From NCBI GenBank assembly GCA_947623455.1, contig OX392534.1, positions 38,693,426 through 38,757,425 on the forward strand: a stretch of 64,000 bases of DNA, in the 5' to 3' direction. Positions within the stretch are counted from its first letter, which is position 1; each line of letters opens with the position of its first letter. This document shows positions 1-64,000 of the stretch, piece by piece. Origin of the DNA: Mimachlamys varia. Lineage: Eukaryota; Mollusca; Bivalvia; Pectinida; Pectinidae. Below the pieces are notes generated by a model. The model was not told where the DNA came from and did no database searches. It worked only from the letters and a program-made list of their open reading frames with translations. A program made the position numbers and the translations under genes.

Positions 1-180
1 GACAAGTAATGTACTAGTAGTAATGTGCTGTCGACGGATACCGCCTTAGCGTAAAAACACAAGAACACATACATAAATAGATTGTCATGGACAACACTGA
101 TTGACAATGAAAATCTGAAGTAATGATTATACAGACATGTTGGATAAGACACAAATCCATTGGTTAGTGCATTTACTTAC

Positions 181-233
181 ATTGCAATTTCACCAAACAT
201 CCAAAGCACCAGACCTAATAATTTCTTGAATGG
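181..233 (-). CDS. CACNA2D: alpha-2/delta exon 31 (last exon in the window)
   Basis: 17 codons plus 2 nt: [17 protein letters not shown]. Hydrophobic stretch in the position of the family's helix after the DYQxMC block. Acceptor TATTTACAG, donor AAT/GTAAGT. Because it ends phase 2 with a strong donor, further exons must lie left of the window. Confidence 0.82.
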
Positions 234-3200
234 CTGTAAATAAAACAACATGGTATGTTTAGTTATCTCTCATTTAAGATAAACAAAGTCTAGCTCCTAT
301 ACTTAATTAGTAAATACAAAATCATGCAATTTTGCAATTTAAACCACAAGAGGCCGAATGGGACCTTGGAAGCATATCAAGGACTTTTTAATTAGTATAA
401 CTTTGTTCGGCTTTTTCAAAGGAAGCTAAAATTTTGAGATATTTGACTCCTGTGACTTTAATACTGGGTCAACTTTTTTATTTTTTTTTTTGCAAATTTT
501 TTAAGCTTCTTCCAAGACAGCTACCAGCTAAATATGTCTCTAGGCCATTTGGTATTTTAGAAGACGTCGTTTAAAAGAAAAGTTGACGTTTAGAGGACAA
601 TGGACAGACGATGGATGACTCACTTTGGCATAAGCTCACTTAGCCCTTTGGGCCAGGTGAGCTAAAAATTGTCAATCATGTATTTCAAGTGAAGGTTACA
701 ATCACAACAGCAACAACAACAACAGTAGAATGTCTCATCAATCTATGAGGTGTTTGTCCTCCCTAGAATAATCCATCCATACAAAATGGCGTTCTGCTCT
801 ACTCTCTCCACATCTTGTGTAATCTAACTTACAAAAAATCTATTTTGAAATATATATATTTATATCCTCGACCAGTTGTCCATCCCATTAGCAGGTTTAA
901 ATGGTATAGAATGCAGGTTCTCTATCTATCTTAGAACTATCCATCTCGTTTGGCAGCTAGGTATAGAATGCAGGTTCTCTATCTATCTTAGAACTATCCA
1001 TCTCATTTGGCAGCTAGGTATAGAATGCAGGTTCTCTATCTATTTTAGAACTATCCATCTCGTTTGGCAGCTAGGTATAGAATGCAGGTTCTCTATCTAT
1101 TTTAGAACTACTCATCTCGTTCTGGCAGCTAGGTATAGAATGCAGGTTCTCTATCTATCTTAGAACTACTCATCTCGTTCTGGCAGCTAGGTATAGAATG
1201 CAGGGTCTCTATCTATCTTAGAACTATCCATCTCGTTTGGCAGCTAGGTATAGAATGCAGGTTCTCTATCTATCTTAGAACTATCCATCTCGTTTGGCAG
1301 CTAGGTATAGAATGCAGGGTCTCTATCTATCTTAGAACTATCCATCTCGTTTGGCAGCTAGGTATAGAATGCAGGGTCTCTATCTATCTTAGAACTATCC
1401 ATCTCGTTTGGCAGCTAGGTATAGAATGCAGGTTCTCTATCTATCTTAGAACTATCCATCTCGTTTGGCAGCTAGGTATAGAATGCAGGTTCTCTATCTA
1501 TCTTAGAACTATCCATCTCGTTTGGCAGCTAGGTATAGAATGCAGGTTCTCTATCTATCTTAGAACTATCCATCTCGTTTGGCAGCTAGGTATAGAATGC
1601 AGGGTCTCTATCTATCTTAGAACTATCCATCTCGTTTGGCAGCTAGGTATAGAATGCAGGTTCTCTATCTTAGAACTATCCATCTCGTTTGGCAGCTAGG
1701 TATAGAATGCAGGTTCTCTATCTATCTTAGAACTACTCATCTCGTTTGGCAGCTAGGTATAGAATGCAGGTTCTCTATCTATCTTAGAACTATCCATCTC
1801 GTTTTGGCAGCTAGGTATAGAATGCAGGGTCTCTATCTATCTTAGAACTATCCATCTCGTTTTGGCAGCTAGGTATAGAATGCAGGTTCTCTATCTATCT
1901 TAGAACTACTCATCTCGTTTGGCAGCTAGGTATAGAATGCAGGTTCTCTATCTATCTTAGAACTACTCATCTCGTTTGGCAGCTAGGTATAGAATGCAGG
2001 TTCTCTATCTATCTTAGAACTACTCATCTCGTTTGGCAGCTAGGTATAGAATGCAGGTTCTCTATCTATCTTAGAACTACTCATCTCGTTCTGGCAGGCT
2101 ATATACTTTTTCCCTTTGTGAATATGAGGTCTGCAACAAAATGGTCTTTTAATGATATGCATATTCATGCTTTCTGTCAATTCTGTAAGTATCATATAAT
2201 ACCTACTCCATATACTTTCTTTGGACTTTACATCCGGACATATAATGAATGATTGTGAGGCCTTCTATGCAAATATTGAATATTTCACACAGAACATATA
2301 TCTACTACACAGTGATTGCTAAGCCTACATGAAATGTTTCCTTTACAGGGATATAAACAGGCCCCGGTTTCATCCAACGTTCCTTAACTTAAGGAAACTC
2401 TTTAACTTAAAAATCTACATAGGAAAGCATTACAGAATTTAAGGGGAAAATCCTTAGTTAAGAAACTTTCCTTAAATTCTGTAATGCTTTCCTATGGAGA
2501 TTTTTAAGTTAAGGAGTTTCCTTTAAGTTAAGGAACGTTGATGAAACCAGGGCCTGAATCCTTACCAGTAATTCCTTTGTACTTACGTTGATGAGATGTT
2601 CAGCTGAACTTTCATCCTCCCCACTGTCACTGGATTCACACATACCCTGGTAGTCCATCAAGTTTATTCTTGGCAAAAAAAACCAAACATTTTGAAAATT
2701 CATTGTTATTTCAAAGCAATGAATAAACACATCTGACAATTTCGACCTTCAATGTACATGTAGATTATAGGTCAAGGTCATACAAATCTAAATATACTTC
2801 ATAGCAAGCAACATGCAATAAATTGCACTTCAGGCTAAATATCATAAATAAGGGTGTGGGACGACCAACATTAGGATCTGCTCTATACAATGTTTTATTG
2901 GGAGACATTTCAGACTTATGATAAAAATAATAATATACTTTATTTACTGAGGATGAACCTGACATTTCAAACTCATGACAACCATAACTGTAGTGGTTTA
3001 TTTCCAGAACAAACGTTTCTAACTCTTGGCTTTTAATGTTCACATATTAAATCTTCCTTGACCTTGCACTTTGAACCTTATGACACTGACCTTTGACCAC
3101 TCTTTTTGACCTCAGTAGGTATATTTATAAACATTTGGACCAAGTTTCATGTAAATCAGTCAATAGATACTTAAACCAGATCAAAGCCCTTAGATATTAT

Positions 3201-6200
3201 ACATAACTGATTATCCCTTGTAAACTTCATCAATATGTGTACCACGGTAGTTATAAGACTGAATTCATTAACTCATGTTTCTCACTCCTGTTGTTGATAA
3301 GTATAGAACTGTAAGGGAAAAGTTGTAAAAGTTGGACAGATGAAATGGAATTACAATTCACATTAGGTACTTACTCTTGAAATAAACGTCTGTCAAGCAT
3401 TTCCCGCATCATCGTCCCTCCATTGGCATCGCCAAAGAAACCACCAATCTGGTACAAAGGCAACATTTTACATGTTTAACAAAATATTTCAGCAACCATT
3501 CACTTTCATTTAATATGAATCTGAAGCTGAAGATGAAGTAAAATATTTGATTTAAAATTCAGTTTTGTGAATTACACTTTTATTTGTAGTGTTTAACACG
3601 ATGACACAATACTAAATGCTTGCATAAGCAAAACTTAAAAGATTGATGGAGTGATTCCAGTAAACCTCCCTTACTTTGTTGGGGGTATACAAAGGTAATG
3701 TTACCCTAATTAAACACTTACTTCCCTGACTTTATTGCAGGGGTATCAAAAGGATAATGTGACCCTAATTAAACACTTACTTCCCTGACTTTGTTGTGGG
3801 GGAATAAGAAGGATAATGTTACCCTAATTAAACACTTACTTGCATGACTTTATTAACGGGGTATAAAAAGGATCATGTGACCCTAATTAAACACTTACTT
3901 CCATAGGTTCTTTGCTCATCATCACATATCCGTTGTTATCAAGTAGGTAGCAATTCACACGCTGCAAGAAAAACAAGAGTCACAATTGGCCTGAATCATG
4001 CACCTTCTTTATGTCCCCATGAACTTGGATGGATCATAACATTTACCTCAATTTCCCTAGGCCCCGTCTCTCTTTCCCTCAAGAGGGACGGGGCCCCGGG
4101 TATTTTTGGCTTCTTCATTGTGCCCTAATTAAATGACACAATATAAGGGACGTAACCCAAACGGCAAACAAAAATGACAAACAGCAAATTAGACACACAA
4201 AAACACATACATGTATTTATATAAAAAAAATAATATTCGGTTACGGACGTTATGGGCGATTAACCGGTTAATTGCTGACAATCCTAGTATATATACATAT
4301 AAAAGTGTAGATTACGGTAGGATTAACTTACATTATCTCTACACGTAAATTCACAGTTGGTTTCATTTCCACATTTTGTGATTATATCTCCGATTTTCTT
4401 CTGAAATTGCTGGTACTTTATCTGCAGTCCAAGAACCATTGGGAAATAGTCTTTGGTCGGCCCTACTTGGGCGTCGCTGAAATCCAGTGGAATACTGATC
4501 GTCACAACATTGTTCTCATCTCCAGTGTAAGCTGTGGCCACAACAACAAAATAAACATTCAACAGACTTTGTATTGTACAAGAAGACTAAATCATTTCTT
4601 AAAATGTTGCATTTATAAAGGAAAAAAAAAAGTTAATACCTACATGCAGATGTATCATCACTAAGATTTATTCTTTGTAAAGTCTTCAAGAACACAGTTT
4701 AAAAGGAAAAAAAATCCTTTGTCAATACCTAGATCATGTAAGATTTGTTGTTTGAAAAGACTTCAAGAACTCGGTTAAAAGGCATGAATTCTATTTAATA
4801 TTTAACTGTAGATGGTTTGACATCAGTATCGGATATAAACTTGAGTAATAATCAACACATTTTATCTTATCCAATTACTTATCCCCTATACAGTGTATAT
4901 TGGGCAATAATGTAGACTTTTGACAGGTTAAATATTAGGTACTATGTCCAACCCAATACAATTGGGTACTGTGTCTATTCCAATATAATTAGGTACTGTG
5001 TTCAACCCAATATAATTAGGTACTGTGTTCAACCCAATACAATTATGTACTGTGTCCAACCCAATATAAGTATCCATGTCCCTACATGTAAGGGCAGCTT
5101 CCCCCTCCCAACCGTCAAATTGGACATGCCATAAACAAGAGGCCCCATGGGTCTGAATTGCTCACCTGCCTATTAATTAATCACACACTTTTAATCTTCA
5201 AAATGAACTGAAATACTGGCAAAATATCAGTGTCTCGAGATAAACAAGCTAATTCGTGGAATTTATGTCCCCCGCTTCAGGGCCACTTGGGGGGAAACAT
5301 CATGTGCGTAGAGTTCTGGCATTTTGTACATGATGCCTATATTTCATGATAAAAAGGGGGATAACTCCGTAAAATACGCGCGGAATTTCACGAAAATCGA
5401 TCTCATTCGAGATACTTGAATAATAAGTATCCTCAACAAGTTTGATGAAAATCGAATTATTCCTTCAAAAGATAGAGCACGGAAAGCAATTTTTTGTACA
5501 TAATGCTTTCATTTGGCAATGAAAGGGACAAAACTCTGTCGGATTCCAAAGAAAGTTGAGATACGACATCCAAACCCGTAATATATGTTAAACATCATTA
5601 CCTTATATAATATTCTACAGAATTTAAAGTGAATTAAATAAAAAACATAAGAGTTATGGCATTTTGTACATGATGCCTATATTTGGTGATAAAAGGGGGA
5701 TAACTCCATAAAATATGCGCGGAATTTCACGAAAATCGAACTCATCCGAGGTACTTGGATGATAAGTATCCTGACCAAGTTTAATGAAAATCGGATTATT
5801 CCTTCAAAAGATAGAGCACGGAAACGAAGTGTGACAGACAGACGGACAGAGGGAGGCAATGAAAGGGACAAAACTCTGTCGGATTCCAAAGAAAGTTGAG
5901 ATACGACATCCAAACCCGTAATATATGTTAAACATCATTACCTTATATAATATTCTACAGAATTTAAAGTGAATTAAATAAAAAACATAAGAGTTATGGC
6001 ATTTTGTACATGATGCCTTTATTTGGTGATAAAAGGGGGATAACTCCATAAAATATGCGCGGAATTTCACGAAAATCGAACTCATCCGAGGTACTTGGAT
6101 GATAAGTATCCTGACCAAGTTTAATGAAAATCGGATTATTCCTTCAAAAGATAGAGCACGGAAACGAAGTGTGACAGACAGACAGAGGGACGGACGGAGG

Positions 6201-9200
6201 GACGGACAGAGGGACGGACAGACGGACGGACAAACCCAAATCAATATCCCCCGTTCCTCCGGAAGCGGGGGACAAAAATGTTACATTGACCTAAAAGGCA
6301 GTCAAGGTAATTTATCTCCACAAATTGGTAGCCCTTCATCTTAGCATACTACAGGACTAATATCAGACTTTTGGCAATTTGGGTTTTTGAGAAGCTGTTT
6401 GAAGATTTTCAGGCATTTGACCCATGTGACCTTGACAGTGGGTCAAGGTAAATCATTTGAATAGACTTGTAGCTATCAATCCCATCATACTACAAGCCCA
6501 ATACCAAAAGCTGTTTGGAAATGTTCAAAGAGCTGACTCATGTGACATGGAAAGTGGATCTAGGTCATTCATTTAAACAACGTTAGCTCATCCCAGCATG
6601 CTACTGGTGCCGTATCCGTATATAGGTTTTTTGTTACTGAGAAAAGCTGTTGTAATTTTTTTAAACAGATTTTACACTTGTGACCTTGAAAGTTTATCAA
6701 ATGGTTGCCCTTCATTCCAGCATGCTACAGACCCAATATCGGTATCTTTGGCCTTTGGGTTATTGAAAAGAAGTTATTTGAAATTTTTTGAACAGATTTG
6801 AACCCTTTAGGACAAGGTAAGTCATTTGCACAATCTTGGTAGCCCTTTATCGCAGCATGCTATAGGCCCACTATCAGAACCCTTGGTCTTTCTGTTACTG
6901 AGAAGTTGCTTGAAGAATATCAGACATTTGACTTGAGTGCCACTTCCCCCCTTTTTTAAAAGCGCCCGAAAACGGTAAATAAGCGTTGGGTCTCCACACT
7001 GACCTTCACCAATCGGCATGGAGAACGTGAAGTTGTAGCCATCTTGTACCCGTCCCTCTACTGCACGTTTGTAGTACATACTGTCCACTGTCCGTTCGTT
7101 TAGGTTGATGAACTCCCTAATGAGGTGGAAACGGTGGAACATGTAAAGGAGACAAATAATTTGCATTGTTATACCATCACAATTGTACAAAGCAGGCTTT
7201 GCAGCATTTCATAGTCATCAATTATTCTGTCTGTAACAGAAGGCCCAATGGGCCTGCATCTCTCACGTAACATTAATCTCTCAATGGTAACCTTAAAGAA
7301 GTCTAAAACTATACAGCTGTAAATTATTCAGAAGAACATCTTTTGCAAGATTTAAACAAATTAGACTCCTGTGACCTTTAAAGTAGGTCAGTTTTTTCCC
7401 CCCAAACTTAGTTAGGCTCCTTCCAAGAACGCTACCTTCAGCCAATTATCATATTTCCAGGCCTTTGGGTATTCCAGAAGAAGTTGTTTGAAAGTAGTTC
7501 AAACTTATTTTTTTCGCAAATTTTGTTTTGCTACTGCCAAGGAAGCTACCAGCCAAATATAATGTTTCTAAGGCCTTCAGTATTTCAGAAAAAGTTATCT
7601 AAGAAAAATATTGATGCTGGAAGACGAACGCCGCACCACAATATAAGTTGAAACTTGCCCTTTGGGCAGGTTAGTTAAAAAATGAAGTAATATTTTTAGT
7701 TAAAGTAACTGCATGACATATGAGTAAAACTGTACTTGATATAATGTCAGTTTATGTAAAACTGAATGACTTAATTAAGCTAAACCATACTGTATGTTTA
7801 CTTGAACTATAGTCAAGTGATTAAAAGTCTATGTATAAAACCATATTTTACATGTGTATAGATTTGGTAGATGTGAGGCTAACATGAATCCTCATGGCCT
7901 AATGACCCCCCCCCCCTCCCCCCCAACATTCTACACTGGTACAGAGGGAGTCCCTTAGACTTGTTACTTACAGCGTTGTTGGGAACAGATCTGTGTTCAG
8001 GAATCGTGTGACGCCACTCCTGGTGCCCAGGAATATCAAGGCAATACCATACCTGTTGAACAGAATAGTTACTTTTATTATTGACATATATCCAGCTTAT
8101 TTATACATGATCATACTTCTTAACATGTCAATTAACAACCAAACCACATCACGAGAATACGTTAATGTACATACAACTATACAGCAATATCTTTAAATTT
8201 ACTTCCTTAATCCCAGAGCTGACTCTGGATAATATGCAGTTAATTAACTAATCTTCTCCAACGCTAACTTGATGAAATCTATGGATATAACCACAGAGAT
8301 CCAAGATATTAAGCACCCATCATCGTCTGATCTTCATTAATTTTGTTCTTTAAAAGTACAAATCTTTTCCCTTTTAGCCTGTCAGCAATTTTCTTTTTCT
8401 TATCAGTTCCAAAATCAAAATGATGCAACTTGGGACCAAAGAGAATATACACATGAAATTTGAGAACGATCCATCTTACTTCTCAAGAAATAGCAATTAA
8501 AAACTTTCATTGTCAAAATCTAAGATGGCCACCTATTAAGACATATTGTTTTCCTTGTTCAGGGCCAACTGCTAACCAAGGGAAACATACAAACGGAATT
8601 TGAGAAAGATCCATCCAGAAATAGCTATAACAAGAATTGTTTGAGGATGGACGGACCACAACTGCAAAACAAATACCAATATAAATATATATAAAAACTT
8701 TATTTATTTTACAACAATTATGAAACAAGTTATCTAGCTTATATTAATCACTCTTGTTGGCCCTTATATTGGTGCGCAAGGGTTCTTATTGTGGGAGGAA
8801 ACCGGAGAAAACCCTCGTGGTTAGGCAGGTGACCCCATACCTTTTCACGTCTGGTCGGGGAATCAAACCCCGGTCGCCTTGGTGAAAGGCAAGTGCGCTA
8901 TCCACTACAAAACCCGACCAATCACAAAAATACTAATAATTACCAGAGATTTAAACAGGTCTTTTACATTGACAATTAACACCATAATACTATTAAACGG
9001 CCAGCTTTCAGGTAAATAAAAGTGGATTACAATATTAAATTGACAAAACTGTTATAATAATTGAATGTATCATCTAATCAGTATGACACAGACAATGTTT
9101 GGGTGAAAATTATATATTGATAATGGCTGAAAAATAAATAAATTTACATGAATAACGACAATTTTAAGAATTACAACTCATATGAAGGTAACACTTTTGC

Positions 9201-12200
9201 GTGAAATAACAAGAGGCCCAGAGGGCCTGTATCGCTCCCCTGGATACATCAGTATCTAAGTAATCATGATAAAATATTTTCTTTTTGGCTCGCCCCTCAG
9301 CCCCCTAGGGGGTCAGTCCCATCATTAGTACAATTTTAAATGTTGAGCAGCTAGGGATGCTTCCTGCCAAATGAGGCTGATTTCCAATCAATGGTTATGG
9401 AGAAGAAGTCGATTAAACCAATATAGCTTAATAACCCTCTTTGGCCCCGCCCCTCAGCTCCCTAGGGGGTCAGTCCCACCATAAGTACAATTTTGAATTC
9501 TGAGCACCTAGGGATGGTTCCTACCAAATAAGGTTGATTTAGAATCAGTGGTTATGGGAGAAGAAGTCGCTTAAACCAATATAGCTAAACAACCCTTTTT
9601 GGCCCCGCCCCTCAGCCCCCTAGGGGATCAGTCCCACCATGAGTACAGTTTTGAATCCTGGGCACCTAAGCATGCTTCCTGCCAAATAAGGTTGATTACC
9701 AATCAGTGGTTATGAAGAAAAAGTCGGTAATATCAATATAGCTAAATACTTTTTTATGGCCCCCACCCCTCAGCCCCCTAGGGGGTCAGTCCCACCATGC
9801 GTACAATTTTGAATCCTGACCAACTAGGGATACTTTCTGCCAAATAAGGTTGATTTCCAATCAGTGGTTATGAAGAAGTCGCTTATATCAATATAGCTTA
9901 ATAATTCTTTTTTGGCCCCGCCCCTCAACTCCCTAGGTGGTCAGTCCCACCATGAGTACCATTTTGAATCCTGAGCAGCTAGGGATGCTTCCTGCCAAAT
10001 AAGGCTAGTTTCCAATCAATGGTTATGGAGAAGAAGTCGCTTAAACCAATATAGCTAAATAACCCTTTTTGGCCCCGCCCCTCAGCCCCATAGGGGGTCA
10101 GTCCCACCATTAGTACAATTTTGAATCCTGGGCACCCAAGGATGCTTCCTGCCAAATTAGGTTGATTTCCTATCAGTGGTTATGGAGGAGAAGTCGTTTA
10201 AAGAAATTGTTGACGGACGGACGGACGCCACGGTATGGCATAAGCTCACCTCGGTCCTTTGGACCAAGTGAGCTAATAATTACTGCAATCTGAAGTCACT
10301 TGAATTATTCATAAATTCCCCTTCTGGCATTTAAGCATTTATATTCCTGGCAGGATATACTTTGTTCGTGTCAGTGTCATAATATTTGGTTTCTGGGACC
10401 AAATTTCTTGTTTTAAATATTCATTTGATAAAAAAATTGATGTCCCTAAAACAAGATAATACTGGCTAAAAACTATGTTTCCAAGACAAAATATTTTGCT
10501 TTCAATCAGATTAACATGTGTGTTCTAAGTTGTGTCTTTATGACTATAATCTATAAAAAACAAATCTACAAGTTGTGCAGACGGTTTTACATGTTTAACT
10601 ACAATCTACCAGCTCGATATAGTCCTAATGGTGTTGAATCAGAAGAATAACAAATCTATAAATAGTTTTTTTTTCTAATTTGAGTTTTTTCATGTAAAAA
10701 AAATGTTCGTGATGTAATACTTACCATACGTTTAATATGCATATACAATACCTAAACCAATATTTGTAGCCCAAAAAAAGAAAAGATTCGAGTAATTTAC
10801 CCTTCCCAACCCCTTAATAATTATCTTGCTGATTACAAAGGGTGATCTCCCTTTCTCTTCCTTTTATGATGCCCCTATTTTGGTGATATACATTTTAATG
10901 TAGACTAAATTACTGTTTTCTGGTTATGTTACATGTTCAATGCTCCGCAGCGAGTCTTGCTGTCAGTAAGTCATATCAGTAAGTACTGTTACAGGTATCG
11001 GCTTATAACGGACAGTGATATTATTGGTGTTTAATTCACACAGTGCGGTCAGATTGATACAAACCAAGTGCCCAGTTCACCTAATAGATCAGAAATGTCC
11101 AAGATTTTTAGATGCAAAAAAAAATGTAACTTAGAAATAAAAAGTTTTATTTGAGTCTAAACTATCACAGACAAAGACTAAAGCATGCTGAAAAACAAAA
11201 CTAACATCCACATTCAAAGGAAATCAACCGTAAAAAAGTCTTATAAATAGAAAGTTTAAATAAAAATAAATCTAAAAGGGTTATTTGTTTTTGCATACAG
11301 ACATTTTTTATACAACTACTTAAATAGTAACTTTCTATTACTGAACTTTTCACCAAGCAACACAAATCCAAATTCAGCTATAAGTTTGCCAAAGAAATTC
11401 ACTGAAACTCACCTCTTAAATATTGTTAATATGGTGAATTTCCTTATCGTGATATAAAAGTACACTGTATTAATAATTACAGGTCATATTTTGATTGTTT
11501 GTTTCATAATATTTTTCGTTGACATCCTTTGATTGGATAGACATTTTTACTTGTCGGGGCAAAGGTCGACAGAACAAGGCCTTCTAGAGAAGCCAACTAT
11601 ATCGCAGGAAAGATGAGTCCTTAAAGGTTTGAGAAATATGCATAGCAGAACAAAGCAGAGGCTAAGAAGTGATTAGATCACACAATTCAAACCACACGCT
11701 GGAAAATCTACGGACAGCAACACAGGATTTTGTATTTTCAACAATACAGAGAATTTTCATATATCCTAATTATACACTACTAACTGATTATCCTTGATAT
11801 CCAGGGGCGACACTCACCCATGCTCTCTTCACCCCTGGAATAGTTCAGGGCAAAACTGAAGGCACGAACATAGCAGTTTGGTTGGTCTCAGGTAAAAAAA
11901 AATACTTGACCAATCACTTGGTTGATACCTGTCTTCTGAAGATTTCAAAGGACAACCAGCTTCAAAGTCTGTCAACCATTTTGTGAATAACAGATTCTTT
12001 TGATGTACATCAAATGATCGAAATAGCCCTCTTGTCTCATCAACAATGTGTGCACAAAGCCTTCAATTTTGTCATGACATATTCCAGGGATGTTGAGAGC
12101 GAAGGTGAGTGTAACCCCCCTGGATATCGAGGATGCTATCTGATATTACATGAATACAGTAATATGCACAGTAAAAATGAAAAGTGTTTGAATCCCATTC

Positions 12201-15200
12201 ATTTCCTCAAATATTATTTTTCATCAAACCAGGTATATGACTAAATGAGAAAGGAACTAAATGAAAATTACCTCCCTTGAAATTGAAATTATCTCCCCCG
12301 ATTAAATGCCTAGCCTTTGGTTAAAGTAACAAAATACCAACTATATAGTCATGATAGGGAATGAAATGAGAAGTTATGGACTTAATGTTATGTTTTAAAC
12401 ATATTATTACATTGATTCATGGAAAGATTAAATGCATTTATCAATAATGCTGTATTTTATTATTATCACAAACAAAAAACCTTAACGCAAACACTATACC
12501 AAACTGATTTCATCTTTCTATCATTTTGTAACACTGTATGCCTTCCTGTGTTTGTTCTTTTTTCATCAGTCATTTGTTGGAGATAGAGAAAAAAACAACA
12601 CACTAACAATTATCAAACACTGATCTGAAATTCTAAAACTAAAAAGATGAAATTCTGGAACTAGAACATGAAAGGTTCTTATGGATTACCTGCATGTCAC
12701 AGAGAATTCACTCAAATTTTACAACACAAACGAAACCAGTTAGTTCTCTACTGTTAGTAGCTAGAAGTCTACAACCAGTGTTGACAGAAATATACTTTCA
12801 ATTATTTCTCAAATCAATATTTTGGAATAAAATTTCAATGACAATGAAATATATATCTCAGCTTTGATTTCTGTTAACACTGTTTCGACGATACCATAGA
12901 TCTCAAACAAACAAGAGAGGTCAGAGGTCGGAAAGGAAGAGAGACAGCCTCAGACCAATGATGCAAAGTTGTACGTACTTATTTCCGAAAAGCTGGACAG
13001 AGAAATTGGATGCATAGTAGCTGAAAGGGGAAAAACACAACACTGAAGATAAGAAAACATTTCTGTGTTTGTGAAGAATGTGGAACGAGTGACAGTCATT
13101 CATGTAACGTAATTATAGTGTTACAAAAGATACGTGAAATATGGTCCATTCTTAACTTCGTAAGCACTGATTTGTGACAGACATGTGACCATACAATATA
13201 AATTTGTACAATCACTATTCCAAATTGTCTGAGACCATTATGTACAAGTCTGACAATCTGTTTAAACCCTTACTTGTGTTATAAAAGTTAAACTGGTTAA
13301 TTTTCTACTGGAACTGAATTTTTTTCCCAAAGCTGGGAAATTTAAAATTTCCTTTAGGAACTAAAACTAAATTTTTGATAAAACTAACTGTGTTCACTGT
13401 TGGTTTGACACAAATGCACCCCAGAGACACAACCTAAGTGAAGCATGTAACTTTTAGTATCATTAAGTTTTCAAAAATGTACTCGAAACTTTTCACCTCG
13501 TAATTTTTCATTCATTACTTTTCACCTCCTAACTTTTCACTCCCTTGTGAAGTAATGGTTGACCAATTAAAGGCTGAAGTCAACAGTTAAATAAAAGCCA
13601 AGAATGAGCATGTAAACATTCTTTTCCTCCCAAAGTTAACTGAAATAAGCGAAAAGACGCAATATTGTTAATGCAGACGCAATTAGTGCATCCGTGTAAA
13701 GGAACAGATTATAGGCAAGTTGTTGTATGAAGTGAGTGTGTCATTTTGTTAATATTTCCACTGTTGAAAAATCTGCCGTGGAAATCAAAGAGTACCATGT
13801 TGCTGATGAATGTTTGGGTCAGATGTGACCTTTATTGATTGTACAGATCAAAAACAAAATTAGAGGCTCTGTCTTTTTTGTCATTAATTTTCTATATGTT
13901 TTCCACTGGAATAAGACAAGGCTCTCCAATGTCGGTTATATCATTTTTGTGAAAATTTATTAAAAGTTGGATGAGGCTTGTATCTCATCAATGAATGACT
14001 ACTTTTACATTTCAAATTAAATGTAGTTATAAATATCTCCATCCATTTAAGAGATAATAACTCAGTATAACTAGTGTAAACGAAATTATGGCAAAATGAT
14101 CGCCAAGGTAACACTTATTATGACCCTGCCATTTCATGGTCGGGACATAAAAAACAGAACAATTGATATCAGATTATTTGGGTTAGTAATTATAACATTT
14201 GTGATAATTTGTGACATTAGTGATCATTAACTGACATTGAAAAAGTGACTTTTTCTTGTGATTGCTAATAAGTGAAATCAGAATTTAACGTGATGTGACA
14301 AATTGTGACTCCAGACCATTCTATCCTCAGTACAGGAAGGTGAGAACGAGATGTAAGTCATGTAGCATGTGTACATTCTGTAACAACTGTGGGTGAATGT
14401 GCTTTATTAACATGCCTTCTTCTGCCAAATTTTGCATTTTTGCATAGTTTGCACGTATTTGACAATTTTTACTGATTCCATTATTACTGTTGTTTAGTCA
14501 TTACATCTAATTATATAAATATATAAGACTAACAGAAAAACATCCATTCCTGGTAAGAGTGTTAGGTCAATTAAGCTATGCCTTGACTGATTAAAAATGT
14601 CTGCAATCAAATGGTTGAAATAGTTTAGGTCGGTGTTAAAATTGCCCCGAATTATGTTACTAGACACTTTGGAACCAGCCATCAGAACACTATTTGTGTC
14701 TTATGGAGATACTTTAAAGGATTTTGGCAACAATTTTTCGAATCTGGTTAAAAGTAATGAAACAGATAAATAAATAGGGAATAGTCCATCAACGAGCATT
14801 TGATTGTATCCCGTATCTAGATATTGACAATCAAAATTGACTGCTCCCGACTAGCAAGAAAGTGAATGAACTGAACGGTCATGTGGTACATGTGACATCA
14901 TTGAGGCACAACTGACTCAGGTAAACAGTGGTAATTGTACTACATATAGAGTTGACAAGCAGCACATTTCCTGTTCCATGACGTAAAATTTTTACTTAGC
15001 AATCTCAGCAAAATCATGTGACTAATTTGTCATTAACATATACTGGACAAATATGCTATAATTGGGTGCCCTGTTTATAAACCCTGAACATGTAAGTGGT
15101 AACCACAGTCTAATCACCAGACGATGCCAGATATATGAAAGGAATGCCAAAAAACCAATATTAAATATCAGCTGAACCCAAATACATGAACGAAAGACCC

Positions 15201-18200
15201 ATCTGCCTAACAGTGACCTGCGTTTTGATGTACTAGTACCCGTAGGTTTCGTAGTTGTGTTCTTACACCGAAATTATCATTTCCCCCTACCAAATTTGAG
15301 CTAGAACACTGACAATTTGGCAAGGGCAGACTGTTTAAGGCAATATATCTCCAACAAGAGGCCCATGGGCCTTAACAGTCATCTAACTATTGGTGACTGC
15401 TTATTCATTTAAAAATATTAACATATTTGACCCCTCTGACCTTGTAAAAGTGTCAATGAACAAACTTAGTACATTTATGTATGCATTCATCCCAGCATGT
15501 TACCAGTAAAATATTAGTACCCCGGGACTTTCGATTACTGCGAAAAAGTTGCACAAAGATTTTCAGGGTCATTTATTTCAACAAACTTGGTAGTCCTTCA
15601 TCCCAGCATCCTACAAGCCAAAATTATGAGTATCCTAGGCCTTTCAATTACTGAAGTTTCTTCAAGATTTTCAGACATTTGATATCTGTGACCTTGAAAA
15701 TGGGTCAATGTCATTCATCTGCACAAACTAAGTATCCCTTAATCCTAGCATGCTACAGTTTAAATATCAGTCCCTCAGGCCTTTTGATTATTGAGAAGAA
15801 GTTACTTGAAAGTTTTCTGACATTTGACTCCTGTGACCTTGAAAGTAGGTCAGAGTCATTTATTTGGACAAACTGATAAGCCCCTCATCCCAGCATTACT
15901 ACATGCATAGTATCAGCACCCTGGGCCTTTTGGTTATTAAGAAGAAGTCGTTTGAAGAAAGCTTATGCACGGCGGACCCTTAATTGTGACCTTGAATGAG
16001 GGTCAAGGTCATCCATTTGAACAAACTTGTTAGCGCCTTTCAAACAGGTATGTTACAGGCCAAATATTAGTACCCAAGGCCTTACAGTTAGTGAGAAGAA
16101 GTTTCTTGAAGATTTTAAAAACATTTGGCCCCACTGACCTTGAAAGTAGGTCTAGGTCAATCATTTAGCTAACTTGGTAGCCCTTCATACTACAGGTCAA
16201 ATATCGATATATGGATATGGGTATGATTTATACTGGTAACATGAATATATATAATAGTTACAATCCTTACACAAAAGAAAACATGGGCTGGGAAGCTTGT
16301 CACAATTAAATCAGGTTGCAAAATGTAATTCTTTCTTTGATTGAAAATTTTTGCATGATACATTTGAGCAAAGCATGTACAATTTAAAAGTTATAACATA
16401 ACTGAAAAACATTGCACCAAGCTATAGGTGTAAAAAACGAGCTAAATATTTGATTATGGCTGTACTGGTTACATCGATAAATATGTTTATATATGTTGAA
16501 TAATAAACCTCATGCTATATACATAAATATTGTAACTGATAATAATCGCAAGTTTAATGCCTTTTTATGTTTCAGAAAGAAACTTGATTTTCCAATTAAA
16601 ACCTCTCTTTGAACCAAAGCTCTTCAGTTTTTATAATGGGAGTATTTTTTTTAATTTGATAAATTAAGTAAGTTCTGTAATTTCCTAAAATGTAAATATT
16701 GTTGCATATGACAAAATATTATTAAGACATAATGATTTTTTAATTCAATCAAGCATTATACAGATGAAAAAAAAAATCCAAATATATTTGTTCTAAATGT
16801 ATTTTACATCAAGCTCAAAATATTGCAAAATTTAATAGGGTACCATGTATGTGACACCCAAATAGGAAATCTTTTGTCCCACAAACTAGTTCTGCTGCCA
16901 TTAGAGGCAGCATGCACTAATTTCAAAAGGTATACCTAAAGTACGGAACACTGTGGCTGTGGGTATTTTTTTTCTCTCTTTTTTTTTCAAAATTGTATGT
17001 CATTCTGATGGTGAATCACCCCGTAGCCTGAAACAAGATTCAATTTGCTGAGACTTTTAAATTTGATTTTGCCTGGGGTTCTTTTGGATTTCAAAGTATA
17101 ACTCTTTGAACCCCTGAAGACAAATTTGAACTCTTGCAGCAAGCTGATCCTCCCCAACCCCCTCAATTTCGGTAAAGTTAAGTGTAACCACCTGGTGGTA
17201 TTATTACACTGAGTGAAAGTCTAATGAAAGGACCATACCACCCCTGAACTGCAGTAAAAACAACATTGATATAGAACTCTGAATTACCTTTTTGTCATCG
17301 CCCTGGTGGACTCAGACGTCCAATGGTTAACAACATCCTTTAAAAGCAAAGCGTCAATATTGGTCATCTTGTCATTCTCACCTGGAAAGGTAAAATAAAT
17401 TTAACGTTCAATACCTAAACAAGAATTATGCATAATAATATGTCTCGCCTTTCCCGCTTTGTTGATAACGTTTTAGTTCAAACGGAAAAATTAGTGTGAC
17501 AAAACACATATAGCAAGATGATATCAGTAACTTGGCCAAGTTTCAATTTAATTACATATCAATAACACTGTCCCAAAACAGCAGAACCGACCAATAAATC
17601 TCCTCTAAATTTCAGTAAAATGTTCAGTATGTTGATATCAGTAACTACACTAAGCTTCAATTGAATCCGATATCAGTAACACTATAAAAATTGGACTGTA
17701 ACACAAATTCTCAAAATTCCCATGTTTTTGCCTCAAAATACCAAAACCTGTTAAAATTCTTTTAAATTGAGGTTAGGTATTTAACATGATAGTTTGAGTT
17801 ATGTGACCAATGCAAGTTTCAATTCAATTGGATAATTGTAACACTGTGGAAAGTAGACTTTTAATGCAAATGTTGTTGGGGCTGCCGCCGGAAAAGCAGT
17901 ACCTTTATAAGTCTCGCTTTTCTTGACTATCTATGAAGGCGAGACAACAAACCTTACTACGTTTAATTTCTGTCTGTAGATTATTAGCTATATTCCATCT
18001 TTCATTTAGTATTTGATAGTGGGAAACCACATGATCCAGACATATATTTCAAAATATTTTTCAAATTAATTTTTTTCCTTACAATTTCTGGCCAATATAC
18101 AAATAATCAAAGTTATCCTCTACAAAAGTAAAAAAGAAAATCAATTTGAAATTATTCCTACTTTAATTTTTGAGTTTTCAAAAAAGCTACCATACAAACA

Positions 18201-21200
18201 TGCACTTACACTTTTTTTTCTCATCTCCTTCTTTATAGAAAAGGTTGTACAGTAATCTTTTTCTTTCATCTCCTTTCGCCAAAAGGATATCATTATTTTT
18301 ACAGAATCTCCTGAAAGGTCAATTGTACAAATCAATAAATAAAAATAGATGGGGTTGTCTTAAATACATAGGTTATAATTTAACTCCGCTTACTTCGCCA
18401 AACTTTGAGGAATAAAGTAATGCTTTTTTTCAGTGTTTCTATAGGCAAAAGAACGAGAATTTGTTTTGAACTTAAAACCAACATGTCCTTATTCCAAGTT
18501 AGGCAGATTTCAATTAGAAATTTATTCCATTTTTAAGTAATTTATAAATATACAGTTGCTTTGCTTTGACTAGTCCACTGAGAAGAGGATGTTATGGAAG
18601 GGAGGTCACCATAATGGAAGGGAGATAACTTCAAATCCACTATCAAACTAATCTGAACTACGTGGGTATTCTAAAAGGAAAGTTCTTTCTTATAAATCAT
18701 TTTTATCTTGTGTTACATCTATGATGAACTGGAAAGTAGGGGATCATATCCTAAGTGATTTCCAGTATAAGTACAGAACTGTATCAGATAAAGAAAAGTT
18801 AGATACGTTACCATGGAGCAAATCTAGTATTGTTGTCCATGAAGTATAGTCGATCTACAACAGAAATAGCAATATTCACATACTGATGGCAATTTTACAT
18901 AAACATCAGAAAAATTTACCTCCTAACTAAACTGGTGCTTTAATGAATGTGCTGAACTTAACACAAGTAAGCCATTACAGGTGTTATAATTAATAAAACA
19001 TTATTTACTTCTATACCTAAGATATGATTCAGGTAAGTAATTATAGGTGTCACTATTACACAAGTTACCTCTATCTCCATCATACACAGTATTTTTTTTC
19101 CTTATTGTAATAGGACAAGGAAAAGTGATAAAGATAGTGCTGTCGCTGGGACTCGAACCCGTGACCCTTGGCTCTCCAGCCCGATGCTCTACCGACTGAG
19201 CTAAAGGGAAATTCCCTACAGCTCACGCTTGTTAGGCAACCTAATCAATGCACATCTTTACATTATAACAATTATAGTAAAATAATCACAATTTTTTTTC
19301 TGGATTTGTTTATCTATATTTCTTGACAATTCACGTAAAAAGACCTGTAAATGTGGTATATGTACATGTTATTGCAACAATACATCTGCTAGTGAATATA
19401 GGTTTTCTTACATAAAAACTTTTTCGAGATGATAAAACTAAATTCATAATTGCACATTGAGAACAGCTAAAATAATATAATTCTAATCAGTAAATGTACA
19501 AGTGCTGTTGTGAAAACATATCACATCGAGCCAACTTGATTAAGATGGATATATATCGAGCAAGGCTATTTCATATGAACTGCAATGACTTAAAACATAT
19601 CTTATATACAATACATGTCAACAACTAAATCAATTGTAATTTTGGAAACAACTTACTTGGGCCGTAATGGGCTTTGGTATTTACAAGTGTTGTACCATAA
19701 TCAGTTGGTACGGCGAACACTAATCTGAAATCAATAGGTGCCAGTCAGTTAAATTTACACAATTTTTTTCATTTTACATGGTATAATTCAGTTGACACTA
19801 TAATCTGTACATTTTACTTACATTGTAATTTGTACAAGTTAGGTTCATTGTAGTGTTAAAGGAGCGGGTCATGGTGGCTTGTACATAGTGGTAAATAGGG
19901 TCTCCGTCACTCAGATGACAAAGCATATGCTTCTTTGGCTCAAGTTGGTAGAACCGCAGCTTATCACACTGGAGACCGGGTTCGATTACTGGCCAGGGCA
20001 CTCAGCAGAAATGTGTGCTTCATTATTTTTCCAGTACTTTCACAGTATGATCTGTTCAGTTTGTACAGTCTAATTTCATTGTTACAATGTATGGTATAGT
20101 AGCTTTGGCAATGACCTTTACTCTTCCGGAATACCTGGTCTTATTCTATTGTACTTTTACGGGGGTCTCCATGTAAATCTTTCATTTGTTCATATTTTGC
20201 CTCTAGTTTAATCAATTTTGAGTTCGGATTATGGTTTTGATGACACTTTGGCATACTCTGATTTTTTTTAATGCAGAAAATGAAATTGGAAGGAAGTCCA
20301 CTTACTTAAAACCTGTGTCCCCAATGGGATATATATGATACGTAAGGTCAGCAATAGAAACACGTTTCTGAAAAAAACAAACGCAATCATACCAGTGAAA
20401 TGAGAGGATTTTGTCCATGTAAGTTCAGATCAGAAAGGTTTTCAATGAAATCAAAACTTAAAATGTATTTGTAACCGTTCACAGACATGAGTAAACATCA
20501 TATTTAAATTTTACATTATCTGATTGCCCTAATTATTATGTAGGTATCGGTCCAGTAGCAATTGAAACTTGGTATTTGTAAACATGCATCCATTTTAAAC
20601 CCTCTTCTAACTTTGGCTTGTTGATTTAGCGGTCCACACCTAAATTATTTTGAATTTTTCAGAATTTTCTGTCAAGAGTTTCTTTGTAGTTACTGCTCAG
20701 GTTTTCTTTGTTTTAGCCTTATTTTTGCATGGTTATCATAACATACTGATCATCCCTGTGAAGCTTCAATGAAATGATGGTCTGTAAGTTTAAAGACCAT
20801 ATTTTTTTAGACAAGTTATTTTGCATCAAGGGACATATCTCCCTTAAAAAGAATTGAAATTTGAAATATCAGTCGAAATTTGAACAGGATATTTTAGTGC
20901 ATCAAAAGAGAATAAAACATTTTTGGGTTGTTTTTTAATATGTCCACTGGTGTTAGACAAGGGTCTGCAATGTCGGTCATACCATTTAAATGAAATTTTC
21001 GAAGTTGAATTGCACTGTAATTTGGGTGGAAAAGTCAAAACTTCATAAAAAAAGTGGTCAAAATCTTAAATAAAACTACTGATTCACAACTACATGACAT
21101 AATGATCATTCACATAAAGTTTCATCGAAATCTGCCTGTTAGTTAAGGAGGATATCTCGGGGCAAGTTACTGCGGACGACAGACGTCAAGACAACCAGAC

Positions 21201-24200
21201 AGGGTGTTTCCAGTATCCCCCCCCCCAACTCCATTGCGGGGGTATAATTATATTAAAGTGACACAAAGACTACAGAATTAAGTGTTAATGACATATACTT
21301 ACTCTTCCATCATAAGGCACTATTACATTTTTTATGGAGAAATTTGCATATCCTGAGGCATTTAAAATTTTTAATCTCAGCTGAAAGAAAAAAAGAAAAC
21401 AGAATTCAGGATCGTCATTCATATTTACATACATTTCAAAACAACATATTTAGGGCAAAAACAATGCAGCAAATTGTGTATTATTTTCTTAATAAACTTG
21501 GTCATTCTTTATGATTTTATTGCCATTGAAAAACACAAATGATAATATTGTTTAGCAGTTATCAAGTCAGGAAACTGCCTTATACTGTCAATAAAATATA
21601 GTTTATAAGCAAGTTTCAGAAACTTTTAACAGAATATTTATTTTGTGAGAATAAGTGACTAAACTTTTCACAGACTATTTATTTTGTGTAGATAATTGAC
21701 TAGATAAGTATGTGGTAGCAGGTTTACCATCCTGAGTTCCGCTTTGTTAGCTACATGTTCGACCTCGGTGATATCAATGCTGCTGAAGTTGGATTTCAGC
21801 CCGAGTTCTCGGGACTGTCTCTACAAAACAGAAAAAAAAGATATGACTGGAGGCATAATGTATGTTCTTTCAATAACTGGGTACTTGTCTTCATTATATC
21901 GGAGATGTGGTGAAACGAGAAAACATACTGTTATTGACTGATTAAGCTTAAAGTTTCAAATTAAATATGTTTCATATTTGATTTTACCCGTAATTCTCTC
22001 CCTTCTATATGTTTCAAACCCTGTTAATCTTACCCTCTAGTTGAGATTTCTCAGTCTACATCACACAGGGGTGATAGATTCTATTTATCTTACCCTTGGG
22101 TGGAGAATTCTCAGTCTACATCACACAGGGGTGATAGATTCTGTTAATCTTACCCTCAGGTTGAGATTTCTCAGTCTACATCACACAGGAGTGATAGATT
22201 CTATTTATCTTACCCTTGGGTTGGGAATTCTCAGTCTACATCACACAGGGGTGATAGATTCTATTTATCTTACCCTTGGGTTGAGAATTCTCAGTCTACA
22301 TCACACAGGGGTGATAGATTCTATTTATCTTACCCTCTGGTTGAGATTTCTCAGTCTACATCACACAGGGGTGATAGATTCTATTAATCTTACCCTCGGG
22401 TTGAGATTTCTCAGTCTACATCACACAGGGGTGATAGATTCTGTTAATCTTACCCTCAGGTTGAGATTTCTCAGTCTACATCACACAGGGGTGATAGATT
22501 CTATTAATCTTACCCTCAGGTTGAGAATTCTCAGTCTACATCACACAGGGGTGATAGATTCTGTTAATCTTACCCTCTGGTTGAGATTTCTCAGTCTACA
22601 TCACACAGGGGTGATAGATTCTATCAATCTTACCCTCGGGTTGAGAATTCTCAGTATCTTACCCTTGGGTTGAGAATTCTCAGTCTACATCACACAGGGG
22701 TGATAGATTCTATTTATCTTACCCTCAGGTTGAGATTTCTCAGTCTACATCACACAGGGGTGATAGATTCTATCAATCTTACCCTCAGGTTGAGAATTCT
22801 CAGTCTTCATCACACAGGGGTGATAGATTCTATCAATCTTACCCTCGGGTTGAGAATTCTCAGTCTACATCACACAGGGGTGATAGATTCTATCAATCTT
22901 ACCCTTGGGTTGAGAATTCTCAGTATCTTACCCTCAGGTTGAGAATTCTCAGTCTACATCACACAGGGGTGATAGATTCTATCAATCTTACCCTTGGGTT
23001 GAGAATTCTCAGTATCTTACCCTCAGGCAGGGTTCACTTTTGGGCGCGATTTCGCGAGATTCTCGCTGTATTTTCATATAAATCGCGTTTAAGTCTGTTC
23101 TAAAGCGAGAAAAAATCGCACATGCCAAAATTCAGGTATAGTGGATACCTACATCGATCAAAAATACCGATCGAAGTTCAGAAGTATTCCTTTCTGCAAA
23201 TCCTAATGATAGTGTGTACCAGTCATAGTCTCAACGAGGCTTGTTTCTCAATCAGTTGCAATTCAAACGTTTAGATGACAAAGCCACCACGCAAACACAA
23301 AGGTGCAAGTGAGGTGTCTGTAAATTTGTGATAGGTTGGGGGGAAATGTAAGTAGTTAATGCCTCCAGAAACAGTATTGAAAGTTGATCAAACAGCCAGG
23401 GATGTCTTAGTTTATTAAATTAACGTTAACCCAATCATTGAAAACAAGTAGATGGTTGAGAGAGGAAATGACTCCCATCGATTCCACCGGTGCTGGGGCC
23501 AATAGGCCAACGGTACTGACTGTATCCGTGACGATGTCAATGCTATTGATGTTTAGTAGCAAGTTTAATGCTAGGAAGTGTTGATTTTGGAGGAATTTTA
23601 ACTTTAATTACGCCTGTATATGACAGGGTTAAAATCACAAACAAGGACGATTTTCTCCAGGAAATAAAATAAACAAAAGATCAGGAAACCCAATTACTGT
23701 ACATGTACCTTGTGTTATTTATTGACTTAATAAATCTAATTGTTATAGCATTCCTATCAATTCATACTAAATTACGTGTCATAATACCAAAACTCTTTGG
23801 AAAATTAGGAGCAAGAAAAAAAATCCCTTCCATATATGAAAAATCTCACTGAAATAAGGTAAGGGAGATTTTTTCTCTCATTGTGCCCAAGGTCTAGGGT
23901 GAACCCTGCTCAGGTTGAGAATTCTCAGTCTACATCACACAGGGTTGATAGATTCTATTTATCTTACCCTCTGGTTGTGAATTCTCAGTCTACATCACAC
24001 AGAGGGGATAGATTCTATCAAACTTACACTCAGGTTGAGATTTCTCAGTCTACATCACAAAGGGGTGATGGATTCTGTTAATCTTACCCTCAGGTTGAGA
24101 TTTCTCAGTCTATATCACACAGGGGTGATAGATTCTATAATTCCTTTACTGATGACATCATACCTTAACATAGAATGGGCGGAGGTTCGGATGGAACAAG

Positions 24201-27200
24201 ACATAGCCCTGCGAGGTCACTACAAAGGCATAACCGTTTGGACCGAGCTACAACAAAAACAAGTAAATTTTGCATCACAGTGTATTAAACAGCTTAAATA
24301 TTCAGTACCTAATATATATATATATACATGGTATATATAATATGAGTCAAAAGTAATTAATCATAATGTATATCATATACCTTTTGCAAATAAAAACAAG
24401 AGGCCCAATGGGCCTGCATCACCCACCTGGTATCAGTCTCTGACTTATATTATAGTGTAACCCTAAAGTCCCCTAAAATCTTTTACTGTAAGACATTGAG
24501 AAGAACTTGTTAAGATTTAAACATATTTTACCCCTGTGACCTTATAAGACATCATTTTCATTTTCAATTTTGTTTGGCTTCATCCTAGGACGCTACCAGC
24601 CAAATATCATGTCTCTAGGCATTCGGGTTTATCAGAAGAAGTCGCTCAAAGCTTTTAACTGATTTTACCACAGGACGCAGGACGGACGTCTGGACGTACG
24701 GACGGATGACGGACGCTGACCATCGCATAAGCTCACTTGGCCCTTTGGGCCAGGTGAGCTAAAAAATTGAAAACAGTTTTCTGAATTCATGATGTGGATG
24801 TTTTTGATAAAACAGTGTTAATAAATCATGTATCCGGGATAGTAAGTGAATGAATTGTGGTAGTCCAATATATATTTACATGTATTGATGACAATAAATT
24901 GCTTTAGATCCATGTATATACTGTATTATAGAGAATCTAAAGCAAACTGGTACTACCACATCATAAAGGGTTTAGAAGAGCAGAAGTTCTGATACTGTCA
25001 ACGTTTTCCTGGATGATTTGATTACATGATTGTACAGATATCTACAGGAAACCTATTGACTACCTTAGAGAAGGGATTTTAACATGTGCCTACCTTGTTG
25101 TAGGGGATACGGGCCTTTATCTGGTCCACAGGAACATCAGTTCCTACAACTCCCAGTAGGTTTCCTTCCGTTTCCTGGTAAACAATACAATCATTAAAGC
25201 TGACAATGCAAGTTAAAAAGCTTTTTTGTTGATATTTAAAAAAAAAAATGGCTAAGAAAAAAGTTTAGAAATCTTCTGAGATGCCCCCTTGCAGGTTACT
25301 AAGGAATAGCAGACATTTTAGTTTTTGCCTTGCTTGGAAACGATAGTCGGCTTCCTTGGGTATAAAAGGCACCCAGGCCGTCAAACCGGTTCTCATTGTT
25401 GTGATAAAACCGCACGGCGACACTTCTATAGACCTATATTGCTAGCCAACACATACTTTCTGATTTTTTTTGACGATATTTTCGATCAGTATCTGAAGAA
25501 CATTTACATGGATATTGAAAGTGTTATTATAACAGGATACATATTGTACTTCCTCTTCCCCTGTCCCAGAGTTCCAATCATCAGGTCTGGTCCAAGACAT
25601 ATTTCCTCTGTTACTCTTTTTTTCTTCACATTTTTCAACATAAATTTGCAGATTTTGGCAGTGACCATTACAGGGATCTCAACAAATAAGTCTGCTTTAC
25701 TTGAATTACCTCCCTTATCCCATATTAAGTTTTACAACTAAGGCAGTATAACTTTATTGAGTTATCTCCCCTAACCTACTATATTATGGTATTCAATACT
25801 ACAGAATTAATCAGACTTTATGCCCCTCATCAAGTATGCCCATTTCCCTGTTTATTGTATTCAGATTCTAAATGTGAACCTGGTTTGGACATTGAGTTTA
25901 ACCTTGTGATATTACTGTACCTTAGCATATATAACTAGCATCTAAAATTGCATAGCTATATGAAAGAATGCTAAAAGCGTGTATAAATTTTGCATGATAA
26001 AATTTTAAGCTATTTCAATGATATATGACTTCTTTTTAGGCTAGGAGTTTATTTTTGAATGAGGGAACCTTGATAGGAGAATGGATATTGGGCTTTCATG
26101 TTTCAAAATGGCAGTCTGTCAGATAGCAAACGACTTTTTCTGATGGCTGCCTTATCAATCTTGAAACTATATACACATAACTATACAGATATGATAAATA
26201 TTCATGTGATATTTGGGATAGATAGATCGTTTCATTACTGTCCGAGATTATGGCATTAATAATCTTCAAGATGGCCGACATGTATATATACAACCATCTT
26301 GGTTTTTGCTATCAGTCCAGCTAATTTGACAGAAATATCAGTACAATGGGATTCATGTGATGGTTGGGGAAGATGTTTGAGGAAGACACAGCTTAATACT
26401 TACAGCTTCTTCCTTCATGTCAAACACAGGTAGTGCGTAAGATGTCAGAAACTTTAAACCCTGAAAACAATCATAATACAGGTAGTGACGCTTGTATCGG
26501 AACAAATTGTAAAAGTTCATGTGAAATGAAGATTTTTCTCACAAACAGTAATTAAGATTTTTTCTTAAACAGTAATCCTTTGAATTTTCTATGGAGTTTC
26601 AAGTTCAAAACAGATTCTGAAGTTGAATCCTGTTTTTGATTCATGTCAAATTACCATCTTAACTCATTCGGCGCCAAATTACCTTTTTAACATATTGGCC
26701 CAGCGCCAAATATTAATTATTAATTAAAGGAATTTTAATTAACAATGTATGTTTTTTTCTTATTTGTTGGTGTAGGGACATGCTACTTGGTGGATATAAA
26801 GTTCAGATGATGCTTTACCAAATGCACCTCATCACAGGTCATTCAAGGTCAATCAAGGTCATGTAACCTTAGTGGCCATCTTGGATTTTCATAATTTGAT
26901 AAAATTGTTGATTTTACAGCTATATTTTTTTTTTTTCACTTATCTGTAGGTTTCAATCTATATTATGAGTGTCTGTATATATATCTACTGATATAATGAA
27001 GAATACAAGTGGTGGCAGGCATATATTACAATAGGAAATAAAGTTACCAAAACATGTAATTCTGACATAATATATATATTTATTGCTAAATATAGATTTA
27101 TGCTTAACACTTTATAGCATTGTTTTAGTTGGTGTAGGAACATGCTACTTGATGGATATAAAGTTCAAATGAAGCTAGCGCTGTATCTTTTGGACATTGT

Positions 27201-30200
27201 TCACATTCAGTCAAGGTCATGCGACCCTGGCAGCCATCTTGGATTTCCAAAATTTTATGAAAATCTGAAGATTATTGTTTTCAAAATGTCGACTATAGTC
27301 GACTTTGGCGCTCGTCCTCGCTGTCGATAAAAGTTGACTTTGGCGCCGAAAGAGTTAAGCAATGCTGAACTCATTCACCCCTGGAACTTCATAATGAAAC
27401 ATTCCAACCTTTGAATTGGAAGGGTTCATTTATGTCTAAGAACTATGATTGAGTTAATAAGGATAAGCTGCTGACCATTCTAATGAAGTTAATTCCTTAT
27501 ATTATATTCATGTCAGTAAAACTGCAGCAAAAGATTAACACTCATTTCTAAAAGATGGTCGACACAGTACAATAGCGATGAACAAGTCGACACAGTACAA
27601 TAGCGATGAACAAACAAAATTCTGATTTCTGTGACTTCATAAAACTTATATGGTATGATTTAATTACATATATATATTAGATATGCTCCAACTTTTCTTA
27701 ATTCTAACTGGCTAAAATATGGTCATGCGGGGGTCCATATTTTGTGATAATGACATGAAGTTTCTACTTTTAGAAACACCTGAGTCAAAATTGCGTCTAT
27801 GACGTCACAGTGCCTCATTATTACTTTCATGCCTTATCAAGATGGATGTAATGCAATTTCAGTCTTTTGCAAACAAGTTTCATATCTAATATAAATATTA
27901 AGGACCTTTGATTCGGTCAATATGTGGTGTTATACTGACCAGGTAGAATCTATTATATTGTCTTCGGGCTTTGCTCTCAGACAACATTTGATTCTACGAG
28001 GTCTGTATAACACGATACTGACCTCACTAAAAGTCCATAATTGATAAATATCAGAAGTAAAAATGGTCGGTCCCTACATCAGAGAGGTCAGGAGACACCT
28101 CCGTTGAGTAATCTGCATAGACTGGTGTCCAGATGGCATTTCTCTTCCTCTGTATCACCATGGGACGACTCAACACCTTAAGGTAATGCTGTAAGTACAA
28201 CAACAGTTTAACATTAATGTCAGCAAAATTGTCAACAGGAATACATCTTACACTTACTTTCAGGTACACAACACCAACATGCAGATATACCTATATATAG
28301 GTTAACATTTGGGTCATCTGTTAACGCCGGTTGTAACATGGATATATTTCGGTGTCTGTAGCAGCGTTAGACATGTAACTAACTAAGGTCATCTGTTAAG
28401 CTAACATTTCAGTGAACACCTGGGTTAAAACATAACATTTTGTGTTCTACAAACAATTTGATGCTACTTAATGGTAAGTATCTGGTAAAAAACATGGGTA
28501 AAATAACATTAATCCATGCAATCCAATGCAGCTGAACTTGGTTAATTCCAAGTCAGCAGGGCCTAGGAAAACTATAGTTTTAAGTTATCATTGGTTAATT
28601 CCAAGTCAGCAGGGCCTAGGAAAACTATAGTTTTAAGTTATCATTGGTTAATTCCAAGTCAGCAGGGCCTAGGAAAACTAGTTTTAAGATTTCATTGGTT
28701 AATTCCAAGTCAGCGGGGTCATAGGAAATTAGTTTTAAGTTTTCATTGGTTAATTCCAAGTCAGCAGGGCCTAGGAAAACTAGTTTTAAGATTTCATTGG
28801 TTAATTCCAAGTCAGCGGGGTCATAGGAAATTAGTTTTAAGTTTTCATTGGTTAATTCCAAGTCAGCGGGGTCATAGGAAAACTAGTTTTTAGTTTTCAT
28901 TGGTTAATTCCAAGTTAGCGAGGCCTAGGAAAACTAGTTTTAAGTTTTCATTGGTTAATTCCAAGTCAGCAGGGCCAAGGAAAACTAGTTTTTTAAAGTT
29001 ATCAGTGGTTTATTCCAAGTCAGCAGGGCCAAGGAAAACTAGGTTTTAAGTTATCAAGAGTATTCAAGTAAAGTGAGTCTGAAATATCAAGAGTGAAGTT
29101 TGGCCAAGAATGATGAAAAACTTATAACTTACAGGCATCATTTTAGTTATATAGTTTGAGGTAATGAAGTTCAACCGTATAAATATACTATTAATAAAGA
29201 CCAACCAAATGGATATCACATCATGTATGACTTACCTGTACATTTTCTGCGACATCTGCCAGAGTTGATATATGAGAGTAATAACCTGCCAAAAAAATAT
29301 AAGAGGCATAAGATGTTATCTAAAAACTGTCACAAAATATCAGAAGTATCACATGTTATCTAAAAACCATCACAAAATATCAGAGGCATCGCATGTCATC
29401 TAAAAACCATTACAAAATATCAGAGGCATCGCATGTCATCTAAAAACCATCACAAAATATCAGAGGCATCGCATGTCATCTAAAAACCATCACAAAATAT
29501 CAGAGGCGTTGCATGTTATCTAAAAACCGTCACAAAATATAAGAGGCATCGCATGTCATCTAAAAACCGTCACAAAATATCAGAGGCATCACATGTTATC
29601 TAAAAACCATCACAAAATATCAGAGGCGTTGCATGTTATCTAAAAACCGTCACAAAATATAAGAGGCATCGCATGTCATCTAAAAACCGTCACAAAATAT
29701 CAGAGGCATCACATGTTATCTAAAAACCATCACAAAATATCAGAGGCATTACATGTCATCTAAACACCATCACAAAATATCAGAGGCGTTGCATGTTATC
29801 TAAAAACCGTCACAAAATATTCAGAGGCATCGCATGTTATCTAAAAACCGTCACAAAATATCAGAGGCATCGCATGTTATCTAAAAACCATTACAAAATA
29901 TCAGAGGCATTGCATGCTATCTAAACACCGCCCCAAAATCAGAGGCATTGCATGTCATCTAAAAACCGTCACAAAATATCAGAGGCATTGCATGTTATCT
30001 AAAAACCGTCACAAGATATCAGAGGCATCGCATGTCATCTAAAACTTTGCTTCATTTATCTTGTATAGATAAAGTGTTACTATGTTATAATTATTTCCAC
30101 ATAAAAACTTCAATCAATAACAACTGTTTGATATGACAATTGCAAAATATATCCAGCAGGTATCCATTTCTCATTTGTTATATACAAAGCTGTTAAAAAA

Positions 30201-33200
30201 CATATTTAACATTTGCATAGGTGTTAACCTTTGAAACCTCTAATATGGAAGATCTCCCTCATTTCATATTTCCAATGAGGGAGAAAGTACGTGAAATGCG
30301 ACTGAAACTGCATTGCTCAATTTGTCTTTCCCATTTTATATATCAAAATAACTTCAAAAAGTGTTCATTTGATCGAGACACACCTGTTATGGTCATTACA
30401 CACATCCTGCAGTAACTAGGAGATCATTTGACCGCAGGTTGTAGATTTTGACCTTGTGTGAGTTTGGACTTTGATGGGGGAGATTTCGAGGGAGATTGGT
30501 AAATTTTGGTCAAAATGAGGGACGGTTAACTGGTATACATTTGCTACATTTCATACTGGGTCCTTTTTTATAACATCTATTTGTTTAGAAGTTCCCTCAG
30601 GCAATGCTACAAACCATTATAAGTGCAATATATTACCATGTCCATAATTTATTCATCTATATTCAACCTTCCAAATCAATGATATTTCTGAGTGTTCATT
30701 TTTTTAAGGAGACCATTTGAAATAATAAATAGATCTGTCCAGTGATTTCTGAGAAATTAGCGCTAACAATCTCCTACTATAACAAGATGACAGAACTGGA
30801 ACACCATAGCATATAAGCTTATTTCATTGACATAATGGGCTGTATGGGCTAACTAGAACTGTAAGCCGATGGCTGACTAATACCCCCCCGCTACCTCTTA
30901 TTAGAGGTGTCTGACATGTTTTTGAAAAAAACATGATGTAGTACAAGTTGTATATAACATGCATTATATAATGTCAACAGTCAGCAGAATTTTAAAAGCC
31001 GAACGGACAAATTTTAACCTGTGTATAGTAATCCTCAACATTACTTACTGCGAAGTTTCATTGAAAATGACCCAGTAGTTTAGAAGAAGTTGTCCAGACA
31101 TCATGTTATTACGGAAACCTGTGTATAGTCACCTCATTACCATGGCAACAAAAATTTTGACAAACGAAACCCTGTATGCAAATCTATACATGGTCCCCAA
31201 CAATACTGCCAAGTTTCACTGAAATTGATCCAGTAGTTTAGGAGGAGTTGTCCGGACAACACATTATAATGGAAACCTGTGTATAGTGACCTGGTTACCA
31301 TGGCAACCAAAATTTTGACAAACAAAACTCTGCATGCACATCTACACATGGTCCCCAACAATACTGCCAAGTTTTATTGAAATCGATCAAGTAGTTTAAG
31401 AGGAGTTGTCCGGACAACATTTTATTATGGAAACCTGTGTATAGTGACCTGGTTACCATGGCAACCAGAATTTTGACAAACGAAACCCTGCATGCACATC
31501 TACACATGGTCCCCAACAATACTGCCAAGTTTTATTGAAATTGATCCAGTAGTTTAGGAGGAGTTGTCCGGACAACATTTTTCTACGGACAGACGGACAG
31601 ACGGACAGACAGACGGACAGACAGACGGACAGACAAGCTGATTCCAGTATACCCCCCCTAACTTCGTTGCGGGGGGGTATAATTAGCTTAGCACCGCCTT
31701 TTATTCTAAAGAAACTCATTTATCATTTGACAAAGACCATTCAGTTATATTTTTTATAAAAAGGCTTTTTGTATAACGTAATTACCTTTGTTAGCACACG
31801 CCATCCACTTAGCATTTCTGTTGTCTGATACTTCTCGACCAATCAGAAATGTGAACATCCGTACCTTTTAAATAGAAGCAAATCATGTAAGTTATGTTCA
31901 AATTGGCAATGTAAAAAAAAAAAATTTATACTTCATAAATGACAACCTGATATAACTGGAAGTTGATCACCTGATAACAAGAAGTTGATAGCATGATAAC
32001 AAGAATTTGATCACCTGATATCAGGAAGTTGATCACCTGATAACAGGAAGCTGGCCACAAGATAACAGGAAGTTGATCACTTAAAAACAGGAAGTTGATC
32101 ATCTGATATCAGGAAGTTGATCACATGATAACAGGAAGCTGATCACGTGACAGAAAGTTGTCACTTGATACCAGGAAGAAATTCAGTTGAAATATTTTTT
32201 GAGATGTTCTGATAAATATTAGTGTATAAAACATACACTGATTAAGTATGTCCAAAAAGGAACAGACAATAAATGGTATATTGGGGAAGATGCAAGTTCA
32301 ATATTGCTTCATTAAGGCCATTATCTGTCATCTATAAGACAACAAAGCAACAAGAATGCTTTTGTCAATTACTCACAGGCTTTCTGTTTTCTATCCGCCA
32401 ATTTCGTTCTTCAAATATTTGTTCGTAGCCCTCGGGGGCGCCGTCGGTGATAAGCATGATGGCTTTGTTACACAGACGGGTCCCCAGTACATCCTCCTCC
32501 TAAACACAACAACATACAGGTTTGGTAATCGACAAATTCACGGCACAAGTTTGAACCAATTTACAAAAACTTGAAATTAAATTAATTGAAGTATCATATT
32601 GGAAAGGAAAACCGTTTTAAAATCAACACTGTTTATCAACATAAAAACATTAAGTCACATTGAAAACTTTCAGTTATCATGAGTTGAATCTGTGGTCTTT
32701 TGGGAAAGGTTTGAAATTTATATGAGATGAGAAAATAAAATATTGTGCAAATATATTTGATAGCACAATATTTATAACAGTCCACATCTTAGCTAAAACA
32801 AGATATAAGGAAATGTATATGAAAATTATGCTACAGAAATTTCAAAATTTAGAAAGTTGAATTTAATTTATTCAAATGAAGATAAAATTATCTTGTATTG
32901 ATGATGATGATGATGAGGATTTATTGTCATTGTATATAGATGAGGAATGAGCAATATGAAGGTATAGTCATTAAGGCAATGTTTGGCAATAACTCACCCT
33001 TTCAAACAAGTCGAAGGCCTCCGTCAGAGCTTTGTCAAACCTGGCTATATATGAAGTCTTCATGTTTTTTATATAGCCCGCTAACCTCTGACGATTCTCC
33101 TTACTCGCTTGCATCATCGTACCATTGAAACACGGGTCTAGATAGGTCAGGTTTTTGTTAAACTGAAGAAAAAATACAAATAAAGTAACATCTGATCAAC

Positions 33201-36200
33201 AACGGCAAACAAAACTATGATAAGTAAGTAGTGAAGATTGTAACAAGAGAACAAGACCACCTGTTATGCTCACTGGATATCAATGAAGTTTGTTCGAGTA
33301 CAAGTTTCTGGTCCTAATTAAGGATACATTAAATCAAACTGAAATCTGTACATGTATGTGTATGTATATTGTATCTTTCCTTGTCTTTCTATCCAGCAAT
33401 GAAAGGAGTTGATGATTCATACAAGTCTTTAGTACGGATGATACAGATGCACTGACAAGCACTTTCATGTACTCTAACACACCCCCATCCACTAAACAAG
33501 GGTTTTAACTACATCAAATCTAATTACCAGCTATCAAATTACATCCAATTAAGTTATCACATAATTACATAGAATATTTTATTTTAAACATTTTTTTATA
33601 TGTATTTAAAATAAGGAAAAAGGAAATAAGGCACCAGGTAGATTTTGTTGTTTTGTCCTTACACCGAAACTCTAATTTACCCCAACCAATACTTGACCCT
33701 GTGACCTTTACTTTTGGTCCGTTGACTCCTTGTTTCCTTAATTGTTCAATTCTGACCAACTTTGCTTCAGAATGTCATAACAAATGATCTTCAGTGAAAA
33801 GCTACAAAAGTTTACCTTCACCTTTGACCCGATGACCTTGACTTTTGGTCAATTGACTCCTTGCTTGATTCTGATCAACTTTTAATGTCAAAACAGTTTG
33901 TTCATCAGTGAAAAGCTACACAATTTGACCTTGTCTTTTGCCCTTGACTTTTGATCAGTTGTCGTTTGCCCTTGACTTTTGATCAGTTGACTCTTTGCTT
34001 AATTTTGACCTGCTTTGTTTCACAATGAAATTCACAGATTCCAGAATAGCCTAGGGGTTGAGGACTATTTTGGTGCATCTTTGGCCAGGGAAGGTTCCTG
34101 CCAAATTTCATTCAAATTCGTTCAAGGGTTTTGAGAGGAAGTCGTAAATGTAAAACGCTGGACAAAGTCAGTCAAAAGTTGATTGCAATAAGTCACTCGA
34201 GACTTTGTATCAATTGACCTAAAATTACAGTTTGGTTTAAAACCAAAGAAACGAACTGGAAACTAGATTTTATCAAAAAAAACCCAGGAAGTAGCGAAAA
34301 AAGGGCAAAATGTTTTAAGATTTTAGTAGGACAGTAAAATATGTCAATATTTCAAAACTTACCGATATTATGTTAAAATAGTCTTTACTGCTAAAAGTTT
34401 CTAGAATTCTTTCGATTGTACTTCGTGTGATTTCCATTCTCAGTCCCTTCATACTGCCACTGGTGTCCACCAAAATTATCACATTCTTCGGTGACGATGA
34501 GGACTCAATATACCTGTAATCAAAGAAATTTATCATTCGACAATTTCATATGAGTTCTAAAAATCTCCGCCTCCCCTTCACAACGGTAATCAAAGAAGTT
34601 TACCATTCAGCAATTTAAAAATTCAATCTCCGCCTCCCCTTCGCAATGGTAATCAGAGAATACATTCTTGTTTGTACCACATAGTTTAAAATGATAATTT
34701 ATTGTAGATTTGTAACCCTTGAGTTGATCCAGATAGTTTTTGTCAATTATTACAGGGGCAATAGAGATACAAATTTCAGTCTTATTAGGTATCGTAACTA
34801 CATCAGGTTGAGAATTTGAACTTGATTGCCACTAAAACAGACTTTGGTAGATAAACATTTGATAAAAATTAATTCTTTTACCAGTAAATGATCGAAACTG
34901 AGCAAAATTGAAAAAATACTTTTCATACTTTCTGAGAAACACTTTACCTGCCTACCTTATACAATGTACTATAGAAATGAATTGTTAATGATATAAATGC
35001 AAGTTCAAATCTATTCTTAGTTCCTTTTTCTACAACGAAAACTGAAAGTCCAATATATATACACATTGTATTTTACATTCATAAATGGAATTCAGTAACC
35101 CCAAGTTTTGTATTTTTGAACTTACCAATTTCTTACTCGGCAGTCAAACATGTCTATATTACCTCCCTTGTTGTCTTGAGGCCACCGAATACCTGTAACA
35201 GACATGGCATGTCAATCATAACAGATCAGCCAATCAAATCAACAGAAACTGGTGATCTCTATCTTAAAATTCAATGTAAAACGAAGAAAAATATTTCCCT
35301 TTAATCACCTGTTCAACTGCTGATCTCTTGGAAAAATATTAAAATAGGGAGGTACTTTTATAAAGGAGGCTAGTGCTGTAGGGGTTTTATTGTGGGAGGA
35401 AACCAAAGTAACAGGAGAAAACCCTCGTGGTCAGGCAGGTGACTCGATCACAATCCATTAATCTTTTCACATCCATTTGGGAAATTGGATGCCGACCGCC
35501 TTGGTGAAAGGCAAGTGAGTGCTATCCAGCCCACCACCATTACATAGTAATACAGTATGAAATAACCAGCTAGACCTGTCAATGTGACCATTTTACACTA
35601 TCAAATATCAAATAAATAACACAGTAATTGAAAGTTCACTTTCAATAATATCTTGTAAAGTAACACCATACAGCCAATTTCTTATCTTCATAATCACTTA
35701 TTTCTCTAATATACATTTTGTAAATAACAGTATAGCACCACACAATGAATCTGTATGTAATATATCCTGTAGTTATAACACTTCGGCTTTCCACACAGGC
35801 GGCCTTGGTAAAATTGATCCGCCAAATTGTAATACATATAGATATTCAGAGAAAGTTCCTACTCAACTCCAAATACCCAAGTGGAGTATAAAATGATACA
35901 GTGGGTGTTGCAGTATCAGCGCTGAAGCATTCAAGTGATGCTGTTGGAAGCACAACCCCACTATCAACAGAACACAATACATCACCACTACATATAGGGA
36001 GATATTAGCCAGGTGGCATAAACAATAATATGAATTGTACTGATGATATGAAAATTGTATTTCTATGTACTGTAAAACACTTTGGAGTATCTTATGTTAG
36101 ATCAACTTTTATTATATAACGTATAACCCTTTTCAGAACTGATTTTACTTGCCTGGAAATATTCTGAAGAAGCCATCAGAGCTACAGAAGTATTGCCATG

Positions 36201-39200
36201 TTAGACCTTTAATGTCTTTGTCGTTCTGCAGCATCCTCTCATTCAGAGCTTCAGACCATTTCACTCCATTTTGAATTAAAGAATCTGAAAGGATTGAAAA
36301 ACATTACATAGTTATGTGTATCTCCCTGTGTAATAGTTAACTCAACCTTTCACGACACAAAATGTAACAGGTAGGTTCTTACTGCCGTATCAAACTTTTT
36401 GTCAGCAGAACTTCCCTCAGAAAAAATATTTAGCAGTACCATCCCATCCATCACTTTTTTTTAGATAAATGAAGACAACCTTTAAAAGGATTTTCAGAAA
36501 ATCAGTCACCAAAATATTTTTTGAAAATAATTCACCATAGAACATTTTTAACAATATTTGCTTTTTCATTGATATTTGAATTGCCTCCCTTAATACAGAC
36601 AAAAACTCAAACTAATGCTTTATGGATTTGTGTGACAAAGGGGGAAAATGATTTAAAGGTGTGTGATCCACTGTACATGTAGTAAAACATAATTCAGCTG
36701 TGTAAGGACATCTCATCGTGAGATCTAGTCGTGAGATCTAGTCTCACATTGTGAAACACGGAAACTCAATATGTCATAGTAAATCATATTACAGAAGTAT
36801 CTCACATCTCTGAATCAGTTTTAGTCTCAGCTCACAGCTTGATGAATTGAAAGATCTGTAAAATCATCCTGAATGACTTTTTATGCATTTATTTCTGTGG
36901 TTACCGGAAGACATTGGAAACAAACCTCACAAAGATAGCTTAACACATGGCACGACTACATGATTTGTATGCAAATTTTCTTAAAACATTTTTTTTTTTT
37001 TTTTTAAATCGGGTCCATAAGGATCAATTACATTTTTAGTTATTTGATGAAACTTCCTTAAAATCAAATAAATGCACTCTAAACAATTGGAAAGATTTGA
37101 AATTATTCTTGAACCTCTTTCTGGACAGACCAATGAATGGCCGTTTGTATATCCCAAGTCAACATTGTTTGGTGGGGATCAATACATTTGGTTTAAGTTA
37201 GGGTTTGTGGATACCCAATATATACAAAGGCAGATCATAGGCTCACCTCTGGGGTTTGGTTATCTTTACACTACATGATATGTCATTGAAAATACAAAAA
37301 TATCTCACCAAAATAAGGTTGGCAATTTTGATACGAGAATATCTGCTACCTACTTTTATCGTAAACGTTTGTGGGTACATGTACAGTACTGGTGTTAAAA
37401 TTGACGGCTGCGTTGTTGAATCGAGGGCTGCTGACAGTGGGGAGGTAGCGATACTTGGCTATCGTATTCGTACCACCTATTCCTACCAGCATCACGTCGC
37501 TGCGTAAATTTGCCTCCTGTAAAATTAACAAAATATTATAAGCAAGAACTTCAAAATTTATAAAAACATTTGTTCGTTAATTTGAAGGATCCTTGTGCAA
37601 AGTACTTTTCTTAAAGGCCCAATATACGTCACTTTCGGCAAAACTTGAAGCAAAAATCTAGCCTAATAATTTATTATATTTATAGATTTAGTTAAGATTA
37701 ACTGATATCAGCAATATTCAAGATGAATTCTTTCGCGGTTACCAGTACAGCAGCAGTTGGAACACGCTATTTGTAAACACGCGTCCATTTCGAACCGTCT
37801 TCTACCTTCGGTTTGTTGTTGAAGTGGGCCCCACCTGAATTATTTTTAATTCTTTGGATTTTTTTGTCAAGAGTTTCTTGTTAGTTACCGCTCAGGTTTA
37901 CTTCGTTTTAGGCTTATTTTTGCATAGTTATCAACTGGATTTTTTTTCAGAATTTTTCAGAATCACGATAATTTCCCTGAAGTTATACGCATATTGGGCC
38001 TTTGATCATTTTCAGGGGAAAATATTGTAACATGTTTTTAATTTGTGTTACCTCTACTCCAAGCCTATAAGCTATGTTATTTCTAAACTAACTTTTTACA
38101 ATTATCATCTGTCACAATATCTCCAAATTGACCATGCTTGTTACCATAGTAACAATATTAACAATGATTATCACCTTCATTTTGACTACGAAAATAACAA
38201 TAATTTCTAGAAGCTTGGTTAACATAAGTTATCTGCTAAATCAGAATTGGATTGCTAATAAAGACATAATATATTTATACATCTAATGATGGAAAAAAAA
38301 GCATTGCGTGCTGTTTGTGATGGTAAATTTTGCAGATGTAATATTGAACATTTTTACAGTTTTACTGTTGTGACTGGATCTTTCGGAATAATGTAACACA
38401 AGCACCAGTGTCCGGAATATGACCCCTATTTCAGTATCTATATATTCTGTAATACGTCATGTTTACTCCAAGGGTTAAAATCACTGTCCATACCCTCCTC
38501 AACATATAAACCATCAGCCTGTTAACTATAAAGATATTTATCCATTACATTATAAGTGTCTGCATGCATTGGCTTGTCAACTTTGACGTTGGGACATTCT
38601 TGACCTCTGTGCAGTTTGTCCCACTATTGTTCAATGGAGGACAAATTTCGATTGCTGCTAGCCCAACAAGTTCTTGGACATTGTTTTGGGCTTGAAAAGC
38701 ATGCCACAATCTTGTAACATTCTTTCTGGCATTGTCAAGCTGATCAAAGTTAGATTTTCTGTCATCGTCCAAAACCCATGGTATACTTTATCGACGTTTA
38801 CATACCCTGGGCTAAAACAGATGGAAACCCTCGTTTTCGTTCTTAAATAGTAGCCAATCATATTGATACTTTCATCCGTGACTACATCCAGCTGGGGTAT
38901 CCTGTTTAATTTGTAGCACGCCTGTCAACAAAACCTGTCGATTGAGTTATAATTGTGACAATTGAGATTGAAATATTAGGTCCTACTATACTGAGATTGA
39001 TATCGGCGTCATGCTTACAGAAATATACTGGTCGTGGTCAAGGTAAAATGATCTACCAGAGTATCACGAGAAACAACCATTCTGATTGGTCTTAATCTCT
39101 GAATAAACTTCTATTCAGGGAACAAAGATTTATATCTATTCCAGCCCACAGCATGTAAACATCAGAGAAGTGTACCGTGGGTTTATTCCGATGATGATTT

Positions 39201-42200
39201 TCTGTTGAATAATGAGAATATGTGACGATAGGACCTGACCCGGGGTCCTGACCCCATCTTTTGGCTGTGAGGTTACTGGAATGGCTAAATTGCAGAAGTG
39301 ATGTATGAACAGATGAACACTAAAATAATGGGCAACGTATGACTTGCTGAACTTGCAAACTTAGCGTATTAACCTTCGCCCCTTATAAACTTCAAACATT
39401 CAAGTCTTTCTGGCTTTACTCAGGTTTTAAACAAAATGTGCCTTGCTCTGTACGTACTCTGCATGTGCAAAATAGAATCAATTTTGTTTTTGAATTAGGT
39501 ATAATTATGAAATTGTGTTCCAGATTCTTAAAGTTGACCATAATGTTAAAAAGAGTCGGCAAGGATCCGTATTTGGGCTGTACATCAAATATCGTCCAGT
39601 TGACTTACTGAAGTACCAGGGGTATTATAAATCATACCTTCAAATTTCTCGAAAAAAGTGATTACAGTTATAAGGTGGCCTAAAGCAGAGTTGTATTAAT
39701 TTTTTCCCGCAAGTCTATTCGGCTTTAAAAACCAATGAATAAGCAGCTCTATAGATTAAATTCATACATTTGACCAAGCTTAGCTAACAATGATTTTCAT
39801 GCAAGACAGTCAATAATATATTAAAAGCAAGACTTTTTCATCTAAGAGTTACTTCTCTTTGATTTTTATAATCTATATAATCATGATATCATTCTTGCAA
39901 CACTACAAGATAAATTTTGATATTTTTTTAACAGAAAACATTTAGGATACCCATCACACTACATTACTGAAGTTTAGTCAAGAATTCAAAAAATGATTTA
40001 TATTATAAAACTGTATTGTAAAGTTATCATGGATGTGGAATTTTGTGATTCACAATTTCTTTAAAAGCTATTATTTGAACCAAGATCTGCATGAAGCTAA
40101 AAAAACTATTCGCAACAACTTGGCTAACATTGATATTAATTAATCAAGTATATGTCACATGCTGAAAGATTGTCTGTTACACAAAAGTCCTAATGTAAAA
40201 TACAAGACAACATATAAAATCATGTTGATTTGAGGTGGAGTCCAGATGGTTGGGAAAATGGAAAACATTGGGTTATGACATTAATGGAACAATGAACACA
40301 CGTGACATTGGTATTTACAGACATGACTTATTTTGTTGAACCATTGATATTGATGAAGCACATGGTCAATGACAACTTTTATTACGCTGAAAAGAAATGT
40401 CAGTCTAAGACAAAATATAAACATTCATGAAATCAACAAAATCAAAATCCTTATAAATATTTCAAGTAATTACAGAGAACAAAGAAAGGTCATTACAGTT
40501 AACTGATGTCTGCCTATATCGTGATCAATGATTTACCAAACAATTGTATACAATTACATCTCCAGCAAACATACAGTATGTAAGCACACACACATAGGGA
40601 GGTATTACCCATGTGGCATAGGACGAATAGTTTCTGCCTGTAAAGGTTGCTCCTGTAAATTTCTCAAAATTATTTAATGGGACTGCATGCATGATTGTAT
40701 AAAATTGTATTTCAAGGTTTTTAAACACTTAATGTAGATTATTCAAGCTAAATAGGGCACTATATCAAATGTTGTCTTTGTAACCTATATTTTATTAATC
40801 TATGATATGCTGAAAGTCAGAGAGGCAATACGTAATGTCAGTTATTTCAATTTTAAACATTCGTTCATGCTAGGTTATATATAATTACGTATAAGTATAT
40901 GGAGTTTAACAGGAAACAGACAACGGAGCGACCCACAATGCACCACTACATTACGACTAGTGAGTTACAGTCGGCTAACATCAAGATACCTCAGCATTCT
41001 CCTCGTTTGTATAATTGGAATCCGAATCGTCAGCTTGATTTGAATCAGTGGGCTAAATAAAAGTTAGTAAAAAGTTAAAGTGCATAAAAACAACATACAG
41101 ATAACAATAAGATTAAAACAGCACTCACCTGATATACGGTTAACGTACATGTTTTAGCAGTCATCTTATATTTTAAAGCAATTTTTGCGCACAGAAAACA
41201 TTTTGCATGAATTATGATTTCGCTAGTTACAGGGTGAGTTTATACTTTAATTTTCTACATTGAGTGTTTTGAGTATAACGCCAAATCATTGTGCTTATCT
41301 GTTTAAATCCAAATCATTGTGCTTATCTGTTTAAATCCAAATCATTGCGCTTATATGTTTAATTCTGTTTAAGCGTTGAAATTTGAGCACACGAAAACAA
41401 GTACGTTTACAGTATAAGGATTTTGACAAATATATATTCAATATTGAAAAGTTAAAGAAAAGATGGAAAATGCAACATTTTTGTTACATGTCTAGAATAA
41501 AGAAAAATATAGACCATTCCCAGAGATAATTACCACAATTTCTCGCGTATAGTGCACACTTTTTTAGGGATAATCGAAAGTGTCAAGAAGGGGGTGTGCA
41601 CTCAATACGCAAGAACAAGCAAAAACCTCGACTTGATCGCGATCATGTATCGTTAATTTTTCGGAGATTTTCAGAATGACTTGAAATATCCTCGTGGTAG
41701 TTAACAGTTGATATATTGTTAAATAATTCCTGATTTGCATTATCTTTTTACAACCACGAAAAGTTGCAATTATAAAAGTCATACAATACGATAGGATCTG
41801 ATAAATAAACTCGAGGAAAGTAGCCTGAACTTTCAGGTCGAGATTGTATTGACGCTACATTATTACAAGGCATATGGAGAAATATACCAAAGAATTAGAT
41901 CGTTGTTAGCACTCTGATGTTAAAAATGCCTTTCTTGTGTAAAATCATACTGGACAATTCAATCCTGACGGTAGAATGTGTCAAGAACGACATAGGAAGT
42001 TCGCCGGTTTGTGTATTGCAAAGAGTGAAGGTCGCGTAATATCAATACCCGGCAGTAACAAACAGAGTCGCAAACAAGCGAGTTGCACTGGTAACAATAA
42101 CAGTTAGAGTTTGGAAAATAAACATTTAGGGACTCAAAACAGTTCAATACATATCCATATTTTCATTTCAAAGAAAAAATGTTGAAATCACAAAGGGTTT

Positions 42201-45200
42201 GTGTTTTTTATGTCTAACAAGTTCGGCTGTATGCGGTCTTCGTCAGACCTGATTGAGTGACTGCTTTTAGTACAACCGTCAACCTAGTACACCGACTCTA
42301 CTGTATCGATGTCTAGACGCACAGAGGCTCCCAAATTGTTTATTTTATAGAAAACGTGGAAGGTTAAGTCTTATGTAAGATTTAATTGAATAATTTATGA
42401 ATGATATTGCCGTGAAAACATCGTTTATTTCAATTATCTGTATATTAGGCCTGTGCCTTCGCTTGTGTCAACAGATCTTCACTGTAACTCGTGCGAGGTG
42501 TCAATCAATGTCAAGCCTAATTAACGAGGCATTGTGTTATGTTTTCAAAGTTTCCTATTCAAAGGTGTTTGTTTAATTAACCTTAATGGCGACTTACCTG
42601 GTTATTGCTATAATACTGGCTTGAGGGTTTTTTTTTTTCAAGATTTTTTTTTTTCATTTTTGGACCCCAAAACGTACCTGCGCACTATACGCGAGTGCGC
42701 ACTATATGCGAGAAATTACGGTATATATATATAAATGTTCAAAGACTAAACATTTGTATAAATTTTTTTTATTCGGCAGACACTAGTCCAAACATCTGTC
42801 TAAACTTTCCCCTTACACCAACATTGATAACAAGGTGCCATAGTTAGTAAAAGTCCACATTCAAATCCACATGCTGTGTGATATTATGTATGAAGTAATG
42901 AATTGAAAAATTTAATGATGTACTAGTTTCTGCTCTAGCTGTTGGCATTCTTGTATGGATAATAGTTTATTATTCTGTTATCAGGAATGTATTGAAGTTG
43001 ATAAACAAAGATTTTCTAAAAACAGTAACAGTGACCTTGACCTTTAATATTATACAGAAACCTTGAAACACAAACTTGTCCCAAAGCATTGCTGTTGTTC
43101 TTAAAGCCTTGTTGTAGGAGTTTGAAATAAAGAAAAATTATAGCCAATCACCACAAAAAGTTACATGGTAAAAAATGATGACTCCTGGCTTTGTGGTTCT
43201 TAAGAAGAAAGTGACTCATGTAGACTGGCCGACATCACGCCCACACCACTGCATAAACCTGCAAACAATCCTTATCAAATCAACTTGTAGACAAATTGTA
43301 TAATTGCTGACTAGTACGAAGTATAAAGGGACATGTACATTTGGCTTTGAGTACATTTGAACACAATATTTATGAATCATGATTAAGTTCAGTGTAATTA
43401 GTAAGTGGAGAACAGCACAGTGCTAAAGAATATGAGTAAAACAACAGAAAACCATGGGTTTTACCTGGCCTGTTGGTTTGGTGGTATGTGGTGGCAGCGG
43501 TGGGTGGACAATTTCAGGACTGGTACGATTGATGCCCATCACTAAGAGATCTGCATCACTGAGGAGCTTCTTATTATTGAGGTAGTCAAACTGTGAGGAT
43601 CAAAAATATCGTCAATGAGCGAGGAAAACTGTAACAAGGCCATCTACTCCTAGATAGTACAGTAACAGCAACTTATTGAATTGTCTTTCAAGCAAATCCA
43701 GCTGTAATAAACTGGATTTAACTGAAACCCTTATCCCTGCACATCCTCAGAGTTTAAAGCCCATTCATTAAACAGTGGACAAGGTACCCCAATTCCTGCA
43801 CATTGTTTGAGTTTGAAACCCATTGATTAAACAGTGGATGAGGTACCCCCATTCTCTCAATATCCAGAGTTTGAAGCCCATTCATTAAATAGTGCATGAA
43901 GTACCCCAATTTCCTGCATATCCTCAGAGTTTAAAGCACATTCATTAAACAGTGGATGAGGTACCCCCATTCTCTCAATATCCAGAGTTTGAAGCCCATT
44001 CATTAAATAGTGGATGAAGTACCCCAATTTCCTGCATATCCTCAGAGTTTGAAGCCCATTCATTAAATAGTGGATGAAGTACCCCAATTTCCTGCATATC
44101 CTCAGAGTTTAAAGCACATTCATTAAACAGTGGATGAGGTACCCCCATTCTCTCAATATCCAGAGTTTGAAGCCCATTCATTAAATAGTGGATGAAGTAC
44201 CCCAATTTCCTGCATATCCTCAGAGTTTAAAGCACATTCATTAAACAGTGGATGAGGTACCCCAATTTCCTGCATATCCTCAGAGTTTGAAGCCCATTCA
44301 TGAAATAGTGGATGAAGTACCCCAATTTCCTGCATATCCTCAGAGTTTAAAGCACATTCATTAAACAGTGGATGAGGTACCCCAATTTCCTGCATATCCG
44401 CAGAGTTTAAAGCCCATTCATTTAACAGTGGATGAGATACCCCCATTCCCTCAATATCCAGAGTTTGAAGCCCATTCATTAAACAGTGGATGAGGTACCC
44501 CCATTCCCTCAATATCCAGAGTTTGAAGCCCATTCATTAAACAGTGGATGAGGTACCCCAATTTCCTGCACATCCTCAGAGTTTGAGTTTAAAGCCCATT
44601 CATTTAACAGTGGATGAGGTATGCCGCTGAGAACCTGGGGTCAAGGTTGAAAGTGAAATAATGTCACAGTGAAGAAAAAAGTAATTTGGAGCAATTTACT
44701 TCTTAATCACGTCATGTGGTCAAGACCAAAGGTGAAATCAAGGTCAATATGACCTGTCTATAGATGCATGATCATATAAAACTGTCGAATGTATCTAACG
44801 GCTGAGTCAAATTCAATCAATTTCAAAATCGAAAAAGAAAAAGATTCTTCTTAGTCATTTAATGGTAGATCTCCTATTCTTTAGGTCTTTCATTGGTAGA
44901 CTTAGGAAAAATTTAACATTTAACAAGGTAATTTGGTAACTGTTAGTAACCAATATGAAGCAAACGGACAAACCTCAAGCTGTTCATCAAAGGTATGGTT
45001 CTTACTGGCCCTCTCTGCTACAGCTACCAGGTTCTGTATAAAACAATGAATATGTAAAAGACAAGAAACACTAGCCTTGATTGTAATGAAAAACATGAAT
45101 TGTGCTTAATTCCATAAAGGTTACCACTATAATGTTATAATTAATAAACAGGTTTCCATATAGCCACTTACTTTTGATAAAGTCACTGGTCATATAAATG

Positions 45201-48200
45201 TCTTGATGTTGTATGTCAGGTACATGGTGTATAAGTACCGTCTATGTCCAGTGCTAGTGCGGGAATGACTGATTACGGACAATCACGGGTACACGTACGA
45301 ACACTCGATCACGTGACAAGACATTTACATTACAATACAAAACAGGTGAAAAATACTCAGTTTGACACGTGGACTGCACAAACAGGTTTGACAAGTACAT
45401 ACACAGTATTAAAATAGATGACATTAAACAAACGTTGTAATGAAATAATTAAAAATACAAACACAATTAATAATATCAATATTACCACTTTGGTAATATA
45501 TATAAGTTTGAATTATTTTAATCAAACTTTAACTATACCAAATATATAAAATACATGAAAATTCCATTCTACCACATTGGTGTAAGAAGAAGCTCACTAT
45601 TTTGATGGCAAGTCAAAAGCAATTAATTTGAGATTCAGAACAAAAATCAGAACAGAAACTTACAAGTGTATCCATGTACTTATCTTCGAACTTTCAGATT
45701 CCGAAATAAGTTTTACAGTTTAGTTATAATTATTTGTTATTGATTCAGCAGAAATTGTTTAACACAATAAATTCACTTTGACGCTGCCGTCACCACTGGA
45801 AAAGCTAAGTTTAGACGCCTTTCAATCTTTTTAACAACATCAGACACAAGTGCTTCATGAAGTGTTTTAACAGAAAACGTAGTAATAAAACCTTCACACT
45901 ATTTATAAAGGAAAAAAGTTGTAGCTATTTTAATCACCATTCATAAAACATTTTCAATTTGAACTTGAGCTTTTTATGGTAAAACCAATTTCGGAAAGAA
46001 ATACTTACGATTACTTAAGTATGCATTATTCTGCCTACACTAAAATTTACAGGGGAAAAATGAACGCTTTCAATGATTGAACTTTCGTTTCGTTGAAAAA
46101 AATGTGATGGGGCAATAATTATTCATCATGAAAAACTTGTTTTCAGTGAACACCTAGGAAAGTTCGGAAGGGATCTTACAGTGAACAAAATTGTTTCTCT
46201 TGTCTGGATTGATTCAATGCGACTGTCAAAAGTAAATACATTGCAGTAACCTTTAACTTATGCACCCCTGAAATTCATAACTATTCCATCTTTTGAATTG
46301 GAAGAGTTCAAATGAGTTTAACAGGAGACAGTTAATTAAAATACATGTTTATAATGTAGATTTCCTTATTAGGTCATTTTGCATGAGTGTATAAAACAAA
46401 CTTAATGTTCATTTAAAAACCTCTATGCCAAAGTGAGTGATAAACATTTGATTTCCCCTCAGCATCAAATTTGATTTCCACCTTTTCTTACCTGCAGCCA
46501 TGACCTTGCTATGTAACAATCTCTTTAACTTAAATATTTTTTGAGACATCCCCTCAGTATCAGATTTGGTTTTCACCAATCATGTATTTGGAAGACCTTG
46601 ACCTTGCTTTGTAACAATCTCTTAACTTAAAAGTGTTTCGAAACATCCCCTCAGGATCAGATATCATATTTCCCGCGGTTGACACCGGAATTAGCGGGAA
46701 ATTACTTTCTCTGCCAGTCTGACCGCCAGGTGGCGGTACTTGAGGTACCTGTGGCACGTGCAGTGCCAGGTCAGTTCAGGCAACGCACTCGGTGGTCTAG
46801 GTCGAGCAGAAAATTTGTAACACAACCAGGTAAAGGAAATGACAGAAACATCGTTAGCTGTGGTTTTGGAAAGCATTAAGGAGCAGAAGAATGAGCTGAC
46901 GAAGTATTTAGACACAAAATTAGAGACCTTAAGGCAGGAAATAAGTACAGAAAACCAGGAGGCTGGGTTCAAAAAAGTGAAAACTGAGCCGGAGTTCACG
47001 TGGAAACGGCAGGGTAACAAAGAACAATTTAAGTTTAACAATGGCGTTCAGGAAGATGTAACGCAAGCGCTATGGGCCTTACGTATGGGTAAAACTGACT
47101 ATTGCTGCGAGTTATTGGAGAAGAGCGTTTCCGATATCAAGGGGAGAAATAAGCTCGTAAAATTGGCAGACTCTTCAGAATGTGGCTGGGAGACGGTCAA
47201 ATGTTACATTACCAATCCGCTCGCCAGTGATTCGGATGACGAGAAGAAAATTAACAAGGCAGAAGCAAAAGCTAACAAGAAAAGGAAAGACAAAGTAGCC
47301 AAGAAGGACACTCGTGCTAAGTATGGCAGGGTATACGGCGGTCCCGGTCGTTCTGGTGGCGGCGGCGCTGTGCTTAGTCAGCTACCTAGCACTTCCGGTG
47401 GGAACATTGCAGGGCAGACATTTTTTCGTGGCCAACGAAGAGCATGGGCAGGTGGAGCATGTTTCGGATGTGGGGATTTCAGCCACTACAGGAAGGACTG
47501 TCCACTCAACACCGGAGGCAAACAACAAGGAGCGCCAGGCGGGTCTAAATGAGTCGGCGAAGGAAGGGTCCAAAGACTTGTTGTTAGATAAGTATCCACC
47601 CAATGAGATAGATTGTGCTAAATATAACACATTTGTCGAGAAAAGTAATGTTTTGTTAGAGCTTGTTAATGGGGATATAACAGATGATTATTTCGAGTAC
47701 GAACAAGGGGAGAAAGACATTTATGTAAGAGGGAGATTAAAAAATAGCGCAAACTTTTGGAGATCTATAGGAGCCAGTGTTTTTGTTATGGACGTCATTG
47801 AAAATGGCTATAAAATTCCGTTTTATTATTTACCAGAAAGTGTAGCCTTGTCAAACAACAAATCTTCCTTGTCTAATGGCGAGTTCGTTTTAGAAGCTAT
47901 AGAGCAGTTGGTTAGAAAAGGGTTGGTTCAGAGATGTGCCGAAGCTCCGTATATTGTTAATCCATTGACAGTTTCAGTCCAATCAAATGGCAAAAAGAGG
48001 TTGATACTAGATCTTAGGGCAGTGAATGCGCATCTGTGGAAGGAAAAAGTTAAATTTGAAGATATTAGAGTGGCTTTGTTATATTTGCATACTGGTTCAT
48101 GGATGTACAAGTTTGACATACACTCAGCTTATCATCATATAGACATTTTCCCAGCTCATACACGGTTTTTAGGGTTTTCATGGATCATAGATGGCAAGAC

Positions 48201-51200
48201 GTGTTATTTTAAGTTTTTAGTATTACCTTTCGGGATAAGGACAGCCCCATATGTTTTCACCAAGTTGACAAGGGCATTGATAGGTAAATGGAGAGGAGAT
48301 GGCTATCAGATCTTAATGTATTTGGATGATGGTTTGGGATGTCATGATGATAGAGACAAATGTAGGAAACAGGCTTTGACAGTGAAGAGTGATTTGATCT
48401 TATCAGGATTTGTACCAAAGGTAGGGAAATCATGCTGGGAGCCGATTCAATATATGACATTCCTAGGGGTAGATGTAGATTCCCTTAATGGGATACTTCA
48501 TATCCCACCATATCGGGTAGATAATGCCAAGAATTGTGTAGGTGACATTTTAAAATTGGTCAATTCAGGGAAAAGCATACATGTAAAGAAATTGGCAAAG
48601 TTTGTGGGGCAGATTATGTCCATGTCTGTGGTGCTTGGTAATATTACTCAGCTCATGACTAAATGTCTTTCTGTAGATATTGCAAGGACTGAGCATTGGA
48701 ATGAAAGTTTGAAACTTGGGGTAGAATCTGTGTTTCAGTTGGAGTTTTGGTCCAAACATTTGGAGGGCTTAAACAAATGTAGACTTCAATACTATCCACA
48801 ATGTCACAGAGTTGTCTTTTCTGATGCTAGTGGGTCAGGCTATGGGGGATATTGTGTTGAATCTCCTTTCGGATTATCACAAGGGATGTGGAGTATGGAG
48901 GAATCGGTCAAAAGTTCAACATGGAGGGAACTCAAAGGTGTATATAATGTGTTGAGTTCACTGTTGGAGTGTTTGGCAGGTCAGAGAGTCAAATGGTTTT
49001 CAGATAATCAGGGCACTGTTTCAATAGTAGAAAAGGGCAGTATGAAAACTGATTTACAGGATGTTGCTCTAGATATTTATGATCTCTGCTGGAGGTTTCA
49101 GATAAAACTAGAGATGGCGTGGATTCCACGGACAAAAAATGAAAAGGCAGATTATTTGAGTAAAATAGTAGATCCAGATGATTGGGGCATATCTGTGAAA
49201 GTGTTCAAACAACTTGAGAGGTTGTGGGGGCCATATGATGTGGATTGGTTTGCCAGCGATTATAATACCAAGGTTAGTGTATTTTTCTCCAGGTATTGGA
49301 ATCCTGGTGCAGTAGGTATGGATGCTTTTACCAGTGATTGGTCAGGTAGGAATGGTTGGTTTGTACCACCTGTACATTTGATCAGTAGAGTTCTGTTAAA
49401 TATGGGACTATGTAAGGCATTCGGTACAGTGATCATTCCAGTATGGATGACAGGGCGGTTTTGGCCAATTTTGTGCCCTGATGGGAAGGCTTTCATTAAA
49501 GCTGTGAAAGATGCCAGATATCTTCCAGAAAGTGACAATGTTTGTGTATCAGGAAGAGGCAGCAACTCAGTGTTCAGTGAAAAGAAGCTTTCATTTAGGA
49601 TGCTGGCATTGTATATAGATTATCGTTAAAAATGTATGTATATTGTAAAAGTTGTAAGCTCCAGTTAAACACAGAAGTGTTGTAGACACATAGTTTTGTA
49701 AAAGGAATGTAGAGGTTGATATTTAGCATTGTTTCAATGTGTCCTACATACCCTAGATGGAGAGGTCATGCAGAGATTTAAGTTTTGTTTGTATGGATAG
49801 CTGTGAGGTGTGGAGTTGGGCCGTCTGGATATAGTAGTGGATACTAGTGGAGTACAGGTCATAGTACCTGGATATTGACTAGCTGTGAGCTAGGGAGGTC
49901 ATAGTACCTGGCTAGTAGTGGATACTAGTGGAGTACAGGTCATAGTACCTGGATATTGACTAGCTGTGAGCTAGGGAGGTCATAGTACCTGGCTAGTAGT
50001 GGATACTAGTGGAGTACAGGTCATAGCACCTGGATATTGACTAGCTGCGAGCTAGGGAGGTCATAGTACCTGGCTAGTAGTGGATACTAGTGGAGTACAG
50101 GTCATGGTACCTGGATATTGATTAGCGATGAATTAGTTAACCTGATTTGGCAGGTATATGTATATGATTAGTTATGCATGTATAATAATATATATTGATA
50201 TAAATATGGTAAAAAGCAATATCATTCATGTAAATAGATGAATAAGATTGCTGGTTTAGCTTATACTAGGAATATATATATATAGTCTCGCACATTTAGT
50301 ACATTAATACTAATTGTCGCTTTTGTTTACACGTTTGTTTTTGCAGGCTAATGGGACAGAGATCAATGGACTTTCTGAAAATTTAAAAGAACTTGCAAAA
50401 ACTATTCCAGATCTTTTGTGTAATTCCAAAGCAGATAGCACGGTCAAGAAATATTATTATAATTTCAAGAAATGGGTTTCTTGGGCAAATAGTAATGATG
50501 TCTGTGTTTTTCCTGCAAAACCAATACATCTTTGTTTATACTGTAGTTTTTTGGTTCAGACAGGTGCTAGTAAAGGTGTTTTAAATGATGTATTTTATGG
50601 AATAAGATGGGCTCATAATATTGTAGGGCTACCATCTCCTACAGATTCTTTGTTGGTGAAGAATTTATTTGAAGGTGCAAAGAGAAAACTTTGTAAACCA
50701 GTTATCAAAAAAGATGTGATGACTGTGGAAATTTTAGAAAATATGTATGACAAGCATTCTGATGGGAAAGATTTGGTTGCACAGAGAATAATTACAATCT
50801 CTTTATTGTGTTATGCAGGGTTCTTAAGGAGTGCAGAGGTATTGAATTTGATGAGATGCGATATCCGGTTGTCCTCCACCCACACAGAGCTTTTCATAGA
50901 GCAGTCCAAGACAGATATATACCGAGATGGCTCCTGGGTTTTGATTGCTAGGACTGATAACAAGTTGTGCCCAGTGAGGAATCTAAAAATATATCTGCAG
51001 TTGGCAGAGATCAGTGACAGCAGCAGTGAGTATATCTTTCGGAATGTGACAAAGTGCAAGGATCGATATATTCTAAGGAAGTGTAATAAGCCGATGATAT
51101 ATTCAAGACTGCGAGAATCTTTTTTGCATCATTTTTCCAGTGTTGTTCCAGACATTTCGAAATATGGTCTTCATAGCTTCCGAGCAGGAGGGGCTACTGC

Positions 51201-52430
51201 TGCCGCCAATGGAGGAGTAGTTGATAGACTTTTCAAGCGTCATGGAAGATGGCGGTCAGAGACGGCAAAAGACGGTTATGTTAAAGACAGTGTGACAGAA
51301 AGATTATCTGTTTCAAAAAATCTCGGTTTATAAGTGTAAAGGTTAGGGTTTAAAAGTGGGTGGAGGACTGCAAGTTTAGCATTCGTTTATATATATATAT
51401 TTTATAGAGACAATTTCAAATAGTGGGAGTTTAGACAATGTTGAGGTATCTCGATCCCGTTCTTTAGGTTCATCGTTAGTGCGTTGTGGACAATCAATGA
51501 TTGTTTGTTATTGCCACCGGGGGGTTGGGTGTGGCAGAGAAATCATATTTCCCGCGGTTGACACCGGAATTAGCGGGAAATTACTTTCTCTGCCAGTCTG
51601 ACCGCCAGGTGGCGGTACTTGAGGTACCTGTGGCACGTGCAGTGCCAGGTCAGTTCAGGCAACGCACTCGGTGGTCTAGGTCGAGCAGAAAATTTGTTTT
51701 TGTAATTATAAGAATCATTTAGCGAACTATGTAACTATGATACGAAAGTTAGTACATAGATATATGCAGTATAGATTTATGTATGGTAATGGTGTTATGT
51801 ATATTGAATTGTAATGTTGATAACTAATGGTTATTAAATGGCATCGTTAGTGCGTTGTGGACAATCAATGATTGTTTGTTATTGCCACCGGGGGGTTGGG
51901 TGTGGCAGAGAATTGGTTTTCACCATTCATGTACTTGGACGACCTTGACCTTTCTTTGTAACAATCTGTTAACTTAAAAGTTTTTTGAGAAATCCCTTTA
52001 GTATCAGGTTTGGTTTCCACCATTGCTTACCACCACAGCTCTAACCTTGCTATGTTACAGTTTCTCAACTTTAATGGGTTTCTTTTTAGACATCCCCTCA
52101 GTATGAGGTTTGGTTTCCACCATTGCTTACCTTCACAGGCCTAACCTTGCTATGTTACAGTCTCTCAACTTAAATGTTTTTTGAGACATCCCCTCAGTAT
52201 GAGGTTTGGTTTCCACCATTGCTTACCTTCACAGGCCTAACCTTGCTATGTTACATTCTCTCAACTTAAATGTTTTTTGAGACATCCCCTCAGTATCAGG
52301 TTTGGTTTTCACCATTGCTTACCTTCACAGCCCTGACCTTGCTATTCAACAGTTTCTTGATGCTGTTGGCGGTTTTCCTGATTATTATAGATGGAGACCA
52401 CTCATCCTTACTTAAAAGTCTTTTATAATC
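181..52430 (-). CDS. CACNA2D: Calcium channel alpha-2/delta subunit gene (CACNA2D3/4-like), 31 exons, both ends missing
   Basis: Auxiliary extracellular, membrane-anchored subunit of voltage-gated calcium channels; the family raises channel surface density. Exons, 5' to 3' on the minus strand: 52323-52430, 44974-45033, 43465-43590, 40990-41052, 37354-37516, 36153-36284, 35126-35192, 34363-34513, 32998-33162, 32377-32499, 31786-31864, 29236-29285, 28078-28188, 26404-26460, 25094-25174, 24164-24247, 21728-21820, 21303-21380, 20306-20367, 19657-19724, 18812-18854, 18210-18310, 17288-17381, 12979-13020, 7972-8052, 7004-7116, 4332-4531, 3899-3961, 3375-3448, 2587-2668, 181-233. All junction phases agree. 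Domain order is VWA_N, VWA with MIDAS D-T-S-G-S, Cache-like region, then the cysteine-containing region. The SGSMKGLR form after the MIDAS resembles alpha-2/delta-3/4 rather than -1/-2. The family is about 1100 residues; 955 are seen, so the signal-peptide end and roughly 120 C-terminal residues are outside or unrecognised. A retrotransposon sits antisense in the intron 52322-45034. Confidence 0.95.
347..668 (+). repeat. Dispersed repeat, AAGAGGCC/GGCCAGGTGAGC family, copy 1
   Basis: Begins ACAAGAGGCCGAATGGGACC and ends GCCCTTTGGGCCAGGTGAGC. Contains the family's internal GTGAC...GTCAA and AGACG motifs. No open frame; a non-autonomous repeat of unknown class. Confidence 0.75.
903..2098 (+). 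repeat. 57-bp tandem array, about 21 copies
   Basis: Unit contains GGTATAGAATGCAGG, TCTCTATCTATCTTAGAAC and CATCTCGTTTGGCAGC. Copies are highly similar; 57 is a multiple of three so frames stay open locally, but indels break them and there is no coding signal. Lies in the intron between alpha-2/delta exons 30 and 31. Confidence 0.97.
2360..2554. repeat. 195-bp palindromic fold-back element
   Basis: Left arm starts GGCCCCGGTTTCATCCAACG and the right arm ends CGTTGATGAAACCAGGGCC, with further pairing through CCTTAACTTAA, AAATCT and GGAAAGCATTACAGAATTTA. Nearly the whole length is self-complementary. It resembles a hairpin MITE and lies 32 bp from a splice donor. Confidence 0.9.
2587..2668 (-). 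CDS. CACNA2D: alpha-2/delta exon 30
   Basis: 82 nt: completes Glu, then [20 protein letters not shown] and SAEHLIN, phase 0 at the end. Matches xIxLYDYQAMC. Acceptor TTGCCAAG, donor AAC/GTAAGT. A 195-bp palindrome begins 32 bp downstream of the donor. Confidence 0.95.
3375..3448 (-). CDS. CACNA2D: alpha-2/delta exon 29
   Basis: 24 codons plus 2 nt: [20 protein letters not shown] then RLFQ. Matches the GxFFGEIxGxxMxxLxxxxxF motif. Acceptor GTACCAG, donor AGA/GTAAGT. Confidence 0.96.
3662..3898 (+). repeat. 59-bp tandem array carrying splice-donor copies
   Basis: Four units with CCCTAATTAAACACTTACTT; the ACTTAC donor cores are at 3716, 3775, 3834 and 3893, the last being the functional donor of the exon at 3899-3961. 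Confidence 0.92.
3899..3961 (-). CDS. CACNA2D: alpha-2/delta exon 28
   Basis: 21 codons, phase 0-0: [20 protein letters not shown] then E. Matches xVNCYLIDNNGFILxSxxx. Acceptor TTCTTGCAG, donor GAA/GTAAGT. Three exact copies of the donor core lie at 59-nt steps downstream in the intron. Confidence 0.96.
4040..4100. repeat. Short GC-rich palindrome
   Basis: GGCCCCGTCTC ... GAGGGACGGGGCCCC around 4059-4098 can form a hairpin; function unknown. Confidence 0.5.
4332..4531 (-). CDS. CACNA2D: alpha-2/delta exon 27 (cysteine-containing region)
   Basis: 200 nt, the longest exon found: [17 protein letters not shown] ... [20 protein letters not shown] ... [14 protein letters not shown]. Matches the NVVTxSxSIxL...VxAVGIQMxxxFFQxKF...C...C..SC block. 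Acceptor GGCCACAG, donor AAT/GTAAGT. Confidence 0.96.
4937..5067 (+). repeat. 27-bp tandem repeat, about 5 copies
   Basis: Unit resembles GGTACTGTGTTCAACCCAAT followed by ATAATTA. Copies have diverged. Confidence 0.8.
5142..5265 (+). repeat. AAGAGGCCC family, 5' fragment (copy 2)
   Basis: Starts AACAAGAGGCCCCATGGGTC followed by TTGCTCACCTGCC, the family's left end. The expected right end is not adjacent; a separate TIR element begins at 5266. Confidence 0.65.
5266..6274. mobile_element. TIR element with TGTCCCCCGCTTC ends and internal 340-bp duplication
   Basis: Terminal 13 bp TGTCCCCCGCTTC are matched by GAAGCGGGGGACA at 6262-6274. A 340-bp segment starting at 5521 is repeated at 5861 with few changes. 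Ends in (GGAC)n-type simple repeat. Reading frames over it are non-coding by appearance. Confidence 0.75.
6275..6915 (+). repeat. Dispersed repeat rich in GTGACCTTGA...GGTCAAGGTCA
   Basis: Diverged units with 'cccagcatgctac', 'ccaatatc' and 'gtgaccttga'. The same units occur at 15.4-16.2 kb and 60.9-62.2 kb. Stops just before exon 7004-7116. Confidence 0.65.
7004..7116 (-). CDS. CACNA2D: alpha-2/delta exon 26
   Basis: 113 nt: completes Leu, [20 protein letters not shown] then [12 protein letters not shown] plus 1 nt. Matches the xFPLWYRRAAExxPGxFVYSIPF segment. Acceptor CTCATTAG, donor AAG/GTCAGT. Confidence 0.93.
7223..7679 (+). repeat. AAGAGGCCC family, copy 3
   Basis: Starts AGAAGGCCCAATGGGCCTGC with CTCTCACG, ends AACTTGCCCTTTGGGCAGG then TTAGTTAAAAA. 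Internal GTGACCTTTAAAGTAGGTCA typical of the family. Confidence 0.75.
7972..8052 (-). CDS. CACNA2D: alpha-2/delta exon 25
   Basis: 81 nt: completes Lys, then [20 protein letters not shown] and DLFPTT plus 2 nt. Strong match to the family's GVxVAFLGTRTGLxRxxxF. Acceptor TTCAACAG, donor GCT/GTAAGT. Confidence 0.95.
8755..8930 (-). mobile_element. SINE-like element with tRNA-Glu-like head
   Basis: On the minus strand, a tRNA-like head with A box TAGTGGATAGCGCACT, a CTTTCACC anticodon-type stretch and B box GGTTTGATTCC, followed by a body whose plus-strand form is GGGAGGAAACCGGAGAAAAC. A second diverged copy lies at 35385-35530. Confidence 0.75.
9210..10278 (+). repeat. AAGAGGCCC family copy 4 with six internal ~160-bp units
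   Basis: Left end CAAGAGGCCCAGAGGGCCTG; right end AAGCTCACCTCGG, then TCCTTTGGACCAAGTGAGC. Between them six tandem units of about 160 bp with GGCCCCGCCCCTCAGCCCCC, CTAGGGGGTCAGTCCCACC and AATCAGTGGTTATGG. No open frame. Confidence 0.85.
10279..11789. other. Intron sequence without recognisable features
   Basis: AT-rich, with no splice-flanked open frame, tandem array or terminal repeat that I can see. Confidence 0.5.
11790..12134. mobile_element. 345-bp TIR element (MITE-like)
   Basis: Left end ATCCTTGATATCCAGGGGCG then ACACTCACC; right end GGTGAGTGTAACCCCCCTGG then ATATCGAGGAT, inverted with about two mismatches and a small gap over roughly 29 bp. No coding capacity. Confidence 0.8.
12135..12978. 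other. Intron sequence, no feature seen
   Basis: AT-rich sequence immediately 3' (in transcript) of the 42-nt exon; nothing recognised. Confidence 0.5.
12979..13020 (-). CDS. CACNA2D: alpha-2/delta exon 24 (42 nt)
   Basis: Completes Ser, then [13 protein letters not shown] plus 2 nt of Lys. Acceptor CTTTCAG, donor TAA/GTACGT. Weak conservation by itself, but its phases (2 nt in, 2 nt out) are exactly those needed between the neighbouring exons. Confidence 0.78.
   Translation of the reverse strand, partial: LLCIQFLCPAFRK
13021..15351. other. Intron sequence with one old repeat relative
   Basis: Mostly unique AT-rich DNA. A stretch around 13900-14040 (CCACTGGAATAAGACAAGG ... CCAATGTCGGT) is a diverged relative of 20940-21010. 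Confidence 0.5.
15352..16200 (+). repeat. AAGAGGCCC family copy 5, right end lost
   Basis: Left end CAACAAGAGGCCCATGGGCC then TTAACAGTCATCTAAC; several GTGACCTTGAAA...GGTCA units follow. The matching right terminus is absent. Confidence 0.7.
17288..17381 (-). CDS. CACNA2D: alpha-2/delta exon 23
   Basis: 94 nt: completes Cys, then [20 protein letters not shown] and [10 protein letters not shown] plus 2 nt. Matches the CDKELIxxVLFDAxxTxxxxxYWT segment; the Cys made across the junction is the conserved one. Acceptor CTTTCCAG, donor AAG/GTAATT. Confidence 0.92.
17441..17946. mobile_element. 506-bp TIR element, TGTCTCGCCTT ends
   Basis: TGTCTCGCCTT at 17441 and AAGGCGAGACA at 17936-17946 are perfect 11-bp inverted repeats. 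Non-coding interior. Lies 59 bp upstream (transcript sense) of exon 17288-17381. Confidence 0.7.
18210..18310 (-). CDS. CACNA2D: alpha-2/delta exon 22
   Basis: 101 nt. Completes Trp, then [20 protein letters not shown] and [13 protein letters not shown] plus 1 nt. The W-x-x-C and later helix match the family's EWCxDL...LxxxxxxxK block. Acceptor CTTTCAG. Only the T/GTAAGT donor gives the phase required by the next exon. Confidence 0.85.
18812..18854 (-). CDS. CACNA2D: alpha-2/delta exon 21 (small)
   Basis: 43 nt, phases 1 in and 2 out: completes Asn, then [13 protein letters not shown] and 2 nt of Trp. Corresponds to the family's xYxFIAPxEWC approach. Acceptor GTTGTAG, donor ATG/GTAACG. Confidence 0.82.
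19085..19225 (-). mobile_element. tRNA-derived SINE, minus copy
   Basis: Minus-strand A box TTTAGCTCAGTCGGTAGAGC and B box GGTTCGAGTCCCAGC, followed by a tail CACTTTTCCTTGTCCTATTA. The same head and tail occur at 59852-59960 on the plus strand, so this is an interspersed family rather than a functional tRNA. Confidence 0.8.
19657..19724 (-). CDS. CACNA2D: alpha-2/delta exon 20
   Basis: Completes Lys, then [20 protein letters not shown] and GP plus 1 nt. Continues the Cache-like strand (SLGVALxxxxG). Acceptor GATTTCAG, donor CAA/GTAAGT. Confidence 0.87.
19925..20010 (+). mobile_element. tRNA-like SINE head
   Basis: TTGGCTCAAGTTGGTAGAAC (A-box-like) and GACCGGGTTCGATTACTGG (B-box-like) in the right spacing. 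No good cloverleaf at the T arm. Confidence 0.55.
20306..20367 (-). CDS. CACNA2D: alpha-2/delta exon 19
   Basis: 20 codons plus 2 nt: [20 protein letters not shown], matching the KRVxxxxxxYYYxxIxGTPFSLG block. Acceptor TTTTTTCAG, donor TAA/GTAAGT. Confidence 0.88.
20520..20830 (+). repeat. Diverged relative of the 37.6-kb TIR element
   Basis: GTATTTGTAAACATGCATCC, TCAAGAGTTTCTTTGTAGTT and TTATTTTTGCATGGTTATCA match the interior of 37613-38003 with substitutions; terminal repeats not preserved. Confidence 0.65.
21150..21250 (+). repeat. Repeat 3' end with C/G hairpin
   Basis: CAGACAGGGTGTTTCCAGTA then a C-run and TCCATTGCGGGGGTATAAT: same terminal design as 31620-31685. Confidence 0.6.
21303..21380 (-). 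CDS. CACNA2D: alpha-2/delta exon 18
   Basis: 26 codons, phase 0-0: [20 protein letters not shown] then VPYDGR. Occupies the position of the family's NRKTGKFSMxVKxxVDxGKR segment. Acceptor CTTTCAG, donor AGA/GTAAGT. Confidence 0.85.
21728..21820 (-). CDS. CACNA2D: alpha-2/delta exon 17
   Basis: 31 codons, phase 0-0. [20 protein letters not shown] aligns with PNYSSVDLSEVExxDxxDxLR. Acceptor TTTTGTAG, donor ATG/GTAAAC. Confidence 0.92.
22041..23027 (+). repeat. 60-bp tandem array, left block
   Basis: Unit: GATAGATTCTATTAATCTTA, CCCTCGGGTTGAGAATTCTC, AGTCTACATCACACAGGGGT. About 15 full units plus shortened ones. 60 bp keeps one frame open for 210 codons, but the protein is only the repeat and there is no start, splice or domain evidence for coding. 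Confidence 0.97.
23028..23908. mobile_element. 881-bp TIR element inserted inside the 60-bp array
   Basis: Ends CAGGGTTCAC and GTGAACCCTG, flanked on both sides by CTCAGG (23022-23027 and 23909-23914), a sequence present once in unbroken units. Interior is AT-rich with no open frame. Termini recall hAT-type ends, but the duplication is 6 rather than 8 bp, so the class is open. Confidence 0.85.
23909..24138 (+). repeat. 60-bp tandem array, right block
   Basis: Four diverged units of the same array resume after the insertion and end about 25 bp from the donor of exon 24164-24247. Confidence 0.92.
24164..24247 (-). CDS. CACNA2D: alpha-2/delta exon 16 (Cache-like region)
   Basis: 28 codons, phase 0-0. 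[20 protein letters not shown] is the conserved GxxGYAFxxxxNGYxLxHPxLRP motif. Acceptor TTGTTGTAG, donor AAG/GTATGA. The 60-bp array begins about 25 bp downstream of the donor in the transcript. Confidence 0.96.
24395..24767 (+). repeat. AAGAGGCCC family copy 6 (most complete short copy)
   Basis: Left end CAAGAGGCCCAATGGGCCTG then CATCACCCACCTGG; right end ATAAGCTCACTTGGCCCTTT then GGGCCAGGTGAGCTAAAAA. 373 bp. Confidence 0.8.
25094..25174 (-). CDS. CACNA2D: alpha-2/delta exon 15 (Cache-like region)
   Basis: 27 codons, phase 0-0. [20 protein letters not shown] matches the [13 protein letters not shown] signature that opens the Cache-like region. Acceptor TTACCAG, donor AAG/GTAGGC. Confidence 0.96.
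26404..26460 (-). CDS. CACNA2D: alpha-2/delta exon 14
   Basis: 19 codons, phase 0-0: [19 protein letters not shown], matching the family's xTxAMPVFxxxxE. Acceptor TTTTCAG, donor GCT/GTAAGT. Confidence 0.92.
26659..27358. mobile_element. 700-bp piggyBac-like non-autonomous element (TTAA ends)
   Basis: Left TTAACTCATTCGGCGCCAAA and right TTTGGCGCCGAAAGAGTTAA are inverted repeats with 19 of 20 matching. TTAA on both outer edges fits a piggyBac-type target. Contains an internal pair of related segments (GGTGTAGGGACATGCTACTT near 26770 and its relative near 27132). No transposase frame. Confidence 0.75.
27369..27458. repeat. Short fold-back repeat, CACCCCTG family
   Basis: AACTCATTCACCCCTGGAAC ... 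TTTGAATTGGAAGGGTTC ... TTGAGTTAA. Relatives at 46262-46320 and 55715-55797. Confidence 0.6.
27553..27615 (+). repeat. 32-bp tandem duplication
   Basis: GTCGACACAGTACAATAGCG then ATGAACAA occurs twice in a row. Confidence 0.8.
27673..28023. repeat. Fold-back region: TIR pair plus 109-bp hairpin
   Basis: TATATTAGATATG (27673) is inverted at 27881-27893. Next to it, 27915-28023 is a hairpin: GGTCAATATGTGGTGTTATA ... GTATAACACGATACTGACC, with GTAGAATC/GATTCTAC pairing. It ends 54 bp from the donor of exon 28078-28188. Confidence 0.75.
28078..28188 (-). CDS. CACNA2D: alpha-2/delta exon 13 (two possible donors)
   Basis: Begins [12 protein letters not shown], the conserved EYLxVLSRPxVI, then [12 protein letters not shown]. 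Two in-phase donors are possible: GAT/GTAGGG (exon start 28078, 37 codons) or GAG/GTGTCT (exon start 28099, 30 codons). The longer form better matches the alpha-2/delta-3 spacing to the next exon. Acceptor ACTTACAG. Confidence 0.88.
28540..29055 (+). repeat. 51-57-bp tandem array, about 10 copies
   Basis: Unit GGTTAATTCCAAGTCAGCAG, GGCCTAGGAAAACTAG, TTTTAAGTTTTCATT. Two higher-order pairs alternate GCAGGGCCTAGG with GCGGGGTCATAGG. Confidence 0.95.
29236..29285 (-). CDS. CACNA2D: alpha-2/delta exon 12
   Basis: 50 nt: completes Gly, then [16 protein letters not shown], matching GxxxxISTLADVQENV. The 40-bp tandem array starts about 15 bp upstream of its acceptor (GGCAG), leaving a very short unique polypyrimidine region. 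Donor CAG/GTAAGT. Confidence 0.93.
29300..30040 (+). repeat. 40-bp tandem array, about 18 copies
   Basis: Unit CACAAAATATCAGAGGCATC, GCATGTTATCTAAAAACCGT. Starts right next to the acceptor of exon 29236-29285. Not a CRISPR: no unique spacers. Confidence 0.96.
30880..31685. mobile_element. Repeat element with C/G-run ends and 158-bp internal units
   Basis: Left end AATACCCCCCCGCTACC, right end GCGGGGGGGTATAATTA, roughly inverted. Inside are three 158-bp tandem units (31085-31585) with TACCATGGCAACCAAAATTT and GGTCCCCAACAATACTGCC, followed by (GACGGACA)n. The frames over it are repeat-derived. Confidence 0.75.
31786..31864 (-). CDS. CACNA2D: alpha-2/delta exon 11 (VWA end)
   Basis: 26 codons plus 1 nt: [20 protein letters not shown] then MACANK. 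Matches the family's VRxFTYLIGRE...KWMACANKG. Acceptor ATTTAAAAG, donor AAAG/GTAATT. Confidence 0.95.
31945..32180 (+). repeat. Short-period tandem repeat (about 21-24 bp)
   Basis: About ten variants of GATCACCTGATAACAGGAAG then TT. Confidence 0.85.
32377..32499 (-). CDS. CACNA2D: alpha-2/delta exon 10 (VWA, ITDG strand)
   Basis: 41 codons, phase 0-0. [20 protein letters not shown] is the VWA strand that supplies the distal MIDAS residues (T-D-G). Acceptor GTTTAG, donor CCT/GTGAGT. Confidence 0.95.
32998..33162 (-). CDS. CACNA2D: alpha-2/delta exon 9 (VWA)
   Basis: 55 codons, phase 0-0. [20 protein letters not shown] aligns with the family's YNxxxxYVxPCxNGTLVQA; ends [14 protein letters not shown], the conserved helix of the VWA fold. 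Acceptor TTCTTCAG, donor AGG/GTGAGT. Confidence 0.95.
33650..34150 (+). repeat. Diverged GTGACCTT-type repeat
   Basis: Three imperfect units containing CTTTTGGTC/GTTGACTCCTTG and TCAGTGAAAAGCTAC; similar in style to the AAGAGGCCC family interiors but with no termini. Confidence 0.5.
34363..34513 (-). CDS. CACNA2D: alpha-2/delta exon 8, VWA domain with MIDAS
   Basis: Completes Trp, then [16 protein letters not shown] and [12 protein letters not shown]. The MIDAS D-x-S-x-S is complete (D256, S258, S260 in window numbering), so metal-dependent binding to the channel is expected to be intact. Ends phase 0 after DYFNIIS. Acceptor GATTACAG, donor TCG/GTAAGT. Confidence 0.97.
35126..35192 (-). CDS. 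CACNA2D: alpha-2/delta exon 7 (link into VWA)
   Basis: 67 nt: completes Gly, then [21 protein letters not shown] and 2 nt of Trp. Corresponds to the family's PGIxW...FDCRxRxWYI. The run CRVRN lacks the triple-Arg motif that alpha-2/delta-1/-2 use for gabapentin binding. Acceptor TTACAG, donor TTG/GTAAGT. Confidence 0.93.
35385..35530 (-). mobile_element. SINE-like element, second copy
   Basis: Shares TATTGTGGGAGGAAACC, GGAGAAAACCCTCGTGGT and CCGCCTTGGTGAAAGGCAAG with 8755-8930, with a short insertion; head partly degraded. Confidence 0.7.
36153..36284 (-). CDS. CACNA2D: alpha-2/delta exon 6, GC-type donor
   Basis: Starts with 2 nt completing an Asn codon, carries [10 protein letters not shown] and [16 protein letters not shown], the hallmark WQYFGSxxGFFRxxP block before the VWA domain, and ends after 1 nt of Gly. 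Acceptor CTTTCAG. The donor is CCAG/GCAAGT, a canonical GC-AG intron signal; no GT donor fits the phase here. Confidence 0.93.
37354..37516 (-). CDS. CACNA2D: alpha-2/delta exon 5 (VWA_N)
   Basis: 54 codons plus 1 nt. Ends [10 protein letters not shown], the strongly conserved VxVPTxxYxK motif. Acceptor TTTTACAG, donor AAA/GTAGGT. Contains several N-x-S/T sequons (for example NTST), as expected for an extracellular glycoprotein. Confidence 0.92.
37613..38003. mobile_element. 391-bp TIR element, AAAGGCCCAATAT ends
   Basis: AAAGGCCCAATATACG at 37613 and CGCATATTGGGCCTTT at 37988-38003 pair in 15 of 16 positions. Interior matches 20520-20830. Confidence 0.8.
38560..38890 (-). pseudogene. Degraded Tc1/mariner-like transposase fragment
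   Basis: On the minus strand two frames carry transposase-like pieces: [12 protein letters not shown] (the first catalytic Asp region, as in xDESRF) and, after a frameshift and missing central part, [20 protein letters not shown], like the QQDNARPHxA block around the second Asp. No intact reading frame and no inverted repeats found nearby. Family assignment rests on these two motifs. Confidence 0.6.
38891..40989. other. Intron sequence, nothing recognised
   Basis: AT-rich. Short frames here lack splice-flanked coding character. Confidence 0.5.
40990..41052 (-). CDS. CACNA2D: alpha-2/delta exon 4, acidic possible cassette exon
   Basis: 21 codons, phase 0-0, rich in Asp/Glu/Asn/Ser ([15 protein letters not shown]). 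Flanked by acceptor TTATTTAG and donor GAG/GTATCT. It lies in a loop that varies between family members, and it could be skipped without changing frame. No specific conserved residues, so support is the splice sites, open frame and position. Confidence 0.7.
41531..42723. mobile_element. 1.2-kb TIR element, TACCxxAATTTCTCGC ends
   Basis: TACCACAATTTCTCGCGTAT then AGTGCACAC at the left is inverted at the right as GTGCGCACTATATGCGAGAA then ATTACGGTA (about 25 of 29 match). Flanks begin with T/A, compatible with a TA target. The right end holds a second GCGCACTATACGCGAG half-copy. No transposase frame. Confidence 0.78.
43465..43590 (-). CDS. CACNA2D: alpha-2/delta exon 3 (VWA_N, proline-rich tail)
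   Basis: 42 codons, phase 0-0. Starts [10 protein letters not shown], equivalent to the YEYFNA motif of the family, and ends in a proline/threonine-rich piece ([14 protein letters not shown]) that is variable in the family. Acceptor CTCACAG, donor CAG/GTAAAA. Confidence 0.88.
43735..44635 (+). repeat. 59-60-bp tandem array, about 15 copies
   Basis: Unit CCTCAGAGTTTAAAGCCCAT, TCATTAAACAGTGGATGAGG, TACCCCAATTTCCTGCATAT; two unit types alternate (CTCAATATCCAG versus CTGCATATCCTCAG). Reverse-strand open frames over it are repeat only. Confidence 0.95.
44974..45033 (-). CDS. CACNA2D: alpha-2/delta exon 2 (VWA_N)
   Basis: 20 codons, phase 0-0. Reads [12 protein letters not shown] then HTFDEQLE, a clear match to the family's NLVxxAExAxxxHxFDxxLQ stretch. 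Acceptor TATACAG; donor GAG/GTTTGT is a weak but GT-type site. Confidence 0.92.
45034..46439. other. Intron sequence with one short fold-back repeat
   Basis: AT-rich; CACCCCTG-family copy at about 46262-46320. Nothing else recognised. Confidence 0.5.
46440..46662 (+). repeat. 96-bp array, left part (split by the retrotransposon)
   Basis: Degenerate units containing CATCCCCTCAGTATCAG, GGTTTTCACC and GACCTTGC. The same units continue at 51913, showing that one array was interrupted by insertion. At 46487-46491 a unit keeps a minus-strand GTAAG donor core. Confidence 0.88.
46663..46818 (+). repeat. Split direct repeat A1 of the retrotransposon
   Basis: 156 bp, same as 51542-51697. Contains nested palindromes: TTTCCCGC paired with GCGGGAAA near its start, ACCGCC-AGGT-GGCGGT, AGGTACCT, and GGCAC-GTGCA-GTGCC. 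These could fold at RNA or DNA level; no ATG occurs in it, so it acts as a leader. Confidence 0.95.
46839..47552 (+). CDS. Retrotransposon ORF1, Gag-like with CCHC zinc knuckle
   Basis: 237 residues from ATG. Coiled-coil-like charged N-terminus (about residues 10-40), a region containing WETV and [17 protein letters not shown] followed by a Lys-rich stretch (about 119-163), a Gly/Ser-rich linker, and a zinc knuckle [14 protein letters not shown] (C208, C211, H216, C221). Likely nucleic-acid-binding structural protein. A consensus-like 5' splice site CAG/GTAAAG lies 9 bp upstream of the ATG. Its 3' third overlaps ORF2 in another frame. Confidence 0.9.
   Translation: MTETSLAVVLESIKEQKNELTKYLDTKLETLRQEISTENQEAGFKKVKTEPEFTWKRQGNKEQFKFNNGVQEDVTQALWALRMGKTDYCCELLEKSVSDIKGRNKLVKLADSSECGWETVKCYITNPLASDSDDEKKINKAEAKANKKRKDKVAKKDTRAKYGRVYGGPGRSGGGGAVLSQLPSTSGGNIAGQTFFRGQRRAWAGGACFGCGDFSHYRKDCPLNTGGKQQGAPGGSK
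47323..49629 (+). CDS. Retrotransposon ORF2, reverse transcriptase and RNase H
   Basis: Open from 47314; the first ATG in frame is 47323 (giving 768 residues). Counting residues from codon 47314: RT motifs LDLRAVN (232-238), FDIHSAYHH (267-275, Asp268), LPFGIRTAP (304-312) and YLDD (336-339); RNase H acidic residues D504, E539, D564 and D613. A C-terminal DAFTSDWSG ... [10 protein letters not shown] segment is typical of DIRS/Ngaro polymerases. It overlaps ORF1 by about 230 nt in the +1 frame, so frameshifting, reinitiation or splicing is needed for expression. No internal stops. Confidence 0.95.
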   Translation: MAGYTAVPVVLVAAALCLVSYLALPVGTLQGRHFFVANEEHGQVEHVSDVGISATTGRTVHSTPEANNKERQAGLNESAKEGSKDLLLDKYPPNEIDCAKYNTFVEKSNVLLELVNGDITDDYFEYEQGEKDIYVRGRLKNSANFWRSIGASVFVMDVIENGYKIPFYYLPESVALSNNKSSLSNGEFVLEAIEQLVRKGLVQRCAEAPYIVNPLTVSVQSNGKKRLILDLRAVNAHLWKEKVKFEDIRVALLYLHTGSWMYKFDIHSAYHHIDIFPAHTRFLGFSWIIDGKTCYFKFLVLPFGIRTAPYVFTKLTRALIGKWRGDGYQILMYLDDGLGCHDDRDKCRKQALTVKSDLILSGFVPKVGKSCWEPIQYMTFLGVDVDSLNGILHIPPYRVDNAKNCVGDILKLVNSGKSIHVKKLAKFVGQIMSMSVVLGNITQLMTKCLSVDIARTEHWNESLKLGVESVFQLEFWSKHLEGLNKCRLQYYPQCHRVVFSDASGSGYGGYCVESPFGLSQGMWSMEESVKSSTWRELKGVYNVLSSLLECLAGQRVKWFSDNQGTVSIVEKGSMKTDLQDVALDIYDLCWRFQIKLEMAWIPRTKNEKADYLSKIVDPDDWGISVKVFKQLERLWGPYDVDWFASDYNTKVSVFFSRYWNPGAVGMDAFTSDWSGRNGWFVPPVHLISRVLLNMGLCKAFGTVIIPVWMTGRFWPILCPDGKAFIKAVKDARYLPESDNVCVSGRGSNSVFSEKKLSFRMLALYIDYR
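49833..50130 (+). repeat. 81-bp minisatellite inside the retrotransposon
   Basis: About 3.6 copies of an 81-bp unit containing GATACTAGTGGAGTACAGG and CATAGTACCTGG, lying between the RT and recombinase ORFs. The core GATACTAGTGGAG recurs at 49840, 49921, 50002 and 50083. Copies are almost identical. Confidence 0.9.
50347..51333 (+). CDS. Retrotransposon ORF3, tyrosine recombinase
   Basis: Open frame from 50314, but without an early ATG: the first in-frame Met is at residue 136, after the SAM-like N-terminal domain has begun. A 3' splice-site sequence (TTTGTTTTTGCAG) ends at 50346, so 50347 is taken as the start of a coding exon. Catalytic set, numbered from 50314: R172 (GFLRSAEV), K199 (EQSKTD), H287 and R290 (LHSFRAGGA), H310 or W313 (RHGRWRSE) and Y322 (DGYVKD). 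It would insert the circular cDNA. Confidence 0.92.
   Translation, partial: ANGTEINGLSENLKELAKTIPDLLCNSKADSTVKKYYYNFKKWVSWANSNDVCVFPAKPIHLCLYCSFLVQTGASKGVLNDVFYGIRWAHNIVGLPSPTDSLLVKNLFEGAKRKLCKPVIKKDVMTVEILENMYDKHSDGKDLVAQRIITISLLCYAGFLRSAEVLNLMRCDIRLSSTHTELFIEQSKTDIYRDGSWVLIARTDNKLCPVRNLKIYLQLAEISDSSSEYIFRNVTKCKDRYILRKCNKPMIYSRLRESFLHHFSSVVPDISKYGLHSFRAGGATAAANGGVVDRLFKRHGRWRSETAKDGYVKDSVTERLSVSKNLGL
51471..51541 (+). repeat. Split direct repeat B1
   Basis: 71 bp, same as 51842-51912. Contains a 7-bp-arm palindrome ACAATCA-A-TGATTGT and a TGCCAC ... GTGGCA hairpin near the end. Directly abuts A2, so B1/A2 marks the junction expected in a circular intermediate. Confidence 0.95.
51542..51697 (+). 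repeat. Split direct repeat A2
   Basis: 156 bp with no difference from A1 that I can see. Followed by a 144-bp AT-rich segment (51698-51841) unique to the right end of the element. Confidence 0.95.
51842..51912 (+). repeat. Split direct repeat B2, right end of the retrotransposon
   Basis: Second copy of the 71-bp B repeat. The base after it (51913) resumes the host repeat unit in perfect register with the sequence left of A1. Confidence 0.95.
51913..52322 (+). repeat. 96-bp array, right part, copying an exon end and splice donor
   Basis: Units spaced 96-100 bp, each carrying CATTGCTTACC and, in most, CTTCACAG plus CCTTGCTAT: a diverged copy of the last 30 or so bases of the neighbouring exon with its donor. 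Donor cores are at 52222-52226, 52126-52130 and 52026-52030; the true donor is at 52318-52322. Confidence 0.88.
52323..52430 (-). CDS. CACNA2D: alpha-2/delta exon 1 of those found (VWA_N helix region)
   Basis: 36 codons, phase 0 at both ends. Begins [11 protein letters not shown] and ends [10 protein letters not shown], matching the family's helical stretch before the NLVxxAE segment. Acceptor is TTTTGCAG, donor AAG/GTAAGC. The last 30 or so bases plus the donor are copied several times in the 96-bp array just downstream in the transcript. Confidence 0.88.
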
Positions 52431-53269
52431 CTGCAAAATAAAAACAAAACACATGCATGATTAAAAGTAACATTGATGCCATAACGTTAATTTTTTATTC
52501 AGTGCCTGGATATGCAATTTATCACCAGGAATACAATTTAAAATTTATTTTAGCACCGAAACGCATACAGCGAGTCTGACAATGACAATTGATTCCAAAC
52601 ACTATGATGAGTTAGAACACTCCATGTGATTGTAACAATGGAAGAAATATTTAAATTGTCAAAACTTCATTGTGATTTATGTCACTCAGAGAGCTGGTGT
52701 GCCTGATAAATTGATAGTTATTCTTCCTCATTATTTACACTTTATTTTTAATTTTTAATGTTTCTATTGTCTGCTATTAATTAGCAGAGAAACAAGAGAC
52801 CAAGCTAGCTGTTCACCTTAATGATTCAAAGCCAAATTGAACAAGACCAAAAACATATAGACCTGCCACCAATAATCCTAGATTTTGGTTTACTTTAAAC
52901 AGCTAAACACAAGCTCCCATAATTTAGCCTCCAGGTCAATTGTGATCCTCCTAAGTTTGACCCCTTATAGAAACCTAGATGGCAAAACCATTCCTTAATA
53001 TAGCCATTTATATGGAGAAATTGATGTCGGTTCAGTTCATTTTCTAAAACTAAAATACGTTTTAATGAGAAAATTCTTGTTTAAGTAATTAATATATTAA
53101 TTGGAACAGGAGAGGAAAAATACACGGCCACATCGGGGTTCAAATTCCAACCAATTGAGCTATCAGGGCGCCGATGATCAACCCAGTCATGATCAGCTAC
53201 AATATCATTACATATTGGGATATTTTTTTTTACAACATACAGGTATGTTTAATCTGTAAATACCATAAA

Positions 53270-53600
53270 GACAATTATCCAACAGGGACTCAAGGATCCC
53301 TGTTCCAATTGACACTGTGGTTCTTGCTATTTATATAGAGTAACCTCCCTTCAGGGTCCATGTCACATTGTTCTGTTATTTATCTACATACTTGATAATT
53401 CCTGTCCCAGGATACTGTATCAGAGTTACCTCCCTTGAAGGATTCATGTCCTACTGTATTGCGTTTTTTTCCTAAAAATAGTAATCTCCCCTTAAGGATC
53501 CCTGTCCCACTGTACTGCATTTTAACCTACATAGAGTTACCTCCCCTTAAGGATCCCTGTCCAACAGTACTGTGGTTTTCCTACACATATACAGTTACCT
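53270..53600 (+). repeat. Diverged tandem repeat, AAGGATCCCTGTCC units
   Basis: About five units with GTTACCTCCC, AAGGATCCCTGTCC and a TACTG motif at roughly 55-80-bp spacing. Confidence 0.75.
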
Positions 53601-53668
53601 CCCTTAAATTCCATTCAGATTTTAACTGTAGCAGGTTATCTATCCTATATGTAACCCCTGTAAATTCT

Positions 53669-53801
53669 AGCAGCAATATACCGCTCGGCTAGAGAGATCT
53701 TCTCTTTAGCTCGATTGGTTGAGCGTTAGACTAGTAGCCAGAGGTTCCGGGTTCGACTCCTAGCGGAAGCATTGAAATAAATAATGATCTCTGTTACATA
53801 T
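53669..53801 (+). mobile_element. tRNA-derived SINE, tandem copy 1
   Basis: TTTAGCTCGATTGGTTGAGC (A box) and GGTTCCGGGTTCGACTCC (B box). The T arm does not pair well, so a functional tRNA is unlikely. Same sequence recurs 252 bp downstream. Confidence 0.75.
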
Positions 53802-53920
53802 TGCGCCCACGTAGGGACCCGGGAATCATACTCAGTGATACTTGTAAAGGAATCGCTATGGCCCCTGGAAAACTGGAGACGAGCTCTTCCTTGGAGGGGG
53901 AGTTTGTAACATTGGTAAAT

Positions 53921-54053
53921 ACTAGCTGCAATATACTGCTCGGCTAGAGAGATCTTTGCTTTAGCTCGATTGGTTGAGCATAAGACTAATAGCCAGAGGT
54001 TCCAGGTTTGACTCCTAGCGGAGGCATTGAAATAAATAATGACCTCTGTTACA
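53921..54053 (+). mobile_element. tRNA-derived SINE, tandem copy 2
   Basis: Near copy of 53669-53801, including the flanking CAATATACNGCTCGGCTAGA and ATTGAAATAAATAATGA, so the pair arose by local duplication rather than two insertions. Confidence 0.75.
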
Positions 54054-54837
54054 TATATACAGTTGCCTCCATTTAATTCATTCAGATGTCAACTGTACCA
54101 GTTTATCCAGGACACATCCACAGATCTGGTAGCTTATTCATCTAGATAGAGCCATACATTAGTAGGCTTAAGATTGGGCTTCAAACCACTCAACCTTTTT
54201 ATAATTTTGCATCGCGTACCAAGTTCTACAAGGTATCTATATATAGTAATTATAATACCAGTAAAACACACTCAGCAGAAGTACAAGGAACCTTACTCTC
54301 ATTGAGTGAGGAGCATTATAATGATATAGGTACACAGAAATGATTGACGTGTCATTATTGAATCAGACATGCCGTCTTACACGATATCATTATAATTAAA
54401 GTCAGCCGAGGGCTTCAATCTCATCATCAGAAACATATTTGCTTGTGATGAAAAGCTTGATGTAAGCTTTACAAGTTTATAGTTCTACTTCCATATGATT
54501 TGATGTCATAAAACTTGAGGGTCGTAAATAACATCAATCACAAACACATTGGTGGGTTTCACAACAGCGCGATGAAGCCCTTTATATGCCTTTACAACTT
54601 AATTGTCTAGTCAAATCCTATTGATTTCGGTGTGACGATGGGCCTGACCTATGTGAAATCAACATGTCTGATGCATTCCCCGCGGATTGGTCTTCTGCAT
54701 ATGGTCGCAGTCATATACTCATGTGGGAATAGTGTGTTTTTGATGGATTCACATGCTAGCATCATCTAATCAGATAGAAACAAACATGTGATAGATGTCA
54801 ATGTTCAGGTTAATGAAGTTCATTGAGGGTGTTCCAA

Positions 54838-55075
54838 AGGTGGCAAGGGAGATAACCCCCATTTCATTCCATTGTTTTAGGTGGCAAGGGAGATAACCCC
54901 CATTTCATTCCATTGTTTTAGGTGGCAAGGGAGATAACCCCCATTTCATTCCATTGTTTTATGTGGCAAGGGAGATAACCCCCATCTTATTCCATTGTTT
55001 TAGGTGGCAAGGGAGATAACCCCCATCTCATTCCATTGTTTAAGGTGGCAAGGGAGATAACTCCCATCTCATTGC
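54838..55075 (+). repeat. 41-bp tandem array, 6 copies
   Basis: Unit GGTGGCAAGGGAGATAACCC, CCATTTCATTCCATTGTTTTA. Confidence 0.93.
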
Positions 55076-57855
55076 ATTATTTGATATAACAAATGTTAGT
55101 CCTTCTGACCAGGTGGGCAATAATAAGCAAAACCCTGTGACTGCTCATACTCTGACCAGGTTAGCAAATAAAACCTACTTTAATACCTCTAACACCATAT
55201 CATTGGAATACTGGTGTCTTCATAAACCTCTCTTCTATTGTTAAAGCTTATAGTCAAACTTGATCCGCAGCCATTTAAGAAAAAATTGTAACATTATCAA
55301 AAAATTTAGAGACATGACATCAATACCTAGAATGTGTTTATCATTTGTTTACTTCAATTTAACGAAGACTAAACTATCGCTTAGTCAAATGTCACAAAGT
55401 CACATGATTTTTTTTTTTGATTTTTTTTTTAAATTAAATATTCCTCCCCTGGGAATTTACAAGAAAATAATCTAGGTCTTCCAGTATACTTACTTTGGTT
55501 TACAAATCTTACTATAACCTCTTACCAACCCAAATTACATTATGTTCCGTCCCTATAGACGAGTCCCAGTTCTTGGAATTTATTGGCAACCCAGAATTCC
55601 ATAACAGCATTTTGAAATGCAATTTTGCATTATCCTTTATTTAACATTTGGAACCAATCTGATATTTGAACCAATTTTCTGAAATTGCAAATACTTGTAT
55701 CAAGTATTATTTACTCCTTCACCCCTGAATACAGGTTTGAACTCTTTCAAATCAAAGGGTGGAATAGTTCATTATGATTTCAAGAGGTGAATGGGTTTCG
55801 GCAGACCTTGCCTTCCTATTATGAATATTCTAGGTTGAATGTGGCATTTAGATTTCTGATATTACCCTCATGTCTACTGTGGAGTATGAGATGATGACAT
55901 ATTTAACCCACAGCGAACATCCATGCATGGTGGTACTTTATATCCTTCATTGTAACTTTCTAATATTTTGTTTGGAATTTTTACATATAAATTTAGAGAA
56001 GATTTCTCACTACATATTACATTAAAACTTGACAAAAAAACATACTCGTTCAGGTAATTTTGTTGAAAACCATGCATAAATGAAGTTGTATGAACGACTA
56101 AAAAATAATGATAATAATGACCTTGACCTTAGCATTATGATGACTTCGACCTTAGCACCATGAGAAACTAACTCCCATGATGCTTTAATTTAGACAATTT
56201 GACCGAGATCCTTTTGGAAATGAAGTTTGTTGCGAAAAATAAAATAAACATATACCTACAAAATGAATGGCTTTGTCCAAAGAGACAACAAGCCATTGAA
56301 ACCATTTAAAAGGTAACTTTTTCCTCAATCATAATATTTAACAGTACTCAATAAGGTGATCATAAACTGCTGAATTCAAGAGTGGAAATATTATTGGATG
56401 ACCTGTCATCTTGCAGCAAGCCATTTCGTCACATTATTCCACATAAACTTTTTGGTGACTTAACGAACAAATGCGATTATGCAAGCTTTGTCATCTCAAA
56501 ATTTCACTGTCAAGATTCTGACAGTAGTAATTTGATTGGCTAATACAAAAGGTCATCGGGACGAGACCTGATTGGCTAATACAAAAGGTCATCGGGACAT
56601 GACCCCCTATGGGATTTTCTCAGATCTTAACACAGCAAAGAGAAGTTTACGGAACGGCGTGGAGATCAAGATAAGATTTTAATCAGATTGACAATTCATG
56701 TCAGTTCTTTTATAACTCATCAAATAAGTTGACATTGTCATTAACCCCAGAAGACACATTTAAACTCTACCAATTCATAGTTTGGGATATTTCATTTTGA
56801 ATAATCAGGAATAAATGAGTGAAGAGGCCAATGATTGCTGATAGTGATGAATTTTTATTTATGCCTTTTAACAAAATTTAATCTGACAAAACAATTAGGA
56901 TTTCACAACACAAACAAAGCAGTAGTTTTATTCGGAAATAAACAATCATTACAACTCTTAAACTCAATATCATCTTTAAAACTAGAACTGTCATCAGGGA
57001 GCAAACTCATACCCCTGCCCCCTTAAAGTCATTTGTACAAAATGAGAGGCATATCTTCATATGTCTATTCCCACAAAATGTTTAAAAGCTGAGCGAATGC
57101 AAAGCCGGACAAAATTGTGTTCATTTACATAAAAGGGGAATAACTCTCTGAAAAGGGTAAAAAATGCAAAGGGTCGAAAATGCAAATTTACTTCAGGGGG
57201 CACATCTTCATACTGTACTGTCTATTCCCACAAAATTTTAAATAGATCTATTGAAAACTGAGCGAATGCATGCTGACAAAATTATATGTCTAAAGACGGG
57301 GTATAATGATATCTTGTTAACAGACGAGAACTTTACTGTAGTAGAAGTGGCCTAACTGTCATATTGTTTTAAAATTTATTTATAAACCTGAATCATATGT
57401 CTTTGTAGTGTATGAACTTTTAGTTTAACAATCTAGATTTGGAAGTGCTGACATCAGTTTTACAATGATCTAATCTATTCACGTCCCTATAAAGAACACA
57501 GATAGATGGTAGACAATGTTGATCAATATTTGATGGGATTAGGACGGCAAATTGATTGCTCCAGTAGCTAAGGTGGAGTTACATAAAACTTTCACTTGGA
57601 TTTTTATGGTGTATTTTCATTAATGAGGGGGAGGGAATATATATTTTAATTTGATATGAAGGTGAAACTGGATGAACATATTACTAGGGAGCGAGTCATT
57701 ATATAAAGGGATTTAATAAGGTTAAATATCCCTTATTATTGAGGTATGGAGCTATTCAAAGGCTTTATAGGGGGTGCAAAGATAGGTACTTTATGGTTTG
57801 ATGAGTATTATATGGGAATGGACATTATATGGAGGTTAAAAGATGTTATTTAAGA
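55076..57855. other. Sequence without convincing genes
   Basis: AT-rich. A CACCCCTG fold-back copy lies at about 55715-55797, and two related 90-bp segments at 57030-57110 and 57190-57280 (CATATCTTCATA...CCCACAAAAT). Confidence 0.5.
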
Positions 57856-58250
57856 ATAGATAGGTGTTATATCCAGGTTGATAGGTGTTATATCCAGGTT
57901 GATAGGTGTTATATCCAGGCTGATAGGCATTATATCCAGGTTGATAGGTGTTATATCCAGGTTGATAGGTGTTATATCCAGGCTGATAGGCATTATATCC
58001 AGGTTGATAGGTGTTATATCCAGGTTGATAAGTGTTATATCCAGGTAGATAGGTGTTATACCCAGGTTGATAGGTGTTATATCCAGGTTGATAGGTGTAA
58101 TATCCAGGTTGATAGGCGTTATATCCAGGTTGATAGGTGTTATATCCAGGTTGATAGGTGTAATATCCAGGTTGATAGGTGTTATATCCAGGTTGATAGG
58201 TGTTATATCCAGGTTGATAGGTATATTATATCCAGGTTGATAGGTGTTAT
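57856..58250 (+). repeat. 21-bp tandem array, about 18 copies
   Basis: Unit TTGATAGGTGTTATATCCAG then G. Because 21 is a multiple of three, both strands stay open through the array (YIQVDRC on plus, NLDITPI on minus). Treated as a minisatellite. Confidence 0.95.
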
Positions 58251-59601
58251 ATGGCTTGTGACAGGAGTTATATCTTGTAACATGTAACATGGGCGTCAGT
58301 TTTTTAGCTGATAAGCAAAATGGAATGAAAATTCAACTGAAACAGCATTGATGAATTTCAACAACAGCTATAGTCATTAGTCATCACTTAGCATTAAAAA
58401 CTAAAAGACTGCGCTAAAGAAATGTAAATGACAATATTCTTTATGAACTCTTGGAGGAATACAACATGTTGATTGGTCTATTATCTGACATTTTTGATGT
58501 GCTTTTAATCGCAAAATAATTTTCTCCCTCTGAGAGTTGTTACGATATTCGTGCGTTCAGTCTAGCTTAAGTGCGGTCTAATTACTGAAGGCGATTGTCT
58601 GTAAGCGGTATTCATGTAGCAAAGTTCATTTAGCCTCACGTTGCGAAATACCCAGCAGAATTGCAAATTGCGTCATACCACGAGGTAACAAAAAATGAGT
58701 GACTTATGGAGAAAGTTTGAGTGATTAGCGGACGTCCAGAGCCAGAGCTATTGTTAGTGAGATACTGAAACACCTCATGCTAATGACGCCGGGCTTTTTG
58801 TACTGGGAATGTGCAATGTTCCAATAAATAGATTGCATTTTCTCACCAAAAAATATCTTCGACTATTTCCTATGGGAGATTTCCTATAAATAGAGGCTTA
58901 ATTCACATCAGAGCCTCACGCGAAGTCTGGCTTTTTTATCATACTCACATCGAGCCGTGCTCGTAAATCTTACGGGTACTGATCTATCCCTGGTGAGATA
59001 ACTGGTGGGACTGTTACATACATGTCTGAATTTAATGTCTGTGGTCTAAAACAGCCCAGTTATCAACAAAACCATACATATTTACCATGAAGATGTTTTA
59101 TTGGTGAACACTTTAAATACTGTATATTAAGTACACATTCACTGTAACCATTTTATCTGATGTTCTTATATGGTGAAGTTTGGTGTGTTATTTCGCGAAT
59201 TTTAATGCATTCGCGAGTTATGCGAAATTAAAACCCCTAACAATTATTACCAACCACACAGTCATTTTTAGATGTAGATCTATTCTTTTAAATCTTGTAC
59301 AGTGGACTCCACTTAATATCACCCCTGTTTAAATATCACATTCCTCTTTATATCATGTCACATTCCTCTTTATATCATGTTTTTCCCAAGCACCATTTTT
59401 CTCTCTATATTACCTTTGTAATCTTATTAATGGTTATTATTGGTTAATATATCATGTATTGTGAGGTGAATTCCTGTTAATATCATGGGTTTTTTTAACC
59501 TATCACATAAAATATCTAGAAAATGATATCATTTGATTTTAGATACAACTTGTACAAAATGTTGCATAGAAAGTAAAAAATAACCCTAAAAATATCATGT
59601 A

Positions 59602-59770
59602 TCATACACAGATTACCGTCTCAAGAGCATGAATATATGTCATGTGACCAGTCATGGTGTCACACAGATTTTTCTCGAGGCCAGAATTGAGAAGCACCTT
59701 TAATATTTGAGCCGGCCACCTCCATTGCCGTTTCTCCACCATTTCTTCAGAATATATGGTGTTTATTTTG
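59602..59770 (-). other. Possible exon with ankyrin-like or alpha-2/delta N-terminal-like sequence
   Basis: Minus-strand open stretch WPAQILKVLLNSGLEKNLCD and TMTGHMTYIHALET ends at a usable phase-0 donor (ACG/GTAATC at 59618). The LLNSG-x(5)-D...G-x-T-x-IHAL pattern resembles an ankyrin repeat. Alternatively the TG-x(10) spacing before the next host exon (52323-52430, phase 0) would suit alpha-2/delta. No strong acceptor. Undecided. Confidence 0.25.
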
Positions 59771-59851
59771 TAAGATTGTTGTATATAAAAGCACAATGTC
59801 TTCATTTGATTTGCAATTATGGTTTGTTAATAAAGTAGCACTACCTGTGGG

Positions 59852-59962
59852 AATTTCCCTTTAGCTCAGTCAGTAGAGCAATCAGGCTGGAGAGCCAAGG
59901 GTTGCAGGTTTGAACCCCAGCGAAGGCACTTATTAATCACTTTTCCTTGTCCTATTACACAT
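59852..59962 (+). mobile_element. tRNA-derived SINE, plus copy
   Basis: TTTAGCTCAGTCAGTAGAGC (A box), GCAGGTTTGAACCCC (B box) and tail CACTTTTCCTTGTCCTATTA; same family as 19085-19225. Confidence 0.8.
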
Positions 59963-60538
59963 GCCATATTTTTGCATGTATAAATGTGACAGGCCATTTA
60001 TGCCCCCTCCTTCTTAAGTCACATATATTGAGTGACACACATAATTCAGGTATGATATATATGTATACATGTTTTTTTTTATGCCAATTTCAAATCATAC
60101 TCTTGTATACTACTGACCTGTACAGCTAGCAGTTTGATTGTTTGGAGAACCTTACACATCATATTAACTACATATTCACCATCATTACATATCTGATGTT
60201 CTAGATGATCCAAAATTGGCTTACTAAAATTGAAAATTTGATTGCAAAATTTTAAAGAAAATGAAATGCTGCTAACACTAATTTCAACTTCAGTACATGT
60301 AGACGATAAAGATAAACAGTGCCGACTTTATAGTGCTACCCCATTGAAGTTAACTGCAGAAGGCCCCGGGAGCTAGAACACCCCTCCTTTAAGTCACATT
60401 ATACTGACAACAGGTGAACCAGTGATTCCACTCCCATAATGCTAAGCGTAAAGGAGGAAGCATTTCCATTGGTATGTCTAGGACAAGGGGCAGGTCCAAA
60501 AAGCCTTCCTCACAGGGGCGAACGGTCAACTAAAGGCA

Positions 60539-62327
60539 AACAAGAGGCCCAACGGGCCTTAACGGTCATCTGACTACCAATTGTAAAATCACTATGAAAA
60601 TACGTGTAGTCATTAAATCAAGTTATAATATGCCTGTATAGATTGCCAAGTTCAAGATAGTGGCCTTCTTGGATTTCTGATGGGCTTGAAAAATAACAAC
60701 ACTTTGTTGGGGCCATCTCAGGATATCATTTCTGGCAAGTTTCAGCTCAATTCCACTGGTAGAACTTGAGAAGTTTAAAATGTGTATTCAAAATGACGGC
60801 TGTGGCGGCCATCTTGAATTTTGAACAAACCTAAAAATAACAACACTTAATCAGCATCATTTCAGAATCATTTCTGGCAAGTTTCAGCTTATTCCTAGTG
60901 AGTAAACTTGACAACAAACCCTTTTGGCCCCTGTGACCTTGAATGAATGTCAGGGTCATTTCTTTAAACAAACTTGACACACCTTTATCCCAGCATGCCA
61001 CAAGCCCAATATCACATCTCTGTGCCTTTTGGTTATTCAGAAAAAGTTGTTTTAAAGATTTTGACCCTTTTGGCCCCTGTGACCTTGAATGAAGTTCAAG
61101 GTCATTTATTTGAACAAACTTGGTAGACCTTTATCCCAGCATGCCACAGGCCTAATATCAGGTCTCTGAGCCTTTTAGTTATCCAGAAGAAGTTGTTTAA
61201 AGATTATGACCGTTTTGGCCTCTGTGACCTTGAATGAAGGTCAAGGTCATTTCTTTGAACAAACTTGGTAGCCCTTTATCCCAGCATAACACAGGCCCAA
61301 TATCAGGTCTCTGGGCCTTTTGGTTATTCAGAAGAAGTCGTTCAAAGATTTTGACCTTTTTGGCCCCTGTGACCTTGAATGAAGGTCAAGGTCATTTGTT
61401 TGAACAAACTTGGTACCCCTTTATCCCAGCATAACACAGGCCCAATATCAGGTCTCTGGGCCTTTTGGTTATTCAGAAGAAGTCGTTCAAAGATTTTGAC
61501 CTTTTTGGCCCCTGTGACCTTGAATGAAGGTCAAGGTCATTTGTTTGAACAAACTTGGTAGCCCTTTATCCCAGCATGCCACAGGCCCAATATTAGGTCT
61601 CTGGGCCTTTTGGTTATTCAGAAGAAGTCGTTTAAAAATTATGACCGTTTTGTCCCCTGTGACCTTGAAAGTAGGTCAAGGTCATTGATATGAGGTAACT
61701 TTGTAGCACTCCATTCCAGGTACCTACTGGCCAAATATGATCACCCTTGGCCTTTTGGTTAGTGAGGAGAAGATTGTCAAACGTTTTTTTACATATTTGA
61801 CCCCTGTGACCTTGAAAGTTAGTCAAGGTCATCGATATGAGGAAACTTTGTAGCACTCTATCCCAGGTGCCTACTGGCCAAATATCATTACCCTAGACCT
61901 TTTGGTTACTGAGAAGAAGATTGTTAAAGGTTTTTACATATTTGACCCCTGTGACCTTGAAAACAGGTCAAGGTCATTGAAATGAGGAAACTTTGTAGCA
62001 CTCTATCCCAGGTGCCTACTGGCCAAATATCATTACCCTAGACCTTTTGGTTACTGAGAAGAAGATTGTTAAAGGTTTTTACATATTTGACCCCTGTGAC
62101 CTTGAAAACAGGTCAAGGTCATTGAAATGAGGAAACTTTGTAGCACTCAATCCCAGGTGCCTACTGGCCAAATATCAGCACCTAGAGCCTTTTGGTTACT
62201 AAGAAGAAGATTGTTAAAGGAAAAGTTTACGGACGGCGGACGGCGGACGGCGGACGGCGGACGACGACGGACGAAGCATGATGGCAATAGGTCATCTTGA
62301 CCCTTCGGGTCAGATGACCTAAAAAGT
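60539..62327 (+). repeat. AAGAGGCCC family copy 7, long form with tandem interior
   Basis: Left end AACAAGAGGCCCAACGGGCC then TTAACGGTCATCTGAC; right end GGTCATCTTGACCCTTCGGG then TCAGATGACCTAAAAA. Inside, about 4 units of roughly 145 bp (60.93-61.63 kb) and 3-4 units of about 120 bp (61.65-62.2 kb), all with GTGACCTTGAA...GGTCAAGGTCAT, then (CGGACGG)n. Open frames over it are repeat-derived. Confidence 0.85.
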
Positions 62328-64000
62328 GAGGTAATGTTTAGGGAGACGTTAGGAAGGAGAATGTTGTTTAGAAAGAAGAGAAAAGATTAAATCCCAAATT
62401 AAGTTGCCTCTTACGATCATGCGATAGGATCAGCAAGAACAATGTGTAACCTGCAGGGCAAGAACTAAAAGGATATATGTTTCATTTGAGGAACTCTTTC
62501 GAGATAATCATACGAATTATAGAAATAAGGCATCTGATGAAGGAAACACTGCCTAAGAACATTTGCAGATGGAATGAAAGCGACTTCTTTTAATTATCAT
62601 TTTTATATGTCTTCCTGGCGGAAGATCCCTCATTCCAGACTGTATGGAAAACTTATCCTCTTCCAAACTTTTATTTTCATCAACATTATTCTCATTCAAA
62701 CTGAAATTCACAAATCTATATAAAGAAACTCTGTAAATTAAACTGATGTCTGAGAGTTGAACGGAAAACAATAAAGAAATGAAGAAGATCAATGCAAATA
62801 AAGTTGACAGATTAAGCTGACTAAGCTCTTCAGAACACCACATTGACGGCTTTCATTGTTGTAATGCATTCAGAATTAGCATCCATTGTTTGGATTCCTA
62901 ACACACTCTATTTAAAGATGTTTCTGGGCGACTTAGATGGAAATTAACAAATGCCATCTGATGAATACTGGTAGTACCAGAAACTACAGTCATGTGATAC
63001 CATTTAGGTAAATAAGTGCAGGCATTCCATTTGGAAATCATATCAGTAAGACATTCTGAATAATGTGGGCAAATTGCCACTTTGATGAAAACATATTCAT
63101 GCAGTATATCTGCTTTTTTGATGCAGTATCAAGCTGTATTATGATCAGTGTCACATACTCCCTCACTGGGTGACAAAACCCTGCGGTACTCTTTCACAAT
63201 TTTAGTGATGAGGCCATAATCAATCAGCTCCCTATTTTGACCCATTGACTTATTTTGTCCCCAGGGGTTGCCTGTCAGGCTTGACCCAACAACAAATCTT
63301 GGAAGCTGACATTGTTCATGTATTAGCAATATCTATACATATATATATATATGTTCATGATTATGGAATGGGTACCTCAACATTGTGACTCGGGAAGTAT
63401 TAAGTTCCCTGGGCAAAACCAGACTTGCACACCAATCCTGATAGAGTTTGTATATTCAGAATTACTGGCTCATTAAAATTTTGAATGAAATTTTCATAAG
63501 GAACTTTAAAAAGGTTTTGATAAAATTAAGATTTGAAATATTCCATTCCACATCCTTCTTTCGCCTCAAATTATGCTTGGATTTTAGCCCATTCGGTTTT
63601 CAGCCTGTTTATGATATTCGATAAATAACAGCGTAAATATAATGATGCCTGTGGTTCCTCATTATGTCTGTCCTTTAAACTCGGGAGTACAGCCAGAGCA
63701 TTTGTACAGGTGATAACACACACTGCCAGCAACACAAAACAGTGACACCAGCACACCCTGATAGCTGGGTAAATGGTGATTTTATTGATGTCCATCATGC
63801 ACGACATGAAACACGTTCATATTTTACAGCTTCCGCTGTTGCAAGCGGTGCATTTTTCCTGGAAAGTTGACTTCTGATTTATGATTTTTTCACAGTTGTC
63901 TTGACTGTTCAGATGAAGATAATCCCGGTTTGCTGTGTTACTGTTGAGACCAAGACAATCCCACCGCTGCCACCGGTGCTATACTGCTAGGCTGGTGTAC
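62328..64000. other. Right edge, no confirmed gene
   Basis: Contains minus-strand open frames at 62553-62843 and 63571-63807 that begin with hydrophobic stretches. Neither has a clear splice donor or family match. Confidence 0.4.

Follow-up and report, generated by a model that had tools for sequence, protein, structure and literature searches.

Three described groups of retrotransposons with a tyrosine recombinase (YR) provide the closest comparisons for the locus considered here. PAT elements, exemplified by PAT of Panagrellus and SkowPAT of Saccoglossus (in the relevant passages of PMC9210276), combine a pol of reverse transcriptase (RT), RNase H and methyltransferase-like (MT) domains with a YR and split direct repeats; the passages of PMC3266345 on this group include a PAT-like family of the limpet Lottia gigantea. 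Ngaro elements, such as Ngaro1_DR and Xenopus DIRS-53_XT, have the repeat arrangement A1...B1-A2-B2 and the gene order gag-pol-YR, but excerpts of three accounts (PMC4157794, PMC3266345, PMC9210276) describe them as lacking the MT domain and assign it, together with split direct repeats, to PAT. DIRS1-like elements, the sister group, possess an MT domain whose function is described as unknown (in passages of PMC3266345 and PMC9210276), as well as a YR, and leave no target duplication; they are distinguished by inverted terminal repeats and an internal complementary region.

The window, the whole 64,000-nucleotide stretch of Mimachlamys varia DNA that was analysed, contains what is very probably an intact, recently inserted, PAT-like scallop YR retrotransposon, for which we propose RNA ends, a circular intermediate, splicing and an altered MT domain. 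The element is ordinary in kind, PAT-like elements being already known; the altered MT motif is the feature worth specialist attention. It occupies 46663..51912 on the + strand (5250 bp), its outer ends given by A1 and B2, in the order A1–gag–pol–YR–B1–A2–spacer–B2. The split direct repeat layout and the repeat identity claimed in the first-pass annotation were both recovered by a repeat search and by base comparison: A1 (46663..46818) equals A2 (51542..51697) over 156 bp and B1 (51471..51541) equals B2 (51842..51912) over 71 bp, all on the + strand and with 0 mismatches. B1 directly abuts A2, and a circular form would be expected to have its junction at B1-A2. Exact repetition over 156 bp far exceeds what chance would give. 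The absence of differences in 227 bp has a 95% upper bound of 1.3% divergence, which at assumed rates of 1e-9 to 5e-9 substitutions per site per year sets the ceiling on insertion age at 6.6 to 1.3 million years. With both repeat pairs identical and the frames intact, the sequence favours the earlier suggestion of a recent insertion that is possibly still active. Assembly collapse or gene conversion can also yield exact identity, so that identity might reflect an artefact rather than youth; this is very improbable here, given that unique sequence lies between the pairs, that the flanks fit an empty site, and that the intact frames also indicate youth.

The empty site can be read directly from the flanks. 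The target is a host minisatellite with a 96-bp unit (51948..52345, + strand; further units lie left of the element at 46447-46660), and the left flank ...GGATCAGAT rejoins the right flank TTGGTTTTCACC... into one unbroken host unit of ~97 bp; the neighbouring host unit at 46534 shares CAGATTTGGTTTTCACC with the rejoined flanks. Matching host positions lie 5347 bp apart across the insertion, and 5347 - 5250 = 97. Because the register of the host repeat is kept across the element, the element measures 5250 bp and target bases were neither duplicated nor deleted. A tyrosine recombinase would be expected to insert in this way, without target duplication, whereas the DDE integrase of an LTR retrotransposon would not.

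The coding content completes the description of a retrotransposon of the DIRS order, as had been proposed: RT, RNase H and YR are present alongside the split repeats. The three reading frames, previously reported as open with catalytic residues, are indeed open to their stops (gag 46839-47552, pol 47323-49629, YR frame 50314-51333), and the gag CCHC motif and the RT, RNase H and YR residues are in place. ORF1 (46839..47552, + strand) encodes gag with a CCHC zinc knuckle, 237 aa from its ATG, and has a Pecten maximus homologue, P0241. ORF2 (47323..49629, + strand), identified by Pfam and by catalytic residues, encodes a pol of RT, RNase H and MT, 768 aa from its first ATG; its frame is open from 47299 and overlaps ORF1. 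Pfam matches to pol comprise RVT_1 (E 5e-9), the RNase H-like RVT_3 (0.039, below its cut-off) and Dam, considered below. The RT carries YLDD, and in an alignment of 121 rows (the window plus 120 listed of 839 matches) D343 and D344 are kept throughout, as are RNase H residues D509, E544 and D569, with D618 kept in 120/121. No hydrolase domain matched in the three ORFs scanned. Read from the first ATG (context AGTATGG), pol overlaps gag by 230 nt (47323-47552), and the P. maximus gene model P0156 begins at the same Met; pol may start at that ATG or follow a frame change.

The domain that separates PAT from Ngaro in the published descriptions is a methyltransferase-like segment standing after RNase H in pol (49096..49626, + strand), recognized by Pfam Dam in relatives and by predicted fold. 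Since the keys, in the passages cited above, deny MT to Ngaro and grant it to PAT, the element is PAT-like by structure, with split direct repeats, RT-RNase H followed by MT (its own Dam score below cut-off) and a YR. The title 'Ngaro-type' given in the first-pass annotation is therefore unsupported; of its reasoning, which invoked a 'Ngaro/PAT-like' layout, the PAT half fits better. An element is not Ngaro by virtue of split repeats alone. Loss of MT is reported as homoplasious in the passages of PMC4157794 on this domain, so structure alone is no phylogeny, and the PAT assignment is a structural one.

The element could nonetheless be a Ngaro in which the match to Dam is accidental or degenerate. 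Ngaro elements share the split direct repeats (passages of PMC9210276 and PMC4157794), Ngaro is reported from bivalve genomes (passages of PMC8905726 and PMC10294476), PAT is set apart from Ngaro here by structure and not by a tree, and the window protein scores below the curated Dam cut-off of 28.1, whether as full pol (E 7e-5, score 23.0) or as the domain alone (9e-6, score 25.9). Elsewhere in the family, however, Dam is matched by 38/40 members at E up to 1 (best 3e-8) and, in another set, by 19/24 relatives at E up to 0.01, and both the fold and an alignment with phage genes agree. The one distant locus found in a search of genome contigs, L001:1-4228 (VBAU01000142.1, placed in a Bacteroidetes MAG), has frames resembling RT/RNase H and a tyrosine recombinase, gives no MT match, and reaches only 24% identity in its best segment. 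On this evidence a Ngaro identity is decidedly unlikely. Because no split repeats were found in L001, it is Ngaro-like by gene order alone; it looks like a eukaryotic YR retrotransposon and is probably a binning contaminant.

Other groups fit the PAT-like element less closely. Inverted terminal repeats and an internal complementary region of the DIRS1 kind were not found at a minimum length of 20, the only internal inverted pairs being two of 22-27 nt with 73-74% complementarity. VIPER-like elements are kinetoplastid and lack MT, whereas here MT is present and the named relatives, a minority of the matches, are animal or filed under bacterial MAGs; Cryptons have a tyrosine recombinase without the RT present here. 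No protein named as a PAT element occurs among the matches listed (120/839 for pol, 120/737 for YR). From the PAT elements to which the published key likens it (in the passages cited), this copy differs in a gap of ~700 bp between pol and YR that contains an 81-bp minisatellite, and in an ORF3 without its own ATG.

In fold, the MT domain resembles the phage Dam-type methyltransferases (PF05869) and the cap methyltransferase PCIF1/CAPAM: the model (pLDDT 86, pTM 0.80) has PCIF1 and phage methyltransferases as its best structural matches. A sequence search of the window MT segment against solved structures returned no methyltransferase (best E 0.18). Adenine methyltransferases of the Dam/PCIF1 class use the catalytic motif N/D-P-P-Y/F, of which the Asn is catalytic. 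Four phage genes taken for comparison from among weak tblastn matches (L002-L005; E 0.01 to 3; 19-21% identity) share the D, N, W and PP positions with the element, D28, D50, N57, W82, P91 and P92 being invariant in 10/10 aligned rows, but all four read NPPY where the element reads VPPV. The substitution extends across the family: the position of the catalytic Asn holds V in 104/114 sequences, C in 5/114, and N, L, T, H and I in one each (the other 7/121 rows are gapped), so that Asn is replaced in 113/114. Other positions are retained where a residue is aligned, namely D649 (118/118), N656 (116/116), F651 (117/118) and K658 (111/116). The domain thus has the Dam/PCIF1 fold without the catalytic NPPY motif that marks an active adenine methyltransferase, and on these modelled and aligned grounds seems catalytically altered. 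That the catalytic Asn is replaced while adjacent positions remain conserved suggests that a role other than adenine methylation is under selection, and the domain probably binds S-adenosylmethionine (SAM) or nucleic acid instead of methylating adenine.

A fuller reading, doubtful but conceivable, joins two proposals: (i) that MT belongs to the Dam/PCIF1 clade as a conserved pseudo-methyltransferase, its fold and pocket selected and its catalytic Asn substitution fixed, whose ligand would be SAM or else the capped, A-initiated 5′ end of the element's RNA, perhaps in RNA selection or in positioning cDNA ends during circle formation; and (ii) that the recombinase is made only from spliced RNA. 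If true, splicing would separate genome RNA from recombinase mRNA. Among the matches listed from the open-licence PMC literature, none was found on a lost MT motif and none linked PCIF1 or adenine methyltransferase with DIRS retrotransposons; the replacement of Asn in nearly all aligned sequences beside conserved positions yields a specific, testable claim about the domain. The sole Asn bearer, P0025 (NPPI), offers a natural comparison.

ORF3 (50314..51333, + strand) encodes a tyrosine recombinase of the Cre family, by sequence and by fold, in an open frame of 339 codons, of which 328 follow the proposed splice site. It matches phage integrases (PHROG, E 7e-8) and Cre both by sequence (E 3e-4) and by fold (Foldseek E 1.3e-10), and carries the catalytic residues R172, K199, H287, R290, H310, W313 and Y322. 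The fold model has a pLDDT of 87.7, dropping to low values next to the catalytic Tyr (residues 308-321); the Pfam phage-integrase model misses the window ORF3 and matches 21/24 members of the ORF3 alignment. The open frame leaves the start of ORF3 unexplained, because its first in-frame ATG, at 50719, lies inside the recombinase and is preceded by 135 codons without one.

The recombinase is probably translated from spliced RNA, using a predicted 3′ splice site at 50327..50347 (+ strand; TTTGTTTTTGCAG|GCTAATGGG), where the intron would end at 50346 and the exon begin as TTTGTTTTTGCAG|GCT at 50347. By textbook base frequencies, as opposed to a trained scallop model, this site ties for second best of the 441 AG sites in the element, and it is one of 25 among the 3722 in the window with a score at least that high. 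The pattern in relatives was assessed in a YR alignment of 121 rows (the window plus 120 listed of 737 matches), 69 of which retain enough of the N-terminus to be judged: the place of the splice site reads F-L or F-Q in 41/69, the window included. Of the remaining 28, five are joined gene models (P0137, P0165, P0169, P0183 and P0191), two have D or N, and 21, mostly distant, lack the signature. In the five joined models, which like the others compared are automatic annotations, other sequence joins at the splice position or within one residue of it, as judged by eye. The N-terminus of P0165 looks like that of gag. This gene-model pattern points, from sequence comparison, to splicing into ORF3 at 50347.

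Several relatives carry a Met two residues before this place (MFLQ, MFFQ), and for those bearing it a start at that Met is an alternative to splicing. The same Met bears on whether the present copy is dead or damaged while looking intact, with the start codon of ORF3 lost and the YR untranslatable: the relatives' Met could be the real start, missing here, where the first in-frame ATG is at 50719. We consider such damage unlikely, since other relatives (P0121, P0131, P0135 and others) also lack the Met yet keep F-L or F-Q, the five gene models join other sequence at this very place, and three frames with their catalytic residues are intact. If the site at 50347 were unused, this copy might not make YR.

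For the favoured route, splicing into ORF3, 24 candidate donors scoring at least 3 give an ATG-started frame through 50347, and any of them might serve. The six best are at 49346, 48421, 49273, 49808, 47398 and 47452, with 49346 ranking first (upstream exon MLLPVIGQ). Leader splicing from a donor at 46830 (CAG|GTAAAG), which is not among them, was set aside because it would leave ORF3 without an in-frame ATG. None of the matches listed from the open-licence PMC literature was about splicing in DIRS-type elements.

The ends of the genomic RNA can be proposed from patterns in the repeats. A putative internal promoter in A1 (46771..46804, + strand) pairs an Inr, TCAGTT, with A+1 at 46773, and a DPE, GGTCG, at +28 to +32. 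On the + strand of the window, strict combinations of the consensus Inr and DPE occur only in A1 and A2, with three more on the - strand, and 30/5000 dinucleotide shuffles of 46663-46840 contain one. A poly(A) signal, ATTAAA (51833..51838, + strand), lies 3 bp before B2, and none occurs in the 60 bp upstream of B1. RNA polymerase II is predicted to start at 46773, so that the RNA would lack the first 110 bp of A and retain 46 nt of it; the RNA would end just past ATTAAA, at the beginning of B2, and so lack most of B. The internal B1-A2 block, which holds the missing ends of A and B joined, would then serve as the template restoring the cDNA ends and joining them into a circle, and the recombinase would recombine the B-A junction of that circle with chromosomal DNA, leaving no duplication. 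A predicted RNA lacking the outer parts of A and B fits the annealing model set out in passages of PMC6681497, which needs A1/A2 and B1/B2 to be nearly identical at insertion. Split-repeat replication is so far presented as a model in those passages, and a young PAT-like element whose sequence is intact and whose ends are exact provides a practical start for testing it.

The closest annotated proteins, among the matches listed, are P0241 (LOC117317821) and P0156 (LOC117315697) of P. maximus, both annotated as host genes. The gag of P0241 is identical at 226/237 residues (11 differences), and P0156 is identical at 167/171 in a YR segment (4 differences) and has 7 differences in 88 at the pol N-terminus. 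These two lie on contigs of different length and are not identical to the window, so further copies of the family exist in P. maximus. In an RT tree of 29 rows, the window groups with P0001 and then with P0002 of P. maximus, with supports of 99/93 and 100/99; P0001 and the YR match P0122 each come from a contig of 4562 bases, presumably the same one. Within the window, blastn (E 1e-3) and tblastn (E 1e-2) found only the element and its own internal repeats. No related DNA was detected in viral contigs, by single protein or by alignment, or in plasmids. Three proteins filed under Candidatus Thiodiazotropha MAGs (P0013, P0036 and P0084), one of them named 'DNA N-6-adenine-methyltransferase', match pol at 49-51% identity and are probably clam host DNA in symbiont MAGs.

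The minisatellite between ORF2 and ORF3 (49832..50126, + strand; by TRF an 81-bp unit in 3.6 copies with 97% matches) sits between the pol stop and the splice site before ORF3, its copies 94-99% alike to the first. Its predicted RNA folding is not unusual (z -1.28; 24/200 shuffles equally stable), and scans of the window with Rfam at gathering scores and for tRNAs gave no match. Long minisatellite arrays abound across the window as a whole (TRF gives 54 rows, with some arrays described more than once), including arrays with units of 21-158 bp at 903-2097, 9281-10202, 22024-23013, 29294-30044, 43736-44621, 57859-58252 and 60918-62219.
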